Shown here in pieces: positions 1-55,578 of a stretch of 55,578 bases of DNA. Below the pieces are notes generated by a model. The model was given only the letters and a program-made list of their open reading frames with translations, was not told the origin of the DNA and searched no databases. A program made the position numbers and the translations under genes. Source of the DNA: a virus; IMG/VR virus record IMGVR_UViG_3300031951_000197, positions 1 to 55,578 of that record, one strand, 5' to 3'. Position 1 is the first letter of the stretch; every line of letters starts with the position of its first letter.

Positions 1-495
1 CTCCATTCGCAAGCGACCCTCGGCGAGATAGCAGTCGGTCAAGAATCCGTCTGCCCCAATGACGACGATCTGATCGGTCTCCAGCACTCGACCTCGTTCC
101 TTGATCTCGTGCCAAATGCGAGGCTGATTCGGGCTCGCCCCTGCCTCGAAGTCGCCTTTGAGATCGTTCGGTATCGCTCGCATTGTTGCCTGAGCCCATA
201 GTGACAGCGCAACCGTTCCCTCGGGGAGTTTCGTCATCGCTTCGGTGATGAGTTCGTAAGGGTCTCCGCCCTCACCGATCATTTCGACCGCTTGGCTCCT
301 GCCGACAATGGCGAATAGTCGCACGATCGGCTCGCCCTCTCGGGGCTCAAGTGTTGGCTGTCCTTCCTCGTCTGCGCCGAGTAGTCCGATCTCCGAGATA
401 TCGCTCGGCTCGATCTCGTTGGTCGGGTAGTTCTTGCCGTACACGAGCGAGAAGTGATCTCGCATTAGTTCGGCGATCTTTCGCACTTGTCTCAT
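1..495 (-). CDS. hypothetical protein, truncated at window edge
   Basis: An open frame of 165 codons starts at the ATG at 495 behind a good ribosome binding site (GGAG 9 bases upstream) and runs off the window without a stop, so only the N-terminal part is visible. The product begins MRQVRKIAEL and is mixed alpha/beta in character, acidic, without signal peptide or membrane segment. Its ATG overlaps the stop of the next upstream gene (ATGA), which puts it in the same transcription unit as the AAA+/VWA pair. I do not recognise a domain. The position suggests a partner or substrate of that pair, but this is only inference. Confidence 0.7.
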   Translation of the reverse strand, partial: MRQVRKIAELMRDHFSLVYGKNYPTNEIEPSDISEIGLLGADEEGQPTLEPREGEPIVRLFAIVGRSQAVEMIGEGGDPYELITEAMTKLPEGTVALSLWAQATMRAIPNDLKGDFEAGASPNQPRIWHEIKERGRVLETDQIVVIGADGFLTDCYLAEGRLRME

Positions 496-689
496 TGTTG
501 TTTCTCCTTGTTGGTGTGTTGGTGAGGACTCTCGCCCTCGGTGTCCGACTCTAGATCAGAGTCGGGGTCTTGTGGTGTTTTCTTGTTGGGCTTCGTTGGT
601 GGGTCTCTCACGATCTCGACTGCGAACACGGAGAGCCCGAGCAGTAGCCATTGACCGACATCGGCGAGGAACTTTCGTAGGGCTGACAT
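492..689 (-). CDS. small single-span membrane protein
   Basis: A 65-residue product with one hydrophobic segment (WLLLGLSVFAVEIV, about residues 14-27) followed by a charged, Pro/Asp/Glu/Lys-rich tail of about 35 residues that is probably disordered. It starts 2 bases after the VWA gene stop and its own stop overlaps the next start (ATGA), so it is translated within the AAA+/VWA operon. It could anchor that complex to the membrane, or be a small holin-like protein; neither can be shown from sequence. Confidence 0.6.
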   Translation of the reverse strand: MSALRKFLADVGQWLLLGLSVFAVEIVRDPPTKPNKKTPQDPDSDLESDTEGESPHQHTNKEKQQ

Positions 690-690
690 C

Positions 691-2073
691 TCAGTCTCCC
701 TGAAAGTAGTAGGGCTCGGCGGTCTTAGGCGTTGCGCCCCGACCGAGTGCCTTCAGTAGTCGTACTGCGTCGGCGGTGTTGTGAGCGTAGAGCCCTCGCT
801 CGCTTGCGATGATCTTGCGACAGTCGTCTCTGAGTGCCGAGAATGAGGCTCGGGTATGAGTGCAAACTCCACCGTCAGTCACCCAAATAAAAGGCTCGCC
901 TTTTCGGTGGTGCTTCGCCCCTATCCGTAGTGCCTCGCCATCGACTCCGTTACCTGCGCCGTGTCTCAATGTCTCGGGTACTTCACGCACTCGGCGAGTA
1001 CCGTCTGCGAGATACCTGATCTCGCCGAGACCGCCTCGCTCCGTGTATCCGAGCACGACCGCACCGCCAGCCGTTGTCAGTATCGCCTCGATGTCTCGCT
1101 CGGTGAGGCTCATTGACCCCGAGCAGTCGATCACGACAACACCACCACGACCTCGCTTGCGCCTTCGGAATATCCGAGAGTCGGGGTCGGTGATCTCTCG
1201 TGAGACTTGCCCGACCGCCGAGCCCCGGGGGCTGGCCGCCCAACTGCGACCGAGTGACCCTGAAGGGTGCTTAGATCGCTCGTCTATCGGGAATAGTTGG
1301 TACTTGTCCCATAGTCCGTTGTCGCCTTGTTGCTTCTCGGGAAGTTCGGGCTTCTCGTTTGACTCTCGGGACTCTCGGGACTTTGCCTCGGCGAGTTTCT
1401 GCTGTGTCTTTTGGTCAATGAGAGCGAGTGATAATGCGGTATCGAGTAGTAGGTCAGCACCGACCCTCATTGTCTCGGTGTCGCTGATGTCCATTCGCTC
1501 ATCGGATAGGAGCAACGCTCGCTGGTGTACTGCCCTTTCGATATTCCACTTGATCGTGCGCCGATGCTGAGCGATTACCTCGCCGAGTTTCGGGTGGTGT
1601 TTTCTGATCGTGCGATAAACGCCTGTCTCGCCTTTGGTGTTGAGTGATCTCGCCCATAGGTCGAATAAGACTGGGTGAGCCTTTTCTGCGCCGATCATTC
1701 CAACGAGAGCGCCGACTCTGCGAGAGTCAATGCTTCCGACTGTCTGATCGGCGAGGTCGTGCCGAGCGAGGAGACCTTGCGCCGTTACCACTCGTGCCAA
1801 CGGTAGGTGAGCGAGCACCTGATCTACTTGGTCGATATCGCAGTTCTCGCACCGAGTCCTGATCTCTGCGATGTCGTTTTCGTAGTCGAGTCGTGAGATC
1901 ATCATCGCTACAAGTCGGGTCGATCTGCCTCGTTCGTTGTCGTCAAACTCGGCGGTGACTTTCAGCCCTTGCCGATCGGCGGTTGGTGAGCCTGAGCCCA
2001 CCGACCACCGTTCGACCTTGCCGATCTCGGTCTGCCGTTGTGGTGGCAGTAGTTCGGGTCTCGGCTTCGTCAT
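691..2073 (-). CDS. VWA-domain protein, CobT/MoxR-partner type
   Basis: A 460-residue protein whose C-terminal third is a von Willebrand A domain: VVVIDCSGSMS near residue 316 is the metal-binding MIDAS motif (DxSxS), preceded by a basic linker (RRRKRGRGG) and followed by FIWVTDGG near residue 395, the usual second MIDAS aspartate. The N-terminal 300 residues are helical and charged and carry a CxxC-like pair (RCENC). In the MoxR/VWA families such proteins work with an AAA+ ATPase to insert metals or remodel protein complexes. The start overlaps the stop of the ATPase gene (ATGA), so the two are coupled. Domain call is firm; substrate unknown. Confidence 0.85.
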   Translation of the reverse strand: MTKPRPELLPPQRQTEIGKVERWSVGSGSPTADRQGLKVTAEFDDNERGRSTRLVAMMISRLDYENDIAEIRTRCENCDIDQVDQVLAHLPLARVVTAQGLLARHDLADQTVGSIDSRRVGALVGMIGAEKAHPVLFDLWARSLNTKGETGVYRTIRKHHPKLGEVIAQHRRTIKWNIERAVHQRALLLSDERMDISDTETMRVGADLLLDTALSLALIDQKTQQKLAEAKSRESRESNEKPELPEKQQGDNGLWDKYQLFPIDERSKHPSGSLGRSWAASPRGSAVGQVSREITDPDSRIFRRRKRGRGGVVVIDCSGSMSLTERDIEAILTTAGGAVVLGYTERGGLGEIRYLADGTRRVREVPETLRHGAGNGVDGEALRIGAKHHRKGEPFIWVTDGGVCTHTRASFSALRDDCRKIIASERGLYAHNTADAVRLLKALGRGATPKTAEPYYFQGD

Positions 2074-2807
2074 TGTGTCACCTGCGCCACTAGCAAGGCT
2101 TCGATGATCTCGTCTGCCATATTGCGAAACACCATACGAGCCGAGGACTCGATACCGAGTACTGGACTAATGCGAGCGAACTCTAAGAACGCTCTCAGGC
2201 TGGCTCGCTCGCCTTCGGGTCGGTCGCATAGTTGGCTCGCCATATGGCGCAAGTTCTCGGGCAGTCGGTCGAGTGCGTCAGGGTGAGGCGTGTCAATGCG
2301 AATGGCGATCGGGAAGCGGTCAAGCAGAGCCTCGGGCAAGTCTCGCAAGTCCTCGACATTGGTTGTCGCTACTGCCGAGAAGCCGACACTCGGCGTCAGT
2401 ATCTCGCCTGTGTCATCGTTGCGCCATTGAGCCGACTCGGGACTATCGAGCAGGTTGAGCAGAGTACCGAGGACATCGCCTGAAGCCTTGTCGATCTCAT
2501 CGACCACGAGCCGAGCGCCTTCACGCCACGCCAAAATGCCGAGCCCTTCGTGGTAGGCGTAGCCGTCTTTGACTCGCTTCCAAAATCCCGTGAGCCGTTC
2601 ATCGGTCATGTCTGAAGTGCAAGTGAGGCGGTAGGCGTTGCGGTTGTTAGTGCCGTATTTGATACCTGCGGTGGTCTTGCCAGTACCCGGTACTCCGTAG
2701 AGCAGGACTCGATCTGAGCCAGCCCTAAGAGCGTCGTGGAAGTTCCGCCAACAGTCGGGCATATGCCGACCTTCGGTGGTGGTGGTGGTTGTGGTTGTTG
2801 TGTTCAT
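2070..2807 (-). CDS. MoxR/CobS-type AAA+ ATPase
   Basis: A 245-residue single-domain AAA+ protein. Walker A is GVPGTGKTT (about residue 39), Walker B is LVVDEID (about residue 100), and sensor/arginine-finger features follow (ATTNVEDLRDLPEALLDRF). The short GTGKT-DEID-LLDRF pattern and the VWA gene immediately downstream are typical of MoxR/CobS ATPases, which act on protein complexes together with a VWA partner. I place the start at 2807 (MNTTTT...) because AAGG lies just upstream; an upstream in-frame ATG at 2849 lacks such a site and lies in the operator-like region. A run of nine Thr codons follows the start. Confidence 0.88.
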   Translation of the reverse strand: MNTTTTTTTTTEGRHMPDCWRNFHDALRAGSDRVLLYGVPGTGKTTAGIKYGTNNRNAYRLTCTSDMTDERLTGFWKRVKDGYAYHEGLGILAWREGARLVVDEIDKASGDVLGTLLNLLDSPESAQWRNDDTGEILTPSVGFSAVATTNVEDLRDLPEALLDRFPIAIRIDTPHPDALDRLPENLRHMASQLCDRPEGERASLRAFLEFARISPVLGIESSARMVFRNMADEIIEALLVAQVTQ

Positions 2808-2856
2808 TGTTGCCTTTCCCCGATCGCCTTTCGATCGGTGGTCAAGCAAAACTAGC

Positions 2857-2873
2857 GAACGGTCTAACCGTTC
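2857..2873. promoter_or_regulatory. perfect 7-bp inverted repeat, candidate operator
   Basis: GAACGGT-CTA-ACCGTTC is a perfect dyad with a 3-base centre. It lies 50 bases upstream of the AAA+ start, inside the about 205-bp gap between this operon and the small HTH gene at 3013-3186. The geometry suits a dimeric repressor site. No regulator can be assigned with certainty; the HTH-like protein next door is the obvious candidate. Confidence 0.45.
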
Positions 2874-3012
2874 ACAACCTCGGCACTTTTATTTTCTCGG
2901 CGTTGTTTTCTTGTGTAATCGGCGGTATCCTCGCCGACCCTTTGGGGGCAACCCGATGTCATTTTTTTTTTGCGCGAGCCCCCGCAAGGACTCCGCTTCA
3001 TTTGTCGGTAGC

Positions 3013-3186
3013 TTATCGGTAGCGCCACTCCCAGCCCACTTGTCGGTAGTGCTGAAAGACGTATTGCTCCATTGCTTTATTGGTAGTGTTGTACTTGGAA
3101 GCAATTCCTTTATACGACATCCCACTGTTCAGCTCTTTGTGGATTACTTCTCTTAGCCCTGCCGGCACTTCGGTTTTTTTTGCCAT
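3013..3186 (-). CDS. small helix-turn-helix-like protein
   Basis: A 57-residue basic protein (MAKKTEVPAGLREV..., ending GWEWRYR) starting at 3186 behind AGGAAA. The stretch VIHKELNSGMSYKGIASKY followed by NTTNKAMEQYV resembles the HTH found at the N-terminus of terminases and resolvases. The middle matches in style the HTH that opens the phage R terminase (34580-36565). It lies just upstream of the AAA+/VWA unit and may regulate it. Too short for certainty. Confidence 0.5.
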   Translation of the reverse strand: MAKKTEVPAGLREVIHKELNSGMSYKGIASKYNTTNKAMEQYVFQHYRQVGWEWRYR

Positions 3187-3262
3187 GTCTTTTCCTGTCT
3201 AGGTACAGCGTGACCCATAAGTTTATGGCACCGATTGACCAACCGATTATGTATTTAATCAC
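3110..3262 (-). CDS. conserved small membrane protein, GTG start
   Basis: A 50-residue product beginning (V)IKYIIGWSIGAINLWVTLYL and then LDRKRHGK: one transmembrane helix followed by a basic tail. It starts with GTG at 3262, overlapping the stop of the preceding gene, and its C-terminal third overlaps the HTH gene in another frame. A homologue with the same length of helix and the same LDRKRHGK tail lies at 36830-36919 in phage R. Conservation of the protein between two diverged sequences, in spite of unusual start codons in both, is the main evidence that this is a gene. Function unknown. Confidence 0.6.
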   Translation of the reverse strand: MIKYIIGWSIGAINLWVTLYLDRKRHGKKNRSAGRAKRSNPQRAEQWDVV

Positions 3263-3392
3263 GCAGGTTTTCTATCTGTGCCCACTTCTTGTATGCGCGT
3301 TTGTCGCTCCACCTTCGGGAGGCCACGGCGATAACTGCGAGCATGTAGTTGGCCAAGCACACTGCTACTACGGTTTCAAAAAAATGGCTCAT
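3255..3392 (-). CDS. small membrane protein
   Basis: A 45-residue product (MSHFFETVVAVCLANYMLAV...) with a hydrophobic N-terminal helix (about residues 6-24) and a basic C-terminus (RRWSDKRAYKKW). Its ATG at 3392 overlaps the stop of the 62-residue gene upstream (ATGA), and its stop overlaps the GTG of the next gene, giving a chain of translational coupling. No homologue was seen in phage R. Confidence 0.55.
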   Translation of the reverse strand: MSHFFETVVAVCLANYMLAVIAVASRRWSDKRAYKKWAQIENLRD

Positions 3393-3577
3393 TGCATTCC
3401 TTTTCTAATTGTCACGATTGACATTGCCATTTGTTGGCAACTGATAACTGTCTCGGCTTCAAGTCCTTCGCTTGCTGCCATGAGTTTGTCAAGTGTTTCT
3501 TCGGTTACGTCTTCGTCTGCCAGGATGGTTTCTACCAGCATGTCGATGAAGACTTTCTCTTGGTTAATTGTTGTCAT
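3389..3577 (-). CDS. small acidic hypothetical protein
   Basis: A 62-residue, acidic, helical product (MTTINQEKVFIDML...). The start at 3577 has a strong Shine-Dalgarno (AAGGAGG, 6 bases upstream). It overlaps the end of the Zn-ribbon gene by 14 bases and its stop overlaps the next start. No domain recognised. Confidence 0.6.
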   Translation of the reverse strand: MTTINQEKVFIDMLVETILADEDVTEETLDKLMAASEGLEAETVISCQQMAMSIVTIRKGMQ

Positions 3578-3704
3578 TGCTTTCCTCCTTGAGTTCTATC
3601 ACTCTGTTTGCTCGCTTCTTGCAGGCATGTGTCGGGGGCTCTACTGGGCGTATGTAAAGAGTTATCTTTGCACCGCAAGCCTGACATTTCCATACCTGTT
3701 TCAT
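3564..3704 (-). CDS. small zinc-ribbon protein
   Basis: A 46-residue protein with VWKCQACG near the N-terminus, then ITLYIRP, EPP and HACKKRAN, giving CxxC plus His/Cys, a plausible zinc site. Start at 3704 overlaps the WhiB stop (ATGA). A clear homologue occurs in phage R at 42968-43099 with the same ITLYI.P.EPP.H.CKK.AN pattern, which supports it as a real gene. It probably binds nucleic acid or protein; role unknown. Confidence 0.7.
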   Translation of the reverse strand: MKQVWKCQACGAKITLYIRPVEPPTHACKKRANRVIELKEESNDNN

Positions 3705-4030
3705 CGCTGCCTTTCAAACTTACCGCTGACCGGATTGAATACCAACGTTGCAGCTTTACGCCTATCGCTGAGTATCCGATTGCGTTCTGCCGGAGTCAAC
3801 CCACCCCACACACCGAAGCGTTCCTCGTTGTTGAGAGCAAACTCCAGGCATCGTTCACGCACGTCGCACTTAGCACAGAACTCGTTGACCGCATAGTTCT
3901 TGCGCTTGCTTTGTCCTGCTTCAAAGTAGAACAATTCTGGCGAACTACCAAGGCAGTAAGCGTCATCTCTCCATGTCATGTCGGCATCTTTCAATGCCCA
4001 CAGATCATCGTCCCATGCTGAGTCTTTCAT
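3701..4030 (-). CDS. whiB: WhiB-family iron-sulfur regulator
   Basis: A 109-residue protein with the WhiB signature: an N-terminal Cys (DDAYC, residue 26), then FCAKCDVRERC (C-x2-C-x5-C) and the G-rich turn GVWGGLTPAER followed by a basic tail. WhiB proteins carry a [4Fe-4S] cluster, bind the host primary sigma factor and adjust transcription; they are restricted to actinobacteria and their phages, so this gene fixes the host phylum. The start overlaps the upstream stop (ATGA). It sits among small regulatory-type genes after SSB and the Rpf-like gene. Confidence 0.92.
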   Translation of the reverse strand: MKDSAWDDDLWALKDADMTWRDDAYCLGSSPELFYFEAGQSKRKNYAVNEFCAKCDVRERCLEFALNNEERFGVWGGLTPAERNRILSDRRKAATLVFNPVSGKFERQR

Positions 4031-4278
4031 TTGACATCATAGAAAGGTTCAGCTCGCCATTGTGAAGGCGTGTGGTTCTTGGCTATGTCTTGTTGGTGTG
4101 CTTTGTCTTCCATGAGCCGCACTATAGGTATACACGGATCAGAACCGTCATAAAAGTCCTCTTCTTCTTGTGCTGTCATGGGTAAACCATCGTGTGTTTC
4201 GCATACCGGCGGACCACAGAATCCTCTCTCAAGACCGTAACGAATCCAATCGTCATAGCCCATTGGTTCCTTGCTCAT
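4027..4278 (-). CDS. conserved phage protein with THDG motif
   Basis: An 83-residue acidic protein with a region shared with the phage R gene at 41741-41983: C.GP.VC.THDG.P, EEE, G.DPCI.I.RL.ED and NH.PS.WR. Two Cys and the His/Asp cluster could bind metal. I use the start at 4278 (MSKEPMG) because it overlaps the stop of the gene upstream (ATGA), as in the rest of this operon, in preference to an ATG 27 bases earlier. It lies next to WhiB in both phages, so the two may work together. Function unknown. Confidence 0.75.
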   Translation of the reverse strand: MSKEPMGYDDWIRYGLERGFCGPPVCETHDGLPMTAQEEEDFYDGSDPCIPIVRLMEDKAHQQDIAKNHTPSQWRAEPFYDVK

Positions 4279-4832
4279 TTGTGTACCTCGTATTCGACTG
4301 GCCACGCATAACGTAGGCAGTTGTTGTTTGATAAGCCAGCTGGTGGTACGAACACACCTCGCTCGCTGTCAAACCAACCGTACAATGATTTACGTATGAA
4401 CACAACCTTCTGTTGATCGTACGTTGCTTCGTTCGCCCAGAACGTGCCAGATAATTCACGTCCACCGTAGTACTCGAATGTTCCTGAGCCATTGCTCGTT
4501 GTCCAGTTACCGAATGCACCTCGGAATGTTGCGCCCTCACCATAAGACACACTTGCACGACCTACGTGTTGCGGGTCCTGGCCCGTTTCGCACTGCGCTA
4601 CATCGTTCATGAAGCGTTGAGTAAAGATAACTTTGCCCTTGAACTCTGAGTAAGGGTCTAACGCATCAGTGGCCGCTCGCATCTGACCTAGTGCTTCGTC
4701 CCACCGGTGTTCGTATAACACATCAGCGGCGAATACCGGGGGCGATCCGGTGAAAGCAGAGGGGGCCAGCGCTTCCGCTGACCCCCCACTTGCTACACAC
4801 ACAACAACACACAAAAGAGTTGCTAGTCGCAT
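4275..4832 (-). CDS. secreted Rpf/transglycosylase-like protein
   Basis: A 185-residue protein with a signal peptide (MRLATLLCVVVCVASGGSAEA) followed by a domain that resembles resuscitation-promoting-factor/lysozyme-like transglycosylases: MNDVAQCETGQDP (candidate catalytic Glu in CETG), then FRGAFGNWTT, FEYYGGRE and ANEATYDQQKVVF. In Rpf proteins this fold cleaves peptidoglycan glycan strands. The homologue at 43105-43668 keeps all of these motifs. It is separate from the M15 endolysin and sits in the recombination/regulation module, so a role other than end-stage lysis is possible. Fold call moderate. Confidence 0.65.
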   Translation of the reverse strand: MRLATLLCVVVCVASGGSAEALAPSAFTGSPPVFAADVLYEHRWDEALGQMRAATDALDPYSEFKGKVIFTQRFMNDVAQCETGQDPQHVGRASVSYGEGATFRGAFGNWTTSNGSGTFEYYGGRELSGTFWANEATYDQQKVVFIRKSLYGWFDSERGVFVPPAGLSNNNCLRYAWPVEYEVHK

Positions 4833-4894
4833 CTTGTCTCCGTTTCTGTTGGGACCCGTAGGTCTTGCCTTGTCGGTTCCAGTCTGCGACTGGC

Positions 4895-5293
4895 TTAAAA
4901 GGGCTCCTCTTCAGCGCCCTCGAAGAATGTCTGCTGGAATGCTTGCACTCCAGAGCTGACCGCTTCTGCACCAACGCTAGCACAGTCCCACCGCAATGAC
5001 AACCCGCAGTTGTCGACGATGATCTGCACCTTTTCTGCCTTGGTTCCATCTTTCTTGTCGTACTTGCGCTTCTCAAGACGACCAACGACTATGACCTCGT
5101 TGCCTTTTGCAATGCTGCCTGCAATGTTCTCGGCGAGTTTGTCGAAAGCAACACAGTCATGCCATGTTGTTTCTTTCTCGTCCTTGACCTTGCGATTTGT
5201 GGCAACCGAAAAGGTGCACACTGCCATGCCATTATTTGTGAACTTGAGTTCGGGGTTCTGTCCGGCCTTGCCCACAATGCTGATCTGATTCAT
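4895..5293 (-). CDS. ssb: single-stranded DNA-binding protein
   Basis: A 132-residue OB-fold SSB: MNQISIVGKAGQNPELKFT, FSVATNR and the WHDCVAFDKLAENI block are diagnostic, and the protein ends in the acidic tip EEEPF that recruits partner proteins. The start overlaps the stop of the nuclease gene (ATGA). SSB here would serve the recombination system (RecT, YqaJ) encoded just upstream. The phage R counterpart is at 42588-42971. Confidence 0.92.
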   Translation of the reverse strand: MNQISIVGKAGQNPELKFTNNGMAVCTFSVATNRKVKDEKETTWHDCVAFDKLAENIAGSIAKGNEVIVVGRLEKRKYDKKDGTKAEKVQIIVDNCGLSLRWDCASVGAEAVSSGVQAFQQTFFEGAEEEPF

Positions 5294-5652
5294 TTGCTCT
5301 CCTTGTTTATTGCTGCACCGTATCCGGCTTCACGCAGCAAGGTGATTAACTGCTCCAACTCCATTACGGCGTAGGACTTAAGTGCGTCGCCTTTACCTCG
5401 ACGCTTGACTACAAGTATGCCGTGCTCGGCAACCGCATTCAAACGTTCTTGTTCTGTTTCGGTTAGCCACTCTGACAACTTCATTTCTTTATGGTTCTTG
5501 CATTCCCAAACAAGCGGGCCAGTGCCGGTGATGTCACCTTTGTCATTGGTGCCATGCAGGGCTCGGCGCTCAGCGTATGGAAACCCATTTGCTTTGAGCA
5601 CCTCGACCACCTGCGTTTCAAACGCTGTCCCCTTCTGTCTGTTCTTCGACAA
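5290..5652 (-). CDS. PD-(D/E)xK nuclease, Holliday-junction resolvase-like
   Basis: A 120-residue protein with KGTAFETQVVEVL, AERRALHGTNDKGDITG and VWECKNHKEMKLSEWL, giving the E...GD...ExK arrangement of the PD-(D/E)xK superfamily, as in small archaeal-type resolvases. I choose the TTG at 5652 (MSKNRQKGT) since AGGA lies 6 bases before it and the N-terminus then matches the phage R homologue at 44239-44574 (MSKQRAKGT); an upstream ATG at 5679 would add 9 residues. It probably resolves or trims branched DNA during recombination or packaging. Confidence 0.78.
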   Translation of the reverse strand: MSKNRQKGTAFETQVVEVLKANGFPYAERRALHGTNDKGDITGTGPLVWECKNHKEMKLSEWLTETEQERLNAVAEHGILVVKRRGKGDALKSYAVMELEQLITLLREAGYGAAINKESK

Positions 5653-5830
5653 GGCCAATCCTTTCTGCTTCCTCCGCAATCAGTGAGCGCAAGGTATACG
5701 ACACACTCTTGTCACGCTGTTTAGCAATCGTCAGGATTGTTGTTAGTTGTGACTCGGTAAGCCGAAGCGCCACCATCTCGGTGGTGCGCTCGACACCGTT
5801 AGGGTCAACGGTTCTACGCGCTGGCACCAC
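5618..5830 (-). CDS. small ribbon-helix-helix-like protein
   Basis: A 70-residue product starting with tandem GTG codons at 5830 behind AGAGG. TTEMVALRLTESQLTTIL followed by KSVSYTLRSLIAEEAER has the beta-strand/helix/helix pattern of CopG/Arc-type DNA-binding proteins. It overlaps the nuclease gene by 35 bases. A non-homologous small gene occupies the same place in phage R (44081-44242). Likely a small transcription regulator. Confidence 0.55.
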   Translation of the reverse strand: MVPARRTVDPNGVERTTEMVALRLTESQLTTILTIAKQRDKSVSYTLRSLIAEEAERIGLVEEQTEGDSV

Positions 5831-6005
5831 GCACCGCCTCTCTGCCTATAACTGTCCCAATAGGGTGAATGAAAGAACTGAGACGGGCGACTTCTGCTCG
5901 CAAGCGTTCAATCTCATCAGCGGCTTGACCGTTGATATGCCATGAATCGCAATAATCGCAGTCCAACTTTGAATCCCGTAGTCGGGTCACAATGTCATCA
6001 CTCAT
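5814..6005 (-). CDS. small protein containing the block shared with phage R
   Basis: A 63-residue protein (MSDDIVTRLRDSKLDCDYCD...), with a CDYCDSWH cluster and a short coiled-coil (ADEIERLRAE). The segment from DDIVTRL to IERLRAE is identical, at the DNA level over 96 bp, to part of the gene at 36555-36830, which carries a different N- and C-terminus. Start overlaps the end of recT. Function unknown; a shared docking or DNA-binding module is possible. Confidence 0.65.
   Translation of the reverse strand: MSDDIVTRLRDSKLDCDYCDSWHINGQAADEIERLRAEVARLSSFIHPIGTVIGREAVRGASA
5904..5999. repeat. 96-bp exact repeat, copy 1
   Basis: Bases 5904-5999 are identical to 36627-36722, including synonymous sites. 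All other homologous genes of the two arms that I compared differ at many positions. The copies lie in the coding sequences of two otherwise different small genes. Confidence 0.9.
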
Positions 6006-6873
6006 CTTCTACCACCGCCACTTCCTCTGATACTTCCACTGCTGGTTCGTCATCTTGCTTTGTAGTTTTGCGAGGGCGACTTTTGACTTCAGCCGGGGTG
6101 ACCGGCTCGGCATAATCCTCCTCTTTCAACATGACGCTTTCAGGGCGTTGACGTTGTGCTCGCTTGAACTCCTCACGAAGCTGCGGCATGTCTGCCTCAC
6201 GCAGATTGTTGAGGTCAACCTTTGCAAAGTCAGCAATAATGAATGGGTCAAAGCCTTCCTTGAGGCAAGCCTGCTTGAAGCGCTCGACGTTCTCAGTGGA
6301 AACAAACTCGGCTGGACCAATTGCTGGTGTCTCAACGACAACTGCTTCCTGGATTGGTGCACCATCCTCGTCTGTGCGATCAGCGCCGAGTTCTTCTGCT
6401 GTGTATGCCACACCGAACAATGCTTCAGGGAATGCGTCACGAGCTACCTCTGTGATTGCACGTGCCTTGAGCATTGCATCGGGGTACTGCTTCCACACTG
6501 CTTTACCTGTGAGGTTTGCTGACCGTGCACGTTCCATGTCCCATACGGATTGGAATGTGTAGTCAGGATCATCCTTGCGGATCACCTCGGCGGTGGCGGT
6601 CATCGTCTTGCGGTCAAACTTGACACGGACGATGTGGCCCGCACGTCGACCAAGGCCAGCGATTAGCTGCGCTGATGCTGACGGCTTGCCGTCAATGACG
6701 TGGATTGATTGCACTGCTGTCATGGGGTGCACACCGATTGCGTCGGCGTACTCCATTGCAAACAGCAAGTTAGCTGGGTTCTTTTGGTATGCACGTGGTA
6801 ACAGGTTGGCGTTGGCTAGTGCGTTAGCCATTGCCATCTTGTCCTGCGCTGTGTGCTTGACGATGTTGCTCAT
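5998..6873 (-). CDS. recT: RecT-family single-strand annealing protein
   Basis: A 291-residue protein with the RecT hallmarks: NPANLLFAMEYADAIGVHPM, IHVIDGKPSASAQLIAGLGR, then RAITEVARDAFPEALFGVAYT and a charged, low-complexity C-terminus. RecT proteins bind and anneal single strands produced by a partner 5'-3' exonuclease. The partner YqaJ gene is directly upstream with overlapping stop/start. The ATG at 6873 is preferred, with AAAGGA just upstream. The equivalent position in phage R holds a different annealing-type protein (44659-45483). Confidence 0.88.
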   Translation of the reverse strand: MSNIVKHTAQDKMAMANALANANLLPRAYQKNPANLLFAMEYADAIGVHPMTAVQSIHVIDGKPSASAQLIAGLGRRAGHIVRVKFDRKTMTATAEVIRKDDPDYTFQSVWDMERARSANLTGKAVWKQYPDAMLKARAITEVARDAFPEALFGVAYTAEELGADRTDEDGAPIQEAVVVETPAIGPAEFVSTENVERFKQACLKEGFDPFIIADFAKVDLNNLREADMPQLREEFKRAQRQRPESVMLKEEDYAEPVTPAEVKSRPRKTTKQDDEPAVEVSEEVAVVEDE

Positions 6874-7817
6874 CACTTTCCTTTCAGTACACGCACGGTG
6901 CGGTACGGAGTTGTTGTCTTGTATTTGTTATACAGGGCCGGGTGCTCTGCTTCAAACTTCTTCCCATCAAATGTTGTGCGGTTCGCCGTCTTCCAAGAAA
7001 TCACCGGCTCACCGTTCATGGTGCCGTACTCAGCTTCGCCGAGCAACAAGCAGACCTGGGCTTTGAGGTCGTCCTCGATTTTGCCAAGCGACTTCTGTTG
7101 ATCCCTGACTGCTGCAAGTTCAGCAACGATCTCGACAATTGATTCAGGCAATTCCACGGTCTTACCATTACCAACCGGGTGTAACGCAGTTGCGTGTTTG
7201 TATTCTGGTTGTGCAATCTCGGGCAACATGCCCATGTCAATGTGTGCAAGAAAGCGGCGACATGCCTCGATGTGTTGCTGCTTCTCGTCACTGGTGACAA
7301 CCTGGGTGTAGCGCTGCATCTCTAGATCAGAGTCAAAGATGACCCACTCGATCTCGTCCTTGTTGGCGCAGATGGCCTGCTGTACGCCCTGCCAATACCA
7401 AGTACGTGAAAGCTGCCCTGTCCAGCGACGGTTGTACGTCTTCACCTCGATGGGTGTTCCGTTATGTGCACTGATTCCGTCAAGCGTTGCAATCAATCGC
7501 ACGTCATCTTCGTCGTAACAAAACATCTCATCGGGTGCGGTTACGTTGACGCCATTGATGTCGCCGTACCAATCCAACAGCAGTGGCTCAAGGCGGTTAC
7601 CTCGGTCCATCGCTGCCGTTGGAGTGGACGGGGCGGGCGGTGCGTCAGCGAGCAGCTCGAACGCAAGGTCAGCTGCCGAGGTGTACTGGTGTTCACCATG
7701 TACCGCAGCAGCAACGGAGGCGGAGATACGTGCTTCGCCTTGTTCATTCTTCCAACGCAGGTTCAGCCAGTCTTGACTGCCATGCGTTGGCTTCTGCACT
7801 GTGTAGTGCTTTCTCAT
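6873..7817 (-). CDS. YqaJ-type 5'-3' exonuclease
   Basis: A 314-residue lambda-exonuclease/YqaJ-family nuclease. HGSQDWLNLRW opens the family domain; RGNRLEPLLLDWY supplies the conserved Glu, LIATLDG the Asp and PIEVKTYNR the ExK lysine motif; WYWQGVQQAIC is the typical helix. It degrades one strand of duplex ends to feed RecT, encoded immediately downstream. Homologue at 45485-46423. Confidence 0.9.
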   Translation of the reverse strand: MRKHYTVQKPTHGSQDWLNLRWKNEQGEARISASVAAAVHGEHQYTSAADLAFELLADAPPAPSTPTAAMDRGNRLEPLLLDWYGDINGVNVTAPDEMFCYDEDDVRLIATLDGISAHNGTPIEVKTYNRRWTGQLSRTWYWQGVQQAICANKDEIEWVIFDSDLEMQRYTQVVTSDEKQQHIEACRRFLAHIDMGMLPEIAQPEYKHATALHPVGNGKTVELPESIVEIVAELAAVRDQQKSLGKIEDDLKAQVCLLLGEAEYGTMNGEPVISWKTANRTTFDGKKFEAEHPALYNKYKTTTPYRTVRVLKGK

Positions 7818-7857
7818 GTTCCCTCCTTATGGGTTGTCTAACAGTATGTCGATTTAG

Positions 7858-8172
7858 TTATGGTACGACAACCGTGTCACACAGTTTTCTGGAGTTAGTT
7901 CCCAGATGCTGTATGCGCTTCACCATACTCAGAGGTATGTGAGCCACATTAGAGACGGTGTTGATGTCTTCCTCTGCGTCAATAATGAAACCGGACACAA
8001 GAGTTAGGTAGCCCTCAAGCGCCCCGGGCCACACAAAACCCAGGGACAAGCAGATGCAGGCTTCCGCTTCGTATTCAGCTACCTCTGTCCAGCCAGTGTC
8101 TCCATCGAAGGCGTCAATCCATGTGACGCTTACGAGTTCCCATTCACTTGTCGTCGTCGGTGCGGTCGTCAT
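7858..8172 (-). CDS. conserved phage protein (DAFDGDTGW family)
   Basis: A 104-residue acidic protein. EWELVSVTWIDAFDGDTGW, TLVSGFIID and SNVAHIPLSMVK are shared with 46450-46743 in phage R. The DGDTGW loop could bind metal. I use the start at 8172 (MTTAPT) because AGGA lies 6 bases upstream and the conserved region begins directly after; the longer frame would run through the Zn-ribbon gene. Function unknown. Confidence 0.72.
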   Translation of the reverse strand: MTTAPTTTSEWELVSVTWIDAFDGDTGWTEVAEYEAEACICLSLGFVWPGALEGYLTLVSGFIIDAEEDINTVSNVAHIPLSMVKRIQHLGTNSRKLCDTVVVP

Positions 8173-8281
8173 AAGGGTTCCTGTCCGGTTCTCCTGATGA
8201 TCCACAGATAGCGCATTTGTGACCTTGTGAAGAAGGCCAGGAAGTATCACAGATTGGACAAATCAGCCAAGCCGTCGCCAT
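8144..8281 (-). CDS. small rubredoxin-like zinc-ribbon protein
   Basis: A 45-residue product: WLICPICDTSWP then HKCAICG, two CxxC knuckles spaced like a zinc ribbon, followed by an acidic tail. It overlaps the metallophosphoesterase 3' end by 35 bases and the next gene by 29, each in another frame. Phage R has the same gene in the same overlapping place (46730-46864), with the knuckles conserved (WLICPICDTTWP, RCLICG), which shows selection on this frame. Confidence 0.75.
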   Translation of the reverse strand: MATAWLICPICDTSWPSSQGHKCAICGSSGEPDRNPYDDRTDDDK

Positions 8282-9419
8282 AAAGAACACCCCTGTAGAA
8301 CATCGATCCATTACGTATTGGGACCAACTCTAGATGAAAGGGGGCGTCTCCGTCCAGGTATGTGACTACAGCCAAGCCCTGTTGCCAGTTCTCCGTGACC
8401 GGCATGGGCCTCCCATCAAGGTCGATGCCCCCCTTCGTTGAGGGAACGGCCCCATCAGTTCTAGCCAGGCACCCTGCTGAGGCAGCAAGAATTGTTTTAG
8501 GACCGTCATAATCCTCACGGGTCTGCTCGGCCCATTCCCTGCGATGAACGTGTCCATACAGCACTGAGGTTTTTTCATGCTGGAGATACTGGTGTGCTGT
8601 CGATCCATTGGATTTCGCTTTGCTTCCATGTATGACTCTTAGTTTCTCGTTGATCCAAACTTGCCCAGCCGGGTAGCCGGGCACGTACGTAACGTTATGC
8701 TCATCAAATCTACACAAGTATGGCACAGAAAGGACTGGCCAAGACTCTGGTGCAGCACCTCGCTTGATACCAAAAGCTGCTTGCGCGTTGTCGAGCAAGT
8801 AATTGACTAAGCGTTCTTCGTGGTTGCCAGCAATCCAAAAGATTTCTGCTTCCGGTGCTGCGGCACGAAGTCGAGCAACCATCACCGTTGCATAGTCAAT
8901 GGCTGCCTGTGTGGTGCGCCCAAAAGCTGGCGACAATCGGTACTTACCCATCTCAGGCAAGTCCAGGTTGTCACCGTGCATCACGATCTTGTCAGGGCGA
9001 ACACGACGACACAGTTCTACTGCTAGGTCTATTGCTTTCTCATCGTGTGTACCAACCAACGTGTCGTACTGGTCACGATAGTAACCAATCTGCATGTCAG
9101 GCAGAACAACACAGACCTTGTTGCCGGTGCTGACAGCGCGTTTCACTGCGGGCTTTGGCATCTTGACAGCGGGGCCTGGTTGAACAACTGGCCACTGTGG
9201 TCCAAGCTCCCAGGAAGGTGAAAACTGAATGCCGTAAAGATCGTGCACCTCAGCTTCGCCGTCAACGTTCTTGGTTAGGGACTGATAAACAGAAACCCTT
9301 TTAATTGCGCCAATCTCCTCAAGGTTGATACCTTGACGCTCGATTAGTTCAGCAATCTTGCCCAGCTTAGAAACATTGCTGTCCGCTGGTCCTTCATTGA
9401 TTATGTCACTCAGCGCCAC
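8247..9419 (-). CDS. calcineurin-like metallophosphoesterase
   Basis: A 390-residue protein with the two-metal phosphoesterase motifs in order: VVLPDMQIGYY, MHGDNLDLPEMGKY, IAGNHEERLV and VLYGHVHRREWAE. The N-terminal about 100 residues are specific to this phage group. I place the start at the GTG at 9419 since GGGAGG lies 7 bases upstream; the protein is then exactly as long (390 residues) as its homologue at 46833-48005. It may act on DNA ends or nucleotides in the recombination module, or on RNA; substrate not predictable. Confidence 0.85.
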   Translation of the reverse strand: MALSDIINEGPADSNVSKLGKIAELIERQGINLEEIGAIKRVSVYQSLTKNVDGEAEVHDLYGIQFSPSWELGPQWPVVQPGPAVKMPKPAVKRAVSTGNKVCVVLPDMQIGYYRDQYDTLVGTHDEKAIDLAVELCRRVRPDKIVMHGDNLDLPEMGKYRLSPAFGRTTQAAIDYATVMVARLRAAAPEAEIFWIAGNHEERLVNYLLDNAQAAFGIKRGAAPESWPVLSVPYLCRFDEHNVTYVPGYPAGQVWINEKLRVIHGSKAKSNGSTAHQYLQHEKTSVLYGHVHRREWAEQTREDYDGPKTILAASAGCLARTDGAVPSTKGGIDLDGRPMPVTENWQQGLAVVTYLDGDAPFHLELVPIRNGSMFYRGVLYGDGLADLSNL

Positions 9420-9654
9420 AACTGCACCTCCCATTGACATGACGATAGATACTCATGTCGCTAATAGTAATTCCCTCAGAACCAAGAACTTTCATTAACC
9501 AACTAGCGGTGTATCCGGGTTGCCTGGTCTTGATGTGGGTTAACGCTGCGTGTAGCGCGGATCGCTCCTCTCCCTGTAGGGAGTCAACGATTCTTCGTAC
9601 TGCGCAGCTCCTCTCCTTGAGTGCTGGTTCTTGCAGCTTGTCTAGTAGCCCCAT
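9406..9654 (-). CDS. small HTH-like protein
   Basis: An 82-residue basic protein (MGLLDKLQEPALKERS...). GYTASWLMKVLGSEG, ISDMSIYRH and GRCSCG align with YTWVRAVLAKEG, RRHLKGQCVC of the phage R protein at 47996-48238. The spacing of helices suggests an HTH; the C-terminal Cys pair could bind metal. AGGAGG lies 10 bases before the start. It immediately precedes the phosphoesterase in both phages. Confidence 0.65.
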   Translation of the reverse strand: MGLLDKLQEPALKERSCAVRRIVDSLQGEERSALHAALTHIKTRQPGYTASWLMKVLGSEGITISDMSIYRHVNGRCSCGAE

Positions 9655-9796
9655 GCTGAGCCACCTCCTTGTGTAGTTGTTTGTCTATCTTCTCGATCAG
9701 ATGGACAAGACGTTCCTCTTCATCGTAGCCTCTTGCGATGACTCTTGCAAGGAACATCTTGATGTCTCGCAAGTCGGACTTATTGAATGACGCCAT
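9584..9796 (-). CDS. small charged helical protein
   Basis: A 70-residue, strongly charged product (MASFNKSDLRDIKMF...) predicted helical (EEERLVHLIEKIDKQLHKEV), with GGAGG 5 bases before the ATG. It overlaps the next gene by 71 bases in another frame. No counterpart was found in phage R. Function unknown. Confidence 0.55.
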   Translation of the reverse strand: MASFNKSDLRDIKMFLARVIARGYDEEERLVHLIEKIDKQLHKEVAQHGATRQAARTSTQGEELRSTKNR

Positions 9797-9820
9797 GTTG
9801 CCTCCTCTGTGGGAGGTAAA

Positions 9821-10000
9821 CTATACATCCCCTTTGAGGTGATCCTCAATGTGGCCGTCAAGTTTTTTTTCTATTCTGTCAAGCGAGTGAACCATAACTT
9901 GATTGGACTCGTTTGACTCAATGCGGTGACGCTGAATCAAGGCGACCGTGACAGCACCGATCAAACCGATGATGGCAACAAGGATCGCCTCGGAAAGCAT
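9821..10000 (-). CDS. membrane protein, DUF2746-like, possible holin partner
   Basis: A 59-residue protein with one N-terminal membrane helix (AILVAIIGLIGAVTVALI), then QRHRIES and a coiled-coil tail (HSLDRIEKKLDGH). This layout matches small DUF2746-type proteins found beside lysis genes in actinophages. Start at 10000 shares its A with the stop of the micro-protein upstream. Homologue at 48299-48508 (GIAVALIGLVGAVMVALLQRH). Confidence 0.72.
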   Translation of the reverse strand: MLSEAILVAIIGLIGAVTVALIQRHRIESNESNQVMVHSLDRIEKKLDGHIEDHLKGDV

Positions 10001-10080
10001 TAGTTGTCCTTGTCTTCCGGAATAGCTAGGGCTATGCAGATAAACGCAAGAATGAATACGAGGGGAATGGTGATAAGCAT
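10000..10080 (-). CDS. 26-residue membrane micro-protein
   Basis: MLITIPLVFILAFICIALAI then PEDKDN: a lone membrane helix with an acidic tip. It starts at 10080 behind GGAGGGG and its stop TAA shares a base with the next ATG. The phage R equivalent (48505-48585, ending LALPEDDE) has the same length, hydrophobicity and ending, at the same place, so this very short frame is likely translated. It may modulate lysis. Confidence 0.6.
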   Translation of the reverse strand: MLITIPLVFILAFICIALAIPEDKDN

Positions 10081-10670
10081 TACTCCCCTCCGAGGGCCTT
10101 GAGGAACTTGTTCCATTTGCGCTTGACGTAACGGGTTGCGTTCTCTGGATCAGCGATTTGCCAGTGCCAAGCTTCGTACTCCGGGTTTGGTTTCCATAGG
10201 TACTTGGGTGGCCCTTGCAGATAGGCACCGTAGCGCGGGCCGTTATTGCATAGCCAGTCGTATGCGCCATTGGACACATCAAAATCCTGGGCACAGGCCC
10301 AGCCATGCGGACTCGTGCCAGGGCTCGCTGATGGGCTGGCACCTTGGTTGAGGAAGTAGGTGCGCCCCTTGTAAATGCGGGTTATCTGTGGCACCCGCCC
10401 TGTTGGTTCTGTTGAGTAGCGCGAGAAGAACAAAGCTTCTTGTGCCTCAAAGGATCGATAGCCACCACTTACGGCTTTAAGCTGAATGCCATCCTTGAGT
10501 GCATCGTCATACATTGTGTTGAATGCAAATGCAGGACCACCCCAGAACACCGAGGTAGCCCAAGCGGTTCCACCGCAAGATAGCTTTCCTAGCGCAGAGG
10601 CAGGCAGCCGACCGTTGCCGTAACGAAGCAGTGTTCCAGGCACCTTCTGTGCTTTGTAAGGGTGGCCCAC
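10080..10670 (-). CDS. endolysin, M15 (VanY-type) peptidase
   Basis: A 196-residue endolysin. SGGYRSFEAQEALF, SPHGWACAQDFDV (zinc-binding His and Asp) and YEAWHWQI (second catalytic/zinc His) are the motifs of M15 D-Ala-D-Ala peptidases. The start is a GTG at 10670, just after the stop of the holin-like gene. It would cut the peptide stems of host peptidoglycan at the end of infection. No separate wall-binding domain is evident. Homologue at 48585-49190. Confidence 0.88.
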   Translation of the reverse strand: MGHPYKAQKVPGTLLRYGNGRLPASALGKLSCGGTAWATSVFWGGPAFAFNTMYDDALKDGIQLKAVSGGYRSFEAQEALFFSRYSTEPTGRVPQITRIYKGRTYFLNQGASPSASPGTSPHGWACAQDFDVSNGAYDWLCNNGPRYGAYLQGPPKYLWKPNPEYEAWHWQIADPENATRYVKRKWNKFLKALGGE

Positions 10671-10671
10671 A

Positions 10672-10890
10672 TCAGCCTCCCTCTACCGCTTCTGATACTT
10701 CCTCGGCTGTCAAGCGACCATCCATTGCTGCGTTAGCAAGGTTGTTGACAACAGCTATTAGGTACATGACGACTGTTGTGCCTGCGGTCACCCAGGTAGA
10801 AACATCAAAGATGAACGCCGTACTAATGACGCCCAGAGTAACCGTTACGAAGTTGGCAGCAAACTTTACCAGGATTGCCTTGCTTGTCAC
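10672..10890 (-). CDS. holin-like membrane protein
   Basis: A 72-residue protein with two hydrophobic segments (ILVKFAANFVTVTLGVIST and WVTAGTTVVMYLIAVVN) and an acidic C-terminus. Its place directly before the endolysin, with the stop 2 bases from the endolysin GTG, supports a holin role. Homologue at 49192-49410 is very similar. Confidence 0.75.
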   Translation of the reverse strand: MTSKAILVKFAANFVTVTLGVISTAFIFDVSTWVTAGTTVVMYLIAVVNNLANAAMDGRLTAEEVSEAVEGG

Positions 10891-12539
10891 TTGGACTCCA
10901 ATGCTTCGAGTCGTGCCTCCAACGAGTTAACCTTGTCGTAGAGGTCACGGATCAACTGTTGCTGTGCTACGCACATGCGCTCGTAGGCAAAGTACTCCAC
11001 GAGCCCATCTGCGTCGTACTGCACGAGCTCGGACAAACCGTTCTGGTCAGCTTGTTCCGCAATGAAACCGTAATGCCAGACGGCATCCTCGCCTTGCTCC
11101 TCGACGGCCTTACGATACTTGAAACGTACTGGGATCATTCCAAGCACGGCGTCAGCGTTGAACTCGTAAGCGCTTACCTGTTCTTTGAAGCGTTGCGAAG
11201 AAGATGAGAAGCCAACGCGGTTGTCGCTCAGCGAATACAGCGCACGAATGGTTCCCAATCCACCAAGGTCGTTGCCATTAACGCCCTGGTTGGAGTCGAT
11301 CTGCATGAGTTCATCGTTTGCAGAGTTGACAATCTTGAAATACGTATCGTTCGTATTCTTGTTTGTACGTAGGGTTCCGCCAACTTGAATGTTGCCAGAG
11401 GTTTCAACGCTTGCAACAACCAAGGCCGCAGTACCAGAGACCTTGGCCCCAGTGACTGCATCATCCTTAATGTTTGCTGTTTCAACAGCGTCGTTTGCTA
11501 GCTCTACGGTTGTAATTTTATTGGCACCAACCGTCGTGGTCAGAGAAATGTTTGCTGACCCATCAAAGGATACTCCGGTTGCGGTGACGTCGCCAGTCAA
11601 AGCAATTGTCCTTGCGGTCGCAAGAGCAGTAGCTGTAGAAGCGTTACCAGTAACCGCGCCAGTCAGGTTTGCCGTGATTGTCCCGGCGGTGAAGTTGCCC
11701 GTCGCGCCACGAGCCACGATGGCATTGGCAGTGTTGGCGGTTGTCGCCGTGGTGGCCGAGTTAGAAACCTTGCCAGCTGTGGCTATGGTTGCCAGCTTCG
11801 TATCCACAATTCCTGCACTAGCATTGATGTCGTCGTTAACAATCGTGCCATCAAGAATCTTGGCCGAGGTTACCGCACCATCAGCGATCTTGGCTGCGAC
11901 TATTCCTGAGTCCTTAACACGTAACGTGTCGGTATTGATTTCAATAGTGGAATCATCCACGTTGACAGCAAAAGCCGTGCCAGCACCACCGGAAAGACCA
12001 GCACCAGCCACCGCGCTAGCAATCTTGGCTGCGGTTACCGCTGAATCATTGATGTCTGCGGTGTCAACCGTAAGGTCGGTAATCATTGCGCCAGTTACGT
12101 TGGCCCACTTCATGCCGTTTGTTTGGCCACTGGGGTCAGCAACCAAAACCTGATTTAAAGTACCGATGGCTTGACGAGCAAAGGTTGTGCCGTTAAAGGT
12201 TGCGAGGTCGCCTTTGGTCGTGAAGGTCGAGGTCAGTTCGTTTGCCTCGTCAGCGTCGACCGCCGTAAAGACTGGATAAATAACAGCACCGGACGAGTGC
12301 TGCACATCAGAGGTGTTGTCCGCGCCGCGGGTCGTAATGGCCAGGCTGGTGCTTGTACGGGTAACAAGCATCTTCTCTTCCGAAGAAGTGCCTGGGTCAA
12401 CAACAACATAGAATGGCGCACCAGTGGGCCAGCCGGTTGCAGCAGAAATGTTGGCGCTTGAAGCACCTTGGTTAAGCTGGCCGTTAAGGGTGGTTGCCGC
12501 TGCTCCGCCCTGGTATGCGCGTCTAGTTTTTGCTGCCAT
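10887..12539 (-). CDS. tail fibre/spike with C-terminal S74 chaperone domain
   Basis: A 550-residue fibre protein. Residues 1-110 (AGAVIYPVFTAVDADEAN) are shared with the phage R fibre; the middle is a repetitive stalk (SAVTAAKIA, DGAVTSAKILDGTI); the C-terminal about 110 residues carry SSSSQRFKEQ, IPVRFKYR and HYGFIAEQAD, the pattern of peptidase S74 intramolecular chaperones. These fold the trimer and then cut themselves off at the conserved Ser. It probably binds the host surface. In phage R (49410-50780) the same head is joined to a different C-terminal domain. Confidence 0.85.
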   Translation of the reverse strand: MAAKTRRAYQGGAAATTLNGQLNQGASSANISAATGWPTGAPFYVVVDPGTSSEEKMLVTRTSTSLAITTRGADNTSDVQHSSGAVIYPVFTAVDADEANELTSTFTTKGDLATFNGTTFARQAIGTLNQVLVADPSGQTNGMKWANVTGAMITDLTVDTADINDSAVTAAKIASAVAGAGLSGGAGTAFAVNVDDSTIEINTDTLRVKDSGIVAAKIADGAVTSAKILDGTIVNDDINASAGIVDTKLATIATAGKVSNSATTATTANTANAIVARGATGNFTAGTITANLTGAVTGNASTATALATARTIALTGDVTATGVSFDGSANISLTTTVGANKITTVELANDAVETANIKDDAVTGAKVSGTAALVVASVETSGNIQVGGTLRTNKNTNDTYFKIVNSANDELMQIDSNQGVNGNDLGGLGTIRALYSLSDNRVGFSSSSQRFKEQVSAYEFNADAVLGMIPVRFKYRKAVEEQGEDAVWHYGFIAEQADQNGLSELVQYDADGLVEYFAYERMCVAQQQLIRDLYDKVNSLEARLEALESK

Positions 12540-12547
12540 TTATAACC

Positions 12548-14425
12548 TCATTCCTCGACAGAACGTAGGGTTAGTGTACACGTTCCATCCCATACCCACT
12601 CATTATCGTGGGAATCCACCGGTGCCCATTCTAAGTCTTCAACTATAACCGAATAGGAGTTTTTGCCTTCCTGGTAGGAAATGATGCTTGGGTTGTCCAG
12701 GTAACCATGAAGGATGCTGCGCTCCTCATCTACCTCCATAAAGTAATCACGGTTCTGAATAGAGATCTTCTTGTGGATCAAGAGCGGAACCTGCCAAAAG
12801 CGGCTGCGATATGGGGCTGCGTATGCACGAGCGCTCCAGCGCGTAAGCACCGGCCCCTTGGTGGCATCCGTTCCTGAGCGTGTAAAGGTCAGCTTGAACT
12901 GGGCTTCTATAACTTTGGTCTCTGGGCCATCATGGGTTTCTTCTGTGGTGGAGGCGGTTGACCAGGTGCCGAGTGTGGCGTAAGAACCATTGTCTGACTG
13001 CATAGCAACAGCAACTGTTCCATTGAGGGGCTGTGCTCGCAGGTCAAACTTGGCAACAAACTTGCGATCTGGAATGCCCCAGGTAAAACGGCCACTCTCC
13101 ATAGTCGCTGAGGAAACAAGGGAGCCGGTGTTCTCATAGACGACGCCAACCCCGGTGACGGTGAAAACCTTTACCTGGACGCCAGCAGCATTAACAAAGT
13201 TTGTTACGGACTTGATTACTGCCGTGGTGTCGTACATCAAATCCGTTGCGTATGCCGGGGTATTGGCTGCCGTAAGTGTTGATAGGTCTAGTCGACCCAA
13301 GCCTCCAGATGTCGTGTCGTAGTTGCTCCAGGTAAACCAAACAAATCTGTCTTGGCCAATGAAGTCCAGCACAGAACTAGTGGTTTGAATAAGTGCGCCG
13401 ACTGTCAGGTTGCCGTCAGCATCAGCTATCGCCATGCGGACACCCTTGTCTGAGCCAATAAAGATGTAACCCAGGTAGCCGTAAATGGCTGTTACAACCT
13501 CGCCATCTGGCAACTGAAGCGCCACGGATGCTGCATCAAGGGCTGTGGCGTCTGTCTTGATTGTGGTTTTGTAAATCAAGCTTGTCTTGCCTGCATATCC
13601 AGCGGCGTAGATAAAACCTTGCCCTGCCGCAGACCCCACCCACCTAAAAGCTGTATTCCTTTGAGTGAGGATGGTGCTAGTCAACGAACCTGCTGTGTAA
13701 GCCTGGGCCGTACCATCATAAAGAACGTTCTCTTTTGTCGCCATTAGTCGGCCATTGACATAATCAATTCCCGTAACGGTGTCATAGATTTGTCTCGTCC
13801 CGGACCCAGGTGATGCTATGTCGTAAGCGTATACGCCTGACGTGGTGGCGGTAACAGCAACAAAAAGCGAGGTGCCGTCAGTAGCTATGTCGTGAACTGC
13901 CGTGGTGCTTGTTGGCATGGTCAGAGCTATCCAGTCTCCACTTACCGTTGTTGCGTAAGAAACGCCAGTGCCATTAATTACGAAGAGCTTTCCGCTTACT
14001 GCCAATGCTTTTCCAACGTTTGACGTTGGGGCGTTCGTTCCAGCATTTAGGGCTGTTGCATTAAGTAATGAAAGTTGGCCACGCGTCCATGGATCAAGAC
14101 CCTTGCTGGTGAAGAAGCGGTATGGCTCTGAGTCGTCTCGGTCACCATACTTCTGGCCTGCTCCTTCGTGCCAAGAAATCTTAGAGCGACGCCATAGCCC
14201 ACCAGGGTTGATTGCCGCTTCGCCTGGGGCTGTCGACTGGTCAACTGAGTCTCTGATTCTGGGTTCGTGACCAGACATAAACTTGCCTGAGCGCATGTCG
14301 AGCATGTACGGTCGTCCGTTAATGCCTATAGGAAAGATGTCCGGCACGAGCGTCGTTGAGCCAGTGCCGGTGTAGAACGAATAACCACCTACGAATGGAA
14401 ATGTAAAGGTAGTAAGTGCTGCCAC
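12548..14425 (-). CDS. virion structural protein, large tail component
   Basis: A 625-residue protein starting with GTG at 14425. N-terminal FPIGINGRPYMLDM and RIRDSVDQSTAPGEAAINPGGLWRR are highly conserved in the phage R homologue (50792-52651). The middle has short beta-rich repeats suggestive of a propeller. It follows the 295-residue gene with which it pairs in both phages. Size and order recall the two tail-tube (nozzle) proteins of podoviruses, but no family match can be claimed by eye. Confidence 0.7.
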   Translation of the reverse strand: MAALTTFTFPFVGGYSFYTGTGSTTLVPDIFPIGINGRPYMLDMRSGKFMSGHEPRIRDSVDQSTAPGEAAINPGGLWRRSKISWHEGAGQKYGDRDDSEPYRFFTSKGLDPWTRGQLSLLNATALNAGTNAPTSNVGKALAVSGKLFVINGTGVSYATTVSGDWIALTMPTSTTAVHDIATDGTSLFVAVTATTSGVYAYDIASPGSGTRQIYDTVTGIDYVNGRLMATKENVLYDGTAQAYTAGSLTSTILTQRNTAFRWVGSAAGQGFIYAAGYAGKTSLIYKTTIKTDATALDAASVALQLPDGEVVTAIYGYLGYIFIGSDKGVRMAIADADGNLTVGALIQTTSSVLDFIGQDRFVWFTWSNYDTTSGGLGRLDLSTLTAANTPAYATDLMYDTTAVIKSVTNFVNAAGVQVKVFTVTGVGVVYENTGSLVSSATMESGRFTWGIPDRKFVAKFDLRAQPLNGTVAVAMQSDNGSYATLGTWSTASTTEETHDGPETKVIEAQFKLTFTRSGTDATKGPVLTRWSARAYAAPYRSRFWQVPLLIHKKISIQNRDYFMEVDEERSILHGYLDNPSIISYQEGKNSYSVIVEDLEWAPVDSHDNEWVWDGTCTLTLRSVEE

Positions 14426-14426
14426 G

Positions 14427-15314
14427 TCAGTCCCTGTTTAGGAACGTTGGGTATTGGCGTGTTAAACGAGCGGCCTCAGCAATAACCCTATCTCTGCGTA
14501 GGCGCAGCAGATTAGTCACACTGTTGGCAATGGCCCCAGACTGTACTTCTTCGGAACGGCGGGTGTCGCCCTGGCTGTCGATAAAGTTCCGGCGGATTTC
14601 GCGTGGGGCCATGATTCTAATCTGTGAGCCAATCACCAAGATGTCTTCTGCCTGGGCTGAGATTCCCGCTACGACCTGGAGATTGTCGGCCTCAGAGGTA
14701 ACCGGGTTGTAAGGGGCCTTGAAGGTAATGCGCAAATCACCCGAGCGCACTTGCTGGTTAAACTTCAAACCATAGCTAGAAGGAAAGTCTAGGGTTGGAA
14801 GGTCTCGTACTAGCTGAACTTTGCGGACCACCGGATAGTCGGTGCCGGTATAGCGCAAGCGCACGTCGATCAGGTCAATGATCCCACCAAAGATTTGCAG
14901 GTTGATGAGCGTGTCATAACCGTTGTATTCAAGGTCTATTGTCTTGACTTGGAACAAACCGTTGACAGGGCTAGACAGGTCTGCGAGTTCATCGTTAACG
15001 GCTTCCAGTATTTGGTTCCTAGGGAACCTTGGGTTAACCGTGATGACCGCTCCAGCGGTGTGTGTCGCTGCGGTAGTGCCAGAAAAGCCACGCTCAACCG
15101 TTGCCGTCTTAGCGCTTGTGGATACATCCCAAACGTAGAACAGTTCCGAGTCAATCTCGAATACTGTTCCCCGGCGGAGACCGTCCAAGTCGTAGGTTGT
15201 GCCGATAGTTGTCGCCGTAGAGTTGATCGTAGCGCTGAGCTTGTTGCGCTCCTCGACAGCACCGGACAGCAATTGCCTCTGGGCTTTGTTGATAATACTG
15301 GCGACTGTAGACAT
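14427..15314 (-). CDS. virion structural protein, possible tail/neck component
   Basis: A 295-residue protein, the same length as its phage R homologue at 52655-53542. TVASIINKAQRQLLSG, GTVFEIDSELFYVW, RFPRNQILEAVNDELADLSS and RRSEEVQSGAIANSVTNLLR are conserved. AGGGG lies upstream of the ATG. The length and its place before the 625-residue protein fit a podovirus tail-tube A or adaptor-like protein; this is inference. Confidence 0.7.
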   Translation of the reverse strand: MSTVASIINKAQRQLLSGAVEERNKLSATINSTATTIGTTYDLDGLRRGTVFEIDSELFYVWDVSTSAKTATVERGFSGTTAATHTAGAVITVNPRFPRNQILEAVNDELADLSSPVNGLFQVKTIDLEYNGYDTLINLQIFGGIIDLIDVRLRYTGTDYPVVRKVQLVRDLPTLDFPSSYGLKFNQQVRSGDLRITFKAPYNPVTSEADNLQVVAGISAQAEDILVIGSQIRIMAPREIRRNFIDSQGDTRRSEEVQSGAIANSVTNLLRLRRDRVIAEAARLTRQYPTFLNRD

Positions 15315-15339
15315 CTATACCCCTGGGTAGGCGACCTAC

Positions 15340-16398
15340 CTAGATATTAGCAATAGCGTCGGCGTAGAAGGTAAGGTTGTTCTTCAGTCTGTCATTTTCT
15401 GGGTCTAAAGCAAGGGCGTCAGCACCGTGCCTGGCAGCTTCTTGGTTAATGCCAAGGCTGTGGCTGGCTATGGCCGCAAGGTCGTGTGGCAAAGCCCCCC
15501 AGGCAAAAGACTCACACAAGTATTCCAGTGGCTTGTCCTTGATTGACAGGGCCGACACGGCTGCGCCGTAACAACCATGCCACTCTTGACGGTCATAGAA
15601 ATGCTGAGCTAAATCAACCCAAGCTTCGCGCCGATTAGGAGCTTCAGCAATGGCGCACCTCAACCATACGTCACGCATTGACGGATCACATTTGGCAAGG
15701 AATCGGTAGGCAGCAGCACGTTCTGGTGCCCAAGTTGCTGTTTGCAGTTTCAAATACCTATTGAACTCAACGATTGCTTCTTCGTAGCGTCCGGCATAGA
15801 AAAGCTCTCTTGCCCAGTAAAAAGCTACTCGGTCATCTTCGGGTGATTCTTTGACTGCCAAGGAAAGAAGGTCAGCGTACTGAGCGCGTGACTTTGTGTG
15901 GTCTGGGAAATGGTGTATCTCCAGATCGCACCAGCCTTGCTTTTCAATGGTTGTGGGTGTGAGTGTTTCGTGTACTGGATGCTTCCAGCGGTAGCCGTGC
16001 CGGGTGTGGATCTTGTCTCCGCCGTACTGTAGGTCTGGTTGGCCATTCTCCTTCCAAGACCATGTGTACTTGTAGCGCGGACGGGTGACCTGTTGGTCGT
16101 GCATGACCTCAAGGTGATCTCGCCAACCCGGCTGTAGTACCTCGTCCATGTCTAAGGCTATGCAGTAATCAATGTCCGCAGGGAGCAGGGCTAGGGCAGT
16201 ATTGCGGGCGTCATCAAATCTCCAGGGTTGAATGTTTGAATCGTAAACAATTATGTTGCGGTCATCGGCTAGGTCTTGTGTGCCATCGGTGGAGCCGGTG
16301 TCAAGGATTAGGCGATAATCTGCGTCTCGACATGAGTCTGCCCAGCGGGTTACGAATTGTGCCTCGTTTTTGGCGATTGTGTAAATTGCAACCTTCAT
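15340..16398 (-). CDS. family 2 glycosyltransferase with TPR-like C-terminus
   Basis: A 352-residue protein. The N-terminal GT-A domain shows MKVAIYTIAKNEAQFV, LILDTGSTDGT and IALDMDEVL (metal-binding DxD). The C-terminal half has TPR-like helical repeats (RVAFYWARELFYAGRYEEAI, WVDLAQHFYDRQEW). Such enzymes add sugars; here it may glycosylate the collagen-like fibre gene next to it or modify host surface. Homologue at 53561-54619. Confidence 0.85.
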   Translation of the reverse strand: MKVAIYTIAKNEAQFVTRWADSCRDADYRLILDTGSTDGTQDLADDRNIIVYDSNIQPWRFDDARNTALALLPADIDYCIALDMDEVLQPGWRDHLEVMHDQQVTRPRYKYTWSWKENGQPDLQYGGDKIHTRHGYRWKHPVHETLTPTTIEKQGWCDLEIHHFPDHTKSRAQYADLLSLAVKESPEDDRVAFYWARELFYAGRYEEAIVEFNRYLKLQTATWAPERAAAYRFLAKCDPSMRDVWLRCAIAEAPNRREAWVDLAQHFYDRQEWHGCYGAAVSALSIKDKPLEYLCESFAWGALPHDLAAIASHSLGINQEAARHGADALALDPENDRLKNNLTFYADAIANI

Positions 16399-16410
16399 GG
16401 GTTTTTAACT

Positions 16411-18189
16411 CTACAGCGGTATTGCAATAATAAAACGAATGTAATCGTTTGTTGTCCAAGTCCCTGGAATAGTGGACGAAGCGTTTGTGTTAGTTAGGTA
16501 TGTTCCTGAAGCGTTGTTTGCTCGTACCAGTAGTGCGGTTCCTGCAACGTTTGTGCGCACCGTCATTGCATAGATTGTTCCTCCTGCGGAGGCTACGACG
16601 CTTGCTGAAACAAGGTTGGCTGCTGTCCAGCCAGACGGAAGGGTGATTGTGATGTCGCCAGAAACAGACGAGGTAGAACCAAATAGTAGGTCGGCTCGCA
16701 CGAAACCAACAGCACCAAGCGTGGTGTGTTCTGTCACCCATGTGGTTGCGTTGCCTTTAGCGATATTAGTGAAGGTTGGGGTATAGGAAGTCCATGTCAA
16801 AGAAACAGCAGGACCAGTTGGTCCAGTTGGACCTGTGGGGCCAGTCGCACCTGTGGCACCTGTGGCACCCGTGGGGCCTGTAGCACCTGTTAATCCTGTC
16901 GCGCCCGTAGGACCCGTTGGCCCAATGGCTCCAGTGCTTCCTGTTGCTCCAGTTGGACCCGTTGGTCCCTGAGCGCCCGTTGCACCAGTAGGTCCCGTAG
17001 CCCCTGTAGCACCAGTAGGACCAAGTTGCGTATACATCACCTGAGTAGCAGTCAAAATAATTGACGGGATCGCAGGTGCAGGAGAAGCCGCAGCAATATA
17101 TTGCAACGAAACATCCGTGCTGGTTGCTTGCCAAGCCAACTCTAGGTAGTCATTAGCAGCAAGTTTTACAACATAGTTAACCGTGCCGATAGCACGACCA
17201 TGAGTACCACCATGCGACTCCACAACACTCCAAGTGCTGTCAGAATCAGCAACATTGGAACCGTTCTTCTTCAACCAAATGTTTGCATCTTTAATCTGCA
17301 CATTGGCGTTCTCCCATTGAGCCGAATAGGTGATGCTGTAAACACCAGCGTAAGCAAAAGTGACACGACTGTTAGAAACAATAGAAACACCCGAAGAATC
17401 AGGGTCAGTGTTGTTGTAAGTAATCAGATACTCAGTGTTAGCGGCAGCAGCAGTTTGGTCCTGAGTAGACCAAAACGAACCCCAGTAACCTAAAGTACCG
17501 CCTGCTCCAGTTGCTCCTGTCGGACCAGTCGGACCTGTCGCTCCAGTCGAGCCTGTAGCACCAGTCGGTCCAGTGACAGTTGAAGCCGCGCCCGTGGCAC
17601 CAGTTGGTCCTGTTGGGCCAGTTGCGCCAGTCGAGCCAGTCGGACCCGTAGGGCCTTGTGAACCTGCTGTTCCAGTTGCGCCAGTTGGTCCAGTTGGTCC
17701 GATAGCGCCTGTGCTTCCTGCGGCTCCTGTGGGGCCTGTAGCACCAGCAGCCCCAGCAGAACCTGTTGCTCCTGTAGGTCCAGTAGCGCCAATGCTTCCC
17801 GCAGCACCTGTTGGTCCTGTCGCTCCTTGACTTCCTGCTGCACCTGTCGCTCCTGTCGGTCCTGTAGGTCCCGTTGCTCCTGTTGCTCCTGTTGCACCTG
17901 TGGGTCCAGTCACAGTAGAGGCTGCGCCCGTTGCGCCAGTTGGTCCCGTGCTACCAGTAGGGCCAGTAGCCCCCACGCTTCCAGTTGGACCAGTGGGGCC
18001 AGCAGCACCCGTAGGTCCTATCGGTCCTTGTGGACCCGTTTGGTCTGTAGAAACAATCGTAACGAATGTGCCTGTGCCAGAATCATGACACGCAATTTCG
18101 CTAACCCTCGATACAACATAAGTTTGGTCTGTCTTAGAAACTTCGACAGTGGCGGTGGTGGTGATAACTGTGACATTGGTTGAGGCCAT
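16411..18189 (-). CDS. collagen-like fibre protein
   Basis: A 592-residue fibre with an N-terminal head (about 60 residues), a first Gly-X-Y block rich in [10 protein letters not shown] units (about residues 60-230), a globular C1q/TNF-like domain (about 235-385: [38 protein letters not shown]), a second Gly-X-Y block and a C-terminal domain ending [11 protein letters not shown]. Collagen-like stalks trimerise and are common in phage tail fibres. The gene spans the 127-bp repeat at 17150-17276, so its N-terminal part belongs to the circular phage R sequence and its C-terminal part to the phage L arm; it may be a chimera of two alleles. Confidence 0.85.
17150..17276. repeat. 127-bp exact repeat, internal copy
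   Basis: Bases 17150-17276 equal 55452-55578, the last 127 bases of the window. The base before each copy differs (G at 17149, A at 55451) and identity falls further upstream. This marks the probable branch node where the phage L arm joins the phage R circle. Confidence 0.95.
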
Positions 18190-18530
18190 TAGAGCCTCGT
18201 TACATCAGCCAGCACCGTAACGGTTCCACTAAGAATTGTTGAGATAACACCTGAAGCGTTTTCTTGCAGGTCCCACTGATAGTAGCCAGGTGTTAGCACC
18301 GCTGAATCTGCTGCCGATAGAACGGCTTTCATGATACCGCTTGCTGGCGTAACAAGCGTGCAGGTAAGTGTTGCTGCAATCGTTGTTGAGTCTGCATTAG
18401 AACGAATTTGAGATGCGTAAGTGCGACCCGTGATATCTACGGGTGTTGTGCCATCGGTGGTGATTGTGACATTCACTGTCTCTGTGTCACCACGGGTGAT
18501 GGTCAGGTTTTGGGTCGCAGGTACTGACAT
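18189..18530 (-). CDS. small virion protein, baseplate/fibre-associated
   Basis: A 113-residue beta-rich protein ([21 protein letters not shown]..., [13 protein letters not shown]). The pattern of an ordered beta domain with a WDLQ strand resembles small N-terminal modules of receptor-binding/baseplate proteins. It ends exactly where the collagen-like fibre starts and may be its attachment partner. No phage L copy is present because the arm joins inside the fibre gene. Confidence 0.6.
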
Positions 18531-18638
18531 TTACTTTGTCTTTTTCCTTGGCTTTACAGGCATAATCGTAACATCCTTAGGACCACGATTTATGGGCTTC
18601 GGTTTCTTCGGCATTGGTTGTTTCTTAATGGGTGCCAC
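18531..18638 (-). CDS. 35-residue basic peptide, GTG start
   Basis: A Lys/Pro-rich peptide (VAPIKKQPMPKKPKP, ending PVKPRKKTK) starting with GTG at 18638, 2 bases after the preceding stop. It is the last of a run of six small basic proteins. It could bind DNA or other virion proteins. Confidence 0.5.
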   Translation of the reverse strand: MAPIKKQPMPKKPKPINRGPKDVTIMPVKPRKKTK

Positions 18639-18640
18639 GA

Positions 18641-18823
18641 CTACTTTTTCTTTTTCCCAGGGATGGGTACAATCTTGTAGCCCATCTTTGCCAAGTCAGC
18701 AGCAGATTTGGCTGCTTTAATTGCTGCACCTGCTGGAAGTATGAACATACTCTTCTCAATGCCGCCGCGGGTAGGCTTTTTGGGACCCATACCCATGCCG
18801 TCTTTGTTTGCTGCTTGTCTCAT
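18641..18823 (-). CDS. small basic protein
   Basis: A 60-residue product with GMGPKKPTRGG at the N-terminus, a hydrophobic-alanine stretch (FILPAGAAIKAAKSAADLAKMG) and a KKKK end. Its ATG overlaps the stop of the upstream gene (TAATG). Unknown function. Confidence 0.6.
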   Translation of the reverse strand: MRQAANKDGMGMGPKKPTRGGIEKSMFILPAGAAIKAAKSAADLAKMGYKIVPIPGKKKK

Positions 18824-18966
18824 TATTTCATCTTCTTTCTCTTAGCAGCAACCTTCTTCTTGGCTGCCTTTTTGCCGTACTCCATCATACGCTCTTTTGC
18901 GCCTTCCATTTTCTCATGGCGCATCTTCGCTTTTTTACTACCGTACATTTCGCCTTTAGCAGACAT
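18823..18966 (-). CDS. lysine-rich 47-residue protein
   Basis: MSAKGEMYGSKKAKMRHEKM then a tail (KKAAKKKVAAKRKKMK) rich in Lys/Ala, like the tails of bacterial histone-like proteins. Start overlaps the upstream stop (TGATG). Probably binds DNA or acts as a virion-packaged basic protein. Confidence 0.6.
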   Translation of the reverse strand: MSAKGEMYGSKKAKMRHEKMEGAKERMMEYGKKAAKKKVAAKRKKMK

Positions 18967-19085
18967 CACTTCATCTTCTTCTTCTTGGCAGCCATCTTCT
19001 TGGCCATCATCTTTTTCTTCTCCGCAGCCGCAGCCTTCATACCAGCCTTAGTGTACGGAAACTCTTTTTTGCCTACCATTGGCAT
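18966..19085 (-). CDS. lysine-rich 39-residue protein
   Basis: MPMVGKKEFPYTKAGMKAAA followed by a Lys/Met/Ala tail ending KKKKMK, similar in style to the next gene. Preceded by GGAG 6 bases upstream. Part of the basic-protein cluster between the capsid region and the fibre. Confidence 0.6.
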   Translation of the reverse strand: MPMVGKKEFPYTKAGMKAAAAEKKKMMAKKMAAKKKKMK

Positions 19086-19106
19086 AACAACTCCTGTTCG
19101 TTAGTG

Positions 19107-19391
19107 TTACCACTTTACCTTATCTGCCCAGTATGCCGCAGACATTCGACCCTTATTTATATTCGAAGCATGACGAGCCTTAAATGACTCCCGACGCTTA
19201 CGATAGGAAGCAGACTCCCCAGCCTTCTTCGGGGAACCAGACACCCCCTGCTGACCGAAACGGATAGTCTTCACCTGGTCGCCCTCTTTAGCAACAACGA
19301 CATGAGATTTGGTGGGATGGCTAGGGGTGCGCTTAGGTTTGTTAAAACCTGCAACCCCAGCCCGTGCCAATCGTGGGTCTTTCTTATTCAC
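19107..19391 (-). CDS. basic phage protein with IRFGQQGVSGSP motif
   Basis: A 94-residue basic protein; KTIRFGQQGVSGSPKKAGES and SYRKRRESFKARHASNI are motifs I associate with a small family seen in environmental phages, usually of unknown function. Its start overlaps the DUF5872-like gene upstream by 4 bases. A virion-associated role is likely from its place in the structural operon. Confidence 0.65.
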   Translation of the reverse strand: MNKKDPRLARAGVAGFNKPKRTPSHPTKSHVVVAKEGDQVKTIRFGQQGVSGSPKKAGESASYRKRRESFKARHASNINKGRMSAAYWADKVKW

Positions 19392-19783
19392 CTATACCTC
19401 GCAGTCTTTTTAGCAATATTCTTTGGTTGCGCCACAAACTGTTTGCCTTTACGGGTGCCTTCCCTTTTGGCTTTAGAAGTAGCCGCATACTCTTTAGAAG
19501 ACAAAGCCTCACGGGCTTTCTTTGGAAGATAGCGTTCACCTGTAGCCTTCGAACCCTGGGTGCTGGGCTTACCTGATTTAGTACCCCACTCCTCTTTGGT
19601 CCATTTCGACAACGATTTCTGCTTTTCTGTTTTGGCCCCCGAATAGCCACCGCCTGCTTTCTCGTAGGCTTGGGCAAGTAACTGTGCTTTGCGGGCAGAC
19701 CATTGACCAGGCTTCCCACCTTTGGAGCCTGCCATGATTCTGTTCTTAATGCGTTCCCGTTTTTCGGGATTCGTGTAAGCCAT
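19388..19783 (-). CDS. DUF5872-like basic protein
   Basis: A 131-residue basic protein. WTKEEWGTKSGKPS, ATGERYLPKKAREAL, SSKEYAATSKAKREG and GKQFVAQPKNIA resemble the DUF5872 domain known from viruses and phages, whose function is not established. It overlaps the next gene downstream and follows the glycosyltransferase. Confidence 0.6.
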   Translation of the reverse strand: MAYTNPEKRERIKNRIMAGSKGGKPGQWSARKAQLLAQAYEKAGGGYSGAKTEKQKSLSKWTKEEWGTKSGKPSTQGSKATGERYLPKKAREALSSKEYAATSKAKREGTRKGKQFVAQPKNIAKKTARYR

Positions 19784-20910
19784 CAGTCCTCTTTTAACAT
19801 TCCTGCTTCACGCAGAATATCACGAACATTTGGGGAAACTTGGGCAGATTCACCCTTCATCAAATTGACATGATGACGGCCAATGTCGGCTTGGATGCGG
19901 CGGTTCGCAGTAATCCAAACCCCAGGTTCATCAGCAGAAACCCAATCTTCTTTAGCGACGAGGCCCCCAGTCCCTGCCACCTGTGTCAACTTCTTAGAAG
20001 ATTTAGTCCAAGTGATTTTGGCTGCGTCGGCTGCTTTAACCAAATCCCTTCTGTCTGCCCCAGCGTTGTATTGGTGCAACATCGCATCACACAAGTCATC
20101 TAATGTAACCTCGTACCAATCGCCTTTATTCCACACCGTTTTGTGGGCTGCAGGTTTAGGTGGGGCAGGAACAGCAACAGTAGCCAGGTTAATGAAGTCG
20201 CTATGTCCCGTCATATCTGACATGATTGTTGGTACACCCATCGCTACGGTCTGTAACGGCATCAGGCCGAACCCTTCGCCGCGGGATGCTGCCACGAAAC
20301 AATCTGCGGTGGCATACAGGTCATACTCCTCTGCTACCGTCAACCAAGAATCCACAACCTTGATGTTCGGGTTGGAAATGTTAGGGGCTTCACCTTTTAC
20401 AGTTGGCGGTATTTTCAATATCAGTTCTGCATCCACAAGATGTAGTGCCTCAAACGCGGCAACCACAATATCTAGTCCCTTACGCAACCACGATGACCCG
20501 CCAGCCACAAACCGAAACTTCTCATTCTTAGGGGCGGGACACGGCTTCCAAATCTTAGGGTCAATACCCAACGGCACCCTGCCCACATTTTTGTGGTATT
20601 GGCTGAACAAATCCACATTATGTAACGAAGGTACAATTATCTGGTCAAACTGAAACAACCTGTCAGCAAACGAATTAGGCAACATTGAAGTTTCCCACAT
20701 CGTAAACACAACCCGTTTCTGTCCCCGATGCCAACCTCGAACCATGTCAGGTTGAATACAAGACACTTTCACTTCCGATAAAGGATTGTTCTCCACAGTC
20801 TTAGGCAAATGTTTCAGCAAAGAAAGATACATATTGCCGTATCCGAAATGACCGACATCGTACCCTTCTAAACAAATTGTTTTCAGACCAGGCCCGTTTC
20901 CACCTGCCAC
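19783..20910 (-). CDS. family 4-type glycosyltransferase
   Basis: A 375-residue GT-B enzyme starting with GTG at 20910. RVVFTMWETSMLPNSF, VPLGIDPKIW, FVAGGSSWLRKGLD and the sugar-nucleotide site FVAASRGEGFGLMPLQTVAMGVP are typical of GT4-like transferases. Together with the family 2 enzyme next to the fibre gene it suggests that the virion or host surface is glycosylated. It lies between the capsid gene and the basic-protein cluster. Confidence 0.82.
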   Translation of the reverse strand: MAGGNGPGLKTICLEGYDVGHFGYGNMYLSLLKHLPKTVENNPLSEVKVSCIQPDMVRGWHRGQKRVVFTMWETSMLPNSFADRLFQFDQIIVPSLHNVDLFSQYHKNVGRVPLGIDPKIWKPCPAPKNEKFRFVAGGSSWLRKGLDIVVAAFEALHLVDAELILKIPPTVKGEAPNISNPNIKVVDSWLTVAEEYDLYATADCFVAASRGEGFGLMPLQTVAMGVPTIMSDMTGHSDFINLATVAVPAPPKPAAHKTVWNKGDWYEVTLDDLCDAMLHQYNAGADRRDLVKAADAAKITWTKSSKKLTQVAGTGGLVAKEDWVSADEPGVWITANRRIQADIGRHHVNLMKGESAQVSPNVRDILREAGMLKED

Positions 20911-21152
20911 GATTCTTTCGCTTTCTTTTCAATATTGGCGCACCCGTCAATGCGTTTAGGTTGCAACCCGTCAGCCCTTAAACGCTTATAGGCAGGCATA
21001 TCTTTCTGCCAACGAGATTCAGTAGCGTTAATTTCGGCAGCGCGTTTACCGCCAGTAGTTGACTCGTTCGGCCCCGTTTTCACATGGGCAACCTTGCAAC
21101 CAAAACAACCCTCAACATCCAAAGTGGGATGTGTTCGCTGATGCAAAATCAT
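20883..21152 (-). CDS. conserved small phage protein
   Basis: An 89-residue basic protein with EGCFGCKVAHV (CxxC, possible metal site), GKRAAEINATESRWQKDM and YKRLRADGLQPKRIDGC. Its start overlaps the upstream stop and its end overlaps the glycosyltransferase start by 28 bases. I recall similar proteins in other environmental phages but cannot assign a function. Confidence 0.6.
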   Translation of the reverse strand: MILHQRTHPTLDVEGCFGCKVAHVKTGPNESTTGGKRAAEINATESRWQKDMPAYKRLRADGLQPKRIDGCANIEKKAKESWQVETGLV

Positions 21153-21406
21153 GTGATGTAATCCTCGTACCCTGCGTCAATAAGTTCCGCTTGTTCCGCT
21201 GCCGTTATTTCTGTGGCGTGACCACCGTAATACACCTTATCAACATCTTCCCAAGAAGGGGGTTGATTCTCTGTGTATTCACCGTTAGTTAAACGATACA
21301 CATTCACTCCCCGTGCCGTTGCTTCCAAACGGGAAAACAGGTTATCTCCGATGTCTTCACCGAAGTAAACAACTTCATCTTTAGTTGGTGGTGTAAACAA
21401 TGCCAT
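21149..21406 (-). CDS. small hypothetical virion-region protein
   Basis: An 85-residue acidic protein (MALFTPPTKDEVVYFGEDIG...). I use the ATG at 21406; no clear ribosome binding site precedes it, and it lies directly after the terminator hairpin behind the capsid gene, so it may be read from leak-through or from a promoter not identified here. Confidence 0.55.
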   Translation of the reverse strand: MALFTPPTKDEVVYFGEDIGDNLFSRLEATARGVNVYRLTNGEYTENQPPSWEDVDKVYYGGHATEITAAEQAELIDAGYEDYIT

Positions 21407-21424
21407 ACGGTAAGAATAACACAA

Positions 21425-21452
21425 AACCCCCCAGGCCGTAGCCCAGGGGGTT
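21425..21452 (-). terminator. rho-independent terminator after the capsid gene
   Basis: AACCCCC and GGGGGTT flank a short inner stem and the loop CGTA; on the minus strand the hairpin is followed by TTTTGTGTTATT. It lies 59 bases after the capsid stop and would lower expression of downstream genes relative to capsid. The stem is also suited to act in the other direction. Confidence 0.7.
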
Positions 21453-21510
21453 CGCTGTGTAAGACAACCATCCGCCTAAATGGATGGTTACTTATGAGTG
21501 TAGCGACAAA

Positions 21511-22479
21511 CTAGGCGTTGGTGCCAATGCTTGAAGCAGACTCGATGCGGCGAAGTGATGCCTCGCGGAAGCGACCATAGCCACCCAGCCAGTACCAGCC
21601 GATTGGCTGGAGACGCTGCAAGTAGTCGGTCACTGTGCCACGAACAATCTTCGGTGCTGCACCGTTTCCATCGGTTGTGCTGTACGCCTTAGCAAGAGCC
21701 TGACGGCCCATGATGAGGGTTGCGTACACATCTATGGTTCCGCTTGAACCGCTGTTGTTGGATGCGTTTGCAAACAACGGGGCGCGTGGGGTTTCGATGA
21801 AACGCACCGATTCCCACTGTCCGATTTCGCCGTTGTAGATGTTGGCGGTGTCAACATATGCGTGTGGGTCACGCCAGTTGGCTGCACCGTTAGCACCACG
21901 GAAGTCGTAAGAAACATCGGGGTGGATGTAACCCATGTATGCACCATTGAAGGTTGCAACATTGGCCTTACGCAACTGGGCAACAACCTTACGAACATCG
22001 TCACCGATGAGAACATCGTCTGTGTTGATGGTCGTGCGGCTTGATGGGTCGGTAGCACCGCCCGTGGCATAGGTCACATTGGACCCGCCAGCAAGAACGC
22101 TGGAAACAACCTGGTCGATAGAGTCGCCAGCGTTGTAACCCACGATGTTTGCAGCCGAAGCGTTGACATCGAGGAACGCGGTTCCACGCAACTTGGCGGT
22201 GGTCACAACAGCGTTACCGTATTCTTCGAGGGTAACCGTTACCTGGCTGTCGCTCATAGCAACAGGGGTAACATCGGTTACTTCGTTGAGGGTGCTGGTC
22301 GCTGCTGCGATGTCTGCAAAGATGGTGAATGTAACACCCGTACCAGGCATAGCCTGTTGGGTTGGCTGCACATCGGCAGCCTGGTCGAACAAGAGTTCTG
22401 AACGCAGTGCGAAGTACGCAAGGCGGTCAAATGCTACCTGGTCAACCGAAAGGGATGAAGTGGTGGTTTCTCCAGCCAT
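21511..22479 (-). CDS. major capsid protein, N4-gp56 family type
   Basis: A 322-residue protein beginning MAGETTTSSLSVDQVAFDRL. LLFDQAADVQPTQ, VTVTLEEYGNAVVTTAKLRG, GYIHPDVSYDFRG and the ending RFREASLRRIESAS match the N4-gp56 branch of HK97-fold capsid proteins. AAGGAG lies upstream. Position after a scaffold-like gene and before a terminator is typical of capsid genes. Confidence 0.88.
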   Translation of the reverse strand: MAGETTTSSLSVDQVAFDRLAYFALRSELLFDQAADVQPTQQAMPGTGVTFTIFADIAAATSTLNEVTDVTPVAMSDSQVTVTLEEYGNAVVTTAKLRGTAFLDVNASAANIVGYNAGDSIDQVVSSVLAGGSNVTYATGGATDPSSRTTINTDDVLIGDDVRKVVAQLRKANVATFNGAYMGYIHPDVSYDFRGANGAANWRDPHAYVDTANIYNGEIGQWESVRFIETPRAPLFANASNNSGSSGTIDVYATLIMGRQALAKAYSTTDGNGAAPKIVRGTVTDYLQRLQPIGWYWLGGYGRFREASLRRIESASSIGTNA

Positions 22480-22502
22480 TTTAATTTCTCCTTAGATTAG
22501 GT

Positions 22503-22952
22503 TTACGAAAGTGATGCTCGCGCCTTATCCAAGATTTCCATTATTTCTTTTTCTGAGGATGCTGCCGCAATACGGGCCGCCCAATCCACAGGTTCATCAG
22601 AAAGGTTAACCCCTGCCGCAACCTGGTTACTGCGTGACCAGGCTTCCGCTTCCTCTTTCAGAGGGTTCGGATTCGCTCCTGCCACTAGACCTGCTTCGGC
22701 TGCGGCTGAACGAATTGCTTCGGGTGTCAACTCGCCGTCATAACCTTTCACGAAATACTTTGCCATCGGGCTGCCCATTGGGACACCTGCTTTGGCGAAA
22801 GCGAGTTCGCGTTTGGCGTTTTCGGCTTCCATCTTTAACTGCCTGAGTTCTTGGACTTCCTTCTCCAACTCTTTCATGTGTTGGCGAAGCGGGTTCTTTC
22901 CCGTTGTCTGCTGACCAGTTTCCTCGTCGTAGAAATCCTGTTCGTCTTGCAT
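22503..22952 (-). CDS. scaffold-like protein
   Basis: A 149-residue acidic protein with a coiled-coil (MKELEKEVQELRQLKMEAEN) and a helical C-terminus, the usual composition of phage scaffolding proteins, encoded directly before the capsid gene. I place the start at 22952 (MQDEQDFYD) since GGAGAG lies 6 bases upstream; the longer frame to 23018 runs through the leader. Confidence 0.72.
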   Translation of the reverse strand: MQDEQDFYDEETGQQTTGKNPLRQHMKELEKEVQELRQLKMEAENAKRELAFAKAGVPMGSPMAKYFVKGYDGELTPEAIRSAAAEAGLVAGANPNPLKEEAEAWSRSNQVAAGVNLSDEPVDWAARIAAASSEKEIMEILDKARASLS

Positions 22953-23030
22953 ATGGCACTCTCCTTTTTTGCCCACATCACGCCCAGAGGAGACATGATG
23001 GCTGCGTTTTGTTGACACCCCATGTGTACG

Positions 23031-23057
23031 CCGTGAGTTGAGGGGGTTCCCTCACGG
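23031..23057. promoter_or_regulatory. hairpin in the scaffold/capsid leader
   Basis: CCGTGAG and CTCACGG form a perfect 7-bp stem around a 13-base loop, 80 bases upstream of the scaffold start within a 174-bp gap. On the minus strand no T-run follows, so it is more likely a leader structure or processing site than a terminator. A weak promoter-like pair (TTGTAA and TATAGT) lies just before it. Confidence 0.4.
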
Positions 23058-23126
23058 GTTCCTTCCTTGCGGAATCGTTTATAACTATACACCACTGTTG
23101 TTAGTTACAAGTGGTATTCGTAAAAT

Positions 23127-23948
23127 TTATTGCAAACCAGTTACTGATGAGCCTTGGCCTGCGAAGCCACCACCGCCAGAGAATTCTGCGGTACGGCGTT
23201 CTTGCCGTTGACGGATGCGTTGTGTTGCGGCTGCGTTGGTGCCGAACACGCCACCGATTTGTTCTTCACGGGTGATTGCTTGTTCGCCTGGTGCGCCACG
23301 GAACAGTTCTTCCATCTGTTGTATCGCCCCGAAACCTTGCTGCGCTTGTTCTTGGGTGATGCCTTGTTGTTGTAACGCTTCTGCTTCTTGTTGGGTTAGG
23401 GTGATGCCACCGCCTGCTTGTGCGCCCCCTGCGATACGGGCTGCACCTGCTTGACGAGTGATGACATCACGGCCCTTGGTGGGGTCAAGGAAGTATGCGG
23501 CGAGGCTGGCTTCGTCTACTCCGTAGAGTCGTTTCATTTCTGCGATGGTGTCAGGGTTGGCGTTCTTTACTGCTAGGTAACCGCGTTGTACTCTGGTGTC
23601 TAGTTCTTGGGCTGAGACATCGTTGCCGATAAAGTTGGCAAGGTCGTCTTGTGTGTCGTAGAAACCTGGGGGAAGGTTGTTGCCTGCCAGGATTTGTTTG
23701 AGGCTGTCTTCGATACGCAGGTAGTCCCCAGCCGAATATTCGGTGAGTCCTTTTTGTCTACGGGCTTCGTTGCCTTTGAACCGTTGCTTGTATTCTGGGG
23801 TTTCACGGAGCATCAGTTCCAGAACAGGAAGGTTCGCTCCTTCGGCTAGTGACGGGTCATCAACTAAAAGATTTTCAACATAGGTTGTCAGTGAGGACAG
23901 GCCGATAGATGAAAGGAAGTTTCTGATAAAGGTTGGAGATGCTGCCAT
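23127..23948 (-). CDS. putative internal virion protein
   Basis: A 273-residue protein with a helical N-terminal half and a Gln/Gly-rich C-terminal half (AGGGITLTQQEAEALQQQG, FSGGGGFAGQG). Overlaps the next gene upstream by one base. It is one of three mid-size genes between the giant 2140-residue protein and the scaffold, a place where podoviruses encode ejected core proteins. No domain recognised. Confidence 0.6.
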   Translation of the reverse strand: MAASPTFIRNFLSSIGLSSLTTYVENLLVDDPSLAEGANLPVLELMLRETPEYKQRFKGNEARRQKGLTEYSAGDYLRIEDSLKQILAGNNLPPGFYDTQDDLANFIGNDVSAQELDTRVQRGYLAVKNANPDTIAEMKRLYGVDEASLAAYFLDPTKGRDVITRQAGAARIAGGAQAGGGITLTQQEAEALQQQGITQEQAQQGFGAIQQMEELFRGAPGEQAITREEQIGGVFGTNAAATQRIRQRQERRTAEFSGGGGFAGQGSSVTGLQ

Positions 23949-24835
23949 TACGATATCTTTCCAAATACTTTGGCGAGGTTAGTTGCCATTGACGAATACG
24001 CTTGACGGTAGTTATCGGTGCGCTTCCACTCAGGCAGGGACCTGATGTATTTGGTCCATTCGGCTTGGCTCATCATGCGGGACTGGCCGTTAGGCTGAGG
24101 GGAGAAGTCGAACAGTTTGCCGTACTTAGGTTTAGAAATGTCAATAGTGGATGGGTCCACTTCAAGGATTTGTGCCGCAATATTTTGGTACGGCTGAGAC
24201 ACATCGCTGATGGTCATACCTTGGTCCAACTGGTTTGTCAGACTGGGGTACAGGGTTTTAGCCAGGTTACGGAAGTTGTCGGTGATTTGCTGTTCCGACA
24301 TTTCACCCTTGATGACTTGGGTGGCGTACCCCCGCAAGTCTTTGTTAGTCAGGTTGATACCGTAACGGCCCGCCAAATTGTTAAGGTTGACAGCAACCTG
24401 GCTTTCGTTGAGCCGTACCTTTTCCCCATCTTCTTTGGGTTTGCGGGTAATTTCTGTGCCAACATATTGGGCTAGTTCTTGGTCGCTCCAAGCGAACCGC
24501 AGCGCCTGGTTAGCAAGCCTGTTCAACTGCTGGTCGTTCAGACTGAACCCTAGGCTTTTAGCGTAGGAATCTATCTGGTTTTGGCGGTCTTGGATTTGGG
24601 CTGCGAACTCTGCTGGTTGACTGTTCTTTAGTTCAATGTAGGACAGTTCAGACTGTTGTTTTGATTTGAACCATTCGGTTGATTTGATGGCATTAACGAA
24701 ACGGGTGGCATCCCACTTTTCTGCTACTGCTTTATCTATAACAGATTGTAACGCTGGTACAGAATCATAGAGGGTGACAATCCATCCGTATGCGTCTGTT
24801 GCTGCTGTTTTCCAATCTTCTTCCATATCAACCAC
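23948..24835 (-). CDS. putative internal virion protein
   Basis: A 295-residue, Gln-rich, helical protein (WKTAATDAYGWIVTLY, EWFKSKQQSELSYIEL, SRMMSQAEWTKYIRSLPEWK). It starts at a GTG at 24835 overlapping the upstream stop; an ATG at 24826 is an alternative start. The helical repeats resemble inner-core proteins, but no family can be named. Confidence 0.6.
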   Translation of the reverse strand: MVDMEEDWKTAATDAYGWIVTLYDSVPALQSVIDKAVAEKWDATRFVNAIKSTEWFKSKQQSELSYIELKNSQPAEFAAQIQDRQNQIDSYAKSLGFSLNDQQLNRLANQALRFAWSDQELAQYVGTEITRKPKEDGEKVRLNESQVAVNLNNLAGRYGINLTNKDLRGYATQVIKGEMSEQQITDNFRNLAKTLYPSLTNQLDQGMTISDVSQPYQNIAAQILEVDPSTIDISKPKYGKLFDFSPQPNGQSRMMSQAEWTKYIRSLPEWKRTDNYRQAYSSMATNLAKVFGKIS

Positions 24836-25646
24836 CGCCCATTAACTGCGACAATAAACCTACATAATCTCCATACGATTTTGCTTTAACTTCCCCAGGG
24901 GCAGTGGTTTCCAACTGGGTTTGCACCAATGCTTCAGGGCTTGGTGGTTCCAGGATTTCTCCGCTGCTTTGATAAAATTTCTTTTCGTTTCCTTGGAAGG
25001 TGCGTACCAGTTCGTCGATTGTTTCTTGGTCAAGTTCGCGGCCTACAACACTTCGGGCAGCCTGGTTGAATACAAGTTTGAGGTCGTCTGGGTTTGACAA
25101 TTTGTATGACGGGGTTGAGCCACCACCGCTGCTTGTTCCCATTGACGGATTCTGGTATAGAAATGCTGCGGTGTCTTTCCATTCTGCGCCATAAAGATTG
25201 GCTTGTCCAAGCAGTTTGTTGAACGCTGTGACCGTTGCTTGGTCAAGTAAACCTGGGCGGTAGGAACCTAGGAAACGGATACTTCTCAAAGCCCCTTGCA
25301 CTTGGATAAGTTCTTCGGGTGCCATATCTGACAAGATGTTTTCGTCGTCGCCAGCAAAATACAAAGGTTCAAAAGTTTTTGCAGGTTGGTTGAAAATGTC
25401 TGGGGCTTGTGAACCCACAACATAGGAATATCCCCGATAATCGCTGCGACCCGTTGCAGGGTCTTCGTAAAGCCGACCAGTTACACCGATGGCTGAACGA
25501 TACGGCCAGTCCTTTGGGTCGGTTGTTTTAAAGGCGGTTCCATTGTTCTTGGCCAACTCCATGAACATATTTAACAGTTCATCAGCGGTAGGGGTCGTCG
25601 GGACTGTTGTAGAAGGAGATGGTGTGTTCTGTGGTTTCGGTGCCAT
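24828..25646 (-). CDS. putative internal virion protein
   Basis: A 272-residue protein: a Pro/Thr-rich N-terminus (residues 1-24), a mixed alpha/beta middle, and a helical part (KLVFNQAARSVVGRELDQET, IDELVRTFQGNEKKFYQ). It starts 2 bases after the giant gene stops. Some of these features (R-S-V-V-G-R..D....L) recall helices in the two neighbouring proteins, perhaps a family of related core components. Confidence 0.6.
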   Translation of the reverse strand: MAPKPQNTPSPSTTVPTTPTADELLNMFMELAKNNGTAFKTTDPKDWPYRSAIGVTGRLYEDPATGRSDYRGYSYVVGSQAPDIFNQPAKTFEPLYFAGDDENILSDMAPEELIQVQGALRSIRFLGSYRPGLLDQATVTAFNKLLGQANLYGAEWKDTAAFLYQNPSMGTSSGGGSTPSYKLSNPDDLKLVFNQAARSVVGRELDQETIDELVRTFQGNEKKFYQSSGEILEPPSPEALVQTQLETTAPGEVKAKSYGDYVGLLSQLMGGG

Positions 25647-25647
25647 G

Positions 25648-28600
25648 TTAATCTTCCAAACCTATTTCAAATTCTGGGGCCAACACATTCTGCCACACAA
25701 AAGCAAACTGTGGCACCATACGAGCCAATTCGTCACCAGCCTTGGTTAAACCGATGCGAACATATTCGGCGTTGGCGTTCTTTGTCCAGTCGGTCCCAAG
25801 GTCAGCGGCTTGATATTCGGATACATACCATTCACGCAGCCCCATATAAACCTTAACCATTTTGCCTACCTCTGATTGTTCAGCGAACGGGCTATCAGCA
25901 ATTTCTTGAAGTTGTTGGATTTGTTTTTCGCGTCGCTTGGCTGATTCAACCCAACCGTACTTTCCATCCCAGAATGGGAACAGTGATTTCACCTGCTCTT
26001 TAATGTTCCGCAGTTGGCTTTGGCCTTCGTTAGAAGCAAGATATTCCACATCGTAACCCGCTTTGGCGATATTGACCAAGAAGTATCCCATTTGGCTTTG
26101 GGCATCTTCTAGCATGGTACGCGGGTCTGTGCTTTCCCTCATGCCACGGTACTTTTGGCGGGAGTATGCGCTGGGCGAAAAATCTCCTGACATCGGGCCG
26201 AAGTATCCTGCAACATCAGGGAAGGTGTCTAAAAGTTCTTTGTTGGCTGAAGCCCATCTGTCGTATTCTTCGGTTGCTTGCAGGCCAGGGATTTTGCTTT
26301 TGGTGATATTTCCGAACAATGCCCAGACACTTGTGCCGTACTCTGCCAAGAATTTGGCTGTGCCATCGTAACGGTTTGCTCCGTTGGCCTCTGCCTCATC
26401 TTCATATTGGCGAAGTTTGTCGGAAAGGAAACCCACACGGATATCACCCTGTTTTGTTTCAAGCATAAAGTTTGTGGTTGGAGAAGCAATCACAGCCTGG
26501 GTTAAGCCACGCATAAAGAACAGAATGTTTGTTTTGGTTTCTACTTCTTTAAGAACAGCACTCATTTCTTGTTCTGTTTTAATAACAGGAATTGTTGACG
26601 AATAGGCTTGCAGTACCTTGTTGTAATACTGTTTGTAGTCAACTGTGGATTCTTGGTTGCCGAAAATCACTTTGGTAAAATCTTTTAATGCTTCACCGAT
26701 AACGGGTGTTTCGCCTGCTAACTGGCCGACAAGTGGGGCCATGCGACGCAGCCAGAGAGGGCGTGGGTCCAGGGCTGATACAATCGAACCGCGGTCTTCT
26801 GGTCGACCCATCGGGAAAATGATTTCTGCGATAGTCGACATTTCTGGGTCGTTCAACTTGTTGAAATAACTCAATGGGATTTGAACAGTAAATCCGACAC
26901 CTGGAACAATCTGGCCTATCATTGACATTTGCCGTGCGCTGACTTCATAGTTGGCCGTTGGTGTACCTGTTAGGAATCGGGCGATTGCGCCAGTCATGGG
27001 GAGAGCAAACACTTCGTTACCGTATGCGTTGCGGTATAGGAAGCCTTCTGGTTTGCCGTCATAGTCGACATCTCCAGGCCCGATGGCGGTTGCTCCTTGT
27101 AGTGCGCTGACACCAAGCCCTGCCCAGTATGCAAGTTCTGGGCGTTGTGCAACAAACTTCATGTATGTTTGTGCTTGTTCACGGAACGCTTCGAAGAATG
27201 GGAACAGCAGTTGGTGTTGGTAACCGAACAAAGAACGCTTCGATGAATCATAGAGGGTATCGACTGTTTTATTTGTGGCGTATGCGTTAGCAAATTTGTC
27301 GATTGCTTCTAGCGATTCGCCATCTTTGGTTACGCCTTGTGCTACACGGGCTTCGGCTTGGTCTAAAGCAAATTGAAGTCGTTTAAGTTTTGATTTTGGA
27401 AGCCCTGCTTCAAGGGCCGATGCCCTCAGCGCGTCTACGGCTTCTTGCGATGCGGTACTGAGGGTGGCTTCTACGGCATCCCAGTATGCGCCGCGCCACA
27501 AAGGGCTGCGAGCCAGAAGGTCGGATGTTTGTCCGTACATACCTTGAAAGTATTTGGCAACCAAATAGTTTTTGGCATCCCAAATTTTGCCAAGGCCAGA
27601 CATCATTGGATTTTTGTCAAGTTGGAATTTCGGGAAATACAAAACTTGGTTTGCAGAATCGGCTGCTTCAACATATGTTGACCCGAGAAAGTCTTCGTAT
27701 TCTGGTGCCGCAACCCAACGGCCTGTTGGCTCACGGAAGAACGCTGGCTGGTCGTTAAACAGGCCCGTGGCGAGAACATCTAGGTTGGCCTGGTTGGTGC
27801 CAATGTTTTGATATATTTCTTGCGTAACCAAACGGACATATGCGGCGACACTATCTGGTGCGTCTGCCATGAAACCTGGTGCTTTGCGACCCAGTTTCTT
27901 GAAATAGTCTAAATAGTATTCTTTGCCTGCACCAAATAAAATCCATTGTTCGATTGCTTGCATACCATCAGAAGTTATGTTTCCTTCTTTTAGAAGTTCG
28001 CCATATGTTTTTGTAACTGTTTCGATTTCTAAGGTTTCTACATTTTTGAATTTCATGTTTCCTAAATCGTCATAAACAGGAACAGAAATTTTGTCTTCGT
28101 CGAATGGTCTGCCGTTAGCAACTCGACGATAAATCGGGTTGTTATACATATCACCCGTTTGATGGGCTACACCTGCAACAAATTCGTCACGGAATCGAAG
28201 GTCGCTTTTTTGAATGGTGGTAGTAAAACCATGTCGTATATCGTCGCCCACCAAATACGAATTGGTGCCTGTAGCAATAGCCTTTTCTGGCATATTGCCT
28301 ATCATCGCGTCAGTGAATTTTGGTAGGTCGGAATCAAACTTGGCTTGTAGTTTTGCTAACTCATCTAGTTTCGTTGGGTATTCAGCAAGTTCTTCTGCAA
28401 AGGTCGCTGCCATTTCGTCGGCTTTTTCAATCTTTCCTGCTTTGCGAAGTTTTGATATTTCTTCTGTGATTTCGCGGAGTGATGCTATGTCCAGTTCAAG
28501 GTTGCCGATGTCTGTTGCTAGGTTGAATGTTTCCCCGAACACATCGGCTGTGTATTTGCCCTTTGCTCCACCAAAGAGTCCTGCCTGGACTGCCGCAAAC

Positions 28601-31600
28601 CATTGTGCTGGTGATTCAAAAGTACCCGTAAGAAGGGTTCGCATGATTTCGTCTGGCACAACTTTCAACATATGTTTAATGCCGATAACGACAGACGGTT
28701 TCCAAATTTCTGACGAATATTGCAGTAATGCTTTTTGCATAAAACGATTCGCTTTGAATACCTGGCCAGCAATCGGAACATTTTCCATGCGGCGAGCCAT
28801 ACGCCCCAGAGTGCCTGTTGCTTGAATAACATCCCTTAACTTGGTCGGGTCGAACAGGTACATTCCTTGGCTCATCAACTGGGTTGTACGCAACGGACCT
28901 TCAAAGCCCGTTAGATGCCAAGGGGATGGGTCTGCTGCCACATCTCGAAGTGACATTGTTGTGACATCTGCTATTGTATTTTTGAATTTAGCAATAACCC
29001 GTGCTTCTTCGGAACTTATTCCTGCTGCCTTTAGTGCTGGTTTGATGATGGTATTTGCGAAGTCAATAGAGAATTCAAAGAAGCCACCTGTTTCCCCGCT
29101 TTGATAAATTTCCATTAAACGCGTAGTCCATTTGTTTCTTTGCGCCAAAGACATATTGAGCGCGCCTGCAAGGTCGTCGAATCGTTTTACTCCACGGCCC
29201 ATGTCGTCAAATGGGATAAACAAATTTTCTGGCAGGGTTTGGAATTGGCGGGTGTATCGGCTGGATGCCTGTTTGACTGCAAACCCCAATTCAGATATGC
29301 CGTTATATGTTCCAACTGGAACACCACCAACATATGAGGTGGGTGTTCGTTTTACTGCTTCTGTTACAAGGTCCCATACTTCGTCTACAGTTTTGGCTTT
29401 TGCTATGTCAAGTGCTAAGGCTGGGGCGTTGCCGCGTAGATAGATTCTCCAGATTGTTGCTGGGTCAGTTTCTGCTGCCATCGCTTGCAGGATTGGTTGT
29501 ATCCAGGGGGCGTTGCGATTTTTTTCCCATACTGTTGGGACCAAAGTTTTGCGGCCTGGGGTTTTTTCGTATGGCGCTCCTACTTCATCTCGAATGATAT
29601 CTCTTTGGGTGTTGTATTTTGTGTAGAAGTCGTCGACTTTGCCACGCAAATTCGAAATGGCGGATTGCAGTTCGTTGTTTTCCTTCATCGTGGCAATAAC
29701 ATCATTCACTGGAAGACGCTCTCCAGTTAAGACATCTACTGTTTCAAGATTGTCTAAATTGAAAATTACTTTGGCGGTATGGTCACCATATCCACCAATG
29801 CGAATTCCACCAGCATATTGGATGCCATCGTAGCCAAGTTCTTTTAATGTGGCGTTGAGTGCCACATCCGTAAGGAAGTTCCCATCTGCGTCTAGACCTA
29901 TATTTGCAGGTCGCGGAGCATGGAAGTTTTCTTTGATTGCGTTCCAATATCGCCTACCGACCTCTAAAGGAGTGCCAGTTGTGTCAATTTGTAATAGTTT
30001 TGCAAATTGTTGGAATGTTTTTAATTCGTTTCTTACAGGACTAAATGTTGATTCAGTTGAAAACAGTGTTTGAAGTTCTTCGAATTTTTCTGGCGATACA
30101 TAATCTTTTGGTACTGTGCGCCTAAAAATGTCTATGAATTCGTTGTAATCCATTTCTTCAACATTGAGTTGTAGAAGTCGACCCAGTTTGCCAAGTTCTC
30201 TTGTTCTATAACCAGCCAGTCCTTTTCCTGCCCCTTGCGCCATCAACGATGTGGTGTCATATTTAACAAACTGTGCTGTCGATGGAGAACGAGAATATTC
30301 GTATAGAAATTTTTCAAAATCAAAGTTTATAAATCCATCTAACTTAAAGTTTGGATTAGAAAGATTTTTGGCCAATTCTTGTGGCGTGGAATCAAGGTCT
30401 ATTAACTGGTTGCGGTAGTTTGTTAGTTCTGTATACCTTCTTCCAGATTTGGTTTCATGCAGATAGAATGGGTCTGCTTCACCAGCCAACATCTGATAGG
30501 GGCTTAAACTGTATGGGCCACTGATAGTTGGTCTATCAAATGGGAACCTTTGCATCGTTCGAATTATGTTTGCTGGAGCAGAAGGTATATTAAATTTTTT
30601 ATTTATGTAGTCAATAATTTCAAGTGATAGAGGTTCTTCTCCGTCAAGAAGATTTGGTTGGTACCCTTCTTTCCACTGAAATCTTGTAATACTTCCAGCC
30701 TCTGTATCACCCATGCCTGGTATTGCAGTAACGGGCGCGGCACGAGAGGTCCCAGGTGGGAGTTCAACATTATAAGAAGAACTAAATTCGGAAGGAGTGA
30801 CAAGTGTGAAATAACTTTCGGGAGATGTTTCTTTGTAATTCAAATACGATGTGGCGACCATCGGGTTGTCAGTCACATATATGCCAGGACCAAAAAGATT
30901 AACCGCTGTAGAAGGGTATCGTGGGTCGTCGATGGCTACAAGTTCACCCATGTCAACCATTTTGGAACCGTGGAACATCGCTCCTTCTTGGCGCATAAGC
31001 GATTTGGCTTTTGCTTGTACTTCTGGTGCTAACTGTGTGGCACGGAACTCTATGTCGTTAAACACCACAAGTGTTGTGTCTATGTTTGTCATCAGTTCTT
31101 GCATTTGTGCTGATGCTTGTTGTGCTGCTGGTGTTGCTCGTTCTGTGCGTACACGGCGAATTAGGTTTCCGTCTGCGTCTAGGACTTCGACGAATTGTTG
31201 GCCTCGTCGTGCTGCCCAGTCGTCTGCTTTGCCCCACCAATAGTTTTTTAGTCTGTCTGTGAGTGGTGGAACGATTTTGCGTAGGTCGTCGTAACTGTAG
31301 GCGAAGGCGCTGGCCATGTCTTTTGCGCCACGGTACAGTCCTTTGACTTGTCCTGGTAGGCGCTTAAGGTCCCTGAATGAGAAGGTGGGGTCTGCTTTTA
31401 GATAGGCGGCCATGTCTGTGATGCCTGTGCCTATGTTGTAGATTGTTGAACCTTCTTCAACTACACCCATTTCGGTTAGGGGACCGAACAATGCTCGACC
31501 TGGTGTGAGAACTAGACCACCTGATGTTGTGGGTCTGGCTCTTTGCTGAACTTTGAGCATTTCTTCTTCGGCTTTGCCACGAATGGAAAACCCTGAGCCA

Positions 31601-32070
31601 AACAAATCTTCGTAACTGTATTTGCCGTAGCCTTCTTCGCTAAACAAATATTTTGCGCTTTGATTTATTAACTGGCCAAACTCTGTTGAAAGTATCGGTT
31701 GCCCTATAAACTGTTCAACGAGGCTGCCTGTTGGTTTTTTTTCTACGCCAGGAAAACCCGTATGGTTAAGGGCAGCCATAGTAAAGTTAATCGTTAACTG
31801 CGGAGCAAAAGATGTTCCCGCCTGAGCGCCTTGAACTGCTGCCTTGAAAAAACTGTATCCCTTACCAATACCAGCGCCGATAAAATCTTCGGCTGCTTCT
31901 GGTGTAAGAAAGTCTGCAACATTAGAAGGGATGTCAACAATTTCTGAACCAACTTTTTTGACAGCACCAGCAACATCTTTAGCGCCATCCCAAATATCGC
32001 CCCAACCAAAAGTTGGGCGTTGCGGCTGATTAAAAAACGCTGGTTTATAGGCTGTTATACCGTTAGACAT
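25648..32070 (-). CDS. giant polyvalent virion protein with ADP-ribosyltransferase-like region
   Basis: A 2140-residue protein, by far the largest gene. Around residues 365-410, MFHGSK, then NLFGPGIYVTDNPMVATSYL, matches the H...G.G.Y.TD....A..Y core of the ADP-ribosyltransferase (ART) fold; near 745-770, LGYDGIQYAGG and GDHTAKVIFNLDNL, matches the C-terminal ART strand, though the usual catalytic Glu is not obvious. The rest is helical, with a hydrophobic Gly/Ala-rich stretch near residues 1640-1700 (RPELAYWAGLGVSALQGATA). It follows two small genes after the portal. Phage polyvalent proteins of this kind are packaged in the head and injected. Role in host take-over or genome ejection is inference. 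Confidence 0.7.
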   Translation of the reverse strand: MSNGITAYKPAFFNQPQRPTFGWGDIWDGAKDVAGAVKKVGSEIVDIPSNVADFLTPEAAEDFIGAGIGKGYSFFKAAVQGAQAGTSFAPQLTINFTMAALNHTGFPGVEKKPTGSLVEQFIGQPILSTEFGQLINQSAKYLFSEEGYGKYSYEDLFGSGFSIRGKAEEEMLKVQQRARPTTSGGLVLTPGRALFGPLTEMGVVEEGSTIYNIGTGITDMAAYLKADPTFSFRDLKRLPGQVKGLYRGAKDMASAFAYSYDDLRKIVPPLTDRLKNYWWGKADDWAARRGQQFVEVLDADGNLIRRVRTERATPAAQQASAQMQELMTNIDTTLVVFNDIEFRATQLAPEVQAKAKSLMRQEGAMFHGSKMVDMGELVAIDDPRYPSTAVNLFGPGIYVTDNPMVATSYLNYKETSPESYFTLVTPSEFSSSYNVELPPGTSRAAPVTAIPGMGDTEAGSITRFQWKEGYQPNLLDGEEPLSLEIIDYINKKFNIPSAPANIIRTMQRFPFDRPTISGPYSLSPYQMLAGEADPFYLHETKSGRRYTELTNYRNQLIDLDSTPQELAKNLSNPNFKLDGFINFDFEKFLYEYSRSPSTAQFVKYDTTSLMAQGAGKGLAGYRTRELGKLGRLLQLNVEEMDYNEFIDIFRRTVPKDYVSPEKFEELQTLFSTESTFSPVRNELKTFQQFAKLLQIDTTGTPLEVGRRYWNAIKENFHAPRPANIGLDADGNFLTDVALNATLKELGYDGIQYAGGIRIGGYGDHTAKVIFNLDNLETVDVLTGERLPVNDVIATMKENNELQSAISNLRGKVDDFYTKYNTQRDIIRDEVGAPYEKTPGRKTLVPTVWEKNRNAPWIQPILQAMAAETDPATIWRIYLRGNAPALALDIAKAKTVDEVWDLVTEAVKRTPTSYVGGVPVGTYNGISELGFAVKQASSRYTRQFQTLPENLFIPFDDMGRGVKRFDDLAGALNMSLAQRNKWTTRLMEIYQSGETGGFFEFSIDFANTIIKPALKAAGISSEEARVIAKFKNTIADVTTMSLRDVAADPSPWHLTGFEGPLRTTQLMSQGMYLFDPTKLRDVIQATGTLGRMARRMENVPIAGQVFKANRFMQKALLQYSSEIWKPSVVIGIKHMLKVVPDEIMRTLLTGTFESPAQWFAAVQAGLFGGAKGKYTADVFGETFNLATDIGNLELDIASLREITEEISKLRKAGKIEKADEMAATFAEELAEYPTKLDELAKLQAKFDSDLPKFTDAMIGNMPEKAIATGTNSYLVGDDIRHGFTTTIQKSDLRFRDEFVAGVAHQTGDMYNNPIYRRVANGRPFDEDKISVPVYDDLGNMKFKNVETLEIETVTKTYGELLKEGNITSDGMQAIEQWILFGAGKEYYLDYFKKLGRKAPGFMADAPDSVAAYVRLVTQEIYQNIGTNQANLDVLATGLFNDQPAFFREPTGRWVAAPEYEDFLGSTYVEAADSANQVLYFPKFQLDKNPMMSGLGKIWDAKNYLVAKYFQGMYGQTSDLLARSPLWRGAYWDAVEATLSTASQEAVDALRASALEAGLPKSKLKRLQFALDQAEARVAQGVTKDGESLEAIDKFANAYATNKTVDTLYDSSKRSLFGYQHQLLFPFFEAFREQAQTYMKFVAQRPELAYWAGLGVSALQGATAIGPGDVDYDGKPEGFLYRNAYGNEVFALPMTGAIARFLTGTPTANYEVSARQMSMIGQIVPGVGFTVQIPLSYFNKLNDPEMSTIAEIIFPMGRPEDRGSIVSALDPRPLWLRRMAPLVGQLAGETPVIGEALKDFTKVIFGNQESTVDYKQYYNKVLQAYSSTIPVIKTEQEMSAVLKEVETKTNILFFMRGLTQAVIASPTTNFMLETKQGDIRVGFLSDKLRQYEDEAEANGANRYDGTAKFLAEYGTSVWALFGNITKSKIPGLQATEEYDRWASANKELLDTFPDVAGYFGPMSGDFSPSAYSRQKYRGMRESTDPRTMLEDAQSQMGYFLVNIAKAGYDVEYLASNEGQSQLRNIKEQVKSLFPFWDGKYGWVESAKRREKQIQQLQEIADSPFAEQSEVGKMVKVYMGLREWYVSEYQAADLGTDWTKNANAEYVRIGLTKAGDELARMVPQFAFVWQNVLAPEFEIGLED

Positions 32071-32341
32071 ATCGCCTCATATTCTTCGAAGGGGCAACAT
32101 TCATCTTTGCCATCCGTTCACCAACTATTCGACCCACTTCTGGAAGAATATCATCTGCATCGTTCAACACTAGGGATGCCAAAATTTGTGCATCCACCCA
32201 CGGATACGCTGCATATGCCTGCCCCAACCTGTCGGCATGGTCCACCGTATACATTTCTGCGTACCGTTTCCTGCGTTCTACCTTTCCTTTTAATTCTTGG
32301 TAGATATCTTGTATGTTGTATTGTCTTGGTTGGCGTATCAT
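32063..32341 (-). CDS. small hypothetical protein after portal
   Basis: A 92-residue basic, helical protein (MIRQPRQYNIQDIYQEL...). Both ends overlap neighbouring genes by 4-8 bases. No domain recognised; position suggests a small virion or assembly factor. Confidence 0.6.
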   Translation of the reverse strand: MIRQPRQYNIQDIYQELKGKVERRKRYAEMYTVDHADRLGQAYAAYPWVDAQILASLVLNDADDILPEVGRIVGERMAKMNVAPSKNMRRYV

Positions 32342-32700
32342 CCGTTATCCAAAATTTCCAGCAACGCTAAAAGGTTCGGGTTTGGGTACATCGCAGCAAT
32401 AGTGCGTACCCGTTCTCTGATGTCTTGGGCTGAACCTACTGTTGGAACAAATTTGGTTGACAAAACATTTGACCCTGGGCCTGGGCCGAAGTCCATTCCT
32501 GCGGTCATTGGTTCTTGAGGGCGTTCCGTTGGTGCGCCGATAGGGGTTACGGGTGTCATTTCGGTTGGTGGTGTTCCCATTGGGACAGCCCGTTGTGCTG
32601 CTATTTGTTTTCCTGCTTCACCGTAGGTTTGGCCTGTGGCGGCTTTTGCGGCAAGAGTCGCAGGGTTGCGTAAATCTGAACGGTTCGGGTACTCAGCCAT
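32338..32700 (-). CDS. Pro-rich hypothetical virion protein
   Basis: A 120-residue protein with a Pro/Thr-rich disordered middle (PMGTPPTEMTPVTPIGAPTE) and a helical end (DIRERVRTIAAMYPNPNLL). It starts right after the portal stop and overlaps the next start. Function unknown. Confidence 0.6.
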   Translation of the reverse strand: MAEYPNRSDLRNPATLAAKAATGQTYGEAGKQIAAQRAVPMGTPPTEMTPVTPIGAPTERPQEPMTAGMDFGPGPGSNVLSTKFVPTVGSAQDIRERVRTIAAMYPNPNLLALLEILDNG

Positions 32701-32701
32701 A

Positions 32702-34522
32702 TCATCCCAACCTTCCTGCTAGTGAAAGAACAGAACCTGGTGTGCCTGGTGCTTGGGCTGCGCCTGCCGCACCTGGGCCGCCTGGGCCTAACGCACCAAG
32801 TAACTGGTCAAGTGACGGCTGGCCGCCACCTTGCGTTGGTTGTTCCATGCCCATTCCAGGCATTGACAAACCTGGCATTGTTTCTGGTGCGCCTTGTGGG
32901 GCTTGTGCCGCTTGGCGTTCTTGTGCGCGTTTCTGTGCGGCTTCGATTGCTTCAGCAAGGTTCATTTTGTCTGTTGCCACCATTCTTGCGATATAAGCCA
33001 AATCAGCGGGTTGATATGGTCCATTCGGGTCGGCTGCTTGGGATTGGAGACTGGAAAGCAGGGCTGCTTCCACACCTTCCGCAACGATGCGGTCATGTTC
33101 AAGTTCTGGGTCGGTGATGAGTGGGTCTGCTTCACGGGCCGATTCTTTGGACATAAGTCCCGTACCAAGTCTTTGGCCAAGTCCGACGATGAGGGCATTA
33201 ACATCAGACCCCGACGACGGGTACGAAACATAGTGGAAGTCTGTTTCCCAAATTTTGTTTGGAACATAGTCAACCTTTGCGTTTGTTTGTTTGCCTGCAA
33301 TAAAGAATGATTTGGGTTGGTCACCCCAGTAGGCTTTTTCGATTCCGATAGCGATACGGTCTTCTTCGAAGATGGATGCTTCGAAAATCTTTTGTGCTTC
33401 TTGTACTTTGAAGTCAACTGTTGCTGCCAGTACGGTTTCGCCACGGCGACCTGTACGAATGTTGGATGCGGATTCTCCACCGAATTCTGCGGGGATTCCA
33501 CCTTCGAGCCGTTCTTGGCGTTCGAGGCGGTCCATCGCTACATCGGTTTTGTAACCTGGGTTGGTTTGCAACTGTTGAATGTCGCCACCTTTGACAACAC
33601 CCAACTGTCCTAGTTTGCCGTCTGCGGTTTGGATGATTTCAGGGTTTTCTCCTGGGCGAGCAATCAGGTATTCATCTGGGAAGATACCACGCTCAATAGC
33701 GATTTCGGTGAGGGCTTGGAGCCGTGCGCGGGTGTAGAACATCCCAACCATGTTGTCGAATTGGCCGCGTACTTCGTCGAGGGTGATTCGGCGTGGTACT
33801 ACTGCTAATGGCATACCTGTGCGATTAGGGATGCGCTCCAGTTCCACCGCTTCCATCCAGCCTGTGTCTGAGTGGGTGCCATCGTCAGCGCCCATAGCCA
33901 CAAGCACGAGTTCGTTTCCACAAACATATTCGAGAATTCGGTAACGCGAATCTGCTGTGACTTTACCCATGTTGAGATTGGAGACTTGTGAACCATAGTT
34001 TTTGAGAAGCCACGACGCATCTTTGACATAGGTGAATATTACATTCTCTGGCACAATGTCGTCAGGGTCTTCAGTGAAAGCAGGGTAGGTGTCTAGCGGG
34101 TTGCGTACCTGCCAGGTGGGCATATTCTTTTTGAAGTCTGGTTTCAATACGATTGGGCTGGTGCCGTATGCAAGTAGCAGTCGGGCGCGGCGACGCATTT
34201 TAAGGTCGAAACGGTTGTGGTCCCACATGGATTCCATAGCGCGTTTACGCATACGAGCCATTTTGGCTGATTGTTCCACACCATCTTTAAGGGGTGGGAA
34301 GTATGGGGATGGGAGAACAGATGCTACACGCATAGCCATCTGGTCAATACCTTGGGTGGCCAGGTTTGCTACTGATGCACGGGCGTTACGGTCCAATTCG
34401 TTTAACGGTACGATTAGTTCGCCGCGTGTCATTTCACGGACTTCACGCATACGCTCCATAACTGGTCCCGTAGCCTTTTTACGGGCGGTGAACATCGCCA
34501 CTATTTCTTCGACAGTCCTCAT
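32702..34522 (-). CDS. portal protein
   Basis: A 606-residue portal. Features: ARASVANLATQGIDQMAMRV, RKRAMESMWDHNRFDLKMRR, NPLDTYPAFTEDPDDIVPEN, RIPNRTGMPLAVVPRRITLD and a Pro/Gly-rich C-terminal tail (about the last 70 residues, GGGQPSLDQLLGALGPGG). Portal rings form the DNA gate at one capsid vertex. I choose the ATG at 34522 (MRTVEEI) because GGAG lies 6 bases upstream, over a GTG at 34534. It follows the terminase gene as usual. Confidence 0.82.
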   Translation of the reverse strand: MRTVEEIVAMFTARKKATGPVMERMREVREMTRGELIVPLNELDRNARASVANLATQGIDQMAMRVASVLPSPYFPPLKDGVEQSAKMARMRKRAMESMWDHNRFDLKMRRRARLLLAYGTSPIVLKPDFKKNMPTWQVRNPLDTYPAFTEDPDDIVPENVIFTYVKDASWLLKNYGSQVSNLNMGKVTADSRYRILEYVCGNELVLVAMGADDGTHSDTGWMEAVELERIPNRTGMPLAVVPRRITLDEVRGQFDNMVGMFYTRARLQALTEIAIERGIFPDEYLIARPGENPEIIQTADGKLGQLGVVKGGDIQQLQTNPGYKTDVAMDRLERQERLEGGIPAEFGGESASNIRTGRRGETVLAATVDFKVQEAQKIFEASIFEEDRIAIGIEKAYWGDQPKSFFIAGKQTNAKVDYVPNKIWETDFHYVSYPSSGSDVNALIVGLGQRLGTGLMSKESAREADPLITDPELEHDRIVAEGVEAALLSSLQSQAADPNGPYQPADLAYIARMVATDKMNLAEAIEAAQKRAQERQAAQAPQGAPETMPGLSMPGMGMEQPTQGGGQPSLDQLLGALGPGGPGAAGAAQAPGTPGSVLSLAGRLG

Positions 34523-34579
34523 CCAGTTCTCCACTATTAGTTTGTCATAGTATAAACCACTAATTGTATTTAGAAATGG

Positions 34580-36565
34580 TTACATCCAAGATGGTCGCCA
34601 CATTCGGGGTGGTGGTTTCACTCCTGTGAGCGACGGTGCGTGTAATTCTGCGAACCAATGTGCCATCACAAGGTCGGTTCCTCGTTTTTTGTCACGGGTC
34701 CAGGTTGTCATTTCGTCTAGGAACGCAAGAGTTTTCCAGTTGTCTCGCATTGTTGGTAGCCGTATTTGTCCTGTGCGCCATAGTGGGGGCAGTAATGCTT
34801 CTACTCCTAGGGTTTCGTCTATTTTGTTGCGGTGAGTGGTGTGTGGTACGACATTAACTCTGTGTAAGGCTTGCCATCTGCGAACAAAATCGTGGGCCAA
34901 CAGGAATCTTTGGGCTGCGTTTACTTCAATTATCCAATGTGTTATTGGATATCCCAGGTTTGCTGACCTGTGTTGCCAGTCATCCATGATTCCTGAGTAT
35001 TCACCTGTGCCAACAGAGTAGCCAAGTAGTTCTTCTGCTGTGAGTTTGCAGCGTTCGAGGTCTATTAGGTATCTGAGGTTTGTTTTGGGTTGGTATAGCC
35101 ACCATTGAACAGCCCAAAATTCGGATGGTGAAGGGTCTACAGAGGCAATAGAAATTATTGGTTGGTGTAGGTGGGGTGGTATGTAGCCTGGTTTTCTGTC
35201 GTTGTCGATGCAGCCTGGGTATTGTACGCCGTCTGAGCCTATTCCGCCTGTGGCCCAGGTTCGTTCGATGAGGTAGTTTCCTGCGTCGAGGTCTTCTTGT
35301 TGGTATACGACTTTGAATTTGTTGGGGTTGGAGTGTCGTATGAACGAAAGGTCTTTCCAGGATAGGCGGTGTGGGTCCAGTAGGGGTCCTTGCGGCCAGG
35401 GTTGGGAATCCCTTCGGCGCGATTTCGGGCCATCATCAAGTTCTTCATAATATGCTTTATAAACCAGGTGGTGATATTTTTTCTTTTTAACTGGTTCTTT
35501 AGTTTGTTGTAGTTTGTCGAGAAGTGTGACATCTTCTCCATCGTAGTCGTCGTCGAAGTCGTCGTATGTTTCTTTGGATAGGCAGTGGGCGTATAGGTCT
35601 GCTGGTCCTAGTCTTTGTCCTACTACTGCTAGTAGGCCGCCTGGGTCTACGCGGGCTTCTGCTACGGAGTCCCAGCGTTCTATGAGTTTGTCTCTGGCTG
35701 CGGATTCTTTGGCGTTTTCTGGGCCTGCCACATCGTCGAATAGGCATAGGTCGGCGCGGTGTCCGATGAATTCTGCTTCGATTCCGTATGCGGATACGGT
35801 TGGTTCTTTGTTGTCTAGACCGCCGACACCTAGTTGTTCGACAATGAATTCTTCTGCTCGCCATAGGCCGCCGCTGGCTGCTGGTTTGAATCTGCCGTAG
35901 TCGTGGGCGAGGCAGGCTTCAGCGTTTAGGGCTAACCCTTTCTTTACCAGTTCGGGGTCTGGTTCTAGTGGGAAGGGTCGTTCTAAGGTTTCGCGGATTC
36001 GGCGGGAGTATTGTTTGGCCATTGACGCAGAAATAGAACCAATCATGATTCGGATGGCACGGTTTCGTACTATGACCCATACTGCGACATCATGCCATAG
36101 GGTTGATTTGCCTGCACCTGGGGCAACATTGACGACACAGAATTCTTTTTCTGGGGATTCCAACCATTTAACAATCTGTAAGGCAGCGTCTACCTGCCAC
36201 GGTGACGGGACTCGACCCAAATATCTGCGACGGAAGTAGTCGAAATCTTCTAAACCGCGTTTTGCTTCGTCTGATAAATCACCGTATTGGCGTACTGCTG
36301 GTAAGTCTATTGCTTCGGTGATGGCTTGTTTATATGCGTCAGCGTCGCGGCCACCAGTTACTTTAGATTTGCGTACCCCTAGGTCGGCTGCTTTTATTTC
36401 TGCCCCTACTTGTTTGGCTTTAGCATCCCATTTTTGGCCTGTGTTGACATGGATGCCAACCATCGCTGAGGCTTCTTTGATGGTTAGGCCGCTGGAGCGT
36501 AAGGCAAAAAACTTGGCACGGATTTCTGCTGGCAGTTTACGTCTGCCCGAAAACTCATTGCCCAT
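34580..36565 (-). CDS. terL: terminase large subunit with N-terminal HTH
   Basis: A 661-residue terminase. Residues about 10-55 form an HTH (LPAEIRAKFFALRSSGLTIKEASAMVG), a small-subunit-like DNA-binding module fused to the large subunit; no separate small terminase was found. VVNVAPGAGKSTLWHDV is Walker A, DLCLFDDVAG Walker B, and ISIASVDPSPSEFWAVQ the start of the RNase H-like nuclease. It pumps and cuts DNA during packaging and is one of the first genes of the virion operon. Confidence 0.88.
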   Translation of the reverse strand: MGNEFSGRRKLPAEIRAKFFALRSSGLTIKEASAMVGIHVNTGQKWDAKAKQVGAEIKAADLGVRKSKVTGGRDADAYKQAITEAIDLPAVRQYGDLSDEAKRGLEDFDYFRRRYLGRVPSPWQVDAALQIVKWLESPEKEFCVVNVAPGAGKSTLWHDVAVWVIVRNRAIRIMIGSISASMAKQYSRRIRETLERPFPLEPDPELVKKGLALNAEACLAHDYGRFKPAASGGLWRAEEFIVEQLGVGGLDNKEPTVSAYGIEAEFIGHRADLCLFDDVAGPENAKESAARDKLIERWDSVAEARVDPGGLLAVVGQRLGPADLYAHCLSKETYDDFDDDYDGEDVTLLDKLQQTKEPVKKKKYHHLVYKAYYEELDDGPKSRRRDSQPWPQGPLLDPHRLSWKDLSFIRHSNPNKFKVVYQQEDLDAGNYLIERTWATGGIGSDGVQYPGCIDNDRKPGYIPPHLHQPIISIASVDPSPSEFWAVQWWLYQPKTNLRYLIDLERCKLTAEELLGYSVGTGEYSGIMDDWQHRSANLGYPITHWIIEVNAAQRFLLAHDFVRRWQALHRVNVVPHTTHRNKIDETLGVEALLPPLWRTGQIRLPTMRDNWKTLAFLDEMTTWTRDKKRGTDLVMAHWFAELHAPSLTGVKPPPRMWRPSWM

Positions 36566-36830
36566 AGTTTGCTAGTTTCTCCAATCGGTGTATCTCCGAC
36601 TGTAGTTCACGGTTTTCTGCCCGTAGGCGTTCAATCTCATCAGCGGCTTGACCGTTGATATGCCATGAATCGCAATAATCGCAGTCCAACTTTGAATCCC
36701 GTAGTCGGGTCACAATGTCATCCTGTGTCGCTCTCATATATGCGCCCCGCATCTCATCCCAATCCATCACATCATCCTTCCGTAAATCCCAAAAATTAGC
36801 ACCCGAATACTTCCACCATCGAGGCAACAT
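36555..36830 (-). CDS. small coiled-coil protein with the shared block
   Basis: A 91-residue protein with an N-terminal MLPRWWKYSGANFWDLRKDD, the segment DDIVTRL to IERLRAE that is identical to part of 5814-6005, and a coiled-coil end (NRELQSEIHRLEKLANYG). AAGGG lies 6 bases before the ATG at 36830, which also overlaps the previous stop. It immediately precedes the terminase and overlaps it by 11 bases; it could be a small terminase-like accessory. Confidence 0.65.
   Translation of the reverse strand: MLPRWWKYSGANFWDLRKDDVMDWDEMRGAYMRATQDDIVTRLRDSKLDCDYCDSWHINGQAADEIERLRAENRELQSEIHRLEKLANYGQ
36627..36722. repeat. 96-bp exact repeat, copy 2
   Basis: Identical to 5904-5999. Ends of identity are sharp, inside two genes whose flanks are unrelated. 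Confidence 0.9.
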
Positions 36831-36919
36831 CATTTACCCTTCCCGTGTCGTTTCCTATCTAACCACAAAGTCACACCCAGATTCAACAACCCTATAAACC
36901 AGCCAACAAAATATTTCAA
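36830..36919 (-). CDS. conserved small membrane protein, TTG start
   Basis: A 29-residue product, (L)KYFVGWFIGLLNLGVTLWL followed by DRKRHGKGK: one membrane helix with a basic end. It matches the phage L protein at 3110-3262 in helix and LDRKRHGK tail. The start is TTG at 36919 behind GAAAGAG; the stop overlaps the next ATG. It is the first gene of the virion operon. Function unknown. Confidence 0.6.
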   Translation of the reverse strand: MKYFVGWFIGLLNLGVTLWLDRKRHGKGK

Positions 36920-36979
36920 CAAAAACTCTTTCGGTACCGTTGCATCATACCATCATAGGTGTATCATGTTCCCAGGGTT

Positions 36980-37011
36980 GAGCCACAGGGTAACCCTTCC
37001 CCTGTTGGCTC
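36980..37011. other. strong hairpin upstream of the virion operon
   Basis: GAGCCACAGGG pairs with CCCTGTTGGCTC (11 base pairs with one bulged T) around a loop TAACCCTTC. No T-run follows on either strand, so an RNA leader structure, protein site or origin element is more likely than a terminator. Confidence 0.6.
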
Positions 37012-37329
37012 CCCACCCTATTTACAATCTGACGAACCACACAAGTGGGGGAGCAAGTCCTAGACCCTGGATGAAACGATGAATACGCCAGGAACGGAAA
37101 CAGCGGCCAGAAATGGGGACCGACCTCTATTCATCAAAACTGCCACAAGTACCCCACCCAGACGGGGGGCGAAAATGATACAGACAGAGGTAACAAGAAT
37201 TTAAGAAATTCAGGTGTCGGCTAAAAACATTTGGTCACGGCCACCTACAGAACAAAACTGTAAAGCGTGGGGGGGAACCAAAAACCAGCACCACACCAAA
37301 CAACTACCGCGCCCCTACACGGGGCTTGC

Positions 37330-37485
37330 TACCAAAAAACCCAAACAACCCACCACACAAGTCCAACCCCCAACCACCCACAAAACAAACAACACACAAA
37401 AACACCAAAAACAACCAACCCCCCTCAAAAGCAAAAACCCCAAACACAACCCAACCAAACACCCGACAACAAAGCACCCCCAGGT
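37330..37485. other. strand-asymmetric A/C-only tract
   Basis: About 155 bases with only four G on the plus strand and few T (blocks such as CCCAAACAACCCACCACACA). It is flanked by the perfect hairpins GCCCC-TACAC-GGGGC (37311-37325) and AGCACC-CCCA-GGTGCT (37473-37488). A long frame on the minus strand through it is a by-product of composition. Confidence 0.75.
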
Positions 37486-37610
37486 GCTGCGTTAGAACAA
37501 CCCCAACCCCAAACAAAACAATGAATATCTCAAAAACCTTATACAATATAGGGGGGCGGGGTGCCTCGGCATATGCCCCAGTTTATGCTATTGTATGTTT
37601 CTGTAATATG

Positions 37611-37623
37611 GTTACATTGTAAC
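37611..37623. promoter_or_regulatory. perfect dyad GTTACATTGTAAC, candidate operator
   Basis: GTTACA-T-TGTAAC is a perfect inverted repeat. Related half-sites (GGTAAC twice at 37640-37665, and GTTAC..GTAAC around 37730-37745) follow, suggesting several sites for one regulator in front of the early promoters. Confidence 0.45.
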
Positions 37624-37704
37624 GAAGGAATACTACCGATAGGTAACCTACCGTCAGGTAACTTAGACCCTAATTGTAACGGTACCACAAAAATAGTGAA
37701 AACT

Positions 37705-37722
37705 TGTTAGGTCTGCCTAACA
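37705..37722 (+). terminator. hairpin with T-rich tail, possible terminator or operator
   Basis: TGTTAGG-TCTG-CCTAACA is a 7-bp stem with a 4-base loop, followed on the plus strand by TCCTTTTGTTAC. The stem is A/T-poor enough to form but the T-run is short; it could equally be a protein-binding dyad. Confidence 0.35.
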
Positions 37723-37745
37723 TCCTTTTGTTACTTGTTGGTAAC

Positions 37746-37774
37746 TTGACATGGCTAGTTGTGTGTGGTAGTGC
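37746..37774 (+). promoter_or_regulatory. weak member of the early promoter family
   Basis: TTGACA, a 17-base spacer starting TGGCTAGTTG, then TAGTGC as a poor -10. The -35 and first part of the spacer resemble the three stronger early promoters. Confidence 0.35.
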
Positions 37775-37822
37775 GTACATATGTTCGTGTTTGTGGTGTG
37801 ACGAATGTCACATGGTTTACTA

Positions 37823-37851
37823 TTGACAAGGGTAGTTGGGGCTAGTAAAGT
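37823..37851 (+). promoter_or_regulatory. early promoter P1
   Basis: TTGACA (37823-37828), 17-base spacer AGGGTAGTTGGGGCTAG, TAAAGT (37846-37851): a near-consensus primary-sigma promoter reading into the plus-strand early block. Confidence 0.75.
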
Positions 37852-37915
37852 AGATTAGGTAAGGTTGAGTGAGTGAGAAGGGCTAGAAGAAATTCTAGGA
37901 ATCTTGCGAATTGAC

Positions 37916-37944
37916 TTGACAAGGGTAGTTAGGTTTAGTAAGGT
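37916..37944 (+). promoter_or_regulatory. early promoter P2
   Basis: TTGACA (37916-37921), 17-base spacer AGGGTAGTTAGGTTTAG, TAAGGT (37939-37944), 33 bases before the first early ATG. Shares most of its spacer with P1 and with the promoter at 39335. Confidence 0.75.
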
Positions 37945-37976
37945 CAAAGGGTAAGGGAAATACAAGAAAGGGAAAC

Positions 37977-38147
37977 ATGACTAGGAAAGATTACGAGAAA
38001 ATAGCCGCCGAAATTTGGTTAGTCCGTCTCATGGCTAATAGTGACCAAGTAACTTTAGATAGGGTGGCTAGTTGTTTGGCCGTAGTATTCAAGGAAGATA
38101 ATCCACGCTTCCAGATGGATAAATTTTTAGAGGCTTGTCGATTCTAA
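37977..38147 (+). CDS. small early protein, RKDYE family
   Basis: A 56-residue protein (MTRKDYEKIAAEIW..., DNPRFQMDKFLEACRF). This MTRKDY...A..F..DNPRF.... pattern is one I associate with short hypothetical proteins of actinophages. AAAGGG precedes the ATG. First gene behind promoters P1 and P2. Confidence 0.7.
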   Translation: MTRKDYEKIAAEIWLVRLMANSDQVTLDRVASCLAVVFKEDNPRFQMDKFLEACRF

Positions 38148-38156
38148 CAAGTCTCA

Positions 38157-38201
38157 CCCTTAGTCCGATATAGTCGGCGCAGGCTCATGACCTACTAAGG
38201 G
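38157..38201 (+). promoter_or_regulatory. structured RNA leader (three-way junction-like)
   Basis: CCCTTAGT (38157-38164) and ACTAAGGG (38194-38201) form a perfect 8-bp closing stem. Inside are CCGA-TATAG-TCGG (38165-38177) and the dyad around AGGCTCATGACCT. It lies between the first and second early genes, just before the 16-bp repeat, and may control translation or processing downstream. Confidence 0.5.
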
Positions 38202-38205
38202 ACTA

Positions 38206-38221
38206 TGTTCCACATGGAACA
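38206..38221. repeat. 16-bp palindromic repeat TGTTCCACATGGAACA, copy 1
   Basis: TGTTCCA-CA-TGGAACA, an inverted repeat with a 2-base centre, 18 bases upstream of the ATG at 38240. The identical 16 bases occur at 39381-39396, again just before a GAAGGGAAA ribosome site. Confidence 0.8.
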
Positions 38222-38239
38222 TTACAACGAAGGGAAACA

Positions 38240-38395
38240 ATGCTAGAACAATTAGAAGTAACTGTCATTCACGATGACTACCTTATTCTCTATAGGTACA
38301 TAGGTGACGCTAACACTAAATGGCGTAGCATATTCGTGCATGGTGAGGATGAGGCTAAGGAATTTATCGCCACAATTAACGAGATAGGGAAATAG
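38240..38395 (+). CDS. small early protein
   Basis: A 51-residue acidic protein (MLEQLEVTVIHDDYLILYRY...). GAAGGGAAA lies upstream. Unknown function. Confidence 0.65.
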   Translation: MLEQLEVTVIHDDYLILYRYIGDANTKWRSIFVHGEDEAKEFIATINEIGK

Positions 38396-38409
38396 AAGGG
38401 AAACAACTA

Positions 38410-38604
38410 ATGGAAACATACATAAGCGCACATATGCGCCTAATAGAAGATACTGACGGCAACATAATCGACGCAGACTATTTCTGTAGCGATTCATGCC
38501 ACCAAAATTATTGCCTAATTTATAAAATACCTTATGAAGGATGGAACGGTTGCCACGAGGTTATGGCACCACAAGTATGCGAAAATTGTAAGAAGGAAAT
38601 TTAG
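38410..38604 (+). CDS. small zinc-binding early protein
   Basis: A 64-residue protein with FCSDSCHQNYC in the middle and VCENCKKEI at the end, a four-Cys pattern typical of small treble-clef/zinc-ribbon proteins. GAAGGGAAA precedes the ATG. Likely binds nucleic acid or a host protein. Confidence 0.7.
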   Translation: METYISAHMRLIEDTDGNIIDADYFCSDSCHQNYCLIYKIPYEGWNGCHEVMAPQVCENCKKEI

Positions 38605-38616
38605 AAGGGAAAAATA

Positions 38617-38931
38617 ATGACATACACACAACAACAATTAGAAGAACTAGAGAACTATTGCGACGAGGAGAGGATTCTCTATGACGCATTTAGGGCATAC
38701 CTAGACAACATCCATGACCCAGAAGACTGGGCAGAACATAAAGGAAACTTTGAGGATGATTATGTAGGTGAATATTCTGATGGTGCAGAATTCGCTTATC
38801 AGATAGTGGATGACCTATACAACATTAACGAAGACTTGCGACACTATTTTGACTATGACGCTTATTGGAGAGACTTACTTTATGGTGGCGATTATTGGAT
38901 TAGCGATGACGGCCATATTTTTAGAGGATAA
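38617..38931 (+). CDS. ArdA-like antirestriction protein (short)
   Basis: A 104-residue, very acidic protein. The second half, NFEDDYVGEYSDGAEFAYQI followed by VDDLYNINEDLRHYFDYDAY, WRDLLYGGDYW and DGHIFRG, matches the C-terminal domain of ArdA proteins, which mimic DNA and block type I restriction enzymes. Full ArdA has about 165 residues, so this is a C-terminal-domain-only form. In phage R it sits in the early block, where antirestriction would act. No homologue was seen in the phage L arm. Confidence 0.72.
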   Translation: MTYTQQQLEELENYCDEERILYDAFRAYLDNIHDPEDWAEHKGNFEDDYVGEYSDGAEFAYQIVDDLYNINEDLRHYFDYDAYWRDLLYGGDYWISDDGHIFRG

Positions 38932-38949
38932 CTAGAAAGGGAAATAGAA

Positions 38950-39132
38950 ATGGAAACAATATTTAAGGATAAGGAATTCATAATCGTAGTGAAACGAGGC
39001 TTGGAATTTGAGACTTCCGAATTAGACCACGCATTAAAAATTTTTGGTGAATGGTTTTCCAAAGGGTACACAGATACCGTGATTAAGGTTAGGAATACAA
39101 AATTACATTGGGATTATTTAGAAGGGAAATAG
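38950..39132 (+). CDS. small early protein
   Basis: A 60-residue mixed-charge protein (METIFKDKEFIIVVKRGLEF...). Preceded by AAAGGGAAA. No domain recognised. Confidence 0.6.
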   Translation: METIFKDKEFIIVVKRGLEFETSELDHALKIFGEWFSKGYTDTVIKVRNTKLHWDYLEGK

Positions 39133-39134
39133 AA

Positions 39135-39329
39135 ATGGCATACGGATACTTAAATGACATAATGAAACTGGCACCAAAATATGCACAAGGCTTGGTACTG
39201 ACTTTACAACTACGCCACGCCGAACAATTTAATTCTAAGAGTGATTACCATTTAGGATATCGGCAAGCGTTATCGGATGTCTATGACTTGGCACAAGAAG
39301 AATCTAGAACGGGAAAGGACATTAACTAA
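39135..39329 (+). CDS. small early protein
   Basis: A 64-residue helical protein (MAYGYLNDIMKLAPKYAQGL...). The ATG at 39135 follows GAAGGGAAATAGAA, the usual early ribosome site, 2 bases after the previous stop. It ends 5 bases before promoter P3. Unknown function. Confidence 0.65.
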   Translation: MAYGYLNDIMKLAPKYAQGLVLTLQLRHAEQFNSKSDYHLGYRQALSDVYDLAQEESRTGKDIN

Positions 39330-39334
39330 TAAAC

Positions 39335-39363
39335 TTGACAAGGCTAGTTAGGTAGTGTAAAGT
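39335..39363 (+). promoter_or_regulatory. early promoter P3
   Basis: TTGACA (39335-39340), 17-base spacer AGGCTAGTTAGGTAGTG, TAAAGT (39358-39363). Almost the same as P1/P2 including the GTAGTTAGG-like spacer; it would fire the second half of the early block. Confidence 0.75.
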
Positions 39364-39380
39364 AGTTATCAGTAAGGGAA

Positions 39381-39396
39381 TGTTCCACATGGAACA
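39381..39396. repeat. 16-bp palindromic repeat TGTTCCACATGGAACA, copy 2
   Basis: Identical to 38206-38221. It starts 18 bases after the P3 -10, so it overlaps or immediately follows the expected transcription start, and lies 20 bases before the next ATG. Confidence 0.8.
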
Positions 39397-39415
39397 ATTA
39401 CGAAGGGAAATAGAA

Positions 39416-39613
39416 ATGGATAAGAAGGTTAAGTGTTCATGTTGTGGCACGATGGTAGATAGTTTGGCTATCTTCCCAAACGATATGTGTTTATCGTGCT
39501 ATGCGATGGAACAAGACGCAAGGGAAAAGGCTATCGGTACTGTCCGATACATGGAAGAATTAAGACTAACAATACTAGGGACATTTGGTAGTCCCGTGAA
39601 GGGAAGGAAATAA
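39416..39613 (+). CDS. small zinc-finger early protein
   Basis: A 65-residue protein with VKCSCCG and MCLSCYAME: two Cys pairs of a short zinc finger. I use the ATG at 39416 with GAAGGGAAATAGAA in front; an in-frame ATG at 39380 lies inside the 16-bp repeat and is unlikely. Confidence 0.7.
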   Translation: MDKKVKCSCCGTMVDSLAIFPNDMCLSCYAMEQDAREKAIGTVRYMEELRLTILGTFGSPVKGRK

Positions 39614-39891
39614 TGGCAACGATGAAGGAAATTTATTTAGAGGCTTGGCATAGAGGCTATGACGGAGGCTTGGCAGATAAGGATAAAGGCTATGTCAATG
39701 ACAGTCCTTTATCTGGGGAATGGGCAGGGGAATCTATTCCCGAATTGTTAGGTGACCTAATCACGCAAGCGATGAACACAGGAATTAGTGTGCTAATGGA
39801 TATCGACGAAGACCACATTATTCAGGAATTGTGTGACGAATATGAGGATGGATATTTTGAGGCTAACGATATTGAAAGGGTATACGAATGA
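39613..39891 (+). CDS. acidic early protein
   Basis: A 92-residue acidic, helical protein (MATMKEIYLEAWHRGYDGGL..., DIDEDHIIQELCDEYEDGYF). Starts within the previous stop. No domain recognised. Confidence 0.65.
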   Translation: MATMKEIYLEAWHRGYDGGLADKDKGYVNDSPLSGEWAGESIPELLGDLITQAMNTGISVLMDIDEDHIIQELCDEYEDGYFEANDIERVYE

Positions 39892-40073
39892 GTAAGTACA
39901 CAGTGAAAACAACAGAAACTATCTACCATACATATGAGTTTGAGGCCAATTCTGAGGATGAGGTTTGGGATATGTTGCAAAACTTGTCCGATGAACAACT
40001 ACAAAACGATGACCTATATGGTGAACAATTTTTCGAGGTTACAGAAATTACAAAGGAAGGGAATGAAGGATGA
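39888..40073 (+). CDS. small early protein, KYT paralogue 1
   Basis: A 61-residue acidic protein (MSKYTVKTTETIYHTYEFEA...). KYTV...E...HTYEFEA.SEDE is repeated in the protein at 40282-40470. Overlaps both neighbours by 4 bases. Likely a small binding domain; role unknown. Confidence 0.65.
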   Translation: MSKYTVKTTETIYHTYEFEANSEDEVWDMLQNLSDEQLQNDDLYGEQFFEVTEITKEGNEG

Positions 40074-40285
40074 AGGCTAGTGAATTAGCAAATACGGTAG
40101 GGAAGGTAGGCGTACTGAGAGTATCGGGAACAGCACTACTATTTGATGTGAAGGTATGTGACGCACGGTATAGGTACGGCCATCTAGATTATTTGGTGTC
40201 ACCTATCGCTGGTGGTGGTGAGACTTGGCACCAAAGTGACCAAATTACTTTTCACGATACAACTACAGAAGGGATAGAAGGATGA
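40070..40285 (+). CDS. small early beta-rich protein
   Basis: A 71-residue protein with alternating hydrophobic strands (GKVGVLRVSGTALLFDVKV, YRYGHLDYLVSPIAGGG) suggesting a small beta-barrel. Overlaps both neighbours. Confidence 0.65.
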   Translation: MKASELANTVGKVGVLRVSGTALLFDVKVCDARYRYGHLDYLVSPIAGGGETWHQSDQITFHDTTTEGIEG

Positions 40286-40470
40286 ATAAATATACGATAG
40301 TTGTAGAAGAAATTATCTTTCACACTTACAAGGTAGAGGCAGTGTCAGAAGATGAGGCTATGCACAAGATAGGTGAATCCCAATGTGGCAACGATGAGTT
40401 TCTAATCGGTAGTCAGGGTACATGGAATACATATTATGAAGTAGAGAATGTAGAAGGGAATGAAGGATGA
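40282..40470 (+). CDS. small early protein, KYT paralogue 2
   Basis: A 62-residue acidic protein (MNKYTIVVEEIIFHTYKVEA...), similar to 39888-40073. The two flank one unrelated gene, pointing to duplication. Overlaps neighbours by 4 bases. Confidence 0.65.
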   Translation: MNKYTIVVEEIIFHTYKVEAVSEDEAMHKIGESQCGNDEFLIGSQGTWNTYYEVENVEGNEG

Positions 40471-40772
40471 TTACTGAGGCTAAAACTATTTGGGAATTCT
40501 TGGAAGAAGAACATCCCAAGGCTAAGGGAACTAATGCGTTGTTTCAATGGTCATTGAATTATGACTACGACATACGACCTTTTAATTTGTTTCTTGACTT
40601 AATCGGATGGTCGGCAGAACATTATGGTTCACCTATCTTTGATATGACTACGGTACATATGACGGTAGGTTACATGGAAGCCGATTATCTGGGTGACGCA
40701 TTGAAGGAATGGGCAGATGACCCACATAGCGTTGAGTCTTGGATTGAAACTCTTATGGGATTAGAGGACTAG
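40467..40772 (+). CDS. early protein of unknown function
   Basis: A 101-residue acidic helical protein (MITEAKTIWEFLEEEHPKAK..., WADDPHSVESWIETLMGLE). No domain recognised. Confidence 0.65.
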   Translation: MITEAKTIWEFLEEEHPKAKGTNALFQWSLNYDYDIRPFNLFLDLIGWSAEHYGSPIFDMTTVHMTVGYMEADYLGDALKEWADDPHSVESWIETLMGLED

Positions 40773-40774
40773 AC

Positions 40775-40966
40775 ATGAAATATATGAATGTGAGTAAGAC
40801 TGTTACCTATGACATCGAACAAGTACGGGAATCCATGAAAGATTTGGGTATGGATTGTGACAGCGATGAGGATTTGATTGCGATGATAGAAGGATTTGTG
40901 GTTGATGATTTTCGTGGTGACAGTAAAGATTTGTATTGGGTAGATGATGAAGGGAACGAATGGTGA
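40775..40966 (+). CDS. small acidic early protein
   Basis: A 63-residue acidic protein (MKYMNVSKTVTYDIEQVRES...). The opening VSKTVTYDIEQV weakly recalls the two KYT paralogues. Overlaps the next gene. Confidence 0.6.
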   Translation: MKYMNVSKTVTYDIEQVRESMKDLGMDCDSDEDLIAMIEGFVVDDFRGDSKDLYWVDDEGNEW

Positions 40967-41178
40967 AGATTAGAAAGTATCGTGTGGTGGACTATCGCAA
41001 ATGGGATAGGGCTAAATGCACAGTGTTGGTAGTGTTGGTGGTGGTCACCTATATGATGATGTTGTACGACAACGGTACACATGACAAGATTGGTGTGTCA
41101 TCGTGGGCATTGGTTCCGCTTGTTCCAGCAGGTTTGTTGGCGTGGAATCTTTTTATTAAAGAAGGGAAAAAGAAATGA
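40960..41178 (+). CDS. two-span membrane protein
   Basis: A 72-residue protein with a basic N-terminus (MVKIRKYRVVDYRKW), two hydrophobic helices (TVLVVLVVVTYMMMLY and VSSWALVPLVPAGLLAWNLF) and KEGKKK at the end. Probably in the host cytoplasmic membrane; could act in superinfection exclusion. Not shown. Confidence 0.65.
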   Translation: MVKIRKYRVVDYRKWDRAKCTVLVVLVVVTYMMMLYDNGTHDKIGVSSWALVPLVPAGLLAWNLFIKEGKKK

Positions 41179-41366
41179 TAGATATTAACTACAACAAATT
41201 ACAGGAAGCCTTGTGGCAAGCAGAAAGAGCATTGGGTGACTGGGTTATGTGTGGCTATTGTGACGATAGCGCATTGTCCATACTGCGTACATTGAAGTTA
41301 GACTTGGAATACGCACACAAAGCGTGGTCTAATTTGGACACTGTTACGATTATTGTGGAACGGTAG
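41175..41366 (+). CDS. small early protein
   Basis: A 63-residue helical protein (MIDINYNKLQEALWQAERAL...), start overlapping the previous stop, GAAGGGAAA upstream. Unknown function. Confidence 0.6.
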   Translation: MIDINYNKLQEALWQAERALGDWVMCGYCDDSALSILRTLKLDLEYAHKAWSNLDTVTIIVER

Positions 41367-41379
41367 AAGGGAAACGGAC

Positions 41380-41493
41380 ATGAACGACAGTCACACTTGG
41401 GCAGAATACGAAGGGGATGTGGTCTGCATAGTATGTGATAGCAGGCCATGGGGAAAGTCTGCGAAGGAACCATGTGAATCGGAGACTGAGTAA
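41380..41493 (+). CDS. 37-residue Cys-containing early protein
   Basis: MNDSHTWAEYEGDVVCIVCD with a third Cys near the end; CxxC is the only recognisable feature. GAAGGGAAA lies 8 bases before the ATG. Confidence 0.5.
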   Translation: MNDSHTWAEYEGDVVCIVCDSRPWGKSAKEPCESETE

Positions 41494-41776
41494 AGTCTTA
41501 GAGGTTACCATCCGAAGATACCCCAAGTCAGTCTTACCAATACCACGCATACTGTTCATAGCAGTACGGCAACATGGTGATGTGGTCATAGGATATTGGG
41601 CAGGGTATCATCCACGAAGGAAACACACACGGCTGGTGACCAAAGACAAAGCGTGGTGTGCGAGCAGACGGCAGATGAAATCGGCAATCAAAGGAAACAA
41701 CCTAGAAGGTTATCTGACTGTTCGTTTCTGTTGTATAGAATTACTTGGTGTAAGGTTTGCGCCACACAGAAGGTGA
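41474..41776 (+). CDS. basic early protein, last gene of the early block
   Basis: A 100-residue basic protein starting with GTG at 41474 behind AAGGA, overlapping the previous gene by 20 bases ((V)NRRLSKVLEVTIRRYPKS...). It ends inside the convergent gene 41741-41983, a 36-base tail-to-tail overlap. Many Lys/Arg suggest nucleic-acid binding. Moderate confidence that it is real. Confidence 0.5.
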   Translation: MNRRLSKVLEVTIRRYPKSVLPIPRILFIAVRQHGDVVIGYWAGYHPRRKHTRLVTKDKAWCASRRQMKSAIKGNNLEGYLTVRFCCIELLGVRFAPHRR

Positions 41777-41983
41777 ATGGTTGTCCTCTACTTGTTGGCG
41801 TGTAATGTCATCCTCGTACAGTCTGATGATATGGATACATGGGTCATTACCGTTCAACCATTGTTCTTCTTCCGCTGGCGTTTCTGGCATACCGTCATGC
41901 GTGTAACACACAGCAGGGCCACACCATCCACTATCCATCCCGTACTGTAGCCAGTCAAGGTAATTCATCTTCTTGCGTTTCAT
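41741..41983 (-). CDS. conserved phage protein with THDG motif
   Basis: An 80-residue homologue of 4027-4278: CGPAVCYTHDGMPETPAEEE, DPCIHIIRLYEDD and NHSPSVWRK. Start overlaps the stop of the second WhiB gene. It is the last gene of the long minus-strand operon of phage R. Confidence 0.75.
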   Translation of the reverse strand: MKRKKMNYLDWLQYGMDSGWCGPAVCYTHDGMPETPAEEEQWLNGNDPCIHIIRLYEDDITRQQVEDNHSPSVWRKPYTK

Positions 41984-42381
41984 TTTGTTCCTTTCTTGTA
42001 AGACTTAATGCGTTGATAGTTCGCTGACACACAAGGCTGGCAACGGCAACCTCGTGTCCACATCGAGCGTGTACCATGCACAGCAGTACCGAACGACTGG
42101 GTGGAGTAGCGACGGTACTTGCGTTCCGCTGGTGTTTCCCCTGCCCACATACCGAACGGTAGGACATCTGGTTGTGCTTCTTGTTCGTCACAGTAGGCAC
42201 GGCATTGTTGCACCACGGGACATGACGCACATATCGCACGGGCTGGTCGCCATGCGGCGACACTGTTCCCTTGAATCTCAGGGAAGAATACTGTTGTTGG
42301 TACCCCTAGGCAGGCTCTTGCCCGTCTCCAGTCGAATTTTACGGCGTTCAAGTTGGCGTTCACGAGGAGACATACCCCCAA
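41980..42381 (-). CDS. WhiB-family regulator with extra Cys-rich C-terminus
   Basis: A 133-residue protein: ACLGVPTTVFF, ICASCPVVQQC, and FGMWAGETPAERKYRR form the WhiB core; a further segment GTRSMWTRGCRCQPCVSANY adds three Cys in a motif often seen as a separate small DNA-binding module in actinophage proteins. The start at 42381 overlaps the first WhiB gene by 104 bases; a GTG at 42363 is an alternative. The fusion may give its own DNA specificity. Confidence 0.78.
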   Translation of the reverse strand: MGVCLLVNANLNAVKFDWRRARACLGVPTTVFFPEIQGNSVAAWRPARAICASCPVVQQCRAYCDEQEAQPDVLPFGMWAGETPAERKYRRYSTQSFGTAVHGTRSMWTRGCRCQPCVSANYQRIKSYKKGTK

Positions 42382-42610
42382 ATAATCCGTGTGCTATATA
42401 GTTTTCGATTGCGTATTGTCGGCAGTCCAACAGTACGGGGCAGGTGTCGCATAGTTTTCTCCCTTCACGGTATGCGTCTTTGGTGTCTGCGTCTGAGAAA
42501 AAGTAGTAGGTTGGTGCATCTATGCAGGCTGCGTGTTTAGTCCACGGGCCTGCTTTTTTGTACAGTATCGGTAGTTGATACGGGTCCTCAGAAGGGTTCG
42601 TCTGTTCCAT
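42278..42610 (-). CDS. whiB: WhiB-family iron-sulfur regulator
   Basis: A 110-residue WhiB: HAACIDAP, LCDTCPVLLDC and HGLFGGMSPRERQLERRKI. I use the ATG at 42610 (MEQTNPSED), with AAGGGA upstream; the longer frame would lie wholly within ssb. It overlaps ssb by 23 bases. Two WhiB genes in tandem distinguish phage R from phage L, which has one. Confidence 0.85.
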   Translation of the reverse strand: MEQTNPSEDPYQLPILYKKAGPWTKHAACIDAPTYYFFSDADTKDAYREGRKLCDTCPVLLDCRQYAIENYIAHGLFGGMSPRERQLERRKIRLETGKSLPRGTNNSILP

Positions 42611-42971
42611 ATTGCACCGTTCCCTTGGCTGGTTGGGTGCCTCGTTCGCTGACGGCGACATCATATTTAACTGACACACCTACTTCGTTGGCGATGATTT
42701 GCACACGATAGTTTTTCTTGCCATCTTTTTCGTAACTGGTTTTTTCCAGTCTGCCGATGACAATAACTCTGGTTCCTTTGGGGCATGACGCTGCGATGTT
42801 TTCTGCTTCGGCTCCGAACGCTACACAGTCATGCCATGTTGTTTCTTTTTCTTTGTCTGCGCCTTTAAGCATGGTGGTGCCGACTGAGAATGACAGTACG
42901 GCTTTGCCTGCTTGGCTGAATCGAAGTTCGGGTTCTTGTCCGATGTTACCTACGATGTGAATGTTGTTCAT
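42588..42971 (-). CDS. ssb: single-stranded DNA-binding protein
   Basis: A 127-residue SSB: NNIHIVGNIGQEPELRF, WHDCVAFGAEAENIA and the acidic end TDEPF. The ATG at 42971 overlaps the stop of the Zn-ribbon gene (ATGA). Homologue of 4895-5293 but in a different gene order: here it lies after the Rpf-like and Zn-ribbon genes. Confidence 0.9.
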   Translation of the reverse strand: MNNIHIVGNIGQEPELRFSQAGKAVLSFSVGTTMLKGADKEKETTWHDCVAFGAEAENIAASCPKGTRVIVIGRLEKTSYEKDGKKNYRVQIIANEVGVSVKYDVAVSERGTQPAKGTVQYGTDEPF

Positions 42972-43099
42972 TGTTCCTTCTTGGTTAGTGGCAGGTGCCT
43001 GTTTGCTTTTTTCTTGCAGGAGTGCGACGGCGGTTCTAAGGGTGTTATGTAAAGAGTGATGTTTTGTCCACATGATTTACATTCCCATTCTGTTTTCAC
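42968..43099 (-). CDS. small zinc-ribbon protein, GTG start
   Basis: A 43-residue homologue of 3564-3704: WECKSCGQNITLYITP, EPPSHSCKKKAN. Start is GTG at 43099, 6 bases after the Rpf-like stop; the stop overlaps the ssb start. CxxC plus His/Cys suggests zinc binding. Confidence 0.68.
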   Translation of the reverse strand: MKTEWECKSCGQNITLYITPLEPPSHSCKKKANRHLPLTKKEQ

Positions 43100-43104
43100 C
43101 GTTG

Positions 43105-43668
43105 TCACCCCCAATAGATTTCGTAAGTTGGTTCTCCAGCATACTTCAGGCAGTTGTTGTTTGACAAGCCTTTTGGTGGTATGAATTTGCCTGCCTGGGT
43201 TGTGTACCCGTATATGGTTTTGCGTAAGTAGATAACTTTTTGTTGGTCGTAGGTTGTTTCGTTAGCCCAGAATGTGCCTGTGAGTTCGCGGCCACCGTAG
43301 TACTCGAAGGTTCCCGACCCGTTGGCCGTTGTCCAGAATCCAAACGCTCCACGGAATGTGGCATTGGGTCCGTATGCTTCGCTTGCGTTGCCGATGTGGG
43401 CGGGGTCTTGGCTCGTTTCGCATTGTGCTATCGCTTCCATGAATTTGTGGGTGAAGATTTGTTTCCCTAAGAATTCTTTGTACGGGTTGTTGATGAGGTC
43501 CCATATGTGAATGAGTTGTGCGCCAACTCTGTAGGTTTCAGCCAGGTTTTCAACTTGTGGGTTGGGTGCTGGACTGGTGGGTGCTGTTGCTATGTGGGCT
43601 TCAGCAGTTAGGTTGCTTGCCGCAAACAGGGCGACGGTTAGCAAGATGGTCTTCCGTAAACGAGTCAT
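43105..43668 (-). CDS. secreted Rpf/transglycosylase-like protein
   Basis: A 187-residue homologue of 4275-4832 with signal peptide (MTRLRKTILLTVALFAASNL), MEAIAQCETSQDPAHIGN (candidate catalytic Glu), FRGAFGFWTT, YYGGRELTGTFWANE and SNNNCLKYAG. Unrelated to the endolysin. Its persistence in the regulation/recombination module of both phages, with conserved Cys pair (CETS..., NNNC), suggests a needed role, perhaps wall remodelling during infection or waking dormant hosts; the latter is speculation. Confidence 0.65.
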   Translation of the reverse strand: MTRLRKTILLTVALFAASNLTAEAHIATAPTSPAPNPQVENLAETYRVGAQLIHIWDLINNPYKEFLGKQIFTHKFMEAIAQCETSQDPAHIGNASEAYGPNATFRGAFGFWTTANGSGTFEYYGGRELTGTFWANETTYDQQKVIYLRKTIYGYTTQAGKFIPPKGLSNNNCLKYAGEPTYEIYWG

Positions 43669-43688
43669 TGAGACTCCTTTCGTGAATG

Positions 43689-43895
43689 TTAGATATCGAA
43701 GCGGAACTTAGATTTTTCTAGTTCTAGTGCGGCGGTTAGTAAGCCGATGGTTGATGTTGCTCGCTGGTTTTCCAGGCCAGTAAAGATGAGGTGGTCTTCA
43801 CCTCTGTCGTCTACATAGTTTACTACAAGGGTGTAGCCGACTATGACTCCAGGGATTTCTTCGGAGATTGCGTCGAGGATGAAGTCGTTATCCAT
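43689..43895 (-). CDS. small acidic hypothetical protein
   Basis: A 68-residue protein (MDNDFILDAISEEIPGVIVG..., VVNYVDDRGEDHLIFTG), beta-rich at first and helical at the end. The D..GEDHL motif resembles short proteins seen in actinophages. Unknown function. Confidence 0.6.
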   Translation of the reverse strand: MDNDFILDAISEEIPGVIVGYTLVVNYVDDRGEDHLIFTGLENQRATSTIGLLTAALELEKSKFRFDI

Positions 43896-43912
43896 TCATG
43901 TACCCTAGCAGG

Positions 43913-44056
43913 TCAGTCCCTGTACTGCCATTCGGCGAGGTCTGCTCCGTCTGGGCCGTTGTCGCAGACACATTCTTCTTCTTCACATTCTTCGCAGGGT
44001 TCGTCACCGTTTCCTTCTACTATGTTGAGTAGCCAGGTGTCGTAGTCGGTTCCCAT
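43913..44056 (-). CDS. 47-residue Cys/Glu-rich protein
   Basis: MGTDYDTWLLNIVEGNGDEP then CEECEEEECVC and a short end. CxxC and CxC in an acidic context suggest metal binding. Start at 44056, AAGGGA 6 bases upstream. No phage L copy seen. Confidence 0.55.
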   Translation of the reverse strand: MGTDYDTWLLNIVEGNGDEPCEECEEEECVCDNGPDGADLAEWQYRD

Positions 44057-44080
44057 TGTTAGTCCCTTCTATTAGTGGTG

Positions 44081-44242
44081 TTAATCTTTTTTACTAAGTA
44101 ACGCTGATAGTGCTTCTTCTGCGTCGATTACTTTCTGTTGTATCCACGGGTCTGCTGATGCGACATGGCGAATGACATCACGGATGTTCACAAGTGTTTG
44201 TCTTGGTACAGCAACGGTGCGTGGTGGCCGTTTGGTTGTCAT
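44081..44242 (-). CDS. 53-residue hypothetical protein
   Basis: A small protein with a basic N-terminus (MTTKRPPRTVAVPRQTLV) and helical rest. It overlaps the nuclease stop (ATGA) and takes the same position as the RHH-like gene of phage L but is not similar to it. Confidence 0.55.
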   Translation of the reverse strand: MTTKRPPRTVAVPRQTLVNIRDVIRHVASADPWIQQKVIDAEEALSALLSKKD

Positions 44243-44574
44243 GTTCGGTCCTTCTTAATTTCGTTCAACAATATTTCGAGTGGCATGACAGCATACCATT
44301 CTGCTGGGTTGGTTGTGCCTTTCTTTTTGGCGACAACAAATCCAAAGTCTGCGTTTGCGTTTACCATTTCTTGTTGTAGTTCTTTGACCCATTCTGCGAG
44401 TGTAAGTTTGGCGTGGTTCTTCACCTCGATAACTACACCTGGGATTCCTGTGATGTCACCTTTGTCGTTGATGCCGTGAAGCGCACGGCGTTCAGCGTGG
44501 ATGAATCCGTTGTCTTGCAGGTAGCGCACGACTGCTGTTTCTGCTGCTGTGCCTTTGGCTCGTTGTTTGCTCAT
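44239..44574 (-). CDS. PD-(D/E)xK nuclease, Holliday-junction resolvase-like
   Basis: A 111-residue homologue of 5290-5652: KGTAAETAVVRYL, AERRALHGINDKGDITG, VVIEVKNHAKLTLAEW, giving E...GD...ExK. The ATG overlaps the stop of a small membrane peptide. Likely trims or resolves branched DNA. Confidence 0.8.
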   Translation of the reverse strand: MSKQRAKGTAAETAVVRYLQDNGFIHAERRALHGINDKGDITGIPGVVIEVKNHAKLTLAEWVKELQQEMVNANADFGFVVAKKKGTTNPAEWYAVMPLEILLNEIKKDRT

Positions 44575-44666
44575 CGCTTTGGACCATTACGAAAATGTTC
44601 TGATACTACTGTTGCAGTAAAGATGATGAGGGCAAGGCCATGAAACACAATCAGTATGTCAACCAT
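44571..44666 (-). CDS. 31-residue membrane peptide
   Basis: MVDILIVFHGLALIIFTATV and a short polar tail. Overlaps the annealing protein gene at its start and the nuclease ATG at its stop. A single membrane helix; real only if the tight coupling is meaningful. Confidence 0.45.
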   Translation of the reverse strand: MVDILIVFHGLALIIFTATVVSEHFRNGPKR

Positions 44667-45483
44667 CGGTGGTTTTCTTTTCGATGTCACGCTTCAAGGT
44701 GTCAATCATAACCAATGCTTCTTCTGTGGTCAATTCCACAATGTCACGCAGGTCACGGCCCGTGGTGAAGGCCGCTACCGACAGCAGGCCATCGTGGTCT
44801 AATCCAAGTTTGCCTTGTGCAAGTGACAGTTCTCGTATCTGTGCTTTGCTGATACCACCTGGACTTACTGGTGTTGGTTCGGCTGGTGCGGCGACAGCAT
44901 CTTTGAACAGTGTGCGTAGTTTGTTGAAGTCTGCTTCGGTTAGTTCGTTTGAGGGCTTACCGATTTGTGTGAGCAAAGTATCTGGGTCAATGTTCTTGTC
45001 GGTGCAGGCTTTAACAAATTTGTCGTAGTCAGATTTTGCTACAAGTTTTGGTGGTTCAGGTTTGGTGAGGTCTTCCCATTCTTGTTTGGTCCACAGTGAC
45101 AGACAGATACCGAATCGCATAGCGGCGTTACGCAGGAAGTCTGATACAAGTTCTTTGTCGAGGTCTGGTTTGTGTGCTTCACATGAACCGACAGCAACAC
45201 GGGTGGTGCCGTGAATGGTGAGGCGACCCCACATGGTTGCCATTTCAACTTCCATGTTGGAACCGCCACGCTTCACTGTTCCTTTATGAATGTGAATAGC
45301 GGGTCTGCCTTCAATCCAGTCGCATGGTTCCCATGTCCACATCGGGTCCACTTCGATAAGGATTCGGGTGATGTCAGCATGACCAACAAAGTCGAGACTT
45401 GCTCCACCTTTTTCTAGTTTGCCGACAATCTTTTTATCTGGTACTGCCCAATCGTTGAGGGCTTTCAATAACGGATGTTCCAT
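44659..45483 (-). CDS. putative single-strand annealing protein, not RecT
   Basis: A 274-residue protein just after YqaJ, where phage L has recT. FVGHADITRILIEVDPMWTW, MWGRLTIHGTTRVAVGSCEA and SDFLRNAAMRFGICLSLWTK resemble the Rad52/Sak-type annealing proteins of actinophages; no RecT motif is present. The C-terminal 110 residues are helical and polar. The exonuclease/annealing pairing supports the role; the family call is by eye. Confidence 0.6.
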   Translation of the reverse strand: MEHPLLKALNDWAVPDKKIVGKLEKGGASLDFVGHADITRILIEVDPMWTWEPCDWIEGRPAIHIHKGTVKRGGSNMEVEMATMWGRLTIHGTTRVAVGSCEAHKPDLDKELVSDFLRNAAMRFGICLSLWTKQEWEDLTKPEPPKLVAKSDYDKFVKACTDKNIDPDTLLTQIGKPSNELTEADFNKLRTLFKDAVAAPAEPTPVSPGGISKAQIRELSLAQGKLGLDHDGLLSVAAFTTGRDLRDIVELTTEEALVMIDTLKRDIEKKTTDG

Positions 45484-45484
45484 T

Positions 45485-46423
45485 TCACTTTCCCTTTCTT
45501 GTTATGCGAAGCACACGGAATGTGCTGTTCTTTTCAAACCTTTTTACCAAATCGGGGTGGGCTAAAGCAAGTCCCTTTGTGTCCACGCTAGTGCGGGTTT
45601 GTTGTTTCCAGGTGACAATAGTATCACCGTTCAAGGTACCTACTGTTGCGCCACCTAAGTGTTCTGCGATGAGTGCTTTCACTTTGTCTTCTTCCTGTTC
45701 CCAATGTGTCTTGTGGGTTTTTGCTTTGTCCAGTAGGTCTAATAGTTCAACGATGTTTTCGTTGAGTTCAACTGTTTCGTTGTGGGCTTCAGGATAAATC
45801 TTTCCCATGTGGTCGTATCCGAATTGCACACCTTCGGGTAGTTGGCCACGGTTGATAGCGATAAGGAATTCTTTCGCTGCTTCAATGTGGTTGCGTTTCG
45901 TTTCCCAGTCCACATATTGAATGTGATGATGCAAGGTTTGTGTCTTGTCGAACACCCACCAATGCACCTGAGTTTCGTCGGCGCACAGTGCCTGTTGTAC
46001 ACCTTGGTAGTACCAGTGTGGTGGCAGAGTTCCTGTCCATTCGTTTGTGGTGGTTTTGAATTCGTGGATGGATAGGTCTTCGCTTCGGCCATCGAGGGTT
46101 GCGATAAGGTGCGCCGCTTCTTGGTCATAGCAGTACAGTAGTCCTGGTACTTGGATACGCATACCGTACATATCGCTAGCCCATTGACGGATGGGTTCTT
46201 CCAGGCGGTTGCCTCGTTCCATCGCTTGTGTTGGTGCTTGTGGTGTTGGCGGTTTCGGTGCTAACAGTTCTGCTGTTAGGTCGGAGATGCTTTTGTATGG
46301 GTGTAAACCGTAGATGGCTGCACACTCTGATGCCGCTAACCGTTTCTCACCTGTTTCTGTTTCCCATCGGACCGCTAACCATTCGGCAGAACCGTGGGGT
46401 GGTTTGTGAATTACGCTGTTCAT
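45485..46423 (-). CDS. YqaJ-type 5'-3' exonuclease
   Basis: A 312-residue homologue of 6873-7817: HGSAEWLAVRWE, RGNRLEEPIRQWA, LIATLDGRS, IHEFKTTTNEW and HWYYQGVQQALC. In this copy the usual ExK motif reads EFKT. It would make single-stranded ends for the annealing protein encoded 2 bases downstream. Confidence 0.88.
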   Translation of the reverse strand: MNSVIHKPPHGSAEWLAVRWETETGEKRLAASECAAIYGLHPYKSISDLTAELLAPKPPTPQAPTQAMERGNRLEEPIRQWASDMYGMRIQVPGLLYCYDQEAAHLIATLDGRSEDLSIHEFKTTTNEWTGTLPPHWYYQGVQQALCADETQVHWWVFDKTQTLHHHIQYVDWETKRNHIEAAKEFLIAINRGQLPEGVQFGYDHMGKIYPEAHNETVELNENIVELLDLLDKAKTHKTHWEQEEDKVKALIAEHLGGATVGTLNGDTIVTWKQQTRTSVDTKGLALAHPDLVKRFEKNSTFRVLRITRKGK

Positions 46424-46449
46424 GTTCCCTTCTTTCTACCCTGTAGGTG

Positions 46450-46743
46450 TTACAGAGTTTTGTGGTTGAATTCTTTTGTTGATGCCAACCTTGTTACCGA
46501 CTTTATCATTACTGAAGGTATGTGGCAAACATTTGACACCATCTCTGGTGGCCATTCGTCATCGTGGATGTATCCCGATACGAGGGTGATGTGTTCTGGT
46601 AGGACATTCGGCCAGATGAATCCGACATTCAATGCCATTGTTGGTTCAGGTTGGTAGTCATCTACTGGGGTCCAGCCTGTGTCACCGTCGAACGCATCCA
46701 CCCATGAGACTGCAACAAGTTCCCATTCGTTATCTGTCGTCAT
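46450..46743 (-). CDS. conserved phage protein (DAFDGDTGW family)
   Basis: A 97-residue homologue of 7858-8172: EWELVAVSWVDAFDGDTGW, TLVSGYIHDD, SNVCHIPSVMIK. Start at 46743 (MTTDNEW) with AAGGAT upstream. Function unknown. Confidence 0.7.
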   Translation of the reverse strand: MTTDNEWELVAVSWVDAFDGDTGWTPVDDYQPEPTMALNVGFIWPNVLPEHITLVSGYIHDDEWPPEMVSNVCHIPSVMIKSVTRLASTKEFNHKTL

Positions 46744-46864
46744 AGGTTTTATCCTTGGTTGGTTCGGTGTCTCGTTCGCCGCGGGTCCCGCAGATAAGAC
46801 ATCGTTGTGCTTCCCGTTCGGGCCAGGTTGTGTCACATATTGGGCAGATTAGCCATGCTTCCAT
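46730..46864 (-). CDS. small rubredoxin-like zinc-ribbon protein
   Basis: A 44-residue homologue of 8144-8281: MEAWLICPICDTTWP, RCLICG. It overlaps the phosphoesterase end by 32 bases and the next gene by 14, the same layout as in phage L. Confidence 0.72.
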   Translation of the reverse strand: MEAWLICPICDTTWPEREAQRCLICGTRGERDTEPTKDKTYDDR

Positions 46865-48005
46865 ACTGTTTCCCACGATACATCATTTGGCCGTCACGGA
46901 TGGGGACAAGTTCCAGATGGAACGGAGAATCCCCTTCTTGGTAGGTGACCACAGCCAGCCCTTGTTGCCAGTTTTCGGTCACTGTGAGTGGTCTTCCGTC
47001 TAGGTCTATGCCACCTTTGGTTGAGGGGACAGCCCCATCTACACGGGCGAGGCATCCTGCTGAGGCTGCGAGGATGGTTTTGGGTCCATCCCAATCTTCA
47101 CGGGTTTGTTCTGCCCATTCTCTACGGTGGACATGGCCGTATAGTACGGATGTTTTCTCATGTTGTAGGTATTGGTGGGCGGTGGAGCCGTTGGATTTGG
47201 CTTTGCTTCCGTGGATACAGCGCAGTTTCTGGTTCACCCATACTTGTCCTGCTGGGTATCCTGGGACATATTCGATGTTGTGTTCATCGAAACGGCATAG
47301 GAATGGGACAGATAGAACAGGCCAGGATTCTGGTGCGTTGCCTCGTTTCAAACCGAAAGCGGCTGATGCGTTGTCTATCAGGTAGTTGACCAGTCGTTCT
47401 TCGTGGTTGCCTGCCAGCCAGTAGATTTTGGCTTCGGGTGAAGCGGCTCGAAGTTGGGCGCTCATGGTTGTGGCATAGTCAATGGCTGCTTGGGTGGTTC
47501 GTTGGAACGCTGGGGACAGCCTGTATTTACCCATTTCGGGTAGGTCTAGGTTGTCTCCGTGCATGACTATAAGGCTGGGTTTAACCTGTTTGATGAGGGC
47601 TATTGCCAGGTCTATCGCCACGGGGTCGTGAGTGGCCTCTAGGTTGCCGTCTGCTTGACGATAGTAGCCAATCTGCATATCGGGCAGGATGACCGCAGTG
47701 AGCCAATCCTGAGGCTTCTGAGAGGTTGCTTTAACTGGGGGCAGTTTGATGGCTGGACCCTGCTGGATGACTGGCCATTCAGGTCCTGTCTCCCAGGCTG
47801 GGGAAAACTGGACACCCATCAGGTCGTGGATTTCTGCTTCGCCTTCCTCATTTTTGGTGAGAGACTGGTATACAGATACCCGTTTGATTTGCCCGACCTC
47901 GTTGATGTCGATGCCTTGCCTGTCGAACAGGTCAACCAGTTTGCCTAACTTCTCCAGTTTGGCTGCCTTATCGGTAGCGGGTGGTGGGGTGATGTCTAGC
48001 GGCAT
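46833..48005 (-). CDS. calcineurin-like metallophosphoesterase
   Basis: A 390-residue homologue of 8247-9419 with VILPDMQIGYY, MHGDNLDLPEMGKY, LAGNHEERLV and VLYGHVHRREWAE. The ATG at 48005 (MPLDITPPP) has AAAGG upstream; the frame extends further but without a better start, and this choice gives equal length with phage L. Confidence 0.85.
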   Translation of the reverse strand: MPLDITPPPATDKAAKLEKLGKLVDLFDRQGIDINEVGQIKRVSVYQSLTKNEEGEAEIHDLMGVQFSPAWETGPEWPVIQQGPAIKLPPVKATSQKPQDWLTAVILPDMQIGYYRQADGNLEATHDPVAIDLAIALIKQVKPSLIVMHGDNLDLPEMGKYRLSPAFQRTTQAAIDYATTMSAQLRAASPEAKIYWLAGNHEERLVNYLIDNASAAFGLKRGNAPESWPVLSVPFLCRFDEHNIEYVPGYPAGQVWVNQKLRCIHGSKAKSNGSTAHQYLQHEKTSVLYGHVHRREWAEQTREDWDGPKTILAASAGCLARVDGAVPSTKGGIDLDGRPLTVTENWQQGLAVVTYQEGDSPFHLELVPIRDGQMMYRGKQYGSMANLPNM

Positions 48006-48238
48006 ACGCACTGACCTTTCAGGTGGCGACGCAAAACATTCTCTGCGACTTGGAAACCTTCTTTTGCTAACACTGCCCGTACCCAAGTGTATGTGTAACC
48101 TGCTTCCTGACCGATACGAGGGGCGATGCTGTTGAACGCTTCCAGGTCTTCGTCAGTCATGGCGGTAAGCATTTTGCCTACTACACACCGTTTAATTACA
48201 CTTGGCTGGTTTGAGGCTATCTGGTCTTTTAATGACAT
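47996..48238 (-). CDS. small HTH-like protein
   Basis: An 80-residue homologue of 9406-9654 (YTWVRAVLAKEGF, LRRHLKGQCVC). Overlaps the phosphoesterase start by 10 bases. Probable DNA-binding protein. Confidence 0.62.
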   Translation of the reverse strand: MSLKDQIASNQPSVIKRCVVGKMLTAMTDEDLEAFNSIAPRIGQEAGYTYTWVRAVLAKEGFQVAENVLRRHLKGQCVCR

Positions 48239-48298
48239 TGTTACTCCCTTCTGTAGCCGTAGTTACATTGTTGTAGTTCTTCGGCAAGAAGTCAAGTA

Positions 48299-48508
48299 TT
48301 AGTGGTCTTCGGCTTTGTGCTTTAGAAAATCTTCCTTCAAGGAGTCTAACTTCTCATCGTGTCTATCCAACTTGGTATCCATACGGCTAATGGTGTGCAT
48401 CATCAAGTCGTTGGATTCGCCTGATTCGCGGCGGTGCCGTTGCAGTAAGGCCACCATGACAGCACCGACCAGGCCGATGAGGGCCACGGCGATGCCTTCG
48501 GGTATCAT
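48299..48508 (-). CDS. membrane protein, DUF2746-like
   Basis: A 69-residue homologue of 9821-10000: one membrane helix (GIAVALIGLVGAVMVALL), QRHRRES and a longer coiled-coil tail. Start overlaps the micro-protein stop (ATGA). Confidence 0.72.
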   Translation of the reverse strand: MIPEGIAVALIGLVGAVMVALLQRHRRESGESNDLMMHTISRMDTKLDRHDEKLDSLKEDFLKHKAEDH

Positions 48509-48585
48509 TCGTCATCCTCTGGCAAAGCCAAACAGAGACACAGGAATGAGCAGACTGCCACCAATGAAATCATTATCGGCACCAT
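48505..48585 (-). CDS. 26-residue membrane micro-protein
   Basis: MVPIMISLVAVCSFLCLCLA then LPEDDE. Counterpart of 10000-10080, same length, place and acidic end. Confidence 0.58.
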   Translation of the reverse strand: MVPIMISLVAVCSFLCLCLALPEDDE

Positions 48586-49190
48586 CAGTTGATGCCTAAC
48601 ATTTTTGTGAATTTAGCCCACTCACGCTTAACAAGTTTGGTTGGGTTATTTGCGTCGGCCAACTGCCAATGCCATGCCTCATATTCGGGATTTGGTTTCC
48701 ACAAATATTTAGGTGGGCCTTGCAGGAAGATGCCATACTTGGGTGCGTTACGACACAACCAATCGTAGACAGGTCCTGTGATTAGAAAATCTTGGGCGCA
48801 GGCCCAGCCATGAGGACTTGTGCCAGGGCTTGCTGAGGGGCTGGCACCTTTGTTGAGGAAGTAGGTGCGCCCGTTGTATTGGCGTGTTATTTGTGGAACT
48901 CGACCTGTTGGTGTGAGCGAGTAACGGGAATAGAACAGGGCTTCTTGTCCTTCGAAGGAACGGTAACCACCTGACACTGCTTTCAGTTCGATACCGTCAC
49001 GCTTGGCGTGGTCGTACATCAGGTTGCAGGCGAACACGAAACCGCCGTACCATTCGATATCGAACCAGCCTGTGCCACCGCACGATAGTTTGGCTAGTTT
49101 GTTGGCGGGTAGTTTGCCGTTGCCGTATTGTTCTAAACGCTGTGGTACTACTAGCCGTTTGTACGGGTGGCCTGGTGCGACGATGCCCAC
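48585..49190 (-). CDS. endolysin, M15 (VanY-type) peptidase
   Basis: A 201-residue homologue of 10080-10670: SGGYRSFEGQEALF, SPHGWACAQDF and YEAWHWQLA. Start is GTG at 49190, two bases after the holin-like gene. Confidence 0.88.
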   Translation of the reverse strand: MGIVAPGHPYKRLVVPQRLEQYGNGKLPANKLAKLSCGGTGWFDIEWYGGFVFACNLMYDHAKRDGIELKAVSGGYRSFEGQEALFYSRYSLTPTGRVPQITRQYNGRTYFLNKGASPSASPGTSPHGWACAQDFLITGPVYDWLCRNAPKYGIFLQGPPKYLWKPNPEYEAWHWQLADANNPTKLVKREWAKFTKMLGIN

Positions 49191-49191
49191 A

Positions 49192-49410
49192 TCAGCCGCC
49201 TTCCACCGCTTTGGCTACTTCTTCTGTGGTGAGTCGGCCATCCATCGCAGAGTTGGCGAGGTTGTTTGCGACTGCGATTAGGTACATGACGAGGGTTGTT
49301 CCTGCTGTGACCCAGGTGGAGACATCGAAGATGAACGCTGTGGAGATTACGCCTAGTGCTACTGTCGTAAGATTGGCTGCGAACTTAACGGCGATTGCTT
49401 GAGATGACAT
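49192..49410 (-). CDS. holin-like membrane protein
   Basis: A 72-residue homologue of 10672-10890 with two hydrophobic segments (AVKFAANLTTVALGVIST and WVTAGTTLVMYLIAVANN). Confidence 0.75.
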   Translation of the reverse strand: MSSQAIAVKFAANLTTVALGVISTAFIFDVSTWVTAGTTLVMYLIAVANNLANSAMDGRLTTEEVAKAVEGG

Positions 49411-50780
49411 TACAGTTTTCCTAGCAAGGAAACAGCAAAGAATGTGCTTGTGTCTGCCTTGGCGTTGAGTGCGCCCGTTGAGTTTTGATATACCTCAACA
49501 TATATTTGTACGCCTAAATCAACTTGGGCTATTGTGGAACAGTTAAGAACATTATCCCCACCAGTAAAACCAGACATGGATGTTTCGGCAAGGATTGTGT
49601 TGATAGCAACATTCCAAATGCGGATTCTGCGGAAGCCTGTTGCATTGGCTCCGAATGTTACGCCAGCAGAAATAGCGTAAATACCATCAGCAGGAACCTC
49701 AACATATTTGCTAGAGGTCAGCGAGAACGCTGGTGTACCTACGGCTTCGGTGTAAGCCCATGTGAGTTCTGTGTCTGTTGCATTAGAAATGGATTGCGCC
49801 GCACTTTTTGTTAAACGGAACATATTGCCTTCGAGTTTGGTGGCAACAATCGGCGCTGTCCCACTTATGTCATCGCTGGTTATAGTGCCATTGACAATGT
49901 TCGATGTGGACACGGTTATACCCGAAGGTAGCGAGCCTGTTGCTAGTTTGCTGAGGGCGATAGCGGCAGATGCGTTAATGTCAGCATTGACTATTGTGCC
50001 GTCTACAAGGTTTGCAGAAGCAACAGTAATTGCTGTTGGTAGCGCACCTATCGCCAACTTAGAAAGGGCAATAGCCGCTGAAGCGTTGATGTCCCCGTCG
50101 ACAATGGTTCCGTCAGCAATCTTGGCTGAGGTCACAGCCCCGTCAGCAAGGTCCCCCTCAACAATAGTTCCATCAGCAATCTTCGCTGAAGTGACAGCAC
50201 TATCAGCAAGGTCCCCAGTAGCAATAGTGCCGTCAAGAATCTTTGCAGAAGTAATAGCGCCATCAGCAATATCGCCAGCAACAATCGTACCGTCAGCAAT
50301 TTTCGCTGAAGTCACAGCCGAATCAGCAATACCAGCGGTAGCAACCTGACCCCATTCAGGGGCAGTAGCACCAGAGTTCACTTTAAGAACTTGACCTGCT
50401 GTGCCGATAGCAACACGGGCAAAGTCGGATGCGCCGTGTGTAAGTAGGTCACCTTGGGTGGTGAGGGTTGATGCCAGCAGGTTGGCTTCGTTTGCGTCAA
50501 CAGCGGTAAATACTGGATAGATAACGGCACCAGCCGAATGTGAAGAATTAGAGGTGTCATCTGCGCCACGGGAACCAGATACGGTCAGGGTGGTGGATGA
50601 ACGGGTAACAAGAACTTTTTCTTCAGAAGCGGTACCTGGGTCAATAACTACATAGAACGGCGCACCTGAAGGCCAGCCTGTTGCGGCACTGATGGTGATG
50701 GTTGTATCTCCAGACGAAATGCCAGAGGCGAGCGTGGTAGAGGCTGCGTTGCCGCTATATGCCCTGCGTGTCTTAGCCAT
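49410..50780 (-). CDS. tail fibre with C-terminal C1q-like domain
   Basis: A 456-residue fibre. N-terminal about 110 residues match the phage L fibre; the middle consists of repeats of about 14-15 residues (DGTIVAGDIADGAITSAKIL, SAKIADGTIVEGDLADGAV). The C-terminal about 135 residues (YVEVPADGIYAISAGVTFGA, TFFAVSLLGKL) look like a C1q/TNF-type jelly roll, not the S74 domain of phage L. Receptor specificity therefore probably differs. Confidence 0.8.
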   Translation of the reverse strand: MAKTRRAYSGNAASTTLASGISSGDTTITISAATGWPSGAPFYVVIDPGTASEEKVLVTRSSTTLTVSGSRGADDTSNSSHSAGAVIYPVFTAVDANEANLLASTLTTQGDLLTHGASDFARVAIGTAGQVLKVNSGATAPEWGQVATAGIADSAVTSAKIADGTIVAGDIADGAITSAKILDGTIATGDLADSAVTSAKIADGTIVEGDLADGAVTSAKIADGTIVDGDINASAAIALSKLAIGALPTAITVASANLVDGTIVNADINASAAIALSKLATGSLPSGITVSTSNIVNGTITSDDISGTAPIVATKLEGNMFRLTKSAAQSISNATDTELTWAYTEAVGTPAFSLTSSKYVEVPADGIYAISAGVTFGANATGFRRIRIWNVAINTILAETSMSGFTGGDNVLNCSTIAQVDLGVQIYVEVYQNSTGALNAKADTSTFFAVSLLGKL

Positions 50781-50791
50781 CTTTCCTACTC

Positions 50792-52651
50792 CTATTCAGT
50801 AATGCTTCTAAGTGTAACCGTCATGGTGCCTTCCCAGTCCCATTCAAAATCTTTGCAGTCAACTGGGGTCCATTCCTGGTCTTCTAGTGTAACAGAGTAG
50901 GAACGGTTGCCTTCCTGGTATGAGATGACACGGGCATCGTCGATGCAGGAATGAAGGAAATCGCGTTCGGCTTGAACATCGAAGAAGTAGTCACGGTTGC
51001 GGATGGTGACTGTTTTATGAAGTAGAAGTGGCACCACAAAGAATCGGGACCTTACTGGTGCGGCGTAGGCACGGGCTGTCCAACGGGTAACGGTGGGGCC
51101 TGCGCTGTTTGAGGTGGCGCTGCGGGTCAGGGTAAGTTTGAATTTGCCTTCGATAAGTTTTTCTTCTCGCCCGTCGAAAGTTTCTTCAGTGTCGTTAGCG
51201 GTGGACATTGTTCCTAGTGTTGTAAAGGAACCGTTGTCGATTGCGATTGCGGCGTTCACTGAGCCTGCCAAGGGGCGGGTACGGATGTCGAATTTGGCTA
51301 CGAACTTGCGGTCTGGGATGTCCCAGGTGAATAACCCTGTGTCGATGTATCCTGACTCAACTTTGTTATCTGAGTCTTCTGCTACAACACCAACAGCCGA
51401 TACAGTGAAGATTCGTTTGTTGTTGAACGATGCAACTGACAGCACATTGTTTGCTGAAAGCGTATACATGAGGTCTGATGCGTAGGCTGGGGTATTTGGT
51501 GCGGTGAACTCTGCCAAATCTAAACGGCCCAAACCTGTCACACCTGTTTCGTAGGCTGACCAGCCGAACCAGGCGTATCTTCCATCGGTGGCTATTGTGC
51601 GAACGGTGCCAGCGGTAGGGATTAAAGCACCTACTGTGAGGCTGCCTGAGTTGTCTGCGGTGGCGTATCGAATTCCTTTGTTTGTTCCTATGAGGATGAA
51701 ACCTAGGTATCCGTGGATTGTTTCAACTGTTTCCCCTGTGGGTAGGTCTAGTGCTACTACTGGGGTGTTGAGAGTTGCGTTGTCTTGGATGGTGATTTTG
51801 TAGATAGAACTTGTTTTGCCTGCATATCCTGATGCGTAGATAGCGTTGTATCCACCTGCGAATCCTGTCCATGTCCACTCCGCGTTGGGGTGAGTGAAGA
51901 AAGGTGTTGATAGCGCACCTGATGGGTTGGTCCATAGTTTTGCGCTGTCGGTTCCTGCTCCTGCTACCAACAAAACACCTTTGGCGTAGCCGACAGCACC
52001 TAGTTCATAACCGTATGCAACATTGGATGCTGTGTGGGCTGTGTTTACTTTCCACAAACCGTAAACATTTGTTGTGCCAGCGTGGGTTGTGTAAATGTTT
52101 ACACCGTCAGAAGCCATTGAACGGGCAGCGGTGGCAGATGTTGAAGATACTGTTGTCCAGGTTGGGCTAGACGCATATGGGTTGGTTGTGTATTTGATTG
52201 CTGTACCGTCAGCAACATATAGTTCTGTGCCGTTTTGTGCCATGTACAGGTTCGTGTTGGATGTTGACAACGAAACCTTGGTGTCGTTCAACAAAGACAG
52301 TTGGCCTTTGGTCCACGGGTCGATGCCGCGGCTTGCATAAAATCTGTACGGCTGTGCATCTGCGTTATCACCGTATGCTTGCCCAGCACCATAATGCCAA
52401 GATGACTGTGACCTACGCCACAGACCACCAGGGTTGATTGCTGCCTCGCCAGGTTCAGTTGACTGGTCCACGCTGTCACGGATACGGGGTTCATGTGCGG
52501 AACGAAACTGTCCTGAACGCATATCTATCATGTACGGTCTGCCGTTGATAGCAACAGGGAAAACATCTGGCACAAGGTTGGATGTGCCAGTACCCGTAAA
52601 GAAGGTGGGGCCACCCGTGTAGGGGGTTGTGAACCTGACAAGTGATGCCAT
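50792..52651 (-). CDS. virion structural protein, large tail component
   Basis: A 619-residue homologue of 12548-14425 (RPYMIDMRSGQFRSAHEPRI, SVDQSTEPGEAAINPGGLWR). Conserved at both ends, less in the middle. Position and pairing with the 295-residue protein fit a tail-tube protein. Confidence 0.7.
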   Translation of the reverse strand: MASLVRFTTPYTGGPTFFTGTGTSNLVPDVFPVAINGRPYMIDMRSGQFRSAHEPRIRDSVDQSTEPGEAAINPGGLWRRSQSSWHYGAGQAYGDNADAQPYRFYASRGIDPWTKGQLSLLNDTKVSLSTSNTNLYMAQNGTELYVADGTAIKYTTNPYASSPTWTTVSSTSATAARSMASDGVNIYTTHAGTTNVYGLWKVNTAHTASNVAYGYELGAVGYAKGVLLVAGAGTDSAKLWTNPSGALSTPFFTHPNAEWTWTGFAGGYNAIYASGYAGKTSSIYKITIQDNATLNTPVVALDLPTGETVETIHGYLGFILIGTNKGIRYATADNSGSLTVGALIPTAGTVRTIATDGRYAWFGWSAYETGVTGLGRLDLAEFTAPNTPAYASDLMYTLSANNVLSVASFNNKRIFTVSAVGVVAEDSDNKVESGYIDTGLFTWDIPDRKFVAKFDIRTRPLAGSVNAAIAIDNGSFTTLGTMSTANDTEETFDGREEKLIEGKFKLTLTRSATSNSAGPTVTRWTARAYAAPVRSRFFVVPLLLHKTVTIRNRDYFFDVQAERDFLHSCIDDARVISYQEGNRSYSVTLEDQEWTPVDCKDFEWDWEGTMTVTLRSITE

Positions 52652-52654
52652 TAG

Positions 52655-53542
52655 TTAGTCCCTTGCTAGGAAGGTGGGGTATTGTTTGGCGAGTTTCATC
52701 GCTTCGGCGGTGATGCGGTCACGGCGTAAACGCAGCAGGTTGGTGATGCTGTTACCGATTGCTCCTGCGGGTACTTCTTCAGAACGGCGAGTGTCGCCCT
52801 GGGTGTCGATAAAGTTGCGACGGATTTCTCTTGGGGACATTAAACGGATTTGTGCGCCCAAGGCTACGATGTCTTCAACACTGGTTGGGATACCTGCAAC
52901 TTGTTGAAGGTTGTCGGCTTCGTAACAGATTGGGGCGAATGGGGCTTTGTAAGTTACCCGTAGGTCACCTGAGCGTGAGCGTTGGTTGAATTTGATGGCG
53001 TAACTTGATGGGAAATCTGAGGTGGGTAGGTCACGGATGAGTTGAACCTTGCGGATTAGCGGGTAGTCGTCGTTTGTGTACCGTAGACGGACATCGTAAA
53101 GGTCGATAACGGTTCCGAACGCTGGCAGGTTAATCATCGGGTCGGTGCCGTTGTATGTGGTGTCCACAATTTTCATCTGGTATAGGCCATTAACGGGGCT
53201 GGATAGGTCTGCGATTTCGTCGTTGATGGCTTCTAGGATTTGAGCGCGTGGGAAACGGGGGCTGACTGTGATGATTGCGTTGTTGGCGTGGGATGCGGCA
53301 GTTGTTCCGTTCCAGCCTCGTTCCACAGTAAGGGTTTTAGAGGACACTGATGATTCCCAAACATAAAACATTTCGGAATCTATTTCAAATACGGTACCTG
53401 GGCGTAACCCGTTAAGGTCGTAGAGGGTGGCAAGACTGGTGGCGGTTGTGTTAATTGCTCCACTTAGTTTGTTTTTTTCTTCCACTTGACCCGACAGCAG
53501 TTGCCGTTGAGTTCTGTTAATAACTGTTGCTACTGTTGACAT
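52655..53542 (-). CDS. virion structural protein, possible tail/neck component
   Basis: A 295-residue homologue of 14427-15314 with conserved GTVFEIDSEMFYVWE, ILEAINDEIADLSSPVNGLY and RRSEEVPAGAIGNSITNLLR. Confidence 0.7.
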   Translation of the reverse strand: MSTVATVINRTQRQLLSGQVEEKNKLSGAINTTATSLATLYDLNGLRPGTVFEIDSEMFYVWESSVSSKTLTVERGWNGTTAASHANNAIITVSPRFPRAQILEAINDEIADLSSPVNGLYQMKIVDTTYNGTDPMINLPAFGTVIDLYDVRLRYTNDDYPLIRKVQLIRDLPTSDFPSSYAIKFNQRSRSGDLRVTYKAPFAPICYEADNLQQVAGIPTSVEDIVALGAQIRLMSPREIRRNFIDTQGDTRRSEEVPAGAIGNSITNLLRLRRDRITAEAMKLAKQYPTFLARD

Positions 53543-53560
53543 CTGTTCTCCTGCGGTCTA

Positions 53561-54619
53561 TTAGATTGTAGCAATAGCATCGGCATAGAAACTGAGGTTC
53601 GCTTTAAGGCGTTCGTTGTCTGGTTCTAGGTTCAGGGCGTTGGTCCCATGTTGTGCGGCTTCTTTATGCAAACCCAGGTGATGTGCCGATATTGCTGCCA
53701 GGTCATGTGGGCTGGCTCCCCAGGCTTGTGCTTCGCATAAATATTCCAACGGCATATCGGTGACAGATAGGCAAGTTGTTGCTGCCATGTAGCAGCCTCT
53801 CCATTGTTGATGTTCATAATGGTATTGAGCCAGGTCGAACCAGGCTTCTCGCCTGTCTGGTGCTTCTAGCACAGCCATTTTGAGTAGGCGTTCCATGTTG
53901 CCGATGTCGCATTTGGCCATCATTCTGTATGCGGCTGCTCGTTCTGGTCCCCATGTTGCGGAAGGCAGGGAAAGGTAGCGTTGGAATTCTAGTAACGCTT
54001 CCCCGTTTTGGTTTTTATAAAACAATTCACGGGCATAGTAGAACGCGATGCGGTCATCGGTTGGGTGTTCTGCTACTGCTTTGGCAAGAAGATGGTAATA
54101 CTGTCCACGGCTTTTTGTGTTATCTGGGTGGTGGTGGATTTCTAGGTCGCACCATCCTTGTTTTTCTGTGTCGGTTGGGGTTAAGGTTTCGTGGACTTGA
54201 TGTTTCCAACGGTATCCGAACCGTGTATGGATTTTGTCGCCACCGTACTGTAGGTCTGGTTGGCCGTTAGGTTTCCATGACCAGGTGTATTTGTAGCGGG
54301 GGCGGGTCACTTGTTCGTCATACATTTTTTCGAGGTGCGCTCGCCAACCTGGTAGCAGTATTTCATCCATGTCTAGGGCGATGCAGTAGTCGATGTCTGC
54401 TGGTAGTAGTGCTAGTGCTGCGTTACGGGCATCATCGAATCGCCACGGGTTGATAACAATTTCGGCTGTGTCTACACCGTTTTCGTAGGCTTTAGCCAGG
54501 GTGTTGTCGGTTGAGCCTGTGTCTACGATTAAGCGGTAGTCGGCTTCGGCGCAGGATTCTGCCCAACGGTCAACGAATGGTTCTTCGTTCTTGGCGATTG
54601 TATAAACGGCAACTTTCAT
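53561..54619 (-). CDS. family 2 glycosyltransferase with TPR-like C-terminus
   Basis: A 352-residue homologue of 15340-16398: MKVAVYTIAKNEEPFV, LIVDTGSTDNT, IALDMDEIL and helical repeats. Lies between the structural proteins and the collagen-like fibre. Confidence 0.85.
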   Translation of the reverse strand: MKVAVYTIAKNEEPFVDRWAESCAEADYRLIVDTGSTDNTLAKAYENGVDTAEIVINPWRFDDARNAALALLPADIDYCIALDMDEILLPGWRAHLEKMYDEQVTRPRYKYTWSWKPNGQPDLQYGGDKIHTRFGYRWKHQVHETLTPTDTEKQGWCDLEIHHHPDNTKSRGQYYHLLAKAVAEHPTDDRIAFYYARELFYKNQNGEALLEFQRYLSLPSATWGPERAAAYRMMAKCDIGNMERLLKMAVLEAPDRREAWFDLAQYHYEHQQWRGCYMAATTCLSVTDMPLEYLCEAQAWGASPHDLAAISAHHLGLHKEAAQHGTNALNLEPDNERLKANLSFYADAIATI

Positions 54620-54631
54620 GGCACATTAGTG

Positions 54632-55578
<947 letters not shown>

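Follow-up and report, generated by a model that had tools for sequence, protein, structure and literature searches.

Early region and its promoter copies

The window, meaning the whole stretch of 55,578 nucleotides that was analyzed, is a single IMG/VR virus record. Positions 1 to 17276 and 43000 to 55578 are collinear copies of one module with ~69% DNA identity, and the last 127 bases (55452 to 55578) are identical to positions 17150 to 17276; 127 is a common assembler k-mer. The record looks like a lasso-shaped chimeric contig composed of a circular genome of ~38.3 kb (17277 to 55578) and 17 kb of a related phage, with the promoter cluster located in the circular part. DNA searches against isolated phages gave no match, and the best terminase matches were ~25% identical.

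A rightward block of small open reading frames (ORFs; 37977 to 41493) has promoters at its head and inside, and is flanked by a leftward terminase gene (34580 to 36565) and by leftward WhiB, SSB, and recombination genes. Two WhiB proteins are encoded near this early region (41980 to 42381 and 42278 to 42679), and their membership in the WhiB family was confirmed. The first early ORF, e1 (37977 to 38147, + strand; 56 amino acids, MTRKDYEKIA...), is served by the putative promoters P1 and P2. L063 and L080 carry homologues of e1 close to the start of the early region, and homologues were also present in 20 further loci. The early ORF e4 (38617 to 38931) matches anti-restriction protein families (phrog_2059, E value of 3.7e-11) and recovered no relatives when used as a query. 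There was no Rfam match in the promoter region and no tRNA in the window. More than 20 terminase relatives share, as conserved DNA sequence, a noncoding block (GTGTCGGCTAAAA...GTAAAGCGTGGGGG, 37212 to 37274 in the window) that lies ~0.65 kb upstream of the terminase gene. The sequence ...TATACAATATAGGGGGGCGGGGTGCCTCGGCA... at 37539 to 37581 recurs between leftward and rightward genes in L063, L080, L122, and L137, and is possibly a leftward promoter or a terminator.

The pattern TTGACA-N(16-18)-TARRGT matched the window three times, at 37823, 37916, and 39335 on the + strand and always with a 17-bp spacing, compared with 0.04 ± 0.20 matches expected from 100 dinucleotide shuffles of the window. 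The extended form TTGACAAGGSTAGTTRGG was perfect at the same three positions and recurred with two mismatches at 37746 (0.09 expected). All three sites carry SigA/sigma-70-type hexamers (TTGACA and TANNNT, 16 to 18 bp apart), and two of them were the best-scoring sites of the region in a promoter consensus scan. P1 (37823 to 37851, + strand; TTGACA-agggtagttggggctag-TAAAGT) and P2 (37916 to 37944, + strand; TTGACA-agggtagttaggtttag-TAAGGT) have predicted starts near 37858 and 37951, respectively, and the internal promoter P3 (39335 to 39363, + strand; TTGACA-aggctagttaggtagtg-TAAAGT) has a predicted start near 39370. The fourth copy, P0 (37746 to 37774, + strand; TTGACA-tggctagttgtgtgtgg-TAGTGC), retains the 15-bp core TTGACANGGSTAGTT and is the weaker one because TAGTGC occupies its -10 place.

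These results bear out the initial annotation, which had described early promoters of the form TTGACA-17-TA(A/G)(A/G)GT at three sites with nearly the same spacer, and a weaker copy at 37746. Aligned at the 17-bp spacing, the three good copies share spacer positions 1 to 12 (AGGSTAGTTRGG) and differ at positions 13 to 16, and their likeness runs slightly beyond the -10 element, with GTAAGG(G) starting 7 to 9 nt 3' of it. In all, there are four copies, each of which drives or precedes the rightward block, the early operon of this actinophage, and a role as early promoters is supported. The best reading of the repeated sites is that they are tandem SigA-type promoters of this operon and that P0 is a decayed relic.

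Crp-type box and other palindromes near the early promoters

A perfect Crp/GlxR-type box, TGTGACGAATGTCACA (37797 to 37812), lies upstream of P1. It is the sole exact TGTGA-N6-TCACA in the 55.6-kb record and had been overlooked in the initial annotation. Exactly 10 bp (d = 10) separate the box from the -35 hexamer, and its center falls at -53.5 from the predicted P1 start, which is placed 7 nt 3' of the -10 element. At the place expected for such a box, P1 matched at 10 of 10 positions, P2 at 0 of 10, P3 at 2 of 10, and P0 at 3 of 10, so that P2 and P3 are without a Crp box.

Relatives were sampled by terminase (80 relatives), by promoter pattern (at least 120 stretches), and by the early protein e12 (61 loci). 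Three phages among the 80 terminase relatives (L063, L070, and L080; 1.3 Mb searched) carry TGTGA-N6-TCACA, in each case at d = 10 before a 17-bp-spaced promoter of the early region. Viral contigs were also scanned with the composite pattern TGTGAC-N5-TCACA-N10-TTG-N20-TANNNT, which was present in at least 120 viral stretches at d = 10, compared with 23 at the control distance d = 15 (complete scan); 77 composite sites were distinct at 25% divergence among the matches listed. The e12-selected loci (569 kb) contained 40 Crp palindromes, whereas eight control palindromes of the same composition occurred 0 to 3 times. When promoters rather than boxes were sought in these loci, 12 of 22 distinct TTGACA-17-TANNNT sites were preceded at d = 10 by a box that matched at 9 or more of its 10 positions; no box was present at any other spacing from 1 to 40, and one was present at 0. 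Palindromes that had not been used for selection favored distances of 10, 21, 31, 41, and 51 bp from the -35 hexamer, which corresponds to the helical repeat (45 pairs in pattern-fetched loci; Rayleigh P of ~2e-5, an optimistic value because some pairs are homologous promoters). The box thus keeps a constant distance from the -35 hexamer that follows it, in phase with the helix.

In relatives, the first early gene is often preceded by two promoters separated by ~93 to 118 bp, with further promoters downstream, and usually every one of them has a box. In many composites an ORF start (ATG) follows the -10 element by 6 to 7 nt. This is the pattern of leaderless actinobacterial mRNAs, which supports the predicted start geometry. 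A set of contigs that we call group A phages (L092, L107, L138, L146, and L193) has 5 to 8 TGTGA-N6-TCACA palindromes within ~15 kb, many of them preceding apparently leaderless genes (TATAAT-6 nt-ATGGACCTAAA), and these could represent a phage regulon of host Crp. The exact composite was rare in bacterial chromosomes (18 stretches in the 257 Gb scanned, two of them in named Actinomycetes), and hosts therefore seldom use exactly this design. One of these two examples (L303) precedes an apparent chromosomal gene of the cell wall type.

Several other palindromes occur around the promoters. The operator-like GTTAGGTCTGCCTAAC (37706 to 37721) is a perfect GTTAGG-N4-CCTAAC upstream of the promoters, and in composite-bearing loci TTAGG-N4-CCTAA is located mostly 75 to 100 bp upstream of the -35 hexamer; its enrichment, apparent at first, disappeared against control palindromes in unbiased sets. 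The palindrome GTTACTTGTTGGTAAC (37730 to 37745) abuts the -35-like sequence of P0, and GTTAC-N6-GTAAC had 12 matches in the terminase relatives, compared with 0 to 4 for controls. A parS-like palindrome, ATGTTCCACATGGAACAT (38205 to 38222), is present in an intergenic leader and differs by one mismatch from TGTTCCACGTGGAACA, which is similarly placed in L100, L122, L170, and L226; a second one, ATGTTCCACATGGAACA (39380 to 39396), lies in the leader of P3. Exact parS (TGTTTCACGTGAAACA) occurs in L137, which has parS-like sites near 4180 and 2620 (- strand), and five times in the 569 kb of e12 loci. In relatives, ATGTTCCACGTGGAACAT or exact parS is found in early leaders just 3' of promoters. 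Such palindromes may be host ParB sites or leader hairpins. LexA-type boxes (CGAAC-N4-GTTCG) were strongly enriched in each of two unbiased sets (30 versus 0 to 5 for controls) and many Crp-type promoters have one in the 300 bp that precede them (L063, L091, L129, L137, L166, L169, and others); in L091, Crp and LexA boxes alternate. The window itself contains no box of this LexA type.

Spacers of the early promoters in relatives

The spacer AGGSTAGTTRGG is private to the phage in the window, as judged from the contigs searched. A relaxed spacer motif had no match elsewhere in 2.9 million viral contigs, and the extended motif of the initial annotation had a single match there, in an unrelated 143-kb contig (L085). 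The nearest terminase relative (L005, 90%) stops just short of the promoter cluster, and the comparison at this place thus covers more distant relatives. In phages with 2 to 5 early promoters (L137, L235, L237, L238, and L248), each promoter has its own spacer, and the spacers are mutually unlike within L137 (four promoters), L235 (four), and L248 (five). Orthologous promoters of close phages have similar spacers, as descent predicts. Among distinct composite sites of the TTGACA type, mid-spacer positions 6 to 11 carry at most ~0.1 bit each, and the weak preferences detected in composite sites were for AGG at the start of the spacer and TGN just before the -10 element. Group B phages (e.g., L111 and L157), with TTGACAAGGGTAACTAAG..., were considered as support for a conserved spacer and rejected. 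The overlap is mainly the AGGG after TTGACA, and it was discounted because this is a mild preference in all of these promoters.

Conservation of the spacer among relatives, as expected for a family of spacer-recognizing regulators, was thus not observed. The initial annotation had proposed that the spacer is the element recognized by a phage or host regulator, and had named variable spacers in relatives, the situation found here, as grounds for abandoning that idea. Its more general suggestion of a regulator survives in altered form: a host regulator is probably involved, and the conserved site is the Crp-type box upstream of the -35 hexamer rather than the spacer.

Proposed regulation of the early promoters and comparison with known systems

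Both GlxR (PMC7999487) and CRP (PMC4117774) have TGTGA-N6-TCACA as their consensus site. The CRP sites of Mycobacterium tuberculosis are concentrated between -60 and -40, and a crp mutant lost expression of genes whose sites lie at -44.5, -54.5, -57.5, and -59.5 (PMC4117774). WhiB, an actinobacterial marker, was encoded in 30 of the 44 composite contigs searched, and a cNMP-binding domain was detected in none of the 44 (control genomes were positive), and the regulator is therefore most likely that of the host. Host Crp is the likely regulator of P1.

We consider it probable that the cluster consists of tandem SigA-type early promoters, of which P1 is activated by host Crp, whereas P2 and P3 are box-less copies that arose by local copying. 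From the arrangement of these elements, we infer that host cAMP receptor protein would bind the P1 box on one face of the helix, beside RNA polymerase, and that from -53.5 it would activate rather than repress transcription from P1, thereby coupling the early genes to host cAMP. P2 and P3, lacking the box, would be Crp independent. The common spacers, the box-less P2 and P3, and the decayed P0 are most simply explained if this phage has copied its core promoter locally. The -35 hexamer of P1 is the consensus, and Crp-activated promoters usually have poor -35 hexamers; Crp might thus only boost this promoter or even repress it. In Escherichia coli, a site near -52 is reported to be a poor activating position.

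The palindrome could instead be bound by another regulator, either of the phage or a non-Crp protein of the host (TGTGAC-N4-GTCACA), or Crp could act as a repressor. The composite was indeed searched with TGTGAC, the -35 hexamer is already near consensus, and a function is known for few early ORFs. However, the palindrome consensus is identical to that of GlxR/CRP sites, unselected boxes often read TGTGAT or TGTGAG and still keep the helical register, and the box lies upstream of the -35 hexamer, whereas mycobacterial CRP represses when its site overlaps the start. We regard this alternative as rather unlikely. That the palindrome works in RNA, as a hairpin or as a terminator of read-through from P0, is extremely improbable: although it appeared terminator-like in a consensus scan, its T-run is poor, and variants such as AGTGAC...GTCACA and TATGAC...GTCACA break the outer pairs while keeping the exact distance to the -35 hexamer.

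Two further explanations concern the repeated spacer. If TTGACAAGGSTAGTTRGG were an asymmetric phage repressor operator covering the -35 hexamer and spacer, as in L5 and Bxb1, P0 would be an operator without a promoter. This would fit both the constancy of spacer positions 1 to 12 next to the variable positions 13 to 16 and the retention of the 15-bp core in P0, which has no -10 element. Such an operator is nevertheless unlikely, as there are just four copies, every one in the early region, the motif is missing from relatives, integrase, resolvase, and HTH_3 domains (PF00589, PF00239, and PF01381) are absent from the record, and no protein of these kinds was recognized among the ORFs scanned. 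The initial annotation had instead invoked WhiB proteins that recognize the spacer together with SigA. Two WhiB genes do adjoin the early region, and WhiB is common among composite-bearing contigs, but spacers vary in WhiB-carrying relatives as well and the motif is confined to a single phage. Furthermore, characterized WhiB7 contacts AT-rich DNA upstream of the -35 hexamer and not the spacer. The proposal found no specific support in the window, where the translations of the two WhiB proteins (of three) that adjoin the region have no RGRP-type AT-hook and nothing in the promoters indicates their involvement, and we consider it highly improbable.

Conservation of a Crp-type site next to the promoter suggests a coupling of early expression in these phages to host cAMP signaling. 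If this is true, the cAMP receptor protein of the host controls the first genes of a large group of actinophages, and infection would be responsive to the carbon and energy state of the host. More broadly, uncultivated actinophages may keep sites for host Crp (cAMP), LexA (DNA damage), and perhaps ParB at fixed positions beside early promoters, with the -53.5 Crp design being specific to phages and unlike host promoters; this generalization is tentative, and we are more doubtful than confident of it. One box at one distance is simple enough for reporter tests in a laboratory actinobacterium, and the composite could be used as a marker of early promoters in metagenomic phages. No account of an early-promoter design based on a Crp box was found in the part of the literature that was covered.

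The closest known counterparts are the class I promoters of actinobacterial Crp/GlxR proteins (Corynebacterium glutamicum GlxR and M. tuberculosis CRP), which have in common with the phage promoters the box, its position in the -60 to -40 range from which activation is known, and a 17-bp-spaced SigA-type promoter. In contrast to these, the phage box is fixed at -53.5, the -35 hexamer is near consensus, and the promoters belong to the early regions of phages, a single phage often having several. In cluster A phages (L5 and Bxb1), the stoperators and the Pleft operator likewise involve a repeated, asymmetric, TTGACA-containing sequence and the early region. However, stoperators form some 20 to 30 sites scattered over the genome, whereas the four copies found here are confined to the early region, include three full promoters, have another sequence, and are accompanied by no recognized repressor or integrase. 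WhiB7-SigA promoters resemble the present ones in their SigA-type elements, actinobacterial setting, and nearby WhiB genes, but here neither a conserved AT-rich element nor an adjoining WhiB with an AT-hook was found, and the spacer is not the known contact. Finally, phages whose early or lysogeny promoters respond to host regulators, such as LexA-controlled phages and coliphages with CRP effects, also have sites for host factors beside their promoters, and LexA boxes are enriched in the relatives studied here. What sets the present promoters apart from these is the invariant 10-bp spacing of the Crp box across many divergent actinophage contigs.
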